This document shows, one piece after another, positions 1 to 64,000 of a stretch of 64,000 bases of DNA. Location: positions 1-64,000 of the forward strand of contig JASANE010000408.1 in the NCBI GenBank assembly GCA_030248225.1, read 5' to 3'. Each line of letters begins with the position of its first letter. Within the stretch, counting starts at the first letter, position 1. The position numbers were made by a program, and so were the translations under genes. Origin of the DNA: Trileptium ribeirensis (Eukaryota; Nematoda; Enoplea; Enoplida; Thoracostomopsidae). A model generated the notes under the pieces. It was given only the letters and a program-made list of their open reading frames with translations, had not been told where the DNA came from and did not search any database.

Positions 1-1821
1 GGTTAAGTAAAGAAAAAGGAAAAACGGAAAAGAAAGGGCACGGGAAGGGAGTTGGGACAGGGGGTTCCCGAGGGAATTTCGAGGGGCTGGGGCGAAATTC
101 GGGTCCCAGGACGAAGAACAGGGCAAAACGATGCCAAACACGAAGAGGGTGTAGAATAAGTGGCGGGTCGGGACCCAATTTTGGGTTCCGACATATATTA
201 GTATACGGGGTTTCAGCGGGCTCTCCCGCGCTAACGGCTGTGCGGAGCGACGCCCGCTGGGCATCGTTGAACTCGCCTCGGAAAGGCGATTCAAACGAGG
301 GGTGTTTTCCCTGCCTGATCGGCAGCGGGTAGAGGGGCACTAAGACCAGGACTAATAGAGAGAGTGTCGATAACAAGGGGGGCGCATTTTCGGCCGTCCC
401 GGGTTAACGGGGCGACTGACAGAGACCCGCCGGGCATTTTTGAAGATGTCTCGACGTGGCGAATGCAATGAGGGGCGTTTTACCTACTTTTGAATTGGGG
501 TTAAATTTTCGGTTGGGCTGTACCCACTTTTCGGTCAATATGCCAAATTGGGGGGCAATTTGACGGTCATAACGGGCTAACGCGAAGTCGAACGCAGACC
601 CGCCAGATATCGTTGTACTCGCCAGGAGCAGGCCAGTAGAATGAGGCTCGCATGAACCTATTTAGGGTCAGGGGTCGAATACGGAGTTGGTACAAACAGG
701 CGGAATTTTATGTTGAATTTCCGTGGTACGGCATACAACAGGGAAATGAGTGATATGGCGGCGGGATAACTGGTCAGATCGAGACCCGCGTGGCCTCGTC
801 AGCTGCCTAGATGGGTAGACTACTTGGAAACACGCGTGCTCTCAATCATCGATCCGATGGTAACCGGAAAGACCAGTTGTTAGTATTGTAGTCAGGCAAA
901 TTTGGGCTTCAATTGGTGCTATAAAAAGAAAGGTTTTGGTAGGGTGGGGGCGGACAAATAGACACCGCGAGTCACGAAGGTCACGTAATACACATACATA
1001 TGCATAACTATATTTCCATATAAATCTAGGTTATGTCTACTCGGAACCATGGTCACCAGCCAAACCTAGCGTAAGTATTGGCTGTTAATCGAATGTTTAT
1101 CCGTTTGTCCCTAGAATACCTCAGGAAATCCTCCAGTGATTTGTGATGTTTTGGGCTCGTTCGAAAGCCCAAAAATTCTCTACCGGAAAGTACTCGGGAC
1201 GTTTTCGGTAAATCTGAACCGTTGGGCGGTTACGGGCCGATAAACAGGCCCGATGTCCGTTATCTCCGAATAATCGGAAACTACCGTAACCCACTTGTTT
1301 CAGCTTACTTTTGCAACCATTAAGCTATGGTTTACTTTGAACCAGGTAAAATTGAGAGTCTTGATTTCGATCACTTCCCAATCCCTTAAATTGTCAAAGG
1401 CCTCCTATTCCCGGACGATCGAAATTTTGAATTTTCAATGAGGGAAGTAGGGGCTAGTGGTCGAGTTCCATTCGAGTTATCAGTCCTGGTTAGTTGAGCA
1501 CTCTCCTACATTCCTCGTCTTTCTAAGTTGAATCAAATTATCGAAACCAGTTTCCTCTAGGCTCACTTGCACCTTATCTAATTACGCAAACATAAAACTT
1601 ATCATGCAATGGCAAGTTACATCAATGACATTGCATAGCAATGATAAAAGCATGTGCAATATAGCAATGAGCAACACGATTATCGGCAATCATGGCACCA
1701 ATGTACCCACGAAAATTTCGGTCCTGTAAGCCTTGGCTAGCTCGAATTGAGGCACGTTTAAGCGATTTAGACACCGAAATCGTGTGAGAGACGCGTAACG
1801 GGCCGGAACGGGCCTGTTACA
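1..1821 (-). repeat. Partial giant LTR (family 1), running off the left edge
   Basis: Read on the minus strand, this begins at 1821 with the same terminus (TGTAACAGGCCCGTTCCGG) as the LTRs at 5348, 43258 and 52760, and it stays alignable with their first 1.9 kb, including the AT-rich 5' third and the GC-rich block with the GGGTCCCGACCCGCC-type sequence near 160-190. It is more diverged from the three + strand copies than they are from one another. Its 3' part lies outside the window, so whether it is a solo LTR or the end of a full element cannot be told. The sequence just right of 1821 does not match the element's internal 3' end, so 1821 is an outer edge against host DNA. No coding capacity is seen. 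Confidence 0.85.
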
Positions 1822-2370
1822 CAGCTTATATAAAAACCTAGCTTTAGGCCACTGTGGAAACCCAAAAAATGTGGAAAATTGGAAACAAACTTTTTAAACC
1901 AGAATTGCGGTATGGTTTTTATTCTTTGTCGGAGCCACAACCTGAAAATGATTTACGCCGAAACATGATCCGCAATTCCGATGGTTAATCCCTGTTGAAT
2001 AAACTGACTTGTTTATTGTTTTTGCATGATATTGTGTTGTCGTTATAGGACGAACTAGAGATTTGTAAAACTGAATAATCATGTTTTCATTTATTTAATT
2101 CTCGCGTCTCTTTTATTGTTCGAATTTTATTTGGGGCTAGTGGTTTGGATTTTACGCAGTTGGGCAGTATTAATCTATATATAGTTTTAACGGCTACCTT
2201 TTAGCAGGATCGCATGGTGGGACGGTTGGAATTACATTAACAGGTATTAAATCAATGCTTTTTTCCAGTGCTGCTGTGGGTGTGGATTCTGAGTTGGAGG
2301 ACTGAATTTGTCCAGGAAATAACGTTAATATTAGCTATATGCCTATTTCGGCCAATAATATTAGTAACAG
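1822..2370. other. AT-rich host DNA, no clear gene
   Basis: This is intergenic or intronic host sequence between the LTR edge and the first exon-like segment at 2371. Only short chance open frames occur. It may hold 5' exons of the possible + strand gene that follows, but no convincing one was found. Confidence 0.5.
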
Positions 2371-2541
2371 CGAGACACCTGTAACGCAAGATCAATCGTG
2401 TTGTGTGGTAGCAATACAAAACAGGAGGCGAGCAGCTCAACTGGAAGTGGTGTATCGTCTTGTTCAGAGCCGGCCGGGTCTGCAATTGGGAATAAATCTT
2501 CAGGGAGGTTCAACTATGATTTGCGTGGGCACATAAGTCCC
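2371..2541 (+). CDS. Putative exon 1 of a small host gene (unknown)
   Basis: An open segment follows a possible acceptor (AACAG ending at 2370) and ends at a consensus donor CCC|GTAAGT at 2541/2542 in phase 0. The peptide is Ser/Gly-rich, looks disordered, and ends near ...RGHISP. It joins in phase to the segment at 2622 across an 80-bp intron. No family is recognised. In-frame splicing across two junctions is the main evidence; a 5' start was not found. It could be chance. Confidence 0.35.
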
Positions 2542-2621
2542 GTAAGTTTTAGATTTTTAGGCGCTAAAATGGCTTTATAGTTATTTCTGTTTTATTTGAT
2601 TCCAAATTGGAAAAGTTTCAG

Positions 2622-2756
2622 GCATATTATCAAATCAACCCGAGTATCGAATCTAATCCTAGTGTGCGCTGCCTTTTGCAGAGGCGTATGCCATGTTGCG
2701 AAAACAACAACAATGTTAATGCTTATTCTGAGGCCGTGTTCCTATTGCGGCGCAAT
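2622..2756 (+). CDS. Putative exon 2 of the same small host gene (unknown)
   Basis: It starts after the acceptor TTTCAG (2616-2621) in phase 0. It encodes a polar segment with a CC pair and an Asn run (CCENNNN). The proposed end at 2756 uses a weak donor (CCA|GTTTTT). The following intron would carry the tRNA-like repeat at 2806-2880. If the donor is wrong, the frame stays open to a stop near 2896. No known domain was recognised. Confidence 0.35.
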
Positions 2757-2805
2757 CCAGTTTTTTTTAATATATATAGCAATTTTAGGCCTGCTGTGAA
2801 GTCGA

Positions 2806-2880
2806 GCAAGGACAGCTTAGTCGTTAGAGCGCTAACTTGTGGATCAAAGGCAGGAGCTCATAGGTTTAATCTTACCACAT
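2806..2880 (+). repeat. tRNA-like sequence, probable SINE head
   Basis: About 75 bp resembles a tRNA: a degenerate A-box region (CTTAGTCGTTAGAGCGC), an anticodon-arm-like stretch (TTGTGGATCAAAGG), and a B-box-like motif (AGGTTTAATCTT) that departs from the GGTTCRANNCC consensus. The acceptor stem does not close well, so a working tRNA is unlikely. A tRNA-derived SINE head or a decayed tRNA pseudogene fits better. It lies in the proposed intron between 2756 and 2928. Confidence 0.4.
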
Positions 2881-2927
2881 CCAACTTTTCAGATTAGCTT
2901 AGCATTTCATATTTTTTCATTATATAG

Positions 2928-3023
2928 GCACCTACCATGGGCTCAAATGAAAAATCGTATACCTCATATGGTTTCCATACTAGGGGTTCGAATACATCTG
3001 CCGCCTTGGCGAAACGTGAATAG
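2928..3023 (+). CDS. Putative terminal exon of the small host gene (unknown)
   Basis: After the acceptor TATATAG (ending 2927), 31 codons run in phase 0 with the 2756 donor to a TAG at 3021-3023. The peptide is Ser/Thr/Gly-rich and basic at the end (ALAKRE). A second frame across the same DNA is also open to 3063, so the assignment is tentative. No family was recognised. Confidence 0.3.
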   Translation, partial: APTMGSNEKSYTSYGFHTRGSNTSAALAKRE

Positions 3024-3655
3024 AAAACTGCGCCCCACACCTAGTCCCTGTCTAATTTTGTGACGGCTGATTATGTAAATTATTAGTGATATAACGGAAT
3101 ATATATTGACCTAGCTTTTCCGAATAGAGGGAAATGGATTCACCAAATCCCCTCCAGGTGAATTTCGGGTTTTTTGCAATTCATGCCCTCAGGTACTTTC
3201 CTGCGCGACTAATATAAGCGAATGTTTATTAGCTTAAAATATTCTAATTTTTCACTATTTCACTAAAAATCTCCAAATCTTTCCCTATAGGTCCAAAAGT
3301 TTGTTAATGTCCACAATTGTATCTATATTGATAACAAATCCGTACTTGCAGTCAGTCGTAAAGTTAAACATATTTGATGTTTTCTGATAATTTTAGTACT
3401 TTATGCCATTCCCCAAGATCAGCTGGAAAAAGCCCGAATGAATTGACTTGAGGAATCCTCAGGTATTTTCAGTTCTCCCACAATGGAAGCCCCAATCATA
3501 TCCCTGGTAGTTTTAGTAGTTTGGAGAAACCAGATGAATATGTTAAAATATATAGTATATTATATAAAAAATCCAGTGATCCTACGGAAAGACGGTAATA
3601 TTAAATATAGCACCTTCAAATTATTGTCAGGGACTAGTGCATGCTGAGAATTTAG
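3024..3655. other. AT-rich intergenic DNA, convergent 3' ends
   Basis: This lies between the proposed + strand terminal exon and the last exon of the minus-strand HtrL-like gene, so it should contain both 3' UTRs. Poly(T)/A-rich stretches near 3540-3575 could serve 3' end formation of the minus-strand gene. No open frame worth calling was seen. Confidence 0.5.
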
Positions 3656-3922
3656 TCAAGGATGAACAAATTTGCGCATTAAATATCCCAAATAAAACCA
3701 TGGATCATTGTTATCAACTTTCAACTTAGTCAGTTTATTTGAATAACGTTGTAGCATTGGAGTTTTCGTTTGTCGTGTGAATTGTGTTGACGGCAAGCAT
3801 TTCCATTTGTTGCGGCCATGCATGCCGTAAATGATTTGCTGGTCCGCACTCATCAATCCATTGTTGAGCAAGCATTCGGTCGTTTGCTTAAACATCATAA
3901 ATGCAACACGGTAAACAAGTTT
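3656..3922 (-). CDS. HtrL/YibB-like protein, last coding exon
   Basis: This is the terminal exon of a host gene. An acceptor AATAG (3927-3923) is followed by 88 codons in phase 0 and a stop at 3656-3658. The segment contains NNGLMSADQQIIYGM, the kind of late motif (polar residue plus DQQ, then an aromatic and Met) expected near the C-terminus of the HtrL/YibB family, and ends WFYLGYLMRKFVHP. It joins directly to exon 5320-5121 (phase 0, DTYW then KLVYRV). Family members are widespread small proteins, some in invertebrates, whose biochemical role is not established; a glycosyltransferase-like fold is often suggested. The exon is intact, with no stops or frameshifts. Confidence 0.75.
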   Translation of the reverse strand, partial: KLVYRVAFMMFKQTTECLLNNGLMSADQQIIYGMHGRNKWKCLPSTQFTRQTKTPMLQRYSNKLTKLKVDNNDPWFYLGYLMRKFVHP

Positions 3923-5120
3923 CTATTGCACGAAATCAGCACCTATCATTTGACTCTTAAATGTTAATAACGAGTATCCCGCACAACTATCATAATACGT
4001 TCTCCTTGTATACCGTAATATAGTTTAGCATAGAGGTAAATGTTATGCGGCTCAACAAACGACACTAAGACAATTTAGCGTGGAGACCTAATAATGCATG
4101 AAACTTCCAGCATGCCAACGTTAACGCTGTTGTTTTTAATGAGTTGCTTTTATTAGTTTCTATATAGTTTCTAGTAAATTAATGAAGCATATATTCATTT
4201 TTTGCATAAATCATTGTAACAGTACTTGCAGCAATAATGATGCTAAGCAATTTTTAATATTTTAGAGCCATCACAAGTTACAAAAGCCACGTTTACGACA
4301 AAGACATTTTCACATAAAATTTTTGTAAAAACGTTTCAGAGATCCGACTTTTATATATACACTGATAGGGTAGCTCAGGCTCATAGTTCATGTTAAGTTT
4401 GGCCAAAGTGATGCTTCATTTAAAGTTACATGCATGTGTGCCGCCCTAGATATACCAAGCCTTCCTGAGGCTTAGCCTAAAAATCGTCCTCATATAAGTC
4501 ATATAATAATCCTAAGACTAATTCAGGCGCTACCGCCCCCGGATTCTCCCCACGCTAAACTGTTATTTTTGTAATGATGTAGAGTTACGCCGCTCAGCTT
4601 GACTTGGGCCATAAGTTTAATACTTGTCATTTCTCCGTTTGTTTTTATATGCATGTGCAGTTGCGAATTGGTAATGTGAGGCGATTTTGTAAAATGCTTC
4701 CGTGACAAAACTGTCAATTGATAAAAGAACCTGTGTTTGTATAAATAAACAACCCGAATAAATATTACAGCTCTAGATGTGTGTCCACATAACGCATGAA
4801 AAATGCGTATAAATATTTCTCCGGACAACAAAATATCCATATTTTGGGTATAAATGAAACCATACAAACTTGAAAGAAGACATGTATGCGTTCGTGTTTT
4901 AGCTATCGTGATAATGACCTTGTTCACAAATGCATAAAGCCCTGGAGAAAGTTAATCGTAATTTGGCCTTTCAGAAAAATCAGCCGGTCGGCGTGGGGGA
5001 ATGGGAACACGGCGCCGGATTGGGCATAAAACCCCACTATTCCTATGAGCATGGCGACTCTATTATTTGCTACTGAGCAATAAATTTTGGCTTTCGATAA
5101 ATTTTGTGCCAGTGCCTCAC
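3923..5120 (-). other. Intron of the HtrL-like gene
   Basis: This 1.2-kb AT-rich intron runs from donor GTGAGG (5120 downward) to acceptor AATAG at 3923. Two open stretches inside it (4523-4927 and 4924-5124 on -) show no family resemblance and are judged to be chance. Confidence 0.7.
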
Positions 5121-5320
5121 CCAATACGTATCTATAAACCTTTCCATGACATCAAATGAAGCAAATATTGCACCACCGGCAATCCAACTTGGAAGTGTTG
5201 CGAAAATTTCTTCGTATGTTAGACTAAAATTTGGCTCGAACACTTCAGTAATAGCAACAGAATGTTCATTGTAGTTGACCGGTTTGCAAAGCGTGAATAA
5301 CGACGTATCTTTGTCAGCAT
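5121..5320 (-). CDS. HtrL/YibB-like protein, penultimate exon
   Basis: A 200-bp exon. The acceptor TTTCAG ends at 5321. The first two bases (AT) complete a codon started by the last G of exon 62413-62054, giving Asp, and the exon then has 66 codons up to donor TGG|GTGAGG at 5121/5120 (phase 0). It encodes the middle-to-late part of the HtrL/YibB domain, with the signature-like PSWIAGGAIFA followed by an amphipathic helix (MERFIDTYW). The exon is intact. The 54-kb retroelement complex starts only 27 bp upstream of the exon in gene orientation (5348), between any distant branch site and this acceptor, so normal splicing may be disturbed. Confidence 0.78.
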
Positions 5321-5343
5321 CTGAAATTACATTTCACTGTTTT

Positions 5344-5347
5344 CATA
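5344..5347. repeat. Target-site duplication, left copy (CATA)
   Basis: CATA directly precedes the TGTAAC terminus of LTR1 at 5348. The same four bases directly follow the ...TTATTACA terminus of LTR3, at 59569-59572. Four-bp duplications are typical of Ty3/gypsy integrases. It marks the outer edges of the whole 54.2-kb insertion. Confidence 0.8.
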
Positions 5348-5348
5348 T

Positions 5349-5378
5349 GTAACAGGCCCGTTCCGGCCCGTTACGCGT
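5349..5378 (+). promoter_or_regulatory. Terminal stem-loop at the LTR 5' end
   Basis: GTAACAGGCC and GGCCCGTTAC form a near-perfect hairpin right at the LTR start. In the family 2 LTR (minus strand from 43091) the stem is kept with different bases (GGGCCG / CGGCCC). The compensatory change suggests selection on structure, at the RNA or integrase-recognition level. The function is inferred. Confidence 0.55.
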
Positions 5379-5429
5379 CTTTTGCACGATTTTGATGGTA
5401 AAATTGTTTAAACGAGCCTCAAATCGCAT

Positions 5430-5590
5430 TAGATAAGTTTTCATGTGCCGCCTGGTGCCATGGGTGTCGATGATTGTGCTGCTTATCGTTGTATCGTACC
5501 TGTATTTTGCCATTTGTCATATTTTATCGTTGTATCGTACATGTGTTTTGCCATTTGTCATATTCTTGTCGTTGCATAATTTATTGTATT
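5430..5590 (+). repeat. Short tandem repeat in the LTR 5' part
   Basis: About two copies of a roughly 42-bp unit built on TATCGTTGTATCGTACCTGT and TTTTGCCATTTGTCATAT. The same array is in LTR2 (43390-43490) and LTR3 (52890-52990). The equivalent part of the family 2 LTR carries a longer, different minisatellite (42728-43005). Confidence 0.6.
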
Positions 5591-7250
5591 TGGATAAGCT
5601 CATGGTAACTCGGCGGAAACTGGCGTCGGTGGTTTGATCAGGTTTGGAAAGAATAGGAAAGAGCCTTTAACTTGTGCCGAAATAAGAGATCTGAACGGAA
5701 CTCGACTACTTCTCCCCATTTTCCTATGGGAAGTTCAAAATTCCTACCGTCCGGGAATAGGAGGCCTTTGACAATTTAAGGGGTCGGAAAGTAAACAAAA
5801 TCAGCACTATCAATTTTACCTGGTTCAAGCGAACTATAGCTTAATGGTCGCAAAAGTAAGCTGAAACAAATGGGTTACGGTAGTTTCCGAGTACTTGGAA
5901 ATAACGGACATCGAGCCTGTTTGTCGGCCCGTAACCGTCCCACGGTTGGTATTTCCCGAAAATGCCCAGAGCACTTTTCGATAGAGAATTTTTAGGGCTT
6001 TCGAACGAGCTCAAGATATCAGAAATCGCTGGAGGATCTCCTGAGATATTCCAGGGACAAACAGGCGAAAGTCCAATTAACAGCCAATACTTACGCTAGG
6101 TTTGGCTGGTGACCATGGTTCCGAGTGGACATAACCTACGCTTGTATGGAAATATAATTATGCATATATATATGTGTGTGTACTGCCTGATTTTCGTGTC
6201 TCGGTACGTCTGTTTACTCCTCCCACCATGAAAATCCTTTCTGTTATGGTGTCGATGAAACTGCCTGACTAGCGCCCTGGCAACTGGTTTTTCTTGTAAC
6301 CATCGGATCATTGATTGAAAGTATGCGTGTTTCTAAGTAGTTTACCCATTGAGAAATCTGACGAGGCCATGCGGGTCTCTACCTGACTAGTCATCCCGCT
6401 GCTATATAACTTATCTGACTGTTTCATAATGTACAACGAAAATTTAACATAAAATTCCGTCCGTTTGTACCAACTCCGTAATTGACCCTTGATCCTAAGG
6501 GGCGCATGCGACCCCTTATTCTACTCGTCTGCTTTTGGCAAACACAACGATATACGGTGGGTCTCCGCGCGACTCCCCGCTAGCTCACTATAACCTGTTA
6601 AAGTGCTCCCAATTCGGCACACCGACTGAAAGTGGGTACAAACCAACCGAAAATTTATCCCCAACTCGAAAGTAGGCAAATCGCCCCTCATTGCATTCAT
6701 CACGTCGAGACATCTCCAAACATGTCCGGCGGGTCCTCGTCAGTTGCCCCGTTAACCCGGGACGGCCGGCGAAGGCGCCCCCACCACTATCGACACTCTC
6801 TCTATCTGCCGTGATTTTAGCGCCTCTCTAACCGATGCCGTTAGGGCAGGGAAAACACCCCTCATTTGAATCGGCTCTCCAAGATGAGTTCAACGATGCC
6901 CGGCGGGAATCGCTCCGCCTACCCGTTAGCGCGGCAACGCCGGCTGAAACCATGTATCCTAATATATGTCGGAACCCAAAATTGGGTCCCGACCCGCCAC
7001 TGCGTCTATCCCCCTCGTGTTTGGTATCGTTCTTCCCGTTCATCGCACTGGGACCAAATTTCGCCCCAGCCCCTCGAAAATCCCTTGGGAACCCCCTATC
7101 CCGCCTCTCTTCCCGTGCCCCTTCTTTTCCGTTTTTCTTTGTCGTCTTCTCTCTTTCTCTCTCTCTAACCGACTTCTTTGGTCGGTTGTCGCTGTTGTTG
7201 TCGTCGTGATTGTGTTGTGTTTGTCGTTGTTGTTGTGGTTGCTGTGTGGT

Positions 7251-7255
7251 GGTGC

Positions 7256-7286
<31 letters not shown>

Positions 7287-7289
7287 CTG
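7251..7289 (+). repeat. GTT/CAA trinucleotide microsatellite in LTR1
   Basis: A run of about 12 TTG units sits in a longer T/G-rich tract (7180-7290). The same site is expanded in LTR2 (about 45148-45208) and interrupted by a GCT in LTR3 (about 54672-54708). It is followed by a perfect stem-loop (GAGCGAC...GTCGCTC, 7310-7329). Confidence 0.85.
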
Positions 7290-7933
7290 CGTGTTTCTGG
7301 TGTGAACTTGAGCGACCTTTCTGTCGCTCAGGTCGCCTGTGTGTCTCATGTGTAGTGTGTGTTTACGTGCTCATGAGTATTGTATGTATATGTGTATGTA
7401 TATATGGACATAGATATATATATAGTATATAAGGACATGACAAAAAACAGGACATATAGGGACAAGACGTACAAAACGACGTTAAATTTATAAGTTTTAC
7501 GGACGGACAGGACTAGGATAACTAGCAAGGACGGGGGGCATGTTTAGGGCCCTCTCGTGGGCTCCGCGAGTTTCTGAATAGGCCTCCCGATAGCCAAAGG
7601 ATACATGGGAATGTGCTGCACTCCTGACTGCGAAACAAGCTCATTCCTACCTTCGGTCCCCCCCCCCGTCGGGACGCCTAAAGACGTCCTGTCGGAATAT
7701 TTGAATAGCTAGGAATGTTAGGAATGTTTGGCTTTATCTTTTAAGCCAACATATAAACGTGCCATGTTTGCACGTTTACCCACGGATTTCGTAGTAAAAT
7801 TTAACCCCAGTTGGACTCTTAATAAGCTTAATTAGGTGATGGATGAGGCAGCTAACTCGCTAAAATAGCTGGAATTTGACCTCAAACCGACGAGTTAGCT
7901 GGTGGCAATTTGATGGATGGGTACTAGAAGACC

Positions 7934-7959
7934 AATCTGTCCTGAAATGAGGACAGATT
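7934..7959 (+). other. Perfect 10-bp stem-loop in LTR1
   Basis: AATCTGTCCT and AGGACAGATT are separated by six bases. This is one of several exact hairpins in the LTR (also 7310-7329, 7756-7776, 10016-10041). It is present in LTR2, and lost in LTR3 through the deletion near 55365. Confidence 0.6.
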
Positions 7960-10900
7960 TCCAGCTTAATTCGAGTATTTTATATAGAGAAGAAGATTCA
8001 AAATTTTAAATATGACGGGTGACCCAACCATTTTGTAGAACAGTTGGGGGATAACAGTCGATTTAGGATTAGGTAATAGATTTAAGAGATCTGAGTAATG
8101 ATCTTCCGATCTATTTTTGACATAATTTTAAAAGTTACGATGGATGAGGTTCTAGGTCCCCTAGAAATTGAGCTAAAATTCGCAGAGGGTCGACCTTCGA
8201 GTATTCGGAGGGTTCAAATTTGATGTCGGCGATTTCGATTGAAGCCGACTTTCTCTAAAGGGGACCCAGGGTTTACGATAGCTGTCAAAAATAAAATCTT
8301 GGGAATTTTTCGATTGGGCGCCCGGGTTTGAACTCGAAAAAGTGGGCGTTCAAAGATCTTCTCCGATTGGATAGCGACAAAGTCGCTATCCTTCAACATA
8401 GCCGAAAATTTTGAGGCGACGACTACCGCGTCGTCTCTTGGAATCAGTTCGACTTCGGCAGCGCGGAGTTCGGTCGATTTTACTGACCGGCTCCGACGCT
8501 TGAATTTATTGTATGGTTTCGCAGCTTTTGTTACTCTTTCGTGTTTCTCTTTTTTTCGACTTGCGTTTGGAATGGGATTCGACCGACGGAGTATCCGCGT
8601 AGACATCTTTCGTCTCGCGGAAGGGGACTAGCTATCGCTGTCCCGGATCAAATGTTTTAAGTCAAGAGGAGCTGCAATAATATGTGGTTTTATTTTCCCC
8701 AGATACCAATGTAACAGACCAAAATTTTAGTTCGCAGTAGCACGACTAGTTTTCCATAGGGTGACTGGACGTCCGCCGATGGACGTCCCGCTCCCCACAC
8801 CGCTTCGCTGCGTTTTTACACGTTCCTTGACAAACCTCCTCGAGTCGAGTTCCGTTTTGGGCATCGCGAGCGAGTGCACGGAGGGTATTAGGTTGTGAAC
8901 ACAAAAGTCGAAGTCCTTCTGATTCCCCGTGGTCATAGGTAAGGCAAATCAAAATGGACGCTTCTCGTCCATGTTTTACATGATGTGTCGCTCTTGAGTT
9001 AGGGTAGTTGAATTTCTCCTGAGCCGACCACGGTAAAATTTCACCGACTATTTATAGGGACAGGCTTACTTGTTCATGGTTATGGTTTATAAATTTATAG
9101 CTTAGTGGACCGTTCGATGCTCATGCCGCTGCTTGAGCTTGGACCGACGTTGCAGTTAGGGACCGAGGACTAGCCTCTGTCGGGCTTTAGGAGGCCCCAA
9201 AATTTCGTTTATCAGTTTAAGCTAAGTAAATTTGGGGAATATAAAAGACTAAGCAAATTCTAAGTGCCTTCAGCTTGAGCATAAGGTCTTGGCACTCCGT
9301 AAGGAGCAACTTTTACTCTTCATTGACGGATTTGCGGTATACTCTCGATTTGTAAGGAGGAGCGGTTTGTACATTATTAAGGACTGGAAAAAAGCCTCGT
9401 TTAGAGTAGAATAGACTGCCCGAGATCCTGACCGCCCCGTACAACTCCGCTTGTCAGCAACCAGGTAAATTCACGGCGATAAATTACTGTCTGCTGGAAA
9501 CACCCTTGCCGAGTTATCAAAATCGCCAAGGTTCACAATATTATACGCTCGTGGTTAAGGTTAACAGTTAGATCGAGGAAAAGAGCTTTGCCCTAGAATA
9601 AACTGACAACCTAGCCAGTTGCCGTTTCCGGTTAGGATTGACTCTTCGGGGGTACGCTACGGTACCCTCACGCTAGAAACAAAATCCCTATACCCTAACT
9701 TAAATAAAAGAAAATCGTGACCTCTCGCGAGTCATTTTGACCCCAGGCCGAGCAAGTGCAAAACCCCGTTTTCTTTTTAGAGCGACTTGATCGCTGAGTT
9801 TGGGTATTTTTCTGAATTTTCTCTGGTTGTCCGTTAGGCTATGTACTATGTATGCCCTTGCTTTGATTTTTGCTGTTTTCCTCTCTCTCCTTTTTCAGTT
9901 TCCCTTGTTAGGTTTCGATCCTGCACGGGGATTTTATGCCCGCTGCAGATATCTCTGTCTTATCCACTCGACTGTCGAGTTCTGTCGAGTTTAGTTAAAC
10001 TTTTAGTGATAACTCGACTGCACAATTTCGATAGTGCAGTCAAGGCACTGTATAAAGATTATATGTGCAGTGTGATAAGGCATTAGGATAAGTTAGAGAG
10101 AGAGAATAGAAAAGCAAAGACCAACGAAACAGAGACAAAAGAAAACAAGGAAGAGCGAGACCCGCGAAGGAAACCCCAATCCCAAGAAGTGGGACGCAGA
10201 CGTGTCCGCGAAAGTACCAAACGCACCCTAGAGTGCTAACTAAGTTGCAACTGTAAATCAGGTACGATCTCTCGCTCGATACTAGCGGAACAACTGCCAT
10301 GGTCGCCTAGGAAGCCGCCAAAGACGGTAATGACCCGTGCTCCACCCAGACAAGGTATTGAAACCGTGTCTGAGGGCTATCTTCCAGACTAATCAAAAGA
10401 ACTGCTTCCTTGACCAATATAAGGTAGTTCCGATAGTGTCCTACAACCAAAATGCACCGCCTCGACACACGCCTATCCTTTACGGATTTTGGGTAAGGAT
10501 AAAGAAAATTGTGATTTCTGATTGGGCCTCTGAAATCATTGGGACAACGGTAAACTACGCTTGGCACGGGGCCCACCTAAGTGACAAAACAGTGCGCGAA
10601 AAAGCCAGGGATACTAGGCAAGATTGACAGAATCTAGAAGGCATATTGGACGGAGCCTCCTTACAGTCGCTTATCGAAAGGATACGTTGTTTAGACAATA
10701 GGATTCAGTGGTGGTTGTTCGTGGAGAATTGCACTGATAATATGTCCATGCTCACGTATTGAATTATACCATAGTTGCTTCGCCTAATTTGCCCATGCTC
10801 ACGTATTGCTTTGTACCTTTGTTGCTTTGCTTAATACAACCAGGCCTTGACCTGTACTAGGAGACTAGACTCTGACCGGTGTGACCGCTCGTGCTCTCTG

Positions 10901-12114
10901 CTACTGAACGGACCCAGTCGGGTTCGCTAGCTTCGGCACGCCGTCTAGGTTGCACATCCTTTCATTACCTTCGCCGCTGGCATAGATTCTTGCTCTCGTC
11001 GGGCTAGCATGCTCCTCGCTCAACACGACACCCCACTTTTCCGTAATTTACGTGAAATTCTTATAACGCCGCGCCTCAATGAGAGCGAATTTCGAAGCAC
11101 ACCGAAGCGCATGACCTGAGTCGCAACGGAATTGGCTAGAGCTGATGATAAACGTTTCGGGCGTAGACTTTGGTCCGGCACTGCCGGGAACGCCTTCGCT
11201 CGTGCGGTTTACCCTCCTCGCTTAGCAATAGACGAGTGAACGAGTGTTCGGGCTGTCAGAGCGTTGTCGTCTTGGTTGTACTGTTCCATACATTGTTCCA
11301 ATCTCGTATCATTGACTGTTATTGTATCAGACCTTGAATAAACTACTGAAAATTATTTGCCGTGTCCCGTGTTATTGGATTCCTAGCGTGATAAGGACGT
11401 CCAAATGGACGGGCCGACCCTTTGTGCCACGGCTTGCGGATGAAAATACCCCAAGTCCTGACACGAGCGGTCCGCCGCCAATATTTATATACTTGGATAA
11501 TGGCATTGCGGCGAGAGTGGTCCACAAAATTAGTTATCAAACTCGCTTGTGTAATGGCCGCACTTACACAAAGGATAAAGTTTGTTAGGGAAAGTTTAGC
11601 ACTAAACACTAATACCATTAAGTTATCAGGATACTAAGTAGACCGTCCGACGTTAAACTCTCAGGGAATGTCCGAACCCTGTGGGGGCCACATAGGCTAC
11701 ACCGAGCAAAGTGTTCAACCAGGGATAAACTGAGTGTAACTCAAAATTTAGCTTGTAAAACCAAAATTGTCATACATTCTACTACAAACTTCGCCGGACT
11801 AAACAACTTCCTCTAGATTAGGGCAGGGAATATCGGTTTGACATTATGACCTGTAAGCAGGTTTCGGTGTCAACCTCCCTGGGGGCCTCAGTGATCATAC
11901 CGAGATACTATACACGTGCGCAACCAATCGGGCGGGGTCCGAACACACCCCGTGAAGCGCGCCTGCGGCCTGCTAAGCTCCGTAGCTTCTTGGGTCTGAC
12001 CAAGAAAAGTGGCTAAACCGTAAAAGTTATGGTCCGCCCTTGAGGTTATGATAGCCGGGGTCGTATGGGCATGGTGTTAGGAAGTTGCGCCATGCAGCTG
12101 CGTCACCGTTATTA

Positions 12115-12168
12115 CATCGTTGGGGGCCACACCGTGAGGCGTTCATTATTTTGTTCGACCCAACGATG
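12115..12168 (+). promoter_or_regulatory. Primer-binding site within a hairpin
   Basis: Four bases after the LTR1 end lies TGGGGGCCACACCGTGAG (12121-12138), in the position and with the initial TGG expected for a tRNA primer-binding site. It is almost the same in copy B (37731-37714, one change). The tRNA was not identified. A perfect inverted repeat (CATCGTTGGG 12115-12124, CCCAACGATG 12159-12168) folds around it. In copy B the stem has different bases but still pairs (ATGGGGG / CCCCCAT). Confidence 0.6.
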
Positions 12169-13518
12169 CGAGTTTAAAATTCTTTTCCAATCCCTACGTC
12201 GTGCGTATATTTCTTTGCGTTGGTACCGGCGATGGCTGCCAGCTAACTTCGAATTTAATTGTCACCTACCGCTTGTATGTAGACTCAGCTAGTACTCTTA
12301 CGTGGACCTCTCGCAATGCGAGAAAATTGCTATGTATTGGTGGCTTGGAGTCATTTAATGTACGCTGGTGAATCCTTGTACATATGCTTGCCTTAATACA
12401 ATTGCATCTATTATATTACTTCGTGCCCTAGTTCGTTTTAAACTTGGAACATTTAACGGCCAAACCTCTGAATCGTATTTCCACACCCTGCTCTCATGGA
12501 GGTGGTGTTTGAACCGACCCAATATGCAGGTAGTGACTGGCACTGTTTTCAGGATTGTGTATTAGCAAACTGCTTCTGGCACTATTTAGTAACTTAATTA
12601 ACTATCATCGCTACGTATAATATTCGGAATTTTGCTTTATTTGTCGCCACTAATTGAGCAACGGATCCTTGTTTGACGCTGCTTCCTAATCACTAATTTT
12701 GTGTTGGAACGTGCCTGCCGGAGTGACAGTAGCCTTGGAACCTTTATTGTTCGACCTGGTATTAACTGTACGGCGGGACTCACGACGCTGCTTGTTGGAC
12801 CGACTTTCGGCTGCTCTGTTATTGCTGCGTATCGTCAATTGCGCTCAACGTACCTCACCTTTGTCACTATCGTCGCGTATTATCTGTGTTGGTGATGTTC
12901 GCCTATTTAAGACTACGCATTTCGGTACGGACGCTAGGGTGTGGACGCAATCGAATTGCTTCAAGACGTTTCGCTTGGACGACGTTGTTGCCAGGACATT
13001 GCTTGAACATAACGGAACTTTCACGACGGACACTGTAATTGTTGTTTGTTTACTTTGTAATTTCGTAGTGCTTAGATTGTTTAATTTCAATTACTTACTT
13101 CACTCGTAATTGTTTTGTGTAATATTAGCTGAACCTGTTTATAGCCCTTGGCGTGTGCGAATACATCTTGATTGCAGAAAAATATTTTTTTTGTTTTGTT
13201 GTTTTAATAATTGGCCATGTACACGTAATTATCATTGGTAGAGCTACGCCGACCGTTGGGGATTGCCAGTAACGAGAGTGCATTTTGGATATCTTAACGC
13301 GTGGTGAATTTATCAGCATTCGCTTACCTTGGAACATTGTTCTCCGGATATCTTGACACAACTGAAATCCTTTTTAGAGCTTGTTAAACTTCCTTAAAAT
13401 ATAGCTGATTCGGGAGACTATTGCCGTATTCATTACTAGGTGGGGTTTGAATATCCCTTGACTTGACACACGACTTCTTATCTGCTAACAAGCCTGTTCG
13501 GTGACTACCGTCATACTA
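12117..13518 (+). other. 5' leader of copy A
   Basis: 1.4 kb of untranslated leader separates the LTR from the gag start. Copy B has a leader of similar length (36503-37736). Open frames such as 12699-13109 are not matched in B and are not called as genes. A packaging signal would be expected here but cannot be pinpointed. Confidence 0.6.
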
Positions 13519-14870
13519 ATGGACTCGCACGCTGATCCGGATTTGGAAACCAACGACTTTCTTGGCTGGGCTGATGGACATATGGAGGAGGACTTACGTG
13601 CCAGGCCCCGACGTGCCGCCGGCACTAGTGAGCGACCGCTCACTCCCCCGCCCCGACGCCCTGGACAATTGCGCCGAGGAGAAACGTTCGAGTCACCTGG
13701 ACTGGATACAAGTACTGCTAACGCTATCCTACATCACCTGACTACCCAACCGGCTGGTCCTCCCATGATCCCTTTGAGAGACATGCCGACTTCTGATGGG
13801 AAACCCGGAGGCCAGGACTTCGAGGATTGGATTCGGATGTATAATCGTCTCGCCAACGCCAATGGTTGGGACGACCGTCGGAAATTGATTTGTGTTCCAG
13901 CTCTCTTGCGTGGACCGGCGAGGGAGGCCTTTGAGGGCCTTCCACCGGGAGAACGCCATAGCTTTCTAGGACTAATTGCCAACTTGCGCTTTTTATTTTC
14001 GTCATCGCGCCGCCATGAGAAATCATTGTCAGGATTGTGCACCCGACAACAAAGAGCAAATGAGCCAGTAGCGAGGTACGGCTTAGAATTGCAGAAGTTG
14101 TGTGATCGCGCTTTCCCTGACATGGAAGATGAGCAGCGGGACACGATGCTTCGTATGTTTTTCCAAAGAGGCTTAAGACCTGAGGTGCGTAGGCAGGTTG
14201 TTGAGTGTGAGACATTTCGGGATACCGTGGGTGTCCAAGCGGTACCAGGACGTTAGCGCTGCATGCCCTGAACCAGACGCGCCTGTCGCTAGTAAGCCTC
14301 GCGAAAAAAATGTAAACTCCTTACTTGAGGAAGGAGGTGAAGGCCTGATCACACAGCTTCAAAACATGATGGAGGAACATCGTAAGGCGAACCATAGAAA
14401 CAGCGATACGATCAGCTGGTTGCTGGATATAATCGATAAAACGGTCGAGAGCCCGCGCCAGCTTAACGCTCTAGCGCCGCCGTTTGTGCCCGGCTCACCT
14501 GCTGCGCCGCCGTGTTTGCCGATACCGCGCACTACTTGTTATCGCTGCGGAGAGCCAGGACACGTCATGCGCGAATGCCCGTATAACGTGCGTTATCCGC
14601 CTGCTGCCGTGAATGGTGCGCCGCGCAATGTCGATCCAGCCCCAGCATACGCATCTCGAGCCGCGCGTCGAGAGCCAGGGCAGCCAGGACCAAGAAATGG
14701 TGTGGGTGCATACCCACGAAACGATAACTATAATGCGAGCCGAGGAGGCCCACCGCCACAATTTCGGCGAGCTGAAAACGGAAACGGATACCGGAATAAC
14801 TCCGGGTGGAACAATCCACCCAATGCGGGAATGCGACCTAGCGGACCAAAACCAAGCGGGACCGCAATAT
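13519..14870 (+). pseudogene. gag: gag of copy A (capsid-like plus CCHC nucleocapsid), frameshifted
   Basis: The start is the ATG at 13519, matched by ATG 36502 in copy B (upstream codons differ and lack an ATG). After about 75 disordered Pro/Arg-rich residues comes a capsid-like retrotransposon gag segment (DMPTSDGKPGGQDFEDWIRM, PALLRGPAREAFEGLP), then a linker and a zinc knuckle C-x2-C-x4-H-x4-C at 14537-14578 (CYRCGEPGHVMREC), followed by an Arg/Gly/Asn-rich tail. Gag packages element RNA into particles. Breaks: relative to B, 12 bp are missing near 14200, and the reading frame changes near 14235 and again near 14850. It leads straight into the acidic linker with no stop expected in the intact form. 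Confidence 0.85.
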
Positions 14871-15824
14871 GGCCGACCACCGCCGGGATTCGCTAATAAT
14901 AATCGCGGAAACGGAGCATATGCCGCCAGCCGCCCAGTTGAAAACTATAACAACCGGACTGCACAGGCCTATGGGTACCGACGAGCCCAAAGCGAACGAC
15001 CCCAACCTAACAGAGGCATGGGGCCCCAGCAGCAACCTGGACGATTTTACCCCAGGGACGAGGGTAACCGAAACAGCATTGCTGTACCGCGTCGGCGATA
15101 CCAATTAAATTGTAGCGCATCGCAAGGTAATGGGAATAGAGAACCAAGCCCAGCTACCACTCATCGCTTAGAAGTACTCAGCCGTGAGCTCGGTATGATT
15201 CAGGGTAAACTAGGGCATAGTGAACCAACTGGACGAGTAAACGCTATTGCGACTACAGATGAACCACAGTGTGACGATGACGGATACTTGATAAACAGAC
15301 AAGATGACTTGGACGATTTTGAGATGATGGAAGGACTAGTTGAGAGACACCTGAATGCGATCACGACCACTTCGTGGACTGATGCCGCGCGTCTTCCACG
15401 GAGCCGTGATCTAGTTCAGGGTATGGACAGCCCCGGACTTATGGAATTGGGCCCAAGGGACATGGACGACGAACTACACAGTAACGAGTCTAACGGCACT
15501 GTATATAATAAAGAAAACACAAAATACCAAAAAGAGGGATACTTGGGAGAGGGAGTGTCTATGTTATGTGTGGACGCACCTAGCGCGTGTGTTGATCCAC
15601 GTGTATATATCCGCCAGCGAATTGAATGGTGAACAGCGAGGCGAGCGATGGTTCGATCAATCGAACTATCCGGCCATGCGAGGGCTCGGAATGAACGAAC
15701 GAACTTTAACCGCAGTGGAAGATAGTAATGGTAGTATGGAAATTTGTAAAGAAATGGAAGACGGTTGTGTTCAAAATTATAGGTTGAGAGATAATAAGGG
15801 AAGTGTTGAATTTATTACCGGTAC

Positions 15825-15883
15825 TCCCCAGGGAATCACCTCAAGGGGGAATTCCGGAACCCCCAGCTCTTTGGAGATGACTG
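15825..15883 (+). other. 59-nt block identical in copies A and B, with a self-complementary hairpin
   Basis: This stretch is identical to the reverse complement of 34121-34179 in copy B, including every silent position, while flanking codons differ. It contains GGGGGAATTCCGGAACCCCC (15845-15864): a GGGGG/CCCCC stem with a two-base bulge closing on the palindrome TTCCGGAA. A cis-acting RNA role (packaging, dimerisation or splicing) is inferred. Confidence 0.6.
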
Positions 15884-16365
15884 CAGAGATTGTGAGTGAA
15901 GATGATGTTGTTGTATTTGAAGAGCCATTATTATTATTTTCCTCCTCTGTGGCTGGCCATCCGAGAGAGTGTGTTGATGTTGATGATTCCGGCAGGGAAG
16001 CCGATGATGTTGATATGGCTCAGGAAGAATTGGATTTATTCGGGTCGCCGTGTGAGGTACCCATGGAGCTTTTAGAGGTCGGCGAACGACCAGGGACGAG
16101 GGAGGCTAGGTTGGACGATGAAGACGTCGCATCAGGGCCGCCTGGCCCTAGTCCCGTTCTAAATTGTAGGTCGTATGATGTAGTATGTGGACCGGACCGC
16201 CGCGCGGGCCGTCCCTTGTGTGATGATGAGAATTGTGTGTCGTATGAGTGTATTGATTTGCCTAAGTTAGGACGCGCTTGTAGCCTTAGCGAATTTTTGG
16301 AAAATGACGATGGAAGTGATGTTGATGTAATTGAACGCTACTTGGAGCCGGCGAAGTATGCTACT

Positions 16366-16463
16366 GATGGACTTGAGGTGACTTTCCCGACCTCATTGGC
16401 AAGGGGTTCCACGGTCATTGGGTCCTTCCTTGATGCTGACCGGGGCCGCCCTTGTCACCCGTA
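16366..16463 (+). other. 98-nt block identical in copies A and B
   Basis: It is identical to the reverse complement of 33536-33633 with no substitution, within a region where surrounding sequence and the RT gene differ at many synonymous sites. It is translated in the linker frame (LARGSTVIGSFLDADRGRP). The cause is either strong constraint on the nucleic acid or a gene-conversion tract. Confidence 0.65.
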
Positions 16464-18952
16464 CCCAAGCGGAGGTAGCGACGGGTTCGCGACCGATTGC
16501 ACCAATGAAGCGGGTATGATCGTTGGGCTGAAAGTATTGCCCGTAGTCTGCCCAGGTACGGGGATGTAGATGGCAGGGTGGCGAATAAAGACTGTCCATC
16601 GCATTGTGAAGCTTCCGTCGCGCCCACCGTCGTTGAAGCGCGCAACGACGTTACTTGCAATGAGTTAAGTTTTTTCAATGAATCTTGTGTTGAAATCAGC
16701 GTGAAGGATAGCACTGAGTGTGTTGAAAGTGGTGAATTGAACGAATTGGAGGAGTCGGATGAACTCCTATATGAACGAAGCGGATCCGCAACGAGCGATG
16801 CGAACTATTTCAGCGAAGCGAAAGTTTGTAATATAAGTCAGGATACCCAGCAGGAGACTGATCACGGTGGACATGAAGCAGAGAACGAGCTTGAATACGG
16901 CGAGACCGTTGTGCCAGATGAGCCTGATGATAGGTATGATGAATGCAGTGATAGTGAAATAGATGAGGAACGTATGCTGGATGATGAGGAATTCTGGGCC
17001 AATTGGGTGGATCCGAATGCCGACTGGTACCGACGCGAGCCCAGCCCTGATGATGGGGTGTGGGAAGTGCGTCGCGAACACAACAACGAACTACCGCGAG
17101 CACCATCTGATGACGGCATTGAGTTAAGCTTGCGAGCCAGCCAGTTGTCCATCCGTTCTGAAGAAGGACACGGTGCTGCCGGAGGAAACGATCTGAGTGA
17201 GAGCAGCGATAGTGGCAGTATCGCTACGGGAAGCGTGAACGAGATGAGTTCGGATCCACTGGTCGAAAACGGTCGTGAAGACCCTATCGAAGGGACGCCT
17301 TGTATGCGCCTGGGTAATTTAGGTAGCTCCACTGATACGTTGGCCGACATTTTCAGCGATATATTGGGACCCGTCGAAGAGGTGCCTAGTATGCCCTCGG
17401 GTAATTCGGGTAACCCAAACGAAGTAGGAACGACCACTGAGGAATCCGCCGAAGGGAGACCATGTAGGTCCCCGGATAATTCGGTGGAATCTGTGAGCGT
17501 GATTAGCGAGGACTCGGACGTGTGTATGGGACAAGAGAATTTGTTTAATTTCATACGAGAAGCTAACGATGACCGCATACACCAACTGGACGAACGACTA
17601 TTGGACATGTCTGGACTTTGTCTCCCCAATAATACGCCGATAGAACTTGGACGAGTTAGAGCGATGACGGACGAGGAACGTAACCGAATCCTCGGGACTG
17701 ACACATTGTTCACTATTACCGCAAATCATACCGAGACCGCAGCTTATCAATTCACTCGCACAGACTTGACCGAGGATGCGCATAACGAGTCAGCTGAGGG
17801 ACTTATACTAATCAACTTTAGGGCTAGTGAGATTAATGCCGACTTCGGACAACCTTTGACATTGCAGCCGCAGGCTCTCTTCTATCGGAGGGTAATACTT
17901 GTGATAGAACAGCTAAACAATCTGAGCCGACTTTTTGAGCTTCGTTTTGAAGTTAGCACACGCCCCACTTTACAGCGAGACGCTGCTATGCTGAGCAGTA
18001 CATTAGGCATGGCTTCCCCAATTGGGCACTGCATGACTGGAATGTATCTTGGTCCCGTAACTCTTGCTTCGTTGGAATCTTTTATACAACTGGTGGGCCA
18101 ATGCGTGAATGGCCACACGCTCCAACAGGTTATTGAGAGAGAATTCGAGGTGGAGTTGAGTAGGGATCCGGTATGCCGCCAGTGCCAGGAATGTCATACA
18201 AGAGATTCGCGGGACATAGGTTCAGGCTGCTACTTTTTCGGTCAACGAGGAAGGTGGACTTACGAAGGTACGCTGAGTACCGCATGCTCGTCCATCTTCC
18301 CGGATGGATACGTTGCACCTCATTGGCCTTTCTATGTCGGAATTCAGTCGGCCAAAATGCAGAAAACTTTCCGCGAGGCTAACCTCGAGTTACACGACCT
18401 CTTGTGCGAGGCGCCCTATTTGATCGAATTCATCTATCGGAACCAAGACACCATGGTGTTCCGATCAACCTCTTTGTTGACCAAGCAATAAGTAATATGG
18501 AATTTGACGACGAAACCCACCGACTTGCTCGACTAGTACTGTTGAGCACACGCTTGAGACTTTTGCGGCGCCCCGACATCGCTGGACTGCTTGAGACAGA
18601 GGGCGACACGTCTGCTGGATTGAGATTGGGCAGGGACCGCTTAATTTCGGAACTATGCTTGTTTCCGGACGATGACACCAACTGTTCCGTCCCGAATTTG
18701 GACGAACAATTAACCACAGCGCTAGCCGCTTACGTCGACTCATCCGACGAAGAGTCGGAGGATAACTCCAATAGCGACTCCGCCCAGCAAGGAGGCATAA
18801 CTGGGTCGAGTGAGACGGAAACGAGCGACGGGGAAACCAAAAGCGACACCACGGAAGAACCTGCGCATAACGAGACCATGAGGGAACCCAATCTAAACGG
18901 GGTACGATCCGTTTCACCGAATCTTTGTAACGGCGTCGGACATCCTTCAGGC

Positions 18953-20816
18953 ATGTGGAGGGTCTGTACAATGCTGTTGTTACTTTGGCTCTCAGCGCTC
19001 AGCTCTACCCGTGCAACGCTTTCGCCATTTAGTGACTCAATCTCGCGATTAGGTGCTTTTGTCAATCGACAAGTGGGAGTGGTCATCGAGCCCCAAGGCT
19101 TGGTGGTCACCTCCGACCAGACAACGCATTTGCCAGTGGTATTGCAGTTATCACTTCGAGATTGGGAACGTAAGTCCGATCCTTATGTGAGTAAATTCTG
19201 TCCACCTTATGAAGCGAACGGATCATGTCGTGCTGACTGCTGCCGGAAGGTCAACTGCACCGAATACCCACAGTTGCACGAAACCCTAAGCGCTTTGGAA
19301 CGCGAACTAGATGACGCCTATCATGGCGTACTGGACACCAATTATTACTCGCTACTTGTGCACTCTTTTTGCGTCGCGAACGAGCAACTATGTGACCTTA
19401 CGAATAATAGAGAAAAGCGCTTTGCCATCCTAATCGCTGCCACCGCTGGTGCCTTCTCAGGTTTCTTAGGCCTGGGAATGGCTTTTGCCAATGGAGTACA
19501 CATTAACAATGTTCGTCAGCAAGTAACTGTCCTCGAGAAATTAATGCGTGAGACGAACGATGTCTCCTTTCGAAATACTAAGGCCATAAGGCAACTGACT
19601 CGAGCAAATGAGGACATCTACGCATTTCTACACCATAGCATGCAAGAGGTGGTCTCTATGATCGAACAGGTTAGTGTGCCGATCAGAAAGGGATCGCGCA
19701 CGTGCACCAACAGCTAATAGATCACATCCTTCGAGCCAATATGCGCTCGTCGGTACAAGCTATAATGGAGTCCATGCTTAACGGCGAACTATCTCCCGCC
19801 GTCATCGATGTCGTCATGCTACGACGATTATTTTCCATGGATCCACGCATTTCCAAGACTATCCTCATGCGCGAGCCTAGCCTCGCCTATCAATTCGGTC
19901 GCGTCATGCCTGTAAGTGTAGATTTAACCACATTCCGCTTTGGATTCATCTTGCAATTACCATTGCCGATGCGCAATGATGTTCGACCATATTTTCGGAT
20001 ATATAACACTGGCTGGACCGCACCAGCCACGCTGACGCAGCTGAGATTGCCGCTGCCTCAATACGCCGCCCGCTTGGGGCACATTCGTTTCGAATCACTC
20101 AATTTAGGAGCATGCAAGCAAAGACCAGGAATCGCTTTCTGTGAACTGCACGCGCTGATAACTGACCATAGCACTAATTGCTTGGAATGGATTATTGCAG
20201 GTGAACACTTACCTGAGGCTATTAAACATACATGCAGCAACCGTTCCCTGATAGGTCCACTTGCTAATGACACGTACGTGCACACGACTATACAAGGGGT
20301 ACTAATTCGGACTAGTGAACCTGAGGTCATATTGACAAATCGAAGGCAACTAGCTCACGTTACGTTAGGTAAGACAATAAAGGTACCGCCTAATGAAGTT
20401 TTGTGGTTCCCACACGGAAACTACACTCAGTTAGTCATAGGGTCAATAGTGCTCACTAGCATGTTGAAACCCGAGAAAATTACAATAAAATTTGGACCCA
20501 ATATTACTATTGACCGGCTTTCGGGTATCAAGTTAAGACCTCTGACTTGGGACTCACTCGACAACACCAAGCCTATCAATTTCGGGTCGCGCAGATAGCT
20601 AAGGATCATGTCCGTAGCGTGGTTAATCTTCCCGCTGTGGACTACACGGGATTCTTGCCCTACTTCCTCATCACCGTCGTTGTAGGACTGATCAGTCTGA
20701 TTTATTTTATGACTAAATGCAAGGTCCCACCTAAGTACGGATATTATATTCCCCGATGGTTCCCATGTCGTGGACGACTAATTAGGACCGATACTAAGCC
20801 TAAGAAAGCTATTTGA
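18953..20816 (+). pseudogene. env: Env-like fusion glycoprotein of copy A, frameshifted
   Basis: Order of parts: a signal-peptide-like segment from Met 18953 (MLLLLWLSALSSTRA); a Cys-containing ectodomain; a furin-type site REKR (cleavage after 19420); a hydrophobic Ala/Gly-rich fusion-peptide-like stretch; a heptad-like helix; a larger ectodomain with N-glycosylation-type sites; and a transmembrane helix (about 20649-20712) with a basic, Cys-containing tail. This is the layout of class I-type envelope proteins, as in errantivirus/baculovirus F proteins. It lies between gag and protease, not after integrase. Breaks: frame changes near 19670 and 20560, and a stop at 20814-20816. The gene is non-functional as read. 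Confidence 0.8.
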
Positions 20817-21455
20817 TGGATTAGAGCGAAGCACCGACTACCGAGTGCCCCACCCGCGGAGGACGACTTCCCTCATACAGACAGAACTTCGCCGACCGAG
20901 GTCACGGTTGGGCCTTCGGGAACGCCGCGCGTGTCCGTCGCGTCCAGCCGTGCCCCACGTCGCTCAAACAGACTATTAACATCACGTAACTCGTCCGAGG
21001 AATAACTTGTCTTCATCGAGGACGACGAGCTATTTGTCGCGCCCACTCGTGATTCACGTCGTGGACCTCGCCAAGGCGTGTTTACCAGACAGTTGAACAC
21101 CATGAACGCAGGTAACACCCCACTGCCCATTAACGCAACAATACTTGGTACCCCAGTCATGACCCTTGTCGACACTGGAGCCGACGTCTCAATCATGTCC
21201 CAAGCACTAGCTGCCCGTTTAGGACTGGTTCCTCGTGACACGAACACTACCCGTATAGTATCAGCTATACAACAAGAATTGACGAACAGCGGAGTAGTAA
21301 AAGCACCGATCACAATAGGATCGTTAAGTACACCGTACGACTTTCAGGTAACAACAGACACACCGTACGAATGCATCTTAGGTACCGACTTCATGGCATT
21401 ACTACCATATGTCGCCCTAAACTTCAAAGACCGCTGCCTGGATCTATCTAACTGA
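20817..21455 (+). pseudogene. pro: Aspartic protease of copy A (with upstream linker)
   Basis: After the Env tail the same frame continues through a Ser/Pro/Arg-rich linker (with an in-frame stop at 21006-21008) into a retropepsin. The active-site motif DTGADVSIM begins at 21171, and a later hydrophobic ILGTDFM segment follows near 21378. The enzyme would process the polyprotein. It is interrupted by a TGA at 21453-21455, where copy B has a sense codon (Gly). It is located directly downstream of the Env membrane anchor. Confidence 0.82.
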
Positions 21456-23340
21456 ACTGAAAACTGCTCGGCGCCTTTCGCCGACCAAGGGGATTATAGA
21501 CCGTCAGTTATCAACGTAGTAACTAGGAAATACACTCAAGTACCACCAAACACAGAGTTGTTCATCAACGCCATCCCGGAGATCACTCAACCACCGACCG
21601 GCCAAGCTTTATTTGTGCCTGACCCTTTCATCAGGGACGTTGCTATTGCCCACTCTCTGGTACTCACTGGCCAACGTATGATCCCAATAGCGCTGATGAA
21701 CTTTGGAAACTTTCCCGTTGCCATACACGCCGGACAGACAATAGGACATATTGAAATGCTTGATGACAACGAGGTCGAGTTCTTATACGACAGTAACAAG
21801 CGTTTGCTACAGCTTGATCCTCCAAGACGCACTAAGCAATGCAACAATATCGGAGTTACACGAGATAATGTTGTACAAATCATAAGCGAACAGAAAAAGA
21901 CAATTGACACCGAACGATCCATACAAGTTTTGAGTAAAATTGATTTCGGACAAACGACCCTTAACCCTTTCGAGCTTAAACAATTGAAAACAACCATCTC
22001 TGAAAACGCAGACATATTCAGTGTACACCCGTTCGATGTGGGAAGGTGTGGTGTACACCAGCACAGGATAGTCACTGGAGACGCAAAGCCTATTAAACAG
22101 GTACCATACCGCCTAGCACACTCATTGCGAGAGCCCTTGCGCGAGGAATTAAACAATTCATAACGCCATCGGGTTCACCTTCGGGTTCTCCCATAGTTTA
22201 CGTCACCAAAAGTGACGGTACCTTACGGTTGTGTGTCGACTTCCGTAAGCTCAACGTAGTTGCGGAACGTGACTTATACCCACTACCCCGCATAGATGAC
22301 ATACTGGGATGTCTCAGAAACACCAAATTCATGTCCAGCTTAGATCTTAACAAAGGCTTCTGGCAATTAGAACTGGACCCAGAGACCAAGGAGAAAACCT
22401 CATCCGTCACTGTCCACGGACAATATGAATACAACGTTCTGCCATTCGGACTGAATTCCTCACCAGGCGCCTTTCAAAGGTGCATGTCAATCATATTAAA
22501 GGGCTTAGAATGGGAACGATGCCTCATCTACATAGACGACATATTGGTCTTTTCACCCACATTTGAAGAACACCTAGCGGACTTAATTACTGTAGTTCAT
22601 AGGTTTCGTAAAGCAAATCTCAAATTAAAACTCTCCAAATGTCAGTTTGGACAGAAACAATTGAAATACCTGGGACACATCATCAGCTCTGAAGGGGTTA
22701 AACCCGATCCCGAAAAAACCGCTGCTATAGACAATTACAAACGGCCGGAAACTCTCAAACAATTGCAGAGATTCTTAGGACCTGTAGGATACTATCACAA
22801 ATTTATACCATACTACTCTGAAATCTGCGAACCACTCAACGCATTTCGACGAAAGGACAGCGAATTTAAATGGACACCGCAATGTGAGGAAACATTCGGA
22901 AAACTACGTAAGGCCTTGGTACAGGAACCATTACTCATATATCCGGACTTTTCTAAACCCTTCATACTCCAAATGGACGCTTCTGGATACGCCCTAGGGG
23001 CTGTGATTTCGCAAAAGACCGATAAAGGGACACTGCGAATCGCCTACGCGAGCAAATCGCTCGTGGACTATCAACGCCGATATCCCGACATAGAGACTGA
23101 GGCTCTTGCCATACGATGGGCTGCCTTACATTTCAGACACTACCTACTTGGACACGAATTCCACGTTGAGACTGACCATAAGCCACTTAAGGCCCTGTTC
23201 GAGAGACCACCGCGAAATTCGCGACTAGCTCAATGGCGTAACGAATTACTGATGGAATTCGGTGGTTTCAACATTGAATATAGGCCAGGCAAGGCTAATG
23301 CCAACGCCGACGTACTTTCACGCGATCCTCGACATGACGT
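21456..23340 (+). pseudogene. pol: Reverse transcriptase and RNase H of copy A
   Basis: Starts with the PR-RT spacer, then RT: YRLAHSLREPLREEL, LCVDFRKLN, LDLNKGFWQ, LPFGLNSSPGAFQR, and the catalytic YIDD box at 22529-22540. The connection domain and RNase H follow, with DASGYALGAV (about 22977), ETEALAI and TDHKPL (about 23172), and chromatin-type end RPGKANANADVLSRDP. This is the classic Ty3/gypsy set. RT copies element RNA to DNA; RNase H removes the RNA strand. Breaks: a small deletion with frame change near 22160. From 22229 onwards the frame is uninterrupted into the Pro-rich linker. Confidence 0.9.
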
Positions 23341-23923
23341 AGAATTTTCTTACTCTTCGGACGAAGCTGAACCGGACGAACAGAACCATCCTCGAATGGT
23401 TGCTGTAGCTGTTAAAGGACAGGATCGTGGTAACGGCAAAGCCCCAGCTAAACCACCCCGCCGATTTCCTACCGAAGAAGTTTGGAAACGACTTACTCGG
23501 CAACTCATGGGACTTTCCCCAGACGCTCCTGTCACCCTACCACCTGAGTATGTTCGGGAACGCTTCTATCGTATGTTTGGAGGACCTGGTTATGATCCCC
23601 TACCGGATCTAACACGCTTCATCTTCTGTGGAGACGTAGACGACCCCTGGCCTGAAGGAGTCGAGATACCCTGGAAACGAACGACTGCCCCAGGACCGCC
23701 AGAATCCACTGGTGAACCGACCCATGGATCTTCTTCTGCACCGGACCCCTCCGCTAGACCCCCACAGCCTCAAGAACCCCCGACCGCTCCAACACCGCCT
23801 GCGCCTGGTGCGGCGAGTGAGAGCTGGACCCGTGCCACGGATGGTACACCTGAAACCACTAGACCACGGACGCTACCGACAAATGCTAGACAGAGATATG
23901 GAGGTTTACCTGAAGTAGAGGAA
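23341..23923 (+). pseudogene. Pro-rich linker between RNase H and integrase (copy A), truncated
   Basis: Starts with a short ordered piece (PPEYVRERFYRMFGGPGYDP) and turns into a Pro/Ala/Thr-rich stretch of about 100 residues. It is matched in copy B at 26580-26030. The element is cut at 23923, where the sequence switches to an antisense LTR fragment, so copy A has no integrase here. The open frame runs on by chance to 23989. Confidence 0.8.
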
Positions 23924-25172
23924 TCGGCCCCGGACGTCTCTGCGTCTTTTGTTTTCTCTTCGGTTGCTCGTTTTTTTGCCTCCCTCTAACGGTGTCCTTT
24001 TTATTTCACTGCAATATTGCAGTGTCTCAACTGCATTGTACTGCAGTCGAGTTATCACCGACTCAATAATAAAAGTCGATGTGTTCCTATGGCTGAATGG
24101 CTAAGACCTATAAAACTGCGGCGGACTTAAATTCTCCGTGCAGGTTCAACTCACTAACTGGTAAAACAGCACTGGCTGATACTGAAACTGTAGAAAAAGG
24201 GATACTGAGCATACATAGTACATAGCCTAACGGGCAAACCGAGTTAAAATCAAAGAAAAGCTAAACTCAGCGATCAACTCGCTTCAAAGAGAAAAAGGGG
24301 TTTTGCACTCGCCCGGTTTGGGGCCGAAACGGCCCGGGCGAGGAGGTGAGTCTTCTTTATTTTTAGAAAGTCCTAAACTTTTGTTTGAAGGCGGGGACAC
24401 AATGTGTTTCTCCCGCAACGGCGGTTTCTAGTGATTGCGCAGGGGCAGGCTTTAATTTTGTTTCCTTTAGACCATGGTCTCTAGAGAAGACCATTGCGTA
24501 GGGCAAGGGTGAACGCCAGTAAATTTAATCGTTTTAGTCACATAGTTATTTGGAGTCAAAACTGGTGCGTCACCACAAAACGATGCACCATCGTCCCAGG
24601 TCAATGTCGGCGAAATTTTGCTCAGCTGGGGGCGTGCTCCTCCAGCTCATTTTGATCACACGGGTGTAAGGGGACAGATAAAGATTTTCCGGTCAGTCGT
24701 CCTAACAAGATGGGTGCACAAATGAGATGCCTACCGAATGCGTCGTTTATGTGCTCTAAAATCAGATCCAAGCAGAGTAAAGCATCCTGAGTAAAGATGA
24801 TTTCGAGACAACATTTCGTGAGAGCAGCAAACACCTTAAGCTCAAGTTAACGTCCCTAGAATTTGTTTAGTCTTTTGAGTGCCCAAATTTTCTTAGCTCA
24901 GAAGAACAAAACGAAATTTTGAGGGTTTCCTAAAACCCGACGAAGGCTAGTCCTCCGTCCCTAATCTGCGATTCTGTCCAAGCTCACACACGGCATGAGC
25001 ATTGAACAGTCCACTAAGCTGCAAATTTGGAAAACCATCAAAGCAAACCATTGAACAAGACCTTATTTTGTGGTATGCACGTTCAAGAAATTTTACCGTG
25101 GTCGGCTAGGGAAAATTCGTCGATCCTAACTCAAAAGAAGCAAGTCATGTAAAGTCTGGACGTGAAGCGTCG
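23924..25172 (-). repeat. Family 2 LTR fragment (remnant of the 3' LTR of copy B)
   Basis: About 1.25 kb nearly identical (about 11 differences by eye) to 39269-40507 inside the antisense LTR at 37737-43092. It is alignable, in reverse orientation, to LTR1 9000-10090. Both LTR ends are missing: the left end is joined to copy A's Pro-rich linker and the right end to copy B's integrase. The simplest view is that it is what remains of copy B's 3' LTR after two deletions. Confidence 0.82.
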
Positions 25173-25700
25173 ATTTCTCCGTTGGCTTTTGGGTTGTAAC
25201 TCAAAGTTTCTCGTTTAAAAGTGTGTAATCTAGCACATAGGGCTTCCATGATTTCTGAAACGAAGCATCCTCCTCGATCGGAAACTAGTTCCTTGGGAGC
25301 GCCATAGCGACATACTACATCTTCGACGAAAACTCGAGCTACACTCTTAGCTGTTTGGTCAGGCAGAGCGGCGGCAATGACTAACTTGGTGAATTGGTCA
25401 ATGAAGGCAATGACGTACCGATTTCCCTTTCGGGACAAAACCCGAGTATCCAATATGTCGATAAACATGCGGTGCATAGGGGCGCTAGCCAGCAGGTTAT
25501 CTCCGAGCGCGGCTCGAATATTTTGTGGTAGATTTCGGGATCGCTGGCAAAGTACGCACCGTTTTACGTATTCGTCGACGTCCTTACCCATGGTTTCCCA
25601 ATAGTAGAACTGCTTGAGCTTACTCAGTAGACGATCCCTACCTGGGTGTCCACCGAATCAAGTGTCGTGTTCGTGTTTGAGTATCTGTCGTATAAGCAGC
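25173..25700 (-). pseudogene. int: Integrase of copy B (zinc finger and catalytic core), truncated
   Basis: Read on minus, an HHCC finger (HEHDT...GGH, then CVLCQRS near 25560-25540) is followed by the catalytic core: first Asp in FIDIL, second Asp in LVSDRGGCF, and the Glu in NPKANGEI just before the break. These are the D,D-35-E residues that insert element DNA. A stop lies inside the finger near 25657, and the gene is cut at 25173, where it runs into LTR sequence. The missing C-terminal part is represented by the separate fragment at 48149-48732. Confidence 0.85.
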
Positions 25701-26600
25701 CGAGGTACGCATAATTTAGGTCTATGGTCGTTAGGCATGATGGGATGCAAGTAAAGAATGGCTGTGTCAGGGCAGAGACGGTAGTGATGGGCTTTTAATT
25801 TGAGAGCAGTAGCTGCCTTTTCGTCAGCTGGTGGTTGTCAAGCGTGTAAGTACCACCATATCGGTCCAAACTGTTTGTCTCTACGTTGGATGTAAGGTAT
25901 GTAATTGAGAAGATTTCTCCCCTCATATTGTTGAAAGTGTGGTAAGTATATGTGTTCGCCAGTGTCATAGACCTGTTCAGGGCGTTGTAAACGTACTTTT
26001 GGTCCACACGCATAAGCGACCCTAATTAAGGTATCGAACTCCTCGACTTCTGGTAAACCACCATATCTTTTCCTAGCAGTTGTTGGTAGTGTCCGGGGTC
26101 TAGTGGGGTCAGGTGTACCAGCAGTGGCACGGGTTGAGCTTTCGCTTGCCGCGCCAGGGGCAGGCGGTGTCGGAGCAGTCGGGGGTTCTTGTGGCAGCGT
26201 AGGTCTTACGAATGGATCAGGGGCTGATGAAGGTCCAGGGGCTGAGTCACTCACATGTTCTTGAGTTGGGGCTGGTTCAGTCGGCGGTCCGGGAGCGGTC
26301 GTTGGTCCGGGAGCAGTCGAGCGCCTCCCGGGCACCTCGACTCCTTCAGGCCAGGGGTCGTCGATGTCTCCACAGAAAATGAAACGCGTCGGGTCGGGTA
26401 GAGGATCATATCCTGGTCCTCCGAACATACGGTAGAAGCGTTCTCGAACGTACTCGGGTGGGAGGTTAACGGGAGCGTCTGGAGGAAGTCCCATTAACTG
26501 TCGCGTAAGTCGCTTTCAAGCTTCTTCAGTTGGGAGTCTCCGCGGTGGTTTGGCAGGAGCTTCGCCCTTGCCACGATCCTGTCCATTCACAGCTACAGCG
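25701..26600 (-). pseudogene. Pro-rich linker between RNase H and integrase (copy B)
   Basis: It matches copy A 23400-23923: PPEYVRERFYRMFGGPGYDP, then about 100 residues dominated by Pro, Ala, Thr and Ser, then an ordered stretch (EVEEFDTLIRVAYACGPKVR) leading to the integrase finger. The frame differs from RT/RNase H (change near 26600), and a TGA stands at 25838-25840. The role of the insertion is unknown; such a long insert between RNase H and integrase is not typical. Confidence 0.75.
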
Positions 26601-28722
26601 ACCATTCGAGTATGGTCCTGCTCGTCGTGTTCGTCGTCGTCAGCGGAGTCAAGAAGTCCACGTCATGTCGTGGATCGCGTGAAAGTCCGTCTGCGTTGGC
26701 ATTGGCCTTACCAGGGCGATATTCAATATTGAAACCACCGAATTCCATGAGCAACTCATTTCGCCATTGGGCTAGGCGTGAATTTCTCGGTGGTCTCTCA
26801 AATAGTGCCTTAAGTGGCTTATGATCGGTCTCGACATGAAATTCATGTCCAAGCAAGTAATGCCTAAAATGTAGAGCGGCCCATCTGATAGCAACGGCTT
26901 CGGTTTCAATAGCGGGGTATCGGCGTTGGTAGTCCACTAATGATTTGCTAGCATAAGCGATTGGCAATGTCCCTTTACCGGGCTTTTGCGAGAGCACGGC
27001 TCCTAGAGCATATCCTGAAGCGTCCGTCTGTAGTATGAAGGGTTTGGAAAAGTCCGGGTAAATGAGTAGTGGTTCTTGTACTAGTGCTTTGCGTAGCTTT
27101 CCAAATGCTTCCTCGCATTGCGGTGTCCATTTAAATTCGTTGTCTTTACGCCGGAGGGCATTGAGTGGTTCGCAGATTTCGGAATAGTGTGGTATGAATT
27201 TGTGGTAGTACCCTTCAAGTCCTAAAAAGCTCTGTAATTGTTTAAGTATCTCAGGGCGTTTGTAGTTATCTATTGCGGCAGCTTTCTCGGGGTCAGGTTT
27301 GACTCCTTCAGAGCTAATAATGTGTCCAAGGTATTTTAATTGTTTCTGTCCGAATTGGCATTTGGAGGGTTTCAGTTTGAGATTAGTCTTGCGAAACCTA
27401 TCGAAGACTGTGATGAGATCTGCTAGGTGTTGTTCGAATGTGGGTGAGAAAACTAATATGTCATCTATGTAAATGAGACACCTTTCCCATTCCAGACCTT
27501 TTAAAATGATTGACATGCATCGTTGGAAGGCGCCTGGCGAAGAATTTAAGCCAAAGGGTAAGACATTGTATTCATACTGTCCATGGACAGTGACAAAAGA
27601 GGTCTTTTCCTTGGCTTCGGGATCTAATTCCAGTTGCCAAAACCCTTTGTTTAGGTCCAAAGTCGACATAAATTTGGTGTTTCGCAGACATCCTAATATG
27701 TCGTCTATGCGGGGTAATGGGTACAAGACGCGTTCGGCGACTACGTTGAGCTTACGAAAGTCAACGCATAAGCGTAAAGTGCCGTCACTCTTAGTGACGT
27801 ACACTATGGGGGAACCCCATGGTGATTCGGATGGTGTTATAGGGCCTGCTTCTACCATGTTGTTGAGTTCTTCCCTCAAGGGTTCGCGTAGAGAATGTGC
27901 CAAGCGATATGGCACTTGTTTTATGGGTTTCGCGTCCCCAGTGATTATCCTATGCTGGTGTACACCACACCTACCTAGGTCGAATGGGTGCACGCTAAAT
28001 ATGTCTGCGTTTTCGGAGATGGTTGTTTTCAGTTGTTTCAGTTCATAGGGGTTAAGTGTAGTCTGCCCAAAATCGATCTTGCTCAATACTTGTATGGAGC
28101 GTTCCGTGTCGATTGTCTTCTTTTGGTCGTTTATGACCTGTACTACGTTGTCGCGTGTAACTCCTATGCGGTTACATTGTTTGGTGTGTTGGGGAGGCCC
28201 GAGTTGGAGTAGACGCTTGTTGCTGTCGTATAAGAGCTCAACCTCATTGTCGTCAAGCATCTCGATGTGTCCTATTGATTGTCCCGCGTGTATTGCAACG
28301 GGTAGGTTTCCAAAGTTCATCATTGCCACTGGAATCAGGCGTTGACCAGTGAGCACTACGGCATGTGCGATGGCGATGTCCCTAATGAAAGGGTGTGGTA
28401 CGAATAGTGCTTGGCCGTTGGGCGGTTGTGTGATCTCGGGGATGGCGTTTATGAACAGTTCGGTATTCGGCGGTATTTGTGTATATTTTCTGGATACTAC
28501 GTTAATGACGGGCGGTCGATAGTCTCCTTGGTCGGCAAAGGGCGCGGAACAGTTCTCAGTTCCGTTTGACAAATCCAAACGACGGTCCTTGAAATTTATG
28601 GCTACATACGGTAGTAGGGCCATGAAGTCTGTACCCAAGATACATTCGTACGGTGTGTCGGTAGTTGCTCGGAAGTCGCATGGGGTGCTTAGCGAGCCTA
28701 TTGTAATTGGGGCTTTCACCAC
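26601..28722 (-). pseudogene. pol: Reverse transcriptase and RNase H of copy B
   Basis: This is the longest clean stretch of pol here. It runs from the protease end through the PR-RT spacer, RT and RNase H in one frame. RT carries LCVDFRKLN, LDLNKGFWQ and YIDD at 27471-27460. RNase H carries DASGYALGAV, ETEAVAI and TDHKPL, and ends RPGKANANADGLSRDP. The domains are full length with catalytic residues present. Protein similarity to copy A is high, while silent sites differ often. Upstream a TAA (28751-28753) splits it from the protease active site; downstream the frame is lost near 26600. Confidence 0.9.
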
Positions 28723-29234
28723 TCCGCTAATTGCCAGCTCCTGTTGTGTTGCTTATACTATACGGGTGGTGTTAGTGTCTCGGGGCACTAAACCTAAACG
28801 GGCAGCTAGTGCTTGTGACATTATTGAGACGTCAGCTCCGGTGTCTACAAGTGTCGTGACGGGAGTGCCGAGTATGGTTGCGTTGATGAGAAGTGGGGTG
28901 TTGCCTGCATTCATTGTGTTTAGTTGTCGGGTGAACATACCTTGGCGATGTCCACGGCGCACGTCACGGGCAGGAGCAGCGAATAATTCGTCATCCTCTA
29001 TGAAAACAAGTTCCTCTTCGGACGAAGCACGGGTGGTCAATAGTCTGTTAGAGCGACGCGGGGCACGATTGGACACAACGGACACGCGCGGCGTCCCCGA
29101 AGGTACAATAGAGACCTTGGTCGGCGAAACTCGGGGTGTACTGTTCTCCTCAGGTGGTGCGCTAGGGCCTCTTTTGTCAGCTCTGATCCACCTAATTGCT
29201 TTTCGGGGCTTTCCGTCCGTTTTGATCAATCTCC
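28723..29234 (-). pseudogene. pro: Aspartic protease of copy B, continuous with the Env tail
   Basis: The Env membrane anchor, a Ser/Pro/Arg-rich acidic linker (SSEEELVFIEDDELFA) and the retropepsin share one frame with no stop between them. The active site DTGADVSIM begins at 28845. A TAA at 28751-28753 interrupts the protease about 30 codons later; copy A has Ser there. The continuous frame is direct evidence that protease follows Env in the same polyprotein in this family. Confidence 0.85.
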
Positions 29235-31056
29235 CGCGGCATGGCAGCCATCGGGGTAGGTAGTATGCGTACTTAGAAGAAACCTTGCACTTGGTCATAC
29301 AGTAGGCCAAGCTAATTATGCTGACAACGATGGTAACTATGAAGTAAGGCGAAAGTCCGGTATACTCTAAAGCAGGAAAGTTAACTATCTTTTGTACTTG
29401 TTCCGTGGCTATCTGGGCTACTTGTAAGTAGGTCGTCTTAGCATCATCGAGCGAACTCCAAGTTAAAGGTCTTAATTTGAGGCCGGTGAGCCGGTCAATT
29501 GTAATGTTTGGTCCAAATTAAATCGTAATTTCCTCTGGCTTTAACATGCTTGTTAGTACAATCGATCCTACGACTAACTGTGTATAATTTCCGTGGGGAA
29601 ACCATAAGATTCCGTTGGGTGGAACCTTAATAGCCTTACCTAGGGTTATGTGCGCGAGTTGTCTACGATTAGTCAGTATAACTTCGGGTTCACTAGTCCT
29701 AATTAATACGCCTTGAATAGTAGTGTGTACGGCTGTATCGTTGGCGAGTGGGCCAATAAGCGTGCGGTTGCTGCATGCGTGTTTGGTGGATTCTGGCACG
29801 AATTCACCTGCGACGATCCACTCTAAGCAGTTTGTGCTATGGTCGGCTAGTAACGCGTGGGGTGCACAAAAAGCAATCCCGGGTCTGTGCTTGCATGCAC
29901 CTAGATTCAGCGACTCGAAACGCGCATGTCCCAGTCTGGATGCATATTGCGGTAGCGGTAGTTTCAGCTGCGTAAGCGTGTCAGGAGCGTTCCAACCTGT
30001 ATTGTAGGCCCTAAAATAAGGTCGAACATCACTACGTTTAGGCAAAGGTAGCTGCAAAATAAAGCCAAAGCGAAATCCAGTTAGATCTACACTTACGGGT
30101 ATCACTCGACCAAATTGGTATGCTAGACTGGGTTCTCGCATCAGGATGGTTTTAGAAATGCGGGGATCCATGGCGAATCGTCGTCGTAGCATGACGACGT
30201 CGATAACAGCAGGGGAAAGTTCACCATTTAACATAGACTCCATAATGGCCTGTACCGACGAACGCATGTTCGCTCGAATTATGTGGTCGATCAATTGATG
30301 GTGGACGTGTGTGACCTCTTTCTGGTCAGCACAGCGTACCTGTTCAATCATCGAGACTACCTCCTGCATGCTGTGGTGTAGGAATGCATAAATGTCCTCA
30401 TTAGCTCGGGTTAATTGCTTTATTGCTTTAGTGTTCCGAAAAGAGACGTCATTCGTCTCGTGCATAAACTTTTCGAGAACGGTCACTTGCTGACGTACGT
30501 TATTAATATGAACGCCGTTAGCGAAGGCCATTCCTAAACCTAGAAAACCAGAAACAGCGCCGGCAGCGGCGGCGATTAAGCTTGCAAAGCGTTTTTCTCG
30601 GCGGTTGGTAAGGTCACATAGGTGCTCGTTCTCTACGCATAAGGAATGCACGAGCAGCGAGTAATAATTAGTGTCTAGTATGCCATCATATGCGTCGTCC
30701 AGTTCGCGTTCTAGTGCGCTCAAGGTTGTGTGCAGCTGCGGGTACTCAATACAGTTCGCTTTCCTGCAGCAGTCAGCTCGGCAGGATCCATTAACTTCGT
30801 ACGGTGGACAAACATTGCTTACGTAGGGGTCCGATTTGTGTTCCCAATCTCTCAATGACAGCTGCAGGACCACCGGCAAGTGCGTAGTCTGATCAGAGGT
30901 GATTACCAAACCCTACGGTTCGACAACAACACCTACTTGGCGGTTTACAAACGCACCTAGTCGCGAGATTGCATCACTGAAAGGCGACAGCGTGGCGTGC
31001 GTAGAGCTTAACGTCGAAAGCCAAAGTAACAGTAAGATGGTACAAACTTTCCGCAT
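29235..31056 (-). pseudogene. env: Env-like fusion glycoprotein of copy B, two stops
   Basis: Met 31056 opens a signal-peptide-like segment (ILLLLWLSTLSSTHA). A Cys-rich ectodomain follows (VNGSCRADCC), then a furin-type site RREKR with cleavage between 30589 and 30588, an Ala/Gly-rich fusion-peptide-like stretch, a heptad helix, a large ectodomain, and a transmembrane helix at about 29345-29300 with tail CMTKCK. The whole is in one frame with the upstream linker and downstream protease, apart from stops at 30915-30913 (TAG) and 29520-29518 (TAA). Known env genes of gypsy/errantivirus and BEL elements lie 3' of pol; here it precedes the protease. Confidence 0.82.
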
Positions 31057-34000
31057 ACTTGTATTCTGACCTAATCCGCTATTTAGGCCAGGTGAAGAGG
31101 GTCGGGCCATCTTTCGGGGAGGCTCCGACACATCCTCGCTGTCCACTACTTGTTCATTAATAGTTCCACTCGGGGTTCCCTTATCAACTGGTCGGATAAT
31201 CTCGACAGTTGGTTCATTCTGCTCATCAAGATCCTTTTCGGAAGCGTTTAGACAGTCGGCCATCGCTAGGGCCAGCTGTTCGTCCAAGTCTTGAGTAGAG
31301 CTGCTGATACTGCTGCGTCGGAGTGAACACGGTTCCGAGATCAGGTAGTCTACTTCTACGTGCTCACCTATTGTCATACCACACTCAATTTGGAGCATAT
31401 TAACGCTAGCCGGACGTCTCAGGAGTCTCAAACGCGCGCACAAGAGCACTAGGCGGTCCCGTCTATGGGACTCGTCGGTAAACTCCATGTTGTTCATTGC
31501 GTATTGGACAAAAGTAGTTATTGGGACTCCTTCACTGCCCTGGTTCCGATAGATAAATTCCAACAGCTGAGGCGCTTCGCTCAGCATCTCGTGCAAATCG
31601 ATATTGGCGGCGCGTGAGAGCCGTTGCATTCGGGGCGTCTGAATACCAATATAGTATCGCCAGTTAGGTATTATGTACCCGTCGATGCGGATAGAAGCGC
31701 AAGCAGTGCTTAAAGTACCATGGTAGTTCCATTTTCCGTGGTGTCCGACAAAATAACAGCAAGGATCAACGCTCGATTTTTGTCGGCTATGACTCCTCCT
31801 ACACTCTTGACACATTGGGTACTTGCTCAGCTCTGCCTCAAATTCCTTCTCCATGACTTGCTGGAGCGTGTGGCCATTCACGCATTGACCCAACAATTCC
31901 ATGAGGACTTCCAACGAAGCAAGAGCCACTGGATCGAGGTACAATCCAGTTACACGGTGGTCGATAGGGGAGGCCATACCTAGAATACTGCTCAACATGG
32001 CAGAATCTCGTTGAAGAGCGGCGTCTTCACTACACTCGAAACGAATGTCGAAAAGCCTACTCAGGTTGTTCAATTGTTCCATGGCTAACACAACCCTTCG
32101 ATAGAAAAGAGCCTGAGGTTGTAACACCACAGACTGTCCGAAGTCAGCGTTTACCTGACCTGCTCTAAAGTTAATCGGAATAAGACATTCGGCTACAAAG
32201 GGATTCGAATTCTCAGCTACTTCGAGGCGCGGGTATTGGTAATTCGAGGTCTCGGTATGATCGGTAGAAATGGCAAACAATGTGTCTGGTCCCACAATAC
32301 GGTTCCGTTCATTCGCCGTCAACGGGCGGATGTGTCCTCGTTCAATCGGGGTGTCGTTAGTAAGATAAAGTCCGTACATGCGATGCAATTGCTCATCCAG
32401 TCGGCGTGTTCGTTCGTCGTTAGCGTCCTGTACAAAGTCAAGTAATTGTCTTCGTCCCATACATGCCTCTGAATGTTCACTAAATATGGCTACGGATTCC
32501 TCCGAATTACCCGGGGACATACCTGGTCTCCCTTCGACGGATTCATCCTCAGCTGTCTTAGGTTTCTCAAGCGGGCTATCCGAATTACCCGAGGGCATAC
32601 AAGGCACCTCTTCGACGGATCCCAGAATACTGCTAGAAACATTAGACAAAGCATCAGTGGACTCACCTAAATTACCCGGGCGCATACGCGGCGACCCTTC
32701 GATAGGATCCTCCCCTGCACTATTGTCCAATTGAGCCAATCTCAACTCGCTCGCATCCAACGACTCATTCTCGTCACTGTCTTCTTCGGTGGTCTCATTC
32801 TCCTCATCCTCGCTGGTGGTATCATCAGCGTCTTCGGAGCGGATTGACAAATGACTTGTTCGCAGGCTCAAGTCAACACCTTCGTCCGATGGTGCTCGCG
32901 GCAACCCATTGTTTCGGCGCGCTTCCCACGCCCCTTCACGGCGCCACTCTCGTGCATCGGGGGTGGGTTCACGTCGGTACCAATCGGCGTTCGGATCTAC
33001 CCAATTAGCCCAGAACTCTTCGTCGCTCAATAGTTGTTCCTCGTCGAGTTCACTCTCACTGGATTCACCATAACTGTTGTCGGAGTCGTCCAGAGCATTG
33101 GTTATTTCATACTCAGGCTCACTATCCTGCTCATCCTCAAAATCACTATGTGCATGTGCAGTGCTTTGACTTAGATTAGACACTTTCGCTTCGCTTAAAC
33201 GATTCGCTTCGCTCGCTGTGGATCCACTTCGTTCAAATAGGAGCTCAACCGACTCCTTCAATTCACTATTCTTCTGATCAACAATATCATCAACCACATC
33301 AACTGCATCACGCAAGTCATTGAAAGAACGTAGCTCAGCATGGGGAACGTTACTGCGCGCTTCAGCAACGCTTGGCGCAACGGAAGCCTCACAATGCGAT
33401 GGACGGCCTTTATTTGCCACTCCGCCATCAACATCCCCGTATCTGGGCAGACCCCGGGCAATACTTTCAGCCCCAATGATCATACCCGCTTCATCGGTGC
33501 GAACGGTCGCGAACCCGCTGCTACCTCTGCTTGGATACGGGTGACAAGGGCGGCCCCGGTCAGCATCAAGGAAGGACCCAATGACCGTGGAACCCCTTGC
33601 CAATGAGGTCGGGAAAGTCACCTCAAGTCCATCGGTGCTATAATTGCAAGTTCAAAATAGCACTCAATTACATCAACATCACTTCCATCATTATCCGCCA
33701 TAAATTCACTAATACTGCAAGCGCGACCTAACTTAGACAAATCAGCAAGTTCATACGACACACAATTCTCATCATCACACAAGGGACGACCCGCGCGGCG
33801 GTCCGACCCACATACTACATCATACGACCTATAATTTAGAACGGAACTAGGGGTAGGCGACTCTGATGAGGCCTCTACATCGTCGGACCTAACCTCCATC
33901 GTCCCTGACCTTCCATCGGTCTCCAAAAGCTCCATGGGTGTCTCACACGACGACCCGAATCGATCCATATCTTCTTGAGCCATATCAACGTCCTCGGCTT

Positions 34001-35110
34001 CCCTGCCGGAATAATCATCAACAACACCAACCACGCTCTCTATCGGATGGCCAGCCACAGAGGAGGAAAATAATAATAACAATGGCTCAAATACATCAAC
34101 ATCATCATCCACTTTCCTTCCAGTCATCTCCAAAGAGCTGGGGGTTCCGGAATTCCCCCTTGAGGTGATTCCCTGGGGACTGTCGGCAATAAAATCATCA
34201 CTTTCCTTATACTCACTTAACCTATAATTTTCAACATAACCGTTCTCCACTTCTTCACAAATCTCAACACCATCATTACTACCTTCCAATGCAATTAACG
34301 TTCGTTCGTCCATTCCAGGCCCACGTATGGCCGGACAGTTCGATTGATCGATCGGTCGCTCGCCTCGCGGTTCGCTTTCTAAATCGCTCGCAGATGTATA
34401 TACAAGTGGATCAAAACCTGCGCTAGGTATGTCCACACATGACAGATACAATCCCTCTCCCAAATAACCCCCTTTTTGAAATTTTCTATTTTCGGTGCTA
34501 TATAGTACAGTGCTGGTGCTATCGTCCAAGTGCTGTTCATAGTCAGTGTCCGTTAAGCTCAATGTCCTCCCTTCGAGACTGTCGATCGGCGTGAATGGAC
34601 TACAACTCCGAGGAGGACGCGCGGCGTCAGCCCAAGGAGCGGTCGTAATCACATTCAAATGCCTCTCAGCAAATCCGTCTGTCATCTCAGAAAAGTCCAT
34701 GTCATCGTCGTCTCGGTTCATTTCATATCCTTCATCGTCATACTGCGGTTCGTCTGCAATTGCAATAGCATTCACTCGTCCAGTCGGGGCGCTATGTCCT
34801 AATTTACCCTGGATCATGCCGAGTTCGCGGCTGAGCACATCTAGACGATGGGTGGTGGCTGGGCTAGGGTCACGATTACCTTTGGTTTGCGAAGCACTAC
34901 AGTTCAGTTGATATCTGCGGCGCTCGCCTGCACCTCCGTTCCTATTTCCTCCGTTTCCTGCATAGGGACGATTTACCTGTTGCGGTGGACCTATATTGCG
35001 CTCGAACTGCGGTCGCTCATTAGCGACTCTCTGGTATCCATTAGCCTGTCCTGGCCGATTGTTATACATAGCGGGTTGTCGGTTACCTGCGTAGTCTCCG
35101 TTTCCGCGAA
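31057..35110 (-). pseudogene. Long acidic linker region between gag and env (copy B)
   Basis: This is the counterpart of 14871-18952 and the better copy: one 903-codon frame runs from 33621 into Env. It is Asp/Glu/Ser-rich, with three spaced E-x2-P-x-M-x2-GN repeats (near 32705-32510), and then a folded-looking part with helical segments and a Cys patch (CQECRRSH near 31815, DPCCYF near 31760). The frame changes near 33645, just upstream of the 98-nt identical block. No known domain is recognised. It could be an extended gag, a scaffold or a spacer that positions Env. Confidence 0.72.
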
Positions 35111-36502
35111 CATTATTAACAAAACCTGGGGTGGGCGGTTAGACTGATATCCAGGTTGATTCAAGTTCGGGCGATTTCCTCCACTGTTCCATCCTACGTT
35201 ATTTCGGTGTCCAGCTCCGGTCTCGAAACGACTAGGCGGAGGCGGTTGAGGACCTCCACGGCCCATAGGATAGTTGTTGTTTCGCGGGTACGCACCTCCG
35301 TAATTCCTCGATTGGTACTGCGTTGGCTCTCGACGCATAGCGCCAGAAACATAAACTGGTGCAGGTTCGGCATTGCGCGGCATGTTGTTAGCGGCTGGCG
35401 GATAGCGCGCGGGATGAGGACAATCGCGCATAACATGTCCTGGTTCTCCACAACGATAGCAAGTGATATGCGGTATCGGCAGACACGGTGGCGCAGCCGG
35501 TGAGCCAGGCACAAACGGCGGCGCGAGTGCGTGTAGTTGGCGCGTGTTTTCAGCCCATTTGTCAATTACGTCTAACAACCGACCAATTGTGTCTCTATTA
35601 CTATTGCTTGCCTTACGGTGTTCTTCAATCATAGTCTGGAGTTGTGTGATCAAACCTTCACCTCCTTTCTCAAGAAGAGAATTTACTGTTTTGGCGCGGG
35701 GCTTACTAGTAACCGAAGCGTCTGGGTCCGGGCAGGCAGCATTTGCGTCCTCATACCGTTTAGCAACAGCTACCGTATCGCGAAACGTCTCGCACTCATG
35801 AATCTGGTTAAGGACTTGCCTGCGCACTTCGGGCCGTAAGCCTCTCTGAAAGAACATGCGTAGCATGGTGTCCCTTTGCTCATCCTCCATGTCAGGGAAG
35901 GCACGATCACACAACTTCTGCAGTTCCAATCCGTACATTGCGACTGGTTCATTTGCTCCTTGTTGCCTAGTGCAAAGTCCTGATAGTGATTTCTCAGGCC
36001 TGCGAGAGGATGAAAACAAAAAGCGTAAGTTAGCGACGAGTCCTAGAAAACTTTGGCGTTTCGCCGGTGGAAGGCCTTCGAAGGCCTCCCTTGCCGGTCC
36101 ACGCAAAAGAGCAGGTACACAAATCAACTTTCGGCGATCGTCCCAACCATTGGCGTTAGCGAGACGGTTGTACATACGAACCCAATCCTCGAAATCCTGG
36201 CCTCCAGGTTTCCCATCAAAGGTCGGCATATCCCTTAACGGTATCATTGGAGGACCAGTGGACTGGGTGGTTAAGTGGTGTAAAATTGCATTCGTGGCAC
36301 TCGCGTCCGCGCCGAGCGCTTCGGCAAATTCTCCACGACGCAAGTGTCCAGTCGGTCGGGGTGGTGGCGGCGTCAACGGTCGCTCGCCGGCAGTTGCGGC
36401 CGGTCGAGTTCGAGTCCGTACGGAGTCCTCCATTGGTCCATCAGTTGCGCCGAAAAAGTCGCTTGTCTCCAAGTCTCCGTTGTGATTAACGTTAGAGTCC
36501 AT
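35111..36502 (-). pseudogene. gag: gag of copy B (capsid-like plus CCHC nucleocapsid)
   Basis: Starts at ATG 36502 in a good context (GTGACCATGG). It contains a disordered N-terminus, a capsid-like segment (DMPTFDGKPGGQDFEDWVRM, PALLRGPAREAFEGLP, DTMLRMFFQRGLRPEVRRQV), a linker, the zinc knuckle CYRCGEPGHVMRDC (35461-35420), and an Arg/Asn/Gly-rich tail. It is intact up to about 35115, where a single-base length change in a C-rich run shifts the frame; the downstream linker then continues in the next frame. That site is also a plausible assembly error. Confidence 0.87.
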
Positions 36503-37736
36503 GGTCACTACAGCCAATGTGTGAAAGCAACGGTATATGCGTGTACAGAAATCAGATCAACGGCAACTACTTACGATGACAATCCTGTTAGTGGAGAGCA
36601 CCCCTTGTTCAGATTTAGTAAAGACTTAGCAGGGCACGCACACAACAACAAAAAAATATATATATAACGTAGCCAGTTATTCCGTTAAACGGTACCCAAC
36701 GATCACTTAAATCGCAGTACTCCCAAATGTATCGCTATTCACAGTCGAAACCCAACGGTTAGCGCAACCTTAGCAAAATAGTTCCGTCAAATGGCATACA
36801 GCAGTAACCTGTTCAAACAAAATCGCGACGTCACGTAAGAAAAATGAAATGGTATGATTAAACTACAGCAAATACACAGAAAACAATAGTAAAACATTAG
36901 TATGGTATTTACAGTGTCCAGCGAATAATGTCCACAGATCGTTCTTCACACCAGATCGATCCACACCACTACACAGACAGCGTCAGAAGCGTCCAAGCGT
37001 CCAACAGCGGTAACGAATTGCCAAACCCGATTATACGAAAGCGATAATAGTCAGCTAGAACGTTGCTCGATGAACGTGGTTGAGCCAAAACGACGCGGTG
37101 ACGATATTAATTGTCCGCAATGATTTAATTCCAAGTAAGTCTGGTAGCAGTCGTTGACAGTCCAAATCACAGAGTTCCCGAAAACAATCTTATTGTGGCG
37201 TACGAGAGGCGAATTTCGGTTGGCGAATGCGGAAGCGGTTGTTGGTACCAGTCCGGTCCTTGATCGTAACGAATCGTGCAGAGAAGGGCAGTTATATTAA
37301 GGCGTTCGGCACACAATTAGGATCAGATAATAGCGATAAATACGGCAATAAATCCAAGTACGTATACCAGTACTACTCAGTTATCGAATTAGGCAATTAA
37401 TCAGAGCAATAACAATTAGCTGGTAAGCAATTCTGAAAAGTATACGCACAGGCCAGGCAACACATCACCACTGTGTGGAGCACAGCCAGAGCAGACAGTC
37501 AATCAGGGCGGTTGTTCCACTGTCGATACGGAAACAGGCACAAATAACGAAACATACAAGCGGCGAACACATTATGTATATGGGCACAAAACACGATGTA
37601 CATACATTTCATGACCAATCTTGGATACATGCGAACGAAAATTTTACGGCTCGCAACGTGCGGGTTAGACAAAATTTTAACTTTCGACATGGGGGTCGAA
37701 CGAAAATTGACGCCTCACGGCGTGGCCCCCATACGT
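36503..37736 (-). other. 5' leader and primer-binding site of copy B
   Basis: 1.2 kb of untranslated sequence lies between gag and the family 2 LTR. The primer-binding-site-like TGGGGGCCACGCCGTGAG is at 37731-37714, five bases from the LTR end. It is flanked by a pairing ATGGGGG/CCCCCAT stem (37726-37732 with 37689-37695). No gene is called here. Confidence 0.65.
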
Positions 37737-40700
37737 TGTAATAACCGGTGACGCAGCTGCATGGCGCAACTTCCTAACACCATGCCCATACGACCCCGGC
37801 TATCGTAACCTCAAGGGTGGACCGTGAACACAAAATTTTGAACCTATTCTTGGTCAGACCCAAGAAGCTACGCAGCTTAGCAGGCCGCAGGCGCGCTTCA
37901 CGGGGTGTGTTCGGACCCCGCCCGATGGGTTGCGCACGTGTCTAGTATCGGGTATGATTTCTGAGGTCCCCCAGGGAGGCTAGCACCGACACCTGCTCGC
38001 AGGTCATGGAGCCTAGCCGCTATTCCCTATCCTAGACTCAACGGAAGTTGTTTAGTTCTATTTAGCGCGATAAGTGTTGAAATAAAATATGAAAAAAATT
38101 CCTAGAAATTCGAAGTTTTACCTAGTGGAGATCGCGATATGCTCCGTGTTAGAGCATTGACCTGTGTGGCCCCCACAGGGTTCCGACAAGCCCTGAGTGT
38201 TTAATGTCGGATTATCATTGGCGTGGCCTGCGCTTTTCACTAAATTCTATTTCGATGAAAGTATCCAAAAATCCCTATTGAACTTTTCGAATTATTGCTG
38301 GTGACGAGGTAACTTTTCGACTGGGTTCTTTAGACATTACTCCTTTGTTGCAGCAAAACACCAAATAAATTAGGCAGAAGGCCATGCTCGTCAGGGCTTG
38401 CGACATTCTCGCACACAAGCCATGGCGGGCAAGGCCTGCTCGTCCATGCGGACAAACCAGAAAAGAAAAACTCCCTATCATCTCAGTATTGAATAAGACT
38501 CTACTCGGTGTCAGCAACTCAAGTTTATTTACATGATCAAAGGTTAATGTTGGGAATGAGTGTTCGTGAATTAAGGTTGGGGTGAGCTAAGCAAAACGTA
38601 TCAGGGTAGACTAGCCGCAGCTCGCTGTGATCACTTCAGTTTGGTGGATTATGGGGCGCAAGGTATGAAAAGGGAAAACATATACGGAGCATACTGATGC
38701 AAGCGCGTGCGAGGACTAGGGGCGGTTATCCCTGCTTCGACTAAACGTTAGCGAACTAATCAGCTATGCAGCGCACTAAGCAGGGGCCTAGAGTGCTTCG
38801 GAAATCGCTCCTTAAAGCAGGTAGCTCTGGGCGACGAATACTCAGGCCGGGAAAGGAACAACGGTGGTCCGACTGACTATGCGATCTCGACAGCGTTGTG
38901 GTGGCGCTACGGGGCGCCTGGCAATTTATTCTCAAGATGTACTCTCATTAGTGCGTATGCATAAATTCAGCCTATAGCATTTGGCATCCATACCTACCTA
39001 ATAGTACGACTGACCGAACGAAGGTGGGTCGGGGGCGAATTAATCCGGTTACAGAGCGGTAGGGGCCGGCTGTCACGCGAAACGGCTCTAGATGATTTCC
39101 TGATCGATCTCGGGGCCGTCCTCCTAGTCATTTTAGTTCTAGTGTTATTTGCCTGCTGGTATTTCGCGGGGGACACGCTTTACGGGCTTAGTGCGTCGAG
39201 TCGAGAGGTGACTCGGCCTTATTTCCTACTCTTCGGGGCCGTTTTCTTGTTAATCGAGATCGGGGCGATCGGCCCCGGACGTCTCTGCGTCTTTTGTTTT
39301 CTCTTCGGTTGCTCGTTTTTTTGCCTCCCTCTAACGGTGTCCTTTTTATTTCACTGCAATATTGCAGTGTCTCAACTGCATTGTACTGCAGTCGAGTTAT
39401 CACCGACTCAATAATAAAAGTCGATGTGTTCCTATGGCTGAATGGCTAAGACCTATAAAACTGCAGCGGGCTTAAATTCTCCGTGCAGGTTCAACTCACT
39501 AACTGGGAAAACAGCACTGGCTGATACTGAAACTGTAGAAAAAGGGATACTGAGCATACATAGTACATAGCCTAACGGGCAAACCGAGTTAAAATCAAAG
39601 AAAAGCTAAACTCAGCGATCAACTCGCTTCAAAGAGAAAAAGGGGTTTTGCACTCGCCCGGTTTGGGGCCGAAACGGCCCGGGCGAGGAGGTGAGTCTTC
39701 TTTATTTTTAGAAAGTCCTAAACTTTTGTTTGAAGGCGGGGACACAATGTGTTTCTCCCGCAACGGCGGTTTCTAGTGATTGCGCAGGGGCAGGCTTTAA
39801 TTTTGTTTCCTTTAGACCATGGTCTCTAGAGAAGACCATTGCGTAGGGCAAGGGTGAACGCCAGTAAATTTAATCGTTTTAGTCACATAGTTATTTGGAG
39901 TCAAAACTGGTGCGTCACCACAAAACGATGCACCATCGTCCCAGGTCAATGTCGGCGAAATTTTGCTCAGCTGGGGGCGTGCTCCTCCAGCTCATTTTGA
40001 TCACACGGGTGTAAGGGGACAGATAAAGATTTTCCGGTCAGTCGTCCTAACAAGATGGGTGCACAAATGAGATGCCTACCGAATGCGTCGTTTATGTGCT
40101 CTAAAATCAGATCCAAGCAGAGTAAAGCATCCTGAGTAAAGATGATTTCGAGACAACATTTCGTGAGAGCAGCAAACACCTTAAGCTCAAGTTAACGTCC
40201 CGAGAATTTGTTTAGTCTTTTGAGTGCCCAAATTTTCTTAGCTCAGAGGAACAAAACGAAATTTTGAGGGTTTCCTAAAACCCGACGAAGGCTAGTCCTC
40301 CGTCCCTAATCTGCGATTCTGTCCAAGCTCACACACGGCATGAGCATTGAACAGTCCACTAAGCTGCAAATTTGGAAAACGATCAAAGCAAACCATTGAA
40401 CAAGGCCTTATTTTGTGGTATGCACGTTCAAGAAATTTTACCGTGGTCGGCTCAGGAAAATTCGTCTATCCTAACTCAAAAGAAGCAAGTCATGTAAAGT
40501 CTGGACGTGAAGCGTCCATTTTGTTGTGCCTTACCTAAGACCACGGGGAATCAGCTAGACTTCGACTTTGTCACCTACAATTTGTCACCATCCCGTGCAA
40601 TCGCTCAAGATGCCGAAAACGGGACTCGATGTATGGAGGCTTTTCAGTGATCCTAATTTACAGCCTATGAATGACCTGTCACTGTTACATCTGGGGAAAG

Positions 40701-43092
40701 TAAATCCCTTACTCTCGGTTCTCCTCTCGACTTACGATATTTGATCCGGGACAGCCATTACTAGTCCCCTTCCGCGAGACGGAAGATGTCTACGCGGGTC
40801 CTCCATCGATCGAATCCCATTCCAAACACGTAAACCGAAAACCACGAGAAAGCAAACACGAAATAGAAAACAACTGGAGATTAAAGTCAAGCGTCGGAGC
40901 CGGTCAGTAAAGTCGACCGAACTCCGCGTTGCCGAAGTCGAACTGATATCAAGATTCGACGCGTTGGTCGTAACCTCGAAATTTCGGCCTGTATGTTACG
41001 ATGGCGATTTTGTCGCCGTCCAATCGTTGGCGATTTCTTGACGCCCTCTTTTTTGGGTTTTCAATCCAGTGTCCAATTGGGGACACTTCCGGAAATTTAA
41101 ATCTTGACGGCTACCGTAAACCGTCGATGTCCTTAAAGAGAGTCGGCTTCAATTAAATTTGCCGACTTTAAGTTTGAATCTTCCGAGTACTCGGAAGTTG
41201 ACCATCTGTGATTTTTGTCCAAATTTTCCCAAGAAAAGCAAATTTTGAAGTCCCAATTTCCCGTCCTCATCGCCGGATGTCCAGTGAAATCAGATCGTAA
41301 ACTAACAAAATTTAAACTGTTTCCGGTCCCCGCTTAAATTAGACTATTAGAAATACTTTCGGGTCACGCAATTTTCCTCTTCAGCCGTAATTAGCGTGAC
41401 AATCTGCTCATGATTTGAACTGTTTGCTCTTCCCAGCCCATCCCGAGTCGGCAAACATCAACTAAGCCTTTGTTGTCCTCGACTTGCCGCCCTCCTAATT
41501 AAGCTAAATTGAATTTAGCAGATGACCCCAGTACGCGAGGACATCCAAAAACAACGAAAAGAATCGAGCTAATTTGGACGTTTCCTGCCAAAGCGTATGT
41601 TCGAAGCCCCGCCGGGGGGGAACCGGCGACGAGAGACCGCCCGTCTCGAGGTTAGAGACGGGGCAAACCTTAACGTACTCCTAATTGATCAGGGGCCCTG
41701 CTCCAAGGCCCCTAGGGTCCGCGGGAGGGCCTTAAATCGCCCCCCCGTTCGTCTTATTCGTTCGTCTTTTGTCCGTAAAACTCTGAAATTTAGCAAATTT
41801 TAGTGTACGATGTCCTCGTCCGTCCGTTTTTTTCACGTCCTCCTATATATGTATACAGTTCTTACATATATATATAATATATACATATAAACACATATAC
41901 ACACAGACACATACACATACTACACACAGTAGACACATTGGCGTCCTGAGCGACAGAAAGGTCGCTCAGGATAAACACACACAGAGTACATCAAACACAA
42001 CAACAACAAAGCGACAAAGAAGAAAACCGACCAGAAACGTCGGTTAGAGAGAGAACGAGGACAAAAGCGAAAGGACAGCGAGGACACGATGCGGGTGTGG
42101 GAAGGGAAGCGGGACAAGGGGAATCCGGGATGATTTTCTAGGGGCTGGGGCCAGATTCGATCCCAGGACGGAAAACGGGGTCGATTGATACCAAACACAA
42201 GGGTGGTAGACGCAGTAACGGGTCGGAACCCATTCATGGGTTCCGATGTGTATTAGTATGGGGGCTTTAGCGGGCTCTCCTGCGTTAACGGTTGGGCGGA
42301 GCGACGCCCGCCGGGTATCGTTGGACTCACTGTCCAACGGCGATTTAAATGAGGGGTGATATCGCCACTAGGGCGGCAGGAGTAAAAACGGTACTAAAAC
42401 CGCGGCCATTAGAGAGAGTCGTGGCTACGGTGGGGGCGCGTTTGTTGGTCGCCCGGGTTAACGGGGCGGCAGATCGAGATTGCGAAGACTACCAAAAGTG
42501 TGATTTCCGCTTATTTTGACTTGCTGTTTTCCGTGACCATTACTCAGTACATTGCTAAAACCAAGTAAATTTAATATTTTTGATTTCGGTCTTAACAAAC
42601 TTGTTTTCTTGAACGTGCAGTCAGGGGCCTCCTATTCCGGGACGGTCGTAACCGTCACGGTTTTAACGCGTAGCGGCTGCTGTTAACACGCGTCCCGATG
42701 GTCAATTGCGGCAATTAATACAAGCAGTATACAACACTTTTGTACAAAACGGTATACAACAGTTATATACAGAACGGTATATGATATTCTTATACAAAAC
42801 GGTAAACGATATTTTTATACAAAACGGTAAACGATATTTTTATACAAAACGGTAAACGATATTTTTATACAAAACGGTAAACGATATTTTTATACAAAAC
42901 GGCATGCGATATTTTATACAAAACGGTATGCGATATTTTATACAAAACGGCAAACGATATTTTTATGCAAAACGGTAAAACAAAACGGTATACAATATTT
43001 ATGCCAACGGTCATGTGCCAACGCTTCCCGCTACGGTTTTGAGTACGAAGATCCTGCAATGCTCGTGACAGGGCCGAAGCGGCCCTGTTACA
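37737..43092 (-). repeat. Family 2 LTR, 5' LTR of copy B (5.36 kb)
   Basis: On the minus strand it starts TGTAACAGGGCCGCTTCGG at 43092 and ends ...TTATTACA at 37737. It is homologous over much of its length to LTR1 but diverged and about 1.4 kb shorter. It contains the counterpart of the fragment at 23924-25172 (39269-40507). It includes a minisatellite near its 5' end and only a short CAA tract. No conserved coding frame; 39142-39414 (+) and 38275-38517 (-) are judged chance. Confidence 0.85.
42728..43005 (+). repeat. Minisatellite in the family 2 LTR
   Basis: About ten imperfect copies of a 25-26 bp unit, TTTTATACAAAACGGTAAAC plus GATAT. Variants replace GGTAAAC with GGTATAC or GGCATGC. 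It occupies the place where family 1 LTRs have the 42-bp tandem repeat. Confidence 0.85.
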
Positions 43093-43257
43093 GTTTAACT
43101 TATTCTGGGGTGGTGGAACACGTTTACGGGAAAAACATGGGTTATTTTTGAAGGGTTATTTAGCTGATGGGGGTCCTGAACTAGGATACTAGCGAGAGAA
43201 AATTGTGTCCAACCCGAATAATTAAGTCCGAAAATTTTCATTTAAAAATATAAGAGA
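43093..43257 (+). mobile_element. 3'-terminal internal fragment of a family 1 element
   Basis: 165 bp directly upstream of LTR2, nearly identical to 52594-52759 directly upstream of LTR3. It ends TATAAGAGA just before TGTAAC and so would include the polypurine-tract region, though the tract is AT-rich and weak. The antisense family 2 LTR abuts it cleanly at 43092/43093, which marks copy B's insertion point in the 3' UTR of copy A. Confidence 0.75.
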
Positions 43258-45158
43258 TGTAACAGGCCCGTTCCGGCCCGTTACGCGTCTTTTGCACGAT
43301 TTTGATGGTAAAATTGTTTAAACGAGCCTCAAATCGCATTAGACAAGTTTTCATGTGCCGCCTGGTGCCATGGGTGTCGATGATTGTGCTGCTTATCGTT
43401 GTATCGTACCTGTATTTTGCCATTTGTCATATTTTATCGTTGTATCGTACCTGTGTTTTGCCATTTGTCATATTCTTGTCGTTGCATAATTTATTGTATT
43501 TGGATAAGCCCATGGTAACTCGGCGGAAACTGGCTTCGATGGTTTGATCAGGTTTGGAAAGAATAGGAAAGAGCCTCTAACTTGTGCTGAAATAAGAGAT
43601 CTGAACGGAACTCGACTACTTCTCCCCATTTCCCTATGGGAAATTCAAAATTCCTACTGTCCGGGAATAGGAGGCCTTTGACAATTTAAGGGGTCGGAAA
43701 GTAATCAAAATCAGGACTATCAATTTTACCTGGTTCAAGCGAACTATAGCTTAATGGTCGCAAAAGTAAGCTGAAACAAATGGGTTACGGTAGTTTCCGG
43801 GTACTTGGAAATAACGGACATCGGGCCTGTTTGTCGGCCCGTAACCGTCCCACGGTTGGATTTCCCGAAAATGCCCAGAGCACTTTTCGATAGAGAATTT
43901 TTAGGGCTTTCGGACGAGCTCAAGATATCACAAATCGCTGGAGGATCTCCTGAGATATTCCAGGGACAAACTGGCGAAAGTCCAATTAACGGCCAATACT
44001 TACGCTAGGTTTGGCTGGTGACCATGGTTCCGAGTGGACATAACCTACGCTTGTATGGAAATATAATTATGCATATATATATGTGTGTACTGCCTGATTT
44101 TCGTGTCTTGGTACGTCTGGTTACTCCGCCCCACCATGAAAATCCTTTCTCTTATGGTGTCCTTTGACGCCCCGAAACTGCCTGACTAGCGCCCTGGCAA
44201 CTGGTTTTTCTTGTAACCATCGGATCATTGATTGAAAGTATGCGTATTTCTAAGTAGTTTACCCATTGAGACATCTGACGAGGCCAGGCGGGTCTCGACC
44301 TGACTAGTCATACCGCTGCTATATAACTTATCTGACTGTTCATAATGTACAACGAAAATTTAACATAAAATTCCGTCCGTTTGTACCAACTCCGTAATTG
44401 ACCCTTGATCCTAAGGGGGCGCATGCGACCTCTTATTCTACTCGTTGCTTTTGGCAAACACAACGATATACGGCGGGTCTCCGCCCGACTCCCCGCTAGT
44501 TCACTATAACCTGTTAAAGTGCTCCCAATTCGACACACCGACTGAAAGTGGGTACAAACCAACCGAAAATTTATCCCCAACTCGAAAGTAGGCAAATCGC
44601 CCCTCATTGCATTCATCACGTCGAGACATCTCCAAAGATGTCCGGCGGGTCTCCGTCAGTTGCCCCGTTAACCCGGGACGGCCGACGAAGGCGCCCCCAC
44701 CACTATCGACACTCTCTCTATCTGCCGTGATTTTAGTGCCTCTCTAACCGCTCCGTTAGGGCAGATAAAACAACCTCTCCAAGACGAGTTGAACGATGCC
44801 AGGCGGGCGTCGCTCCGCCCACCCGTTAGCGCGAGAACGCCGGCTGAAACCCAGTATCCTAATATATGTCGGAACCCAAAATTGGGTCCCGACCCGCCAC
44901 TGCGTCTACCCCCCTCGTGTTTGGTATCGTTCAGCCCCGTTCTTCGTCCTGGGACCGAATTTCGCTCCAGCCCCTCGAAAATCCTTTGGGAACCCCCTAT
45001 CCCGCCTCTCTTCCCGTGCCCCTTCTTTTCCGTTTTTCTTTGTCGTTTTCTCTCTTTCTCTCTCTAACCGACTTCTTTGGTCGGTTGTCGCTGTTGTTGT
45101 CGTCGTGATTGTGTTGTGTCGTTGTTGTTGTGGTTGCTGTGTGGTGGTGTAGTTGTAG

Positions 45159-45208
<50 letters not shown>

Positions 45209-48148
45209 CTGCGTGTTTATGGTGTGTACTTGAGCGATCTTTCTGTCGCTCAGGTCGCCTGTGTGTCTCATGTGTAGTGTGTGTTTATGTGCTCATGAGT
45301 ATTGTATGTATATGTGTATGTATATATGGACATAGAGATATATGTATATATATATAGTATATAAGGACATGACAAAAAACAGGACATATAGGGACAAGAC
45401 GTACAAAACGACGTTAAATTTATAAGTTTTACGGACGGACAGGACTAGGATAACTAGGAAGGACGGGGGCATGTTTAGGGCCCTGTCGTGGGCTCCGAGA
45501 GTTCCTGAATAGGACCACCGATAGCCCAAAGGATACACGGGAATGTGCTGCACTCCTGACTGCGAAACAAGCTCATTCCTATCTTCGGTGCCCCCTTCGG
45601 AACGCCTAAAGACGTCCTGTCGGAATATTTGAAAAGCCATTAGGTAGGAATGTTAGGAATGTTTGGCTTTATCTTTTAAGCCAACATATAAACGTGCAAT
45701 GTTTGCACGTTTACCCACGGATTTCGTAGTAAAATTTAGCCACAGATGGACTCTTAATAAGCTTAATTAGGTGATGGATGAGGCAGCTAACTCGCTAAAA
45801 TAGCTGGAATTTGACCTCAAACCGACGAGTTAGCTGGTGGCAATTTGATGGATGGGGACTAGAAGACCAATCTGTCCTGAAATGAGGACAGATTTGCAGT
45901 ATAATTCGAGTATTTTATATAGAGAAGAAGATTCGAAATTTTAAATTTGACGGGTGACCCAACCATTTTGTAGAACAGTTGGGGGATAACAGTCGATTTA
46001 GGATTAAATAGATTTAAGAAATCTGAGTAATGATCTTCAGATCTATTTTTGACATAATTTTAAAAGTTACGATAAATGAGGTTCTAGATCCCGCTAGAAA
46101 TTGAGCTAAAATTCGCAGAGGGTCGACCTCCGAGTATTCGGAGGGTTCAAATTTGATGTCGGCGATTTCGATTGAAGCCGACTCTCTCTAAAGGGGACCC
46201 AGGGTTTACGATAGCTGTCAAAAATAAAATCTTGGGAATTTTTCGATTGGGCGCCCGGGTTTGAACTCGAAAAAGTGGGCGTTCAAAGATCTTCTCCGAT
46301 TGGATAGCGACAAAGTCTATTTTGAGGCGACGACTAACGCGTCGTCTCTTGGAATCAGTTCGACTTCGGCAGCGCGGAGTTCGGTCGATTTTAGTGACCG
46401 GCTCCGACGCTTGAATTTATTGTATGGTTTCGCAGCTTTTGTTACTCTTTCGTGTTTCTCTTTTTTTTCGACTTGCGTTTGGAATGGGATTCGACCGACG
46501 GAGAACCCGCGTAGACATCTTTCGTCTCGCGGAAGGGGACTAGCTATCGCTGTTCGGGATCAAATGTTGTAAGTCAAGAGGAGCTGCAAGAATATGGGGG
46601 TTTATTTTCCCCAGACATGAATGTAACAGACCAAAATTTTAGTTCGCGGTAGCACGACTTGTTTTCCATAGCGTGACTGGACGTCCGCCGATGGACGTCC
46701 CGCTCCCCACACTGCTTCGCTGCGTTTTTACACGTTCCTTGACAAACCTCCTCGAGTCGAGTTCCGTTTTGGGCATCGCGAGCGAGTGCACGGAGGGTAT
46801 TAGGCTGTGAACACAAAAGTCGAAGTCCTTCTGATTCCCCGTGGTCATAGGTAAGGCAAATCAAAATGGACGCTTCTCGTCCATGTTTTACATGATGTGT
46901 TGCTCTTGAGTTAGGGTAGTTGAATTTTTCCTGAGCCGACCACGGTAAAATTTCCCCGACTATTTATAGGGACAGGCTTACTTGTTCATGGTTATCGTTT
47001 ATAAATTTATAGCTTAGTGGACCGTTCGATGCTCGTGCCGCTGCTTGAGCTCGGACTGACGTTGCAGTTAGAAACCGAGGACTAGCCTCTGTCGGGCTTT
47101 AGGAAGCCCCAAAATTTCGTTTATCAGTTTGAGCCAAGTAAATTTGGGGAATATATATAAAAGACTAAGCAAAATCTAAGTGACTTCAGCTTGAGCATAA
47201 GGTCTTGGCACTCCGTAAGGAGCAACTTTTACTCATCATTGACGGATTTGCGGTATACTCTCGATTTGTAAGGAGGAGCGGTTTGTACATTATTAAGGAC
47301 TGGAAAAAAGCCACGTTTAGAGTACACTAGACTGCCCGAGATTCAGACCGCCCTGTACAACTCCGCTTGTCAGCAACCAGGTAAATTCACGGCGATAAAT
47401 TACTGTCTGCTGGAAACACCCTTGCCGAGCTATCAAAATCGCCAAGGTTCACAATACTATACGCTCGTGGTTAAGGTTAACCGTTAGATCGAGGAAAAGA
47501 GCTTTCCCCTAGAATAAACTGACAACCTAGCCAGTTGCCGTTTACGGTTAGGATTGACTCTTCGGGGGTACACTACGGTACCCTCACGCTAGAAACAAAA
47601 TCCCAATACCCTAACTTAAATAAAAGAAAATCGCGACTTCTCGCGAGTCATTTTGACCCCAGGCCGAGCAAGTGTAAAACCCCGTTTTCTTTTTAGAGCG
47701 ACTTGATCGCTGAGTTTGGGTATTTTTCTGATTTTTCTCTGGTTGCCCGTTAGGCTATGTACTATGTATGCCCTTGCTTTGATTTTTGCTGTTTTCCTTT
47801 CTCTCCTTTTTCAGTTTCCCTTGTTAAGTTTCGATCCTGCACGGGGATTTTATGCCCTCTACAGATATTTCTGCCTTATCCACTCGACTATCGAGTTCTG
47901 TCGAGTTTAGTTAAAATTTTAGTGATAACTCGACTGCACAATTCCGATAGTGCAGTCAAGGCACTGTACAGAGATTATATGTGCAGTGTGATAAGGCATT
48001 AGGATAAGTTAGAGAGAGAGAGAATAGAAAAGCAAAGACCAACGAAACAGAGACAAAAGAAAGCAAGGAAGAGAGAGACCCGCGAAGGAAACCCCAATCC
48101 CAAGAAATGGGACGCAGACGTGTCCGCAAAAGTACCAAACGCACCCCG
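43258..48148 (+). repeat. LTR2, family 1 LTR truncated at its 3' end
   Basis: It matches LTR1 from its first base to about LTR1 10230, then switches abruptly to integrase coding sequence at 48149. It is closer to LTR3 than to LTR1 (for example both carry CCTTTGACGCCCCGAAACTG near 44160 and 53655, absent from LTR1). It contains an expanded CAA/GTT microsatellite (about 45148-45208). It lacks about 1.9 kb of its 3' end. Confidence 0.85.
45148..45208 (+). repeat. Expanded GTT/CAA microsatellite in LTR2
   Basis: A run of roughly 20 TTG units, longer than at the same site in LTR1 and LTR3. It shows replication slippage within a repeat of known common origin. Confidence 0.85.
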
Positions 48149-48732
48149 GAGCAGAAGCATATCGTGCTAATGTGCAACGGTGGTTAGCCACCATCAGAGA
48201 CCTAGCCTATCGATCCATGTAATCCGCTCGGGAATACAGAAAACGGTATTACAATCGCAAGATCAAAGTCCCAGACTACCGAGTCAATGATCACATGTGG
48301 GTGTATCGATATTATACCTCCCCAGGCTTATCAAGCAAACTAGAACGCCGATGGTGTGGACCATACCAGATCACTAAAATAATGCTCCCTTGCATTTGCG
48401 TTAAACTCCCTGGACAACCTAATGCTTCCGATCATGTCGTTCACATAAACCGCACCAAACCATGCTATCGCCCGCTAAGCAGCTTCCCCGACATGGCTGA
48501 TCTACTCAAAGCCGTCCCTCCCGCATACATCGAGGCTTTGCTACAGGAACCCGGAGAAACTATCCTCGCTGACAAATACTTCGCCAGGGAATTACAGGCT
48601 GCAGATCCAGAAGCAGTCGACCGATTGCGCCAAGAGATTGATGGTGCATCCGATGTCGCAAGTGTAGAGATTGGAGAGCCTAACTTAGAATACACGCAAG
48701 CGCAGGCAGACATCCACCGCGCCGCAGTATAA
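48149..48732 (+). pseudogene. int: Integrase C-terminal part (family 1), 5'-truncated
   Basis: It opens within the helical region after the catalytic core (REYRKRYYNRKIKVPDYRV, typical of gypsy integrases) and contains the GPY-type module LERRWCGPYQITKI followed by VVHINRTKPC. An in-frame TAA lies near 48214 and another at 48730-48732. It is fused to LTR2 at 48148, so the finger and core are missing. It supplies the part of integrase absent from copy B and shows the gene order downstream of it. Confidence 0.85.
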
Positions 48733-50756
48733 CAGCTGACCATTCAGGCTCAGGGCTCCCCTGAAGCCCCACAACAAAACAGACTTCCCCTTTGTGACCC
48801 TGACAGAACTCCGGGCACCGAATGGCCCGCTATGTCACAGGAACTCGCTACCCTAGACCCCGCTAATTTACCTTACGCACTTGACAAACCCCTTGGTACT
48901 TTCCCGCCTGAGTATGGACAACATACCGCCCCAGTAACCCTACGAGAACAGGAGCGATCAGTTCGAACTGATGAGCCTACCCGACCTCTAAAGGTGAAAC
49001 GCTCAGAGGACGGTCGAGCACTACGACCATTCAACGTTAACGACCTAGGTCTCGTGGAATTACTCGCTTCACAGGACCCGGACGAACACTCACCCCACAC
49101 TCCAGAACAAGCTGCATCTCCAACTTCAGCAGTTGAACCTGCTGTACAAACCTCGCCGCTTACGCCTGCCCAACGTCGAACCGCTATCGTTACCCAAACA
49201 TCCCGCAGCCCCCAGACACAACGCGTAGTGACTGAATCCGACAAGCCATTGGCGCAACACCCTATCCATCGCGAACCTATAACACCTTATGAACAACAAT
49301 ATCCCAAACCTCGCCAGGCATACTCCGCCCCACCTACACCGCTTCCGCACACTCCCTAATGCCACTGGGATTCGAAGCCACAATAGAGGACTATGTTCCA
49401 GATGAATGGCTCATGCCATATTATACCCCTCCAAGACCACAACCCGCGCAATCCGCCCAGCAAGTAGCCAACCCCCACTAGAACCTGCACCAACACCAAA
49501 ACCTAAGCCTAAACCGCGGCGGAAGCCAACTAGAGTTCCCGCACCGACTAGTGAACCAGCATCATCCATAATCTCGGAGACCACCTCACCCGAAACCGTT
49601 GATGCCGCAACACCACCTCACCGGTGGGCAATGCCACCCCTATTGTCACCCCTAGCGGAGCATGAAACCAAGGACTCACAGGTACCATCCTTTGGCCGAT
49701 GGACCACCCGAAGACGAAATGAGCTAGCACAGTGGGAATGGGAAATGCAAGAAATAAGGAGGAAGAGAGAGGAAGCCGCCCATGCCCGAGGGGAAATACA
49801 GGATGCAACCGAACTAATGGAATACTGAAGGGGATCTCCCATACAATACATTCCCTAGGAAGACCAAATAGCAGCCGATGGGATTGTAGAAGGATTTATT
49901 AAGAGCTTAGCTCGACAACGAGAATCAGGTAAACCAAGCACAAGTGAACCGAGCCGACCTTCCGAGTCTTCGGAATGCGATCGACCGAAACGATCACGAC
50001 AACGAAATGCAGAAAAGTACAATGAGACATCATCAACCATTGGCGAATCATCTAAAGGGCTGCTCTACCGGGAGGAAGGGAAGAGCGCCGCCGTGCAGCG
50101 CTCCTTCCACCCTCAAGGGAGTTCTAACTCAACCATCACGCGCCAAACCACGTAGACAAATCCCAGCCAGAGCCCAATCGCAGGTTGGTTGGGAAGACGA
50201 GGAGGATGAGATACCTCTTAGTCAACTTATACCGGGACCCCGCCGAAGGCCCCACTTTGAACTCGACCCTCCAACGGAGGAGAGCGAGGGATCTCCTAAG
50301 ATGGGACCCTCTGTACGCCAAGTCAAGGAGAGAGAAGAACCCCCTCAACCTACTCGCCGACAGCCACATAGACAAGCTATGGACCGTTGCCGTTGGTATG
50401 AAGAATATATACCACTTGGGGAAGAAGCTCGAGTCATAATACCACGTCTCGACCCCCGGAGTTTAAAGCCCCAAATTACCGCACCAGCTCGACGGACTAT
50501 ACCTCTCGCTTCACCGACTCGACATCGTGACCCTGTTATGCCGATGGACTACCCAACTGGTAGTGCTCGTGCGCGGAACGACATGTTTGAACCTTTTAGG
50601 GACATCTTTGACGAACGGGACATTGAAGACATGCTATCCGCACATCCGGACTTGGGACCTGACGAGGACAATGGACAAAGACAATTACAACCCGAAGATA
50701 TCGGATTGGAGGTGGTCCGACCTCCTAGACAACCGCCTCCCGAGAGACGGTTGTAA
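48733..50756 (+). pseudogene. Pro-rich region downstream of integrase
   Basis: It continues in the integrase frame after a stop, then shifts frame near 49370 and 49840. It is rich in Pro, Thr, Arg, Gln and Glu (PTPKPKPKPRRKPTR), with a charged coiled-coil-like stretch (RRRNELAQWEWEMQEIRRK, near 49710) and a Pro/Arg-rich acidic tail. It looks disordered with no recognised domain. It links integrase to the NADAR-like domain, so pol would extend by more than 1,000 residues beyond integrase in an intact element. Confidence 0.65.
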
Positions 50757-51444
50757 CGTTTGAGTCACTCAAGAAACAAAACTCGAGCTCCCGCCACCAA
50801 ACTCAATCAAGAGCCGCCACTAATGGCGATGAATACTATTGCAAGAATCGCCAATTCAAGGAACTCAACAACATGGAACAACTTCCGCAACCTCGTGTGC
50901 CGTACTACACCATCAACTATGGTGCCCCAATCGAAACATTCCTGCCCAAAGGCACTCGATGGCCGGAATTCTCAAATATGGCTCCGTTAGGCCAAACAAT
51001 AAACCAGTATCCCATCGAGTATGCCTCAACGGAGCAAGGATACCAGCTCCTCGTCACGTATTTATTCGACGAGGAGCAGGCGACACAAGACATATCGGAC
51101 TTGAAGATGAGAGCTCGAGACGTCAAAGCCATTTCCCGTCGGAACAAACAAAAGTTCCTCGACCCGGAGACAACCGAGCGCCTCCGCCCAATACTCCCTC
51201 ACCTCATGCGGACGGTGCTGCTAGAGAAATTCAAAATTGCCCGGTTCCAGAATGCCCTACTCGCCACGGGGCATGCGCAATTGCTCGAGGCAAATCGGTC
51301 CAATTCGTTCTGGGGAATTGGCCTAGGGCCAGAGGACATCACTTTCGGCAAACGACCGCGATTATGCCACAATGTTATAGGTCGCCTATTGGAGGAAGTT
51401 CGATCCTTCCTCCGCCATAACGTCGCCTCCTGGCCAACTGTCTT
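50757..51444 (+). pseudogene. NADAR-like (YbiA/DUF1768) domain in the retroelement 3' region
   Basis: The clean frame starts at 50873. Motifs typical of the family occur in order: an early Trp-Pro/F-S-N segment (GTRWPEFSNMAP), YASTEQGYQLLVTYLF (the S-x-E-x-x-x-Q helix), a middle helix, KFKIARFQNALLATGHAQLL, EANRSNSFWGIGLG, and NVIGRLLEEVR. The length (about 180 residues) fits one domain. Known members cleave N-glycosidic bonds (E. coli YbiA on riboflavin pathway intermediates), and some NADAR proteins remove ADP-ribose from guanine in DNA. A role in the element is unknown; countering host ADP-ribosylation is speculation. This domain is not, to my knowledge, part of LTR retrotransposons. Confidence 0.75.
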
Positions 51445-52005
51445 GATTCTGGGCGACTCAGTAGCATCGCCCTAGGTCAACATGGCCGCTTCAAAAGGGT
51501 GGTTCGCCATAGCATGGCCAGGAGCCACCATGCAATGCCTAGTCCGACTGGCGACGTGCATCGCAACCCCACAAACTAAAACCATCATGATTCTTGGTGG
51601 ATATAAAGCGGCCCTACGATCGAAGCCGCACGAAGGTCGTTTGCTGGATACCCCCAGCAAGGTCATGCGTCGAGTGCGCCGTTATATATGCTCATTCGAC
51701 TACCTACTCACTAATGCAGCTCGAGCAATTATTGCCCCGCCACCTCCACATTGGGACATCGGACAGGACAATACTGTCGAATGGCACGACGAGTTTACCC
51801 AACTATTGCAGGACATTAAATGGCAATTCCCCGACAGAATGTGGAAATCGTCGATGCCAGAATACCCCCCGAATTAAACGAACTGGACGCTTGGGAGAAC
51901 ATTACCAACGACCGCGAAATGGTAGAGCCGCGCCTTGCTGAGCCTTATATCGGATATTTTCATAACTGGGCTCAACAACACCTAGCACCTAACCAGTGGG
52001 ATTAA
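51430..52005 (+). pseudogene. SGNH/GDSL-hydrolase-like C-terminal domain
   Basis: It follows the NADAR-like domain in the same frame. VLILGDSVAS has the GDS of block I (51452-51460); AWPGATM and IMILGG follow at plausible block II/III spacing; and a late segment (VEIVDARIPPELNELD, then ...GYFHNWAQQHLAP) may hold the terminal catalytic Asp/His. Breaks: a TAG at 51473-51475 and a frame change near 51840; end at 52003-52005. SGNH-type esterase domains are known in ORF1 of some non-LTR elements (CR1), but their use here is inferred. The assignment is moderate because blocks beyond GDS are weak. Confidence 0.5.
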
Positions 52006-52759
52006 AACAATAAGGAGGGAATTCCGATATGCCATTATGACTACTGATTATCTATGGATGTTGTTCTTTCGACGTCGAGGACAACCACTAAGAACACCTA
52101 TGGTAAACCTAAACCATATGTACTATATTGTATCGTTATGCATGCCTAATCGTGTGTTGATAAATTAAATGCCGCATTTAACCACCTATTTTGCATTGAT
52201 ACTCGTTGTTTAACTTATCAGTTTCTGCGTAACTTTACTATGGCACAATGGCAGAAAACGTCGCATCAAATCGATCTTGGCTAGTTGGAAAATCCTTTCA
52301 AAATATAGTAAAAAGTCCTTTTCGTCCCGTTAAAAATATAAGAGGAGGACTTTTTAGGATGCAGAAATTGTTAGGAACCAAGGAGGACTCGTCGGAAATG
52401 TGGCTAAATTTGCACCGAATAACATATTTTGAGAAATTCTTCAAAAGCAACTAACTTCAAAAAATTAGCAGGCCAGGACCACTATGTATGGCTAAGACCA
52501 ACGATGGTCAATAAAAGACTTTGACCATAATATAAATTAAACTAGAGAACCAATCTTTCGTGTACCATACGATCCCATATTATCTGTATATGTGGTTTAA
52601 CTTATTCTGGGGTGGTGGAACACGTTTACGGGACAAACATGGGTTATTTTTGATGGGTTATTTAGCTGATGGGGGTCCCGAACTAGGACACTAGGGAGAG
52701 GAAATTGTGTCCAACCCGAATAATTAAGTCCGAAAATTTCCATTTAAAAATATAAGAGA
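52006..52759 (+). other. 3' untranslated region of the family 1 element
   Basis: AT-rich sequence between the last domain and LTR3, including a possible poly(A) signal (CAATAAAAG near 52508) and the 165-bp 3' end shared with 43093-43257. A 68-codon open frame (52248-52454, +, Lys/Asn-rich) has no comparison copy and is not called as a gene. Confidence 0.6.
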
Positions 52760-55700
52760 TGTAACAGGCCCGTTCCGGCCCGTTACGCGTCTTTTTCACG
52801 ATTTTGATGGTAAAATTGTTTAAACGAGCCTCTAATCGCATTAGACAAGTTTTCATTTGCCGCCTGGTGCCATGGGTGTCGATGATTGTGCTGCTTATCG
52901 TTGTATCCTACCTGTATTTTGCCATTTGTCATATTTTATCGTTGTATCGTACTTGTGTTTTGCCATTTGTCATATTCTTGTCGTTGTATAATTTATTGTA
53001 TTTGGATAAGCCCATGGTAAGTCGGCGGAAACTGGCTTCGTGGTTTGATCAGGTTTGGAAAGAATAGGAAAGAGCCTCTAACTTATGCTGAAATAAGAGA
53101 TCTGAACGGAACTCGACTACTTCTCCCCATTTCCCTATGGGAAATTCAAAATTCCTACTGTCCGGGAATAGGAAGCCTTTGACAATTTAAGTAATCAAAA
53201 TCAGGACTATCAACTTTACCTGGTTCAAGCGAACTATAGCTTAATGGTCGCAAAAGTAAGCTGAAACAAATGGGTTACGGTAGTTTCCGAGTATTTGGAA
53301 ATAACGGACATCGGGCCTGTTTGTCGGCCCGTAACCGTCCCACGGTTGGTATTTCCCGAAAATGCCCTGAGCACTTTTCGATAGAGAATTTTTAGGGCTT
53401 TCGGACGAGCTCAAGATATCACAAATCGCTGGAGGATCTCCTGAGATATTACAGGGACAAACAGGCGAAAGTCCAATTAACAGCCAATACTTACGCTAGG
53501 TTTGGCTGGTGACCATGGTTTCGAGTGGATATAACCTACGCTTGTATGGAAATATAATTATGCATATATATATATGTGTGTACTGCCTGATTTTCGTGTC
53601 TCGGTACGTCTGTTTACTCCGCCCCACCATGAAAATCCTTTCTCTTATGGTGTCCTTTGACGCCCCGAAACTGCCTGACTAGCGCCCTGGCAACTGGTTA
53701 TTCTTGTAACCATCGGATCATTGATTGAAAGTATGCGTGTTTCTAAGTAGTTTACCCATTGAGACATCTGACGAGGCCAGGCGGGTCTCCATCTGACTAG
53801 TCATCTCGCTGCTATATAACTTATCTGACTGTTTCATAATGTACAACGAAAATTTAACATAAAATTCCGTCCGTCTGTACCAACACCGTAATTGACCCTT
53901 GATCCTAAGGGGGCGCATGCGACCCCTTATTCTACTCGTTGCTTTTGGCAAACACAACGATATACGGCGGGTCTCCGCCCGACTCCCCGCTAGCTCACTA
54001 TAACCTGTTAAAGTGCTTCCAATTCGGTACACCGACTGAAAGTGGGTACAAACCAACCGAAAATTTATCCCCAACTCGAAAGTAGGTAAATCGCCCCTCA
54101 TTGCATTCATCACGTCGAGACATCTCCAAAGATGTCCGGCGGGTCTCCGTCAGTTGCCCTGTTAACCCGGAACGGCCGACGAAGGTGCCCCCACCACTAT
54201 CGACACTGTCTCTATCTGCCATGATTTTAGTGCCTCTCTAACCGCTGCCGTTAGGGCAGTGAAAGCACCCCTTATTTGAATCGCCTCTCCAAGACGAGTT
54301 CACCGATGCCCGGCAGGCGTCGCTCCGCCCACCCGTTAGCGCGGGAACGCCGACTGAAACCCAGTATCCTAATATATGTCGGAACCCAAAATTGGGTCCC
54401 GACACGCCACTGCGTCTACCCCCCTCGTGTTTGGTATCATTCGGCCCCGTTCTTCGTCCTGGGACGGAATTTCGCCCCAGCCCCTTGAAAATCCCTCGGA
54501 AACCTCCTGTCCCGTCTTCCTTGCCGTGCCCCGTCTCTTTCGCTTTTTTTTCGCTTTCCTTTCCTTTTTCTCTCTCTCTCTAACCGACTTCTTCGGTCGG
54601 TTGTCGCTGCTGTTGTCGTCGTGGTTGTGTTGTGTCGTTGTTGTTGTGGTTGCTGTGTGGTGGTGTAGTTGTAGTTGTTGTTGTTGTTGCTGTTGTTGTT
54701 GTTGTTGTACTGCGTGTTTCTGGTGTGTACTTGAGCGACCATTCTGTCGCTCAGGTCGCCTGTGTGTCTCATGTGTAGTGTGTGTTTATGTGCTCATGAG
54801 TATTGTATGTATATGTGTATGTATATATGGACATAGAGATATATGTATATATATAGTATATAAGGACATGACAAAAACAGGACATATAGGGACAAGACGT
54901 ACAAAACGACGTTAAATTTATAAGTTTTACGGACGGACAGGACTAGGATAACTAGGAAGGACGGGGGGCATGTTTAGGGCCCTCTCGTGGGCTCCGGGAG
55001 TTCCTGAATAGGACCACCGATAGCCCAAAGGATACACGGGAATGTGCTGCACTTCTGACTGCGAAACAAGCTCATTCCTACCTTCGGTTCCCCCCTTCGG
55101 GACGCCTAAAGACGTCCTGTTGGAATATTTGAAAAGCCATTACGTAGGAATGTTAGGAATGTTTGGCTTTATCTTTTAAGCCAACATATAAACGTGCAAT
55201 GTTTGCACGTTTACCCACGGATTTCGTAATAAAATTTAGCCCCAGAACGACTCTTAATAAGCTTAATTAGGTGATGGATGAGGCAGCTAACTCGCTAAAA
55301 TAGCTGGAATTTGACCTCAAACCGACAAGTTAGCTGGTGGCAATTTGATGGATGGGGACTAGAAGACATGAATGTAACAGACCAAATTACTAAATCCAAA
55401 AATTTATTGTATGGTTTCGCAGCTTTTGTTACTATTTCGTGTTTCTCTTTTTTTCGACTTGCGTTTGGAATGGGATTCGACCGACGGAGAACCCGCGTAG
55501 ACATCTTTCGTCTCGCGGAAGGGGACTAGCTATCGCTGTTCGGGATCAAATGTTGTAAGTCAAGAGGAGCTGCAAGAATATGGGGGTTTATTTTCCCCAG
55601 ACATGAATGTAACAGACCAAAATTTTAGTTCGCGGTAGCACGACTTGTTTTCCATAGGGTGACTGGACGTCCGCCGATGGACGTCCCGCTCCCCACACCG

Positions 55701-58700
55701 CTTCGCTGCGTTTTTACACGTTCCTCGACAAACCTCCTCGAGTCGAGTTCCGTTTTAGGCATCGCGAGCGAGTGCACGGAGGGTATTAGGTTGTGAACAC
55801 AAAAGTCGAAGTCCTTCTGACTCCCCGTGGTCATAGGTAAGGCAAATCAAAATGGACGCTTCTTGTCCATGTTTTACATGATGTGTTGCTCTTGAGTTAG
55901 GGTAGTTGAATTTTTCCTGAGCCGACCACGGTAAAATTTCCCCGACTATTTATAGGGACAGGCTTACTTGTTCATGGTTATGGTTTATAAATTTATAGCT
56001 TACTGGACCGTTCGATGCTCATGCCGCTGCTTGAGCTCGGACTGACGTTGCAGTTAGAAACCGAGGACTAGCCTCTGTCGGGCTTTAGGAAGCCCCGAAA
56101 TTTCGTTTATCAGTTTGAGCCAAGTAAATTTGGGGAATATAAAAGACTAATGCGCGAGTAAACTTAAAATGCGCCCATCAACTATCCTATTTTGTAAAAG
56201 CCGATAGCGAAGCGCAAACCATTGTTACGGAACAAATGTGGAAATTTCATCGACTTTTCGATTATTGAAATTAGATGAAATTGGCAAAATCAGAAACAAG
56301 CACCTAAAATTACAGTTTGTGTTCGAACAGAATTTTGACGATTTTGAATTTGCAGTGAAAACTGTTATCGAACGCCTATCAGCTTCTGATTCGTATTTCT
56401 CTGTGTTCGCGAACAAATTTAACGCAATACTTACGTCACAAATAAATCGTTCATGTTGTTTACGTTACAGTGTTCGCGAACAAATTCAGCGAATCCAAAT
56501 CCGGTAGATTTTCGTTCGCAAAAAATTCGGTAATTTTCCTTGAATTTTCGCGAACACAAATTTACCGGATTACTATCACAGAGCTTTGTGTTCGCGAACG
56601 GTTTTGTGCCGCATTATGGTTTACCAAAAAACGTTCAGTAACAGATTTTTAACCGAAATAGCAAAATAGGATTATTGATGGGCGTGGGTTAAGTTTACTC
56701 TCGCATAAGCAAATTCTAAGTGCCTTCAGCTTGAGCATAAGGTCTTGGCACTCCGTAAGGAGCAACTTTTACTCATCATTGACGGATTTGCGGTATACTC
56801 TCGATTTGTAAGGAGGAGCGGTTTGTACATTATTAAGGACTGGAAAAAAGCCTCGTTTAGAGTAGAATAGACTGCCCGAGATCCCGACCGCCCCGTACAA
56901 CTCCGCTTGTCAGCAACCAGGTAAATTCACGGCGATAAATTACTGTCTGCTGGAAACATCCTTGCCGAGCTATCAAAATCGCCAAGGTTCACAATACTAT
57001 ACGCTCGTGGTTAAGGTTAACAGTTAAATCGAGGAAAAGAGCTTTCCCCTAGAATAAACTGACAACCTAGCCAGTTACCGTTTCCGGTTAGGATTGACTC
57101 TTCGGGGGTACGCTACGGTACCCTCACGCTAGAAACAAAATCCCAATACCCTAACTTAAATAAAAGAAAATCGCGACCTCTCGCGAGTCATTTTGACCCC
57201 AGGCCGAGCAAGTGCAAAACCCCGTTTTCTTTTTAGAACGACTTGATCGCTGAGTTTGGGTATTTTTCTGTTTTTTCTCTGGTTGCCCGTTAGGCTATGT
57301 ACTATGTATGCCCTTGCTTTGATTTTTGCTGTTTTCCTCTCTCTCCTTTTTCAGTTTCCCTTGTTAGGTTTCGACCCTGCACGGGGATTTTATGCCCGCT
57401 GCAGATATTTCTGTCTTATCCACTCGACTATCGAGTTCTGTCGAGTTTAGTTAAAATTTTAGTGATAACTCGACTGCACAATTTCGATAGTGCAGTCAAG
57501 GCACTGCACAAAGATTATATGTGCAGTGTGACAAGGCATTAGGATAAGTTAGAGAGAGAGAGAATAGAAAAGCAAAGACCAACGAAACAGAGACAAAAGA
57601 AAGCAAGGAAGAGAGAGACCCGCGAAGGAAACCCCAATCCCAAGAAATGGGACGCAGACGTGTCCGCGAAAGTACCAAACGCACCCTAGAGTGCTAACTA
57701 AGTTGCAACTGTAAATCAGGTACGATCTCTCGCTCGAAACTAGCGGAACAACTACCATGGTCGCCTAAGAAGCCGCCAAAGACCCGTGCCCCACCCAGAC
57801 AAGGTATTGAAACCGTGTCTGAGGGCGATCTTCCAGACTAATCAAAAGAACTGCGTCCTTGACCAATATACGTTAGTTCCACTAGTGTCCTACCACCAAA
57901 ATACACGGCCTCGACACACGGCTATCCTTTACGGATTTTGGGTAAGGATAAAGGAAATTGTGATTTCTGATTGGGCCTCTGAAATCATTGGGACAACGGT
58001 AGACTACGCTTGGCACGGAGACCAACTAAGAGACAAAACAGTGTGCGAAAAAGCCAGGGATACTAGGCAAGATTGACAGAACCTAGAAGGCACATTGGAC
58101 GGAGCTTCCTTGCAGTTGCTTATCGAAAGGATACGTTGTTTAGACAATAGGATTCAGTGGTGGTTGTTCGTGGAGAATTTCACTGATAATTATGTCCATG
58201 CTCACGTATTGAGTTATACCATAGTTGCTTCGCCTAATTTGCCCATGCTCACGTATTGCTTTGCACCTTTGTTGCTTTGCTTAACACAACCAGGCCTTGA
58301 CCTGTACTAGGAGACTAGACTCTGACCGGTGCGACCGCTCGTGCTCTCTGCTATTGAACGGACCCAGTCGGGTTCGCTAGCTTCGGCACGCCGTCTAGGT
58401 GGCACATCCTTTCATTACCTTCGCCGCTGGCATAGATTCTTGCTCTCGTCGGGCTAGCATGCTCCTCGCTCAACATGACACCCCACTCTTCCGTAATTTA
58501 CGTGAAATTCTTATAACGCCGCGCCTCAATGAGAGCGAATTTCGAAGCACACCGAAGCGCATGACCTGAGTCGCAACGGAATTGGCCAGAGCTGATGATA
58601 AACGTATCGGGCGTAGACTTTGGTCCGGCACTGCCGGGAACGCCTTCGCTCGTGCGGTTTCCCCTCCCCGCTTAGCAATAGACGAGTGAACGAGTGTTCG

Positions 58701-59568
58701 GGCTGTCAGAGCTTTGTCGTCTTGGTTGTACTGTTCCATAGATTGTTCCAATCTCGTATCATTGACTGTTTTTGTATCAGACTTTAAATATACTCTTGAA
58801 AATTATTTGCCGTGTCCCGTGTTATTGGATTCCTAGCGTGATAAGGACGTCCAAATGGACGGGCCGACCTTTCGTGCCACGGCTTGCGGACGAAAATACC
58901 CCAAGCCCTGACACGAGCGGTCCGCCGCCAATATTGATATACTTGGATAATGGCATTGCGGCGAGAGTGGTCCACAAAATTAGTTATCAAACTCGCTTGT
59001 GTAACGGCCGCACTTACACAAAGGATATAGTTTATTAGGGAAACTTTAGCACTAATCACTAATACCATTAAGTTATCAGGATACTAAGTAGACCGTCCGA
59101 CGGTAAACTCTCAGGGAATGTCGGAACCCTGTGGGGGCCCACATAGGCTACACCGAGCAAAGTGTTCAACCAGGGATAAACTGAGTGTAACTCAAAATTT
59201 AGCTTGTAAAACCAAAATTATCATACATTCTACGACAAACTTCGCCGGACTAAACAACTTCCTCTAGATTAGGGCAGGGAATATCGGTTTGACATTATGA
59301 CCTGTGAGCAGGTTTCGGTGTCAACCTCGCTGGGGGACCTCAGTGATCATACCGAGATACTAGACACGTGCGCAACCAATCGGGCGGGGTCCGAACACAC
59401 CCCGTGAAGCGCGCCTGCGGCCTGCTAAGCTCCGTAGCTTCTTGGGTCTGACCAAGAAAAGTGGCTAAACCGTAAAAGTTATGGTCCGCCCTTGAGGTTA
59501 TGATAGCCGGGGTCGTATGGGCATGGTGTTAGGAAGTTGCGCCATGCAACTGCGTCACCGTTATTACA
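52760..59568 (+). repeat. LTR3, complete 6.81-kb 3' LTR (family 1)
   Basis: Same ends as LTR1 (TGTAACAGG...ACCGTTATTACA), followed by the TSD copy CATA. It differs from LTR1 by scattered substitutions, a deletion of about 0.55 kb near 55365 with a small templated insert, and a 555-bp MITE at 56151-56705. It is preceded by the element's own 3' internal end, so it is the true 3' LTR of the rightmost element. Confidence 0.88.
56151..56705. mobile_element. 555-bp MITE in LTR3 with TAA duplication
   Basis: It is absent from LTR1 and LTR2 at the same site. It is flanked by TAA (56148-56150 and 56706-56708). Ends are about 44-bp imperfect inverted repeats: TGCGCGAGTAAACTTAA... and, in reverse complement, TGCGAGAGTAAACTTAA..., both continuing to CCTATTTTG. 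A 3-bp TAA target suits PIF/Harbinger-type DNA transposons. It is non-coding. The interior holds four copies of the palindrome TTCGCGAA (near 56409, 56472, 56549, 56591). Confidence 0.8.
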
Positions 59569-59572
59569 CATA
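59569..59572. repeat. Target-site duplication, right copy (CATA)
   Basis: It follows the LTR3 terminus directly and matches 5344-5347. Confidence 0.8.
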
Positions 59573-62053
59573 TATAAAAAATTTTGTTAATTTTAGCTGG
59601 AAAATACGCTCTGTCTACATGAAAAAATAAAAAACGCATAATCATTCATAAGAAAAGAAACTACTACAATATTTGCAAGCATCGCCCTTGGTAGACTTGT
59701 ACCCATATTTATTTATTCGTTTACAATTAGTATTGGCGAAGTTTAACTTTTCGACAAGAAGTACTTTGTCTTTATGCAATGTAATTTACTTTGGACTTGA
59801 CGTGATACTTTTGCTGTTAATGAACACTGAAGATGTTTACCAACATTTCAATGTCGTGTCCCAAAAAGTACCGTTGTGCAACAATCTAATGTTCTGTATT
59901 TTCACTTCCAGGAAGACACCATTTGTTCTCGCAACAAGAAGGAGCATTTTTAGCATCATTCTAAGGAAATGTATAGCTTTCAGTTTCTGCTTAAAATTTG
60001 CTCAGGATGTTTGCTGCACCGCACAGGCTGGCGTCACATACAAATACTTTGATTCCGGATGCCTGTCGAGTAACAAGCCTAATTCTAAACACAATAGTGG
60101 TAAGGAATGTATATGACTGTGGTACCGCCTACCGAAAATTAGTTCGTCGTTAAACTTAGTTGATTGCTAGATGCTAATAATTTTATTTATGTTTTCACCA
60201 ATAACGTGTGGTTGCGTCTTCACCATTCAGAAATTATACTAACGTGTCGTAAATTATTAACTTACAACCTTTTATTACACCACGAGATGAGATGGTAAAA
60301 ATCCCGACTAAATGAGCTCCATTAGTTCTAGTGCTCTGAGCTTTAGGCATAGCGTTGGCCTAGTTGTCGCTTTCTAGTGGATGTTTCCAGTGTTTGTTTT
60401 GGAAGGCTAATTATTATGCGTGCGACATCAATTTATGACGGCGAGTTATAACGCCTATTTGTTAGTGTCTGCCTGAAAATAAGTGTCTGTGCCATGATGA
60501 CATGACAATATAGTCGTAGCCTCGAAAAGACATATAAGTTACGAACTTTCAAAACTATTTTGTTGGTTTGATAAAACCCGCACAACCCTGTTTTCGTGCA
60601 ATGAGTCGGACCAATATTCGCAACCTCGATGTGAATGCAAGAATCAATCTTCAGAAACCATACATGCCAAAGGTGGGTTCAAGGGGCTACACCCTGAGGC
60701 CTAGGACCGACCAAGGCCATGGTGTACCCGCTCAAAGTACCACTCTATCTCCCTTTGGTGCGCAGCAATCCTCCTTCCCCACCGCCGAAAATGTGGCGAA
60801 AATTCACAAAAATTGGGGTAAAACTGGCAGAAAATGAAGGAGGTTCTCGGAGGAATGCGATGTCGTCAACTGTTTTCAGCACCCGGAGCACCTCCCGCTA
60901 GGGCCTCTACCTCCTCATCCTCTTAGATGGACGCCAGCCCTTCCCTACCCACTTCTGTCCCCTGAGACCTCGGAGCGACATAATGTATGCTCAAAAACTA
61001 TTTGTCAGTACTGCAAATTTATATCTGCTTGGTTGCAGTTAAAGTTTACTTCCGTTTTATTATTAGGCTTTTAGTTCGTTCCCAAAAGCACAAAAAACCA
61101 GCATAACTATCAATGCCAAAATCATAAGTATATACGCAAAAACTGTCTTTATGATGGTAATGTACAGCTGTGTCTATAATATGATTCATACGTACAATAT
61201 CTGCATCATACACGCTCATAGTGGTTATCCGTTGAGGCAACGTCCCTCCTCTGATTCCTCGGCTTCCTCCACCACCACGACCCCCCGCCCCCCCCACTGA
61301 CGGCGCCACAAGCCGACACTGTTTGCGGACTAAGACATAGGCGGTGTAATATATTTCGGAGTGGAAAGAAAAGCCTTTAAGTTCCTTCTTTAAAATTCAA
61401 AGCATTTCTAAATCTTTCAAGTTAAATTTGTTAATGACATCTGCTGATGACTATTAATTACATACTTATTTAAACTAAAAATGACATGATGACTTGTTTC
61501 TGAGTGAATCTGTATCAACACGTTTTAGCAGTTAAATGACGGAGACTTAAAATGTTTCGTCATGGCGACAGCATTAGCGTGCCATCATCGGCATTCTAGG
61601 TTTTTAATAAATAACTAATACGCATTAACTTAAGTGCCACTCCTTGGTTGGTTCAAATATAACCAGATCGGATCTTGCCTACTGGCTGAAACCCGAGTGC
61701 GCTGCTACTTTATTTCATTTGAGGAAGACGTGGTGAAGCGCTGCTATACATGTCATTCACTTCCTGAAACATATTATCTTTACTGCCAAGAGTAACCTGA
61801 CCTGGTATCAGTCTAGATACTACACTGTTTCGGTAAACTATGCTGTCCTCACCGGCCAACCGACTTAAGTCAGCAACATGTCGTGGCCAAAATGCTCGTC
61901 TATAAAATCCATCATCAGTTGCATCACAGTAAAGTGGTAATTAAGTTTCTTAACAAGGTTGTTATATGTATAATTTAAAGATGACACTGTTATAAAAAAT
62001 TGTCGATGAGTGATCTTTATAGTTATAACAAAAACATACATATTTGATCTTAC
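59573..62053 (-). other. Intron of the HtrL-like gene, 5' part (native)
   Basis: This native intron sequence runs from donor GTAAGA (62053 downward) to the insertion point. With 5321-5343 it formed an intron of about 2.5 kb before the 54-kb insertion. It holds AT-rich DNA, an open stretch at 59673-60116 (+) with a possible small Cys-containing exon at 60006-60099, and a more GC-rich patch at 60570-60970 that may be an old transposon fragment. None is strong enough to call as a gene. Confidence 0.65.
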
Positions 62054-62413
62054 CTCGAAAGTATCCAATATCAAGCCAAGCAACATATCGATAATCTGTG
62101 TTGCGATTCATATCGATAACCCTTCCGAGAACTTCGTATTTCATATTCATCACTGCTACGTATTCCGGATTGTTTATCGGAGGCATTGTTCGAAATTCTG
62201 GATGGCAGACAATTTTTCTGATCGCCGTAACTTGATCAAACGCATTCATCGATGTTCGTTCAAAGTATTCTAAGCGTGTTGGCAAATATTGTCTTATCGA
62301 TTGTATGTATTCGAAAAATGGCCAGCTGTCGGTGTATATAAATACCGGGTTCACAACTTTGCCGTACGCCGATGCCCAAGACCAATACTCGGATGCATTT
62401 CGATTCGTAGTTC
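62054..62413 (-). CDS. HtrL/YibB-like protein, upstream coding exon
   Basis: A 360-bp exon. The acceptor TTCAAG ends at 62414; the exon starts with two bases of a split codon, has 119 codons, and ends with one G before donor GTAAGA (phase 1). Family features appear in order: an N-terminal segment with ASEYWSWASAYGKVVNPVFI (the residue-W...NP-x-hydrophobic-Y-T pattern), then a Pro/Ile stretch and PEYVAVMNMKYEVL, then YVAWLDIGYFR, where the conserved WxDxGxxR motif ends the exon. The split Gly/Asp codon is completed by exon 5320-5121. The exon has no defects. At least one more exon is expected upstream (higher coordinates) but was not found. Confidence 0.8.
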
Positions 62414-63690
62414 CTTGAATATATAATTATCTATTACGCAAATAATGAAGATTGCTTACGCTAAAGTTAATAAATCCACAAAAGGAAGCAATCATATTGG
62501 CAAATCGCAATGTTTCGAGTAGTGTGCTTAGCGCATTAGATTTGGCGATACTTACGAATGCGATGAACTCTATTTATGTTGTTTATAAAGTAGAGTTAAA
62601 ACACACAAGTTTTTAAGAATACCAGTTTCTATTCCTCATCCTGGCCTCAATAATTGGCTATGATACGAACAAATAAAATGCTTTGTTATGCCCAATACCG
62701 CCGCGGTTCTCAACATATACCTTAGAATTAACAATCGATAAACAACATATAATACGAACTCATTGATTCGCTGAATATAATCAGTGAATACTAACTTGCT
62801 AACATTGTCAAAACGATAATCACGCTAAATATTACAATATCACATGCGTTAACACGTCATGAGAGTAACAGATTCGCGGCAGTTGATGTGACTCAGAATA
62901 ACAATATGATCTTCACGAGGAGGTGATATTTTTTTCTAAAATTCACTGTGATGGCTCTCAGGTTAGCACAAGTGCGTCTGCTGAATTTTAAAGTCCAACA
63001 TCATAGTTCACGTCCAACATAAGGTCGTAAGCTAGTAAAAATACATTTCACTAGTAGTTTTTGCATGTTCTTCAAACATATTGAGGAATATATAAACTTT
63101 ACTCCAGGAAAAATGATCTATTTCAATCATATAATTTTCTAACACAACGTACTCATGTAGTAAGCGTACAGGGTTCTCGGTAGATTTTACGAAAAGAGTA
63201 ACTGATTTTCCTGGTGAAACGTAATTTTTTTCCTACTTTCCTACTCTTGAATCCAAACCATTTTATCACTATACCTTTCATATAAGGACTAATAAATTTT
63301 TCGTAATATAGTTAATGAATCATAAAATACTGTTACATACGGATTTCAGGATAGCCATCAATAACACCTGCTTAAACTGCATCCAGTCTTTAAAGTGTGT
63401 TAAGTTCTTATAATACAGCAATTTTATTTGCATCAACATTTTCTCTCGAAATCTATACTGTATGTACACAGTAGGAGTAGGTACTCCTACTTCTTGGATA
63501 ACAGCAGTAATATATTATTGCTAGCGCGCAATTTTATATACATATTGACCTGATTTACCTCACTCTGCGGTTGCAGGGTGCCTCCATGTAGATGTTTGCT
63601 CGCTACTCATCGCTGTTCATAATGTACTAGAGGGAAACATTTTCGACTCCATTCGGTGGAAACCAAACCAAAATAAAAACTCTCCTAATA
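62414..63690 (-). other. Upstream intron or 5' region of the HtrL-like gene
   Basis: AT-rich DNA without a recognisable exon. It must contain at least part of the next upstream intron, because the exon at 62413 begins in mid-codon. It includes a 10-bp palindrome AGTAGGAGTA...TACTCCTACT (about 63469-63490). Confidence 0.5.
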
Positions 63691-63699
63691 GCTTCGGAC

Positions 63700-64000
63700 G
63701 GGTTACCCAGCTGCACCGTCAGATTTCTACTAAACGGTGCCAACGCGACTGCGCCTTCCTCGACACTCAAGGGACTGGTATCGATGCACCTAGTTTCAAG
63801 GGGTCGGTTAGCTTAGCAGGCCGCAGGAAGACTTTGCCAGAGTGTCCGATCTATCCCATTTCAGTGGCGCACGTGGCTAGTTTTGTGGTATGATTCACCA
63901 GAGGTCCCCCGTGATAGTTAACCCCTAGGCCTATGTATAGGTAATAAGGTGGACTCTGCCTTTTCCACCCGACAATCAATCAAGCCGAAATTTTGTACAT
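63700..64000 (-). repeat. Diverged LTR fragment (3' end region) at the window edge
   Basis: It is alignable, in the same orientation as 37745-38030, with the 3' end of the family 2 LTR: it shares GCTTAGCAGGCCGCAGG, GCGCACGTGGCTAG versus GCGCACGTGTCTAG, TATGATT and GAGGTCCCCC. It is much more diverged than the other copies, so it is probably a third, older subfamily. It runs off the window. Confidence 0.55.

What the first reader, a model, noticed from the sequence alone, without database searches (positions are those of the whole stretch)
15825..29310. Env encoded between gag and protease in a gypsy-type element
In both copies a signal peptide, furin-type site, fusion-peptide-like segment and membrane anchor lie upstream of the protease active site. 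In copy B, linker, Env, protease and RT share one frame apart from point stops. Known env-bearing LTR elements (errantiviruses, BEL/Pao elements with env, vertebrate retroviruses) carry env 3' of pol. A gag-env-pol order in one polyprotein is, to my knowledge, undescribed or very rare. Two independent copies in opposite orientation argue against an assembly artefact.
Basis: partly seen in the sequence, partly recalled or inferred. Interest (0 to 1): 0.95.

Follow-up and report, generated by a model that had tools for sequence, protein, structure and literature searches.

The report
Giant retroelement with Env inside polyprotein
In this animal-like genome window two old copies of a very large virus-like mobile element carry a conserved, envelope-like fusion protein between the capsid gene and the enzyme genes; this layout was first reported in flatworm Burro elements, and here it appears with a different envelope protein and in what looks like a separate branch.

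Summary
Copies A (+) and B (-) share gag, a long linker, signal peptide, furin-type site, fusion-peptide-like segment, ectodomain, membrane anchor, then PR-RT-RNase H, colinear. In B, linker-Env-PR-RT-RH is one frame of 2,353 codons with 3 internal stops; the other two forward frames hold 148 and 182. A and B are near synonymous saturation, yet Env protein change is low (omega about 0.02-0.03, like PR/RT; dN two to three times theirs). Constraint starts at the signal peptide. So Env was a selected part of a replicating element here. LTRs are 5.4-6.8 kb. A partial third copy (C) shows integrase tail, a NADAR domain, then LTR, with no Env-like segment found. The novelty claim fails in part: Arkhipova & Yushenova 2019 (PMC6431247) reported in-frame env between gag and pol in planarian Burro elements. 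This element differs in Env (no match to the chuvirus-type family), accessory domains and probably RT branch. A database protein, P0072, has the same order with an unrelated chuvirus-type glycoprotein and a distant RT. Probable convergence: a new variant of a known kind. Env fold and expression remain unproven.

The parts
5348..12116 (+). 5' LTR of copy A (U1), 6,769 bp, TGTAACAGG...TTATTACA
5344..5347 (.). CATA, left half of a putative 4-bp target-site duplication of the whole array
   Evidence: right half at 59569-59572
12117..12145 (+). putative primer binding site region, TGGGGGCCACACCGTGAGG, 4 nt after the LTR end (tRNA not identified)
   Evidence: sequence; near-identical stretch in copy B, 5 nt after its LTR
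13519..14896 (+). copy A gag (Retrotrans_gag below curated cut-off; CCHC knuckle motif from 14537), in two frames
14613..18952 (+). copy A linker between gag and Env, several frames, no Pfam family in the pieces scanned
18953..20816 (+). copy A Env: signal peptide 18953-19015, NREKR 19406-19420, fusion-peptide-like from 19421, anchor 20652-20708
21006..21455 (+). copy A aspartyl protease (LVDTGAD 21165-21185)
22097..23922 (+). copy A RT and RNase H; the copy breaks off at 23922
23923..25176 (-). fragment of the 3' LTR of copy B, 11 mismatches in 1,254 bp to its 5' LTR (40521-39268)
25148..25657 (-). copy B integrase fragment (H2C2 and rve), truncated at about 25177
26593..28900 (-). copy B PR (LVDTGAD 28851-28831), RT (YIDD 27471-27460), RNase H
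29200..31056 (-). copy B Env: signal peptide 31056-30994, RREKR 30603-30589, fusion-peptide-like from 30579, anchor 29355-29299
31057..35138 (-). copy B linker between gag and Env; from 33651 in the Env-pol frame
34991..36556 (-). copy B gag frame (Retrotrans_gag below cut-off, zf-CCHC, motif from 35461)
37737..43092 (-). 5' LTR of copy B, 5,356 bp; it abuts at 43093 a stretch like the one that precedes U3, so B probably inserted there
43258..48146 (+). truncated LTR (U2), 94% to U1, preceded by 165 bp like those that precede U3
48147..52759 (+). copy C 3' internal region: integrase C-terminus 48154-48474, further ORFs, NADAR ORF 50729-51472
52760..59568 (+). 3' LTR (U3), 6,809 bp

Best explanation
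This is a giant Ty3/gypsy-type retroelement whose Env-like, probably class I fusion glycoprotein is an in-frame domain between gag-linker and PR-RT-RH-IN. Shown: domain order in two diverged copies, one shared frame in B, strong purifying selection on Env (omega like that of RT, dN somewhat higher), long LTRs, no Env-like segment found in the one 3' region seen. Inferred: a long Gag-Env-Pol product is made; Gag stays cytosolic; the internal signal peptide sends the Env segment into the ER; the anchor brings the chain back so that PR-RT-IN are cytosolic; host signal peptidase and furin cut Env and the element's own protease frees Pol. The topology is the kind used by alphavirus structural polyproteins (capsid, signal, envelope; recalled). 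Env would then clothe particles and let the element pass between cells.
For: Pfam gag (weak), CCHC, aspartyl protease, RVT_1, RNase H, H2C2 and rve; best solved relative of RT-RH is Ty3 (4ol8, 1.3e-84). Env dN 0.06-0.14 with dS at or near saturation, omega 0.019 and 0.029 where computable, against 0.016-0.025 (dN 0.034-0.060) for PR, spacer, RT and RH (dS this high is rough). pN drops from 0.344 to 0.056 between the 200-base step before and the one beginning 16 bases into the signal peptide. Furin site, adjacent hydrophobic segment and anchor in both copies. Env relatives P0001 (46% over 297 aa, with an R-x-K-R site) and P0122 (begins at the signal peptide) in other data. The 3 stops in B fit decay after insertion: 1.1 expected from LTR divergence, P(3 or more) 0.11. 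Copy C: no hydrophobic segment in the 4 ORFs of 150 aa or more tested.
Against: No intact copy seen; the gag-linker frame changes in both A and B, so one continuous Gag-Env-Pol frame is not shown. Env pieces match no Pfam family at E up to 10 beyond rows under the curated cut-offs. Both AlphaFold runs failed (pLDDT 30 and 34). A Met stands at the signal peptide in A, B and P0122, which also suits a separate RNA. The copy C test would miss a short signal peptide and did not cover shorter ORFs. Only 2 copies with the full order, from one window; the host-genome search did not complete.
Confidence: 0.72

Rival explanations
1. Same gene order, but Env (or Env-Pol) is translated from a spliced or internally started RNA that begins at the Met of the signal peptide, so the shared frame mainly serves to attach Pol behind the anchor.
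For: Met precedes the signal peptide in A and B, and P0122 starts there. Insect errantiviruses make env from spliced RNA (PMC12992720, passages seen). The weak constraint upstream and sharp onset at the signal peptide suit a separate start.
Against: Linker and the start of Env are in one open frame in B over 33651-30913; the linker, though fast, is under weak protein constraint (omega 0.17-0.46). About 120-140 nt around the start were printed but splice sites were not scored.
Confidence: 0.35
2. The domain is a membrane protein of another kind (for example a fusogen-like accessory or a decoy) and not a working viral envelope.
For: No Pfam match above a cut-off, no usable fold model.
Against: Signal peptide, furin-type site directly followed by a hydrophobic segment, glycosylation sequons and a C-terminal anchor: the layout of class I fusion proteins (layout recalled).
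Confidence: 0.15
3. Order is secondary: A and B descend from one rearranged or chimeric copy, and working elements elsewhere carry env 3' of IN.
For: Only one 3' region (copy C) could be read and it is partial.
Against: Synonymous saturation with Env constraint in the same frame points to long replication in this order; no Env-like segment found in copy C (with the limits named there).
Confidence: 0.04
4. Chance ORFs or an assembly artefact.
For: None found.
Against: Colinear homology in two diverged copies, 3 stops against 148 and 182 in the other frames, Env relatives in other data.
Confidence: 0.01

Closest known systems
Burro giant gypsy-like LTR elements of planarians (Schmidtea, Dugesia; PMC6431247)
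   Same: Gypsy-type; giant LTR element (over 30 kb there, about 31 kb by summed pieces here); env homology in-frame between gag and PR; proposed to be integrated proviruses
   Different: Burro env hits mononegavirus glycoproteins and its ORF1 carries BCL2, BIR, MATH, SUMO-like domains; here none of these was found in the 4 linker pieces scanned, Env has no match to PF24664, and a NADAR domain lies 3' of IN
P0072, unnamed database protein of 1,251 aa (ENA source)
   Same: Membrane-anchored viral glycoprotein directly upstream of PR-RT-RH in one open frame
   Different: Glycoprotein is Monjiviricetes_fusion (PF24664, 9.6e-77); RT lies elsewhere in the tree (grouping rejected, AU p 0.007). It may itself be a Burro-type element; organism unknown
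Errantivirus / Metaviridae with env
   Same: Ty3/gypsy pol; an Env with membrane anchor
   Different: ICTV: Metaviridae env is encoded downstream of integrase (PMC7879559, whole text); in insect ERVs env comes from spliced RNA (PMC12992720, passages)
P0002 and P0013, JGI proteins
   Same: RT 69% identical, nearest rows in the RT trees
   Different: Fragments that start within RT; what lies upstream could not be seen

Membership tests
Ty3/gypsy (Metaviridae) | PR-RT-RNase H-IN domain order with gypsy-type RNase H and H2C2/rve integrase | tested here: met
   IN seen only as fragments in B and C
Ty3/gypsy (Metaviridae) | LTRs with TG...CA ends, PBS, short target-site duplication | tested here: met
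   LTR ends and CATA flanks; the PBS is putative, its tRNA not identified; the CATA match is 4 bases only
Metaviridae with env (ICTV description) | Env encoded downstream of integrase | tested here: not met
   Env lies before PR in A and B; 4 copy C 3' ORFs have no hydrophobic segment or R-x-[KR]-R site
Burro | env in-frame between gag and PR | tested here: met
   copy B; continuity with gag itself not shown
Burro | mononegavirus-like Env | tested here: not met
   no PF24664 match at E up to 10 in 4 window Env pieces, P0001 and P0122 (HMMER drops most matches above 0.1); P0072 gives 9.6e-77 in the same library
Burro | BCL2, BIR, MATH, SUMO-like domains in ORF1 | tested here: not met
   no Pfam family at E up to 0.1 in 4 of 4 linker pieces scanned; diverged domains could be missed
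Burro | total length over 30 kb | tested here: inconclusive
   no complete copy; lengths of pieces of different copies add to about 31 kb
Burro | same RT clade | tested here: inconclusive
   no certified Burro RT at hand; P0072 as stand-in is rejected
Burro | planarian host | not testable with these tools
   host unnamed; the genome search did not complete
Class I fusion glycoprotein | signal peptide, furin-type site next to fusion-peptide-like segment, anchor | tested here: met
   both copies; signal peptide by eye
Class I fusion glycoprotein | class I fold | tested here: inconclusive
   models with pLDDT 30 and 34

The most novel reading that the evidence does not exclude
In-frame gag-env-pol has arisen at least twice in the gypsy group with unrelated fusion proteins (chuvirus-type in P0072, a class I-like one here). 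It would be a recurrent virus body plan: a single Gag-signal-Env-anchor-Pol chain threaded through the ER membrane, making giant, 30-kb-scale enveloped retroelements.
Probability: 0.45. Interest if true: 0.8.

Novelty: new variant of a known kind. Interest (0 to 1): 0.62.

Why it matters
Env behind pol is the usual layout. A second, differently built case of Env inside the gag-pol frame, kept under strong selection, would show that the layout is workable and recurrent. It makes testable how such an element controls the ratio of Gag, Env and Pol and how its protease acts beside a membrane anchor. It also widens the set of fusion proteins that gypsy elements have taken up.

Tried and rejected
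Env relatives in viral contigs: 3 scans with Env queries, one with the whole of P0072, one with PR-RT; no confirmed locus. Genome contigs: 2 scans, with P0001 and an RT alignment, none. Protein searches: Env piece 1 hit, Env pair profile 2 hits, in both only the 8,000 candidates sharing most words were scored; PR-RT 1,207 hits of which 120 were listed. Among those 120, a simple hydropathy test flagged two: P0072, with a 620-residue extension before PR, and P0084, with a 52-residue extension, not pursued. The 1,087 unlisted hits were not seen. Solved structures for Env: one chance-level row. Rfam on the whole window: no match at gathering thresholds. No tRNA gene. Cause of the slow-changing linker block: no frame besides the linker's is open throughout in both copies (the best other, antisense, has 3 stops in A and 5 in B) and fold z-scores of 4 stretches were -0.93 to 0.82. 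Both structure models were too poor to search with; no fold search was made. Chary & Hayashi 2025 (eLife) on env-carrying gypsy elements is not held and may hold more prior art. Grohme 2018 is not held. Ten literature searches were made (one search was rejected for a bad term). Of the papers opened (passages only except PMC7879559 whole and PMC6431247 section 7), only PMC6431247 states an in-frame gag-env-pol order. PMC9040795 and PMC10175614 were seen as listings and not opened.
Full report
What is there. Two copies of one retroelement lie in opposite orientation, A on the + strand and B on the - strand. BLAST of the window on itself gives 13540-18561 against 36475-31424 (72.7%) and 18953-23922 against 31056-26040 (76.7%), colinear; a global alignment of the two stretches gives 77% over 10,182 aligned bases. 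Both hold gag (Retrotrans_gag below its curated cut-off in both; CCHC knuckle above its cut-off in B), a long linker, an Env-like domain, aspartyl protease, RT and RNase H; B adds an integrase fragment with H2C2 and rve. The best solved relative of RT-RNase H is Ty3.

The Env-like domain. Signal peptide (by eye), furin-type site, an adjacent hydrophobic segment and a C-terminal anchor are present in both copies, all before the protease motif. The anchor-to-protease distance is about 450 bases in each. The part between signal peptide and cut is about 135 residues, the part from cut to anchor about 410; this proportion resembles paramyxovirus/baculovirus F proteins more than retroviral SU-TM (comparison recalled, not tested). 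No Pfam family matches above a curated cut-off; P0001 has a sub-threshold row for DUF5644 (0.0056). Relatives found among 5.8 billion proteins: P0001 (46%) and P0122 (44% over 22% of the query), both short.

Frames. In B the four ORFs 33651-30913, 30912-29518, 29517-28753 and 28752-26593 abut in one frame. Over these 2,353 codons there are 4 stops, the last being the end at 26593, so 3 internal; the other forward frames have 148 and 182. B's two LTR pieces differ at 11 of 1,254 positions. At half that divergence about 31 substitutions and 1.1 stops are expected in this stretch, so 3 are not surprising (P 0.11; indels ignored). A is more decayed: its ORFs switch frame 8 times, and in the frame of B it has 6 stops in the segments. 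A gag-linker frame change occurs near the same place in both copies but with a different shift (my arithmetic and 18 coordinates), so whether gag was in the same frame, or joined by a programmed shift, is open.

Selection. Codons aligned without gaps and without a stop in either copy were compared; all others were dropped. dN/dS: gag 0.14/1.24; linker 0.20/0.44, 0.17/0.43, 0.24/1.41; Env 0.064/saturated, 0.082/4.2, 0.136/4.6; after the anchor 0.147/1.12; PR 0.039/1.62; PR-RT spacer 0.060/2.77; RT 0.039/2.39; RNase H 0.034/1.38. Env dN is thus about two to three times that of PR/RT, with omega of the same order. The stretch 31350-31060 was not in this call but is. dS values near saturation are rough. 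In the two other frames omega ran from 0.92 to 4.2, with up to 63 stops per copy in a segment. In 200-base steps pN falls from 0.344 (31240-31040) to 0.056 (31040-30840) at the signal peptide (Met at 31056) and rises to 0.214 and 0.165 (29440-29040) around the anchor and its tail. Env was thus preserved as protein during separate long histories of the two lineages.

The element as a whole. LTRs begin TGTAACAGG and end TTATTACA: 5348-12116, 52760-59568, 43092-37737 (minus), and one with a lost end, 43258-48146. CATA stands left of the first and right of the last LTR (5344-5347, 59569-59572), so 5348-59568 is probably one insertion site holding a tandem (A, then C) with B nested in it; a 4-base match is 1 in 256 by chance. 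The 3' ends of A and B are lost: 23923-25176 is a B-type LTR fragment. Copy C (48147-52759) shows the 3' internal region. P0013 residues 326-564 match B's integrase and 638-744 match copy C, so both belong to one kind of pol. After the integrase, C has ORFs without hydrophobic segments or furin-type sites (4 of 4 of the ORFs of 150 aa or more; shorter ORFs were not examined and the same test misses the short signal peptides of A and B) and a NADAR domain (2.5e-16; 8bau 1.2e-4).

Comparison with the known. Metaviridae env is described as downstream of integrase (PMC7879559, whole text). Arkhipova & Yushenova 2019 (PMC6431247; section 7 read whole, other passages) state that Burro env lies in-frame between gag and pol and call it the first case. 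Among the 120 listed PR-RT relatives one, P0072, joins a Monjiviricetes fusion glycoprotein, a hydrophobic segment, PR, RT and RNase H in one open protein. It fits the published description of Burro env but its organism is unknown. In a careful tree of 39 rows (window B and 38 rows chosen by me from the 120) the window's RT groups with P0002 and P0013 (100/100), and holding P0072 with them is rejected (AU p 0.007). The group was named after I had seen the quick tree, which weakens that p. In the 122-row quick tree the deep forks were weakly supported (91) and P0072 sat on a long branch. A blastp of the window Env pieces against the P0072 Env gave nothing better than E 1.4. The simplest reading is two separate cases; one ancient origin with later Env replacement is not excluded.

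Limits. The host genome could not be searched in 22 tries. No metagenome contig could be fetched. Both structure models failed. The most relevant recent paper (Chary & Hayashi 2025) is not held.

Noticed in passing
window 34300-33440 (copy B, minus) and about 15825-16460 (copy A): In the linker, synonymous change falls to 0.10-0.16 (pN 0.07-0.17), and exact matches of 59, 37, 38 and 98 nt occur, while most flanking coding sequence is near saturation. No shared second ORF and no RNA fold signal. A DNA or RNA signal, or exchange between lineages, would explain it.
   Followed up: partly
window 50729-51472 (+): NADAR-domain ORF between integrase and 3' LTR; members of this family can remove ADP-ribose (recalled), so a role against host ADP-ribosylation is possible.
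   Followed up: partly
window 61965-62426 (-) and 5073-5333 (-): A YibB/HtrL-like host exon lies on one side of the array (6.3e-6) and a possible further exon on the other; the latter alone has no match, and the joined pieces match across the joint but without a better score. The array may sit in an intron.
   Followed up: partly
window 1-1821 (-): Start of another LTR of the family on the minus strand, running off the window's left end.
   Followed up: no
LTRs at 5348-12116, 37737-43092, 52760-59568: LTRs of 5.4-6.8 kb, far above the U3 and U5 sizes that ICTV gives for Metaviridae (PMC7879559).
   Followed up: partly
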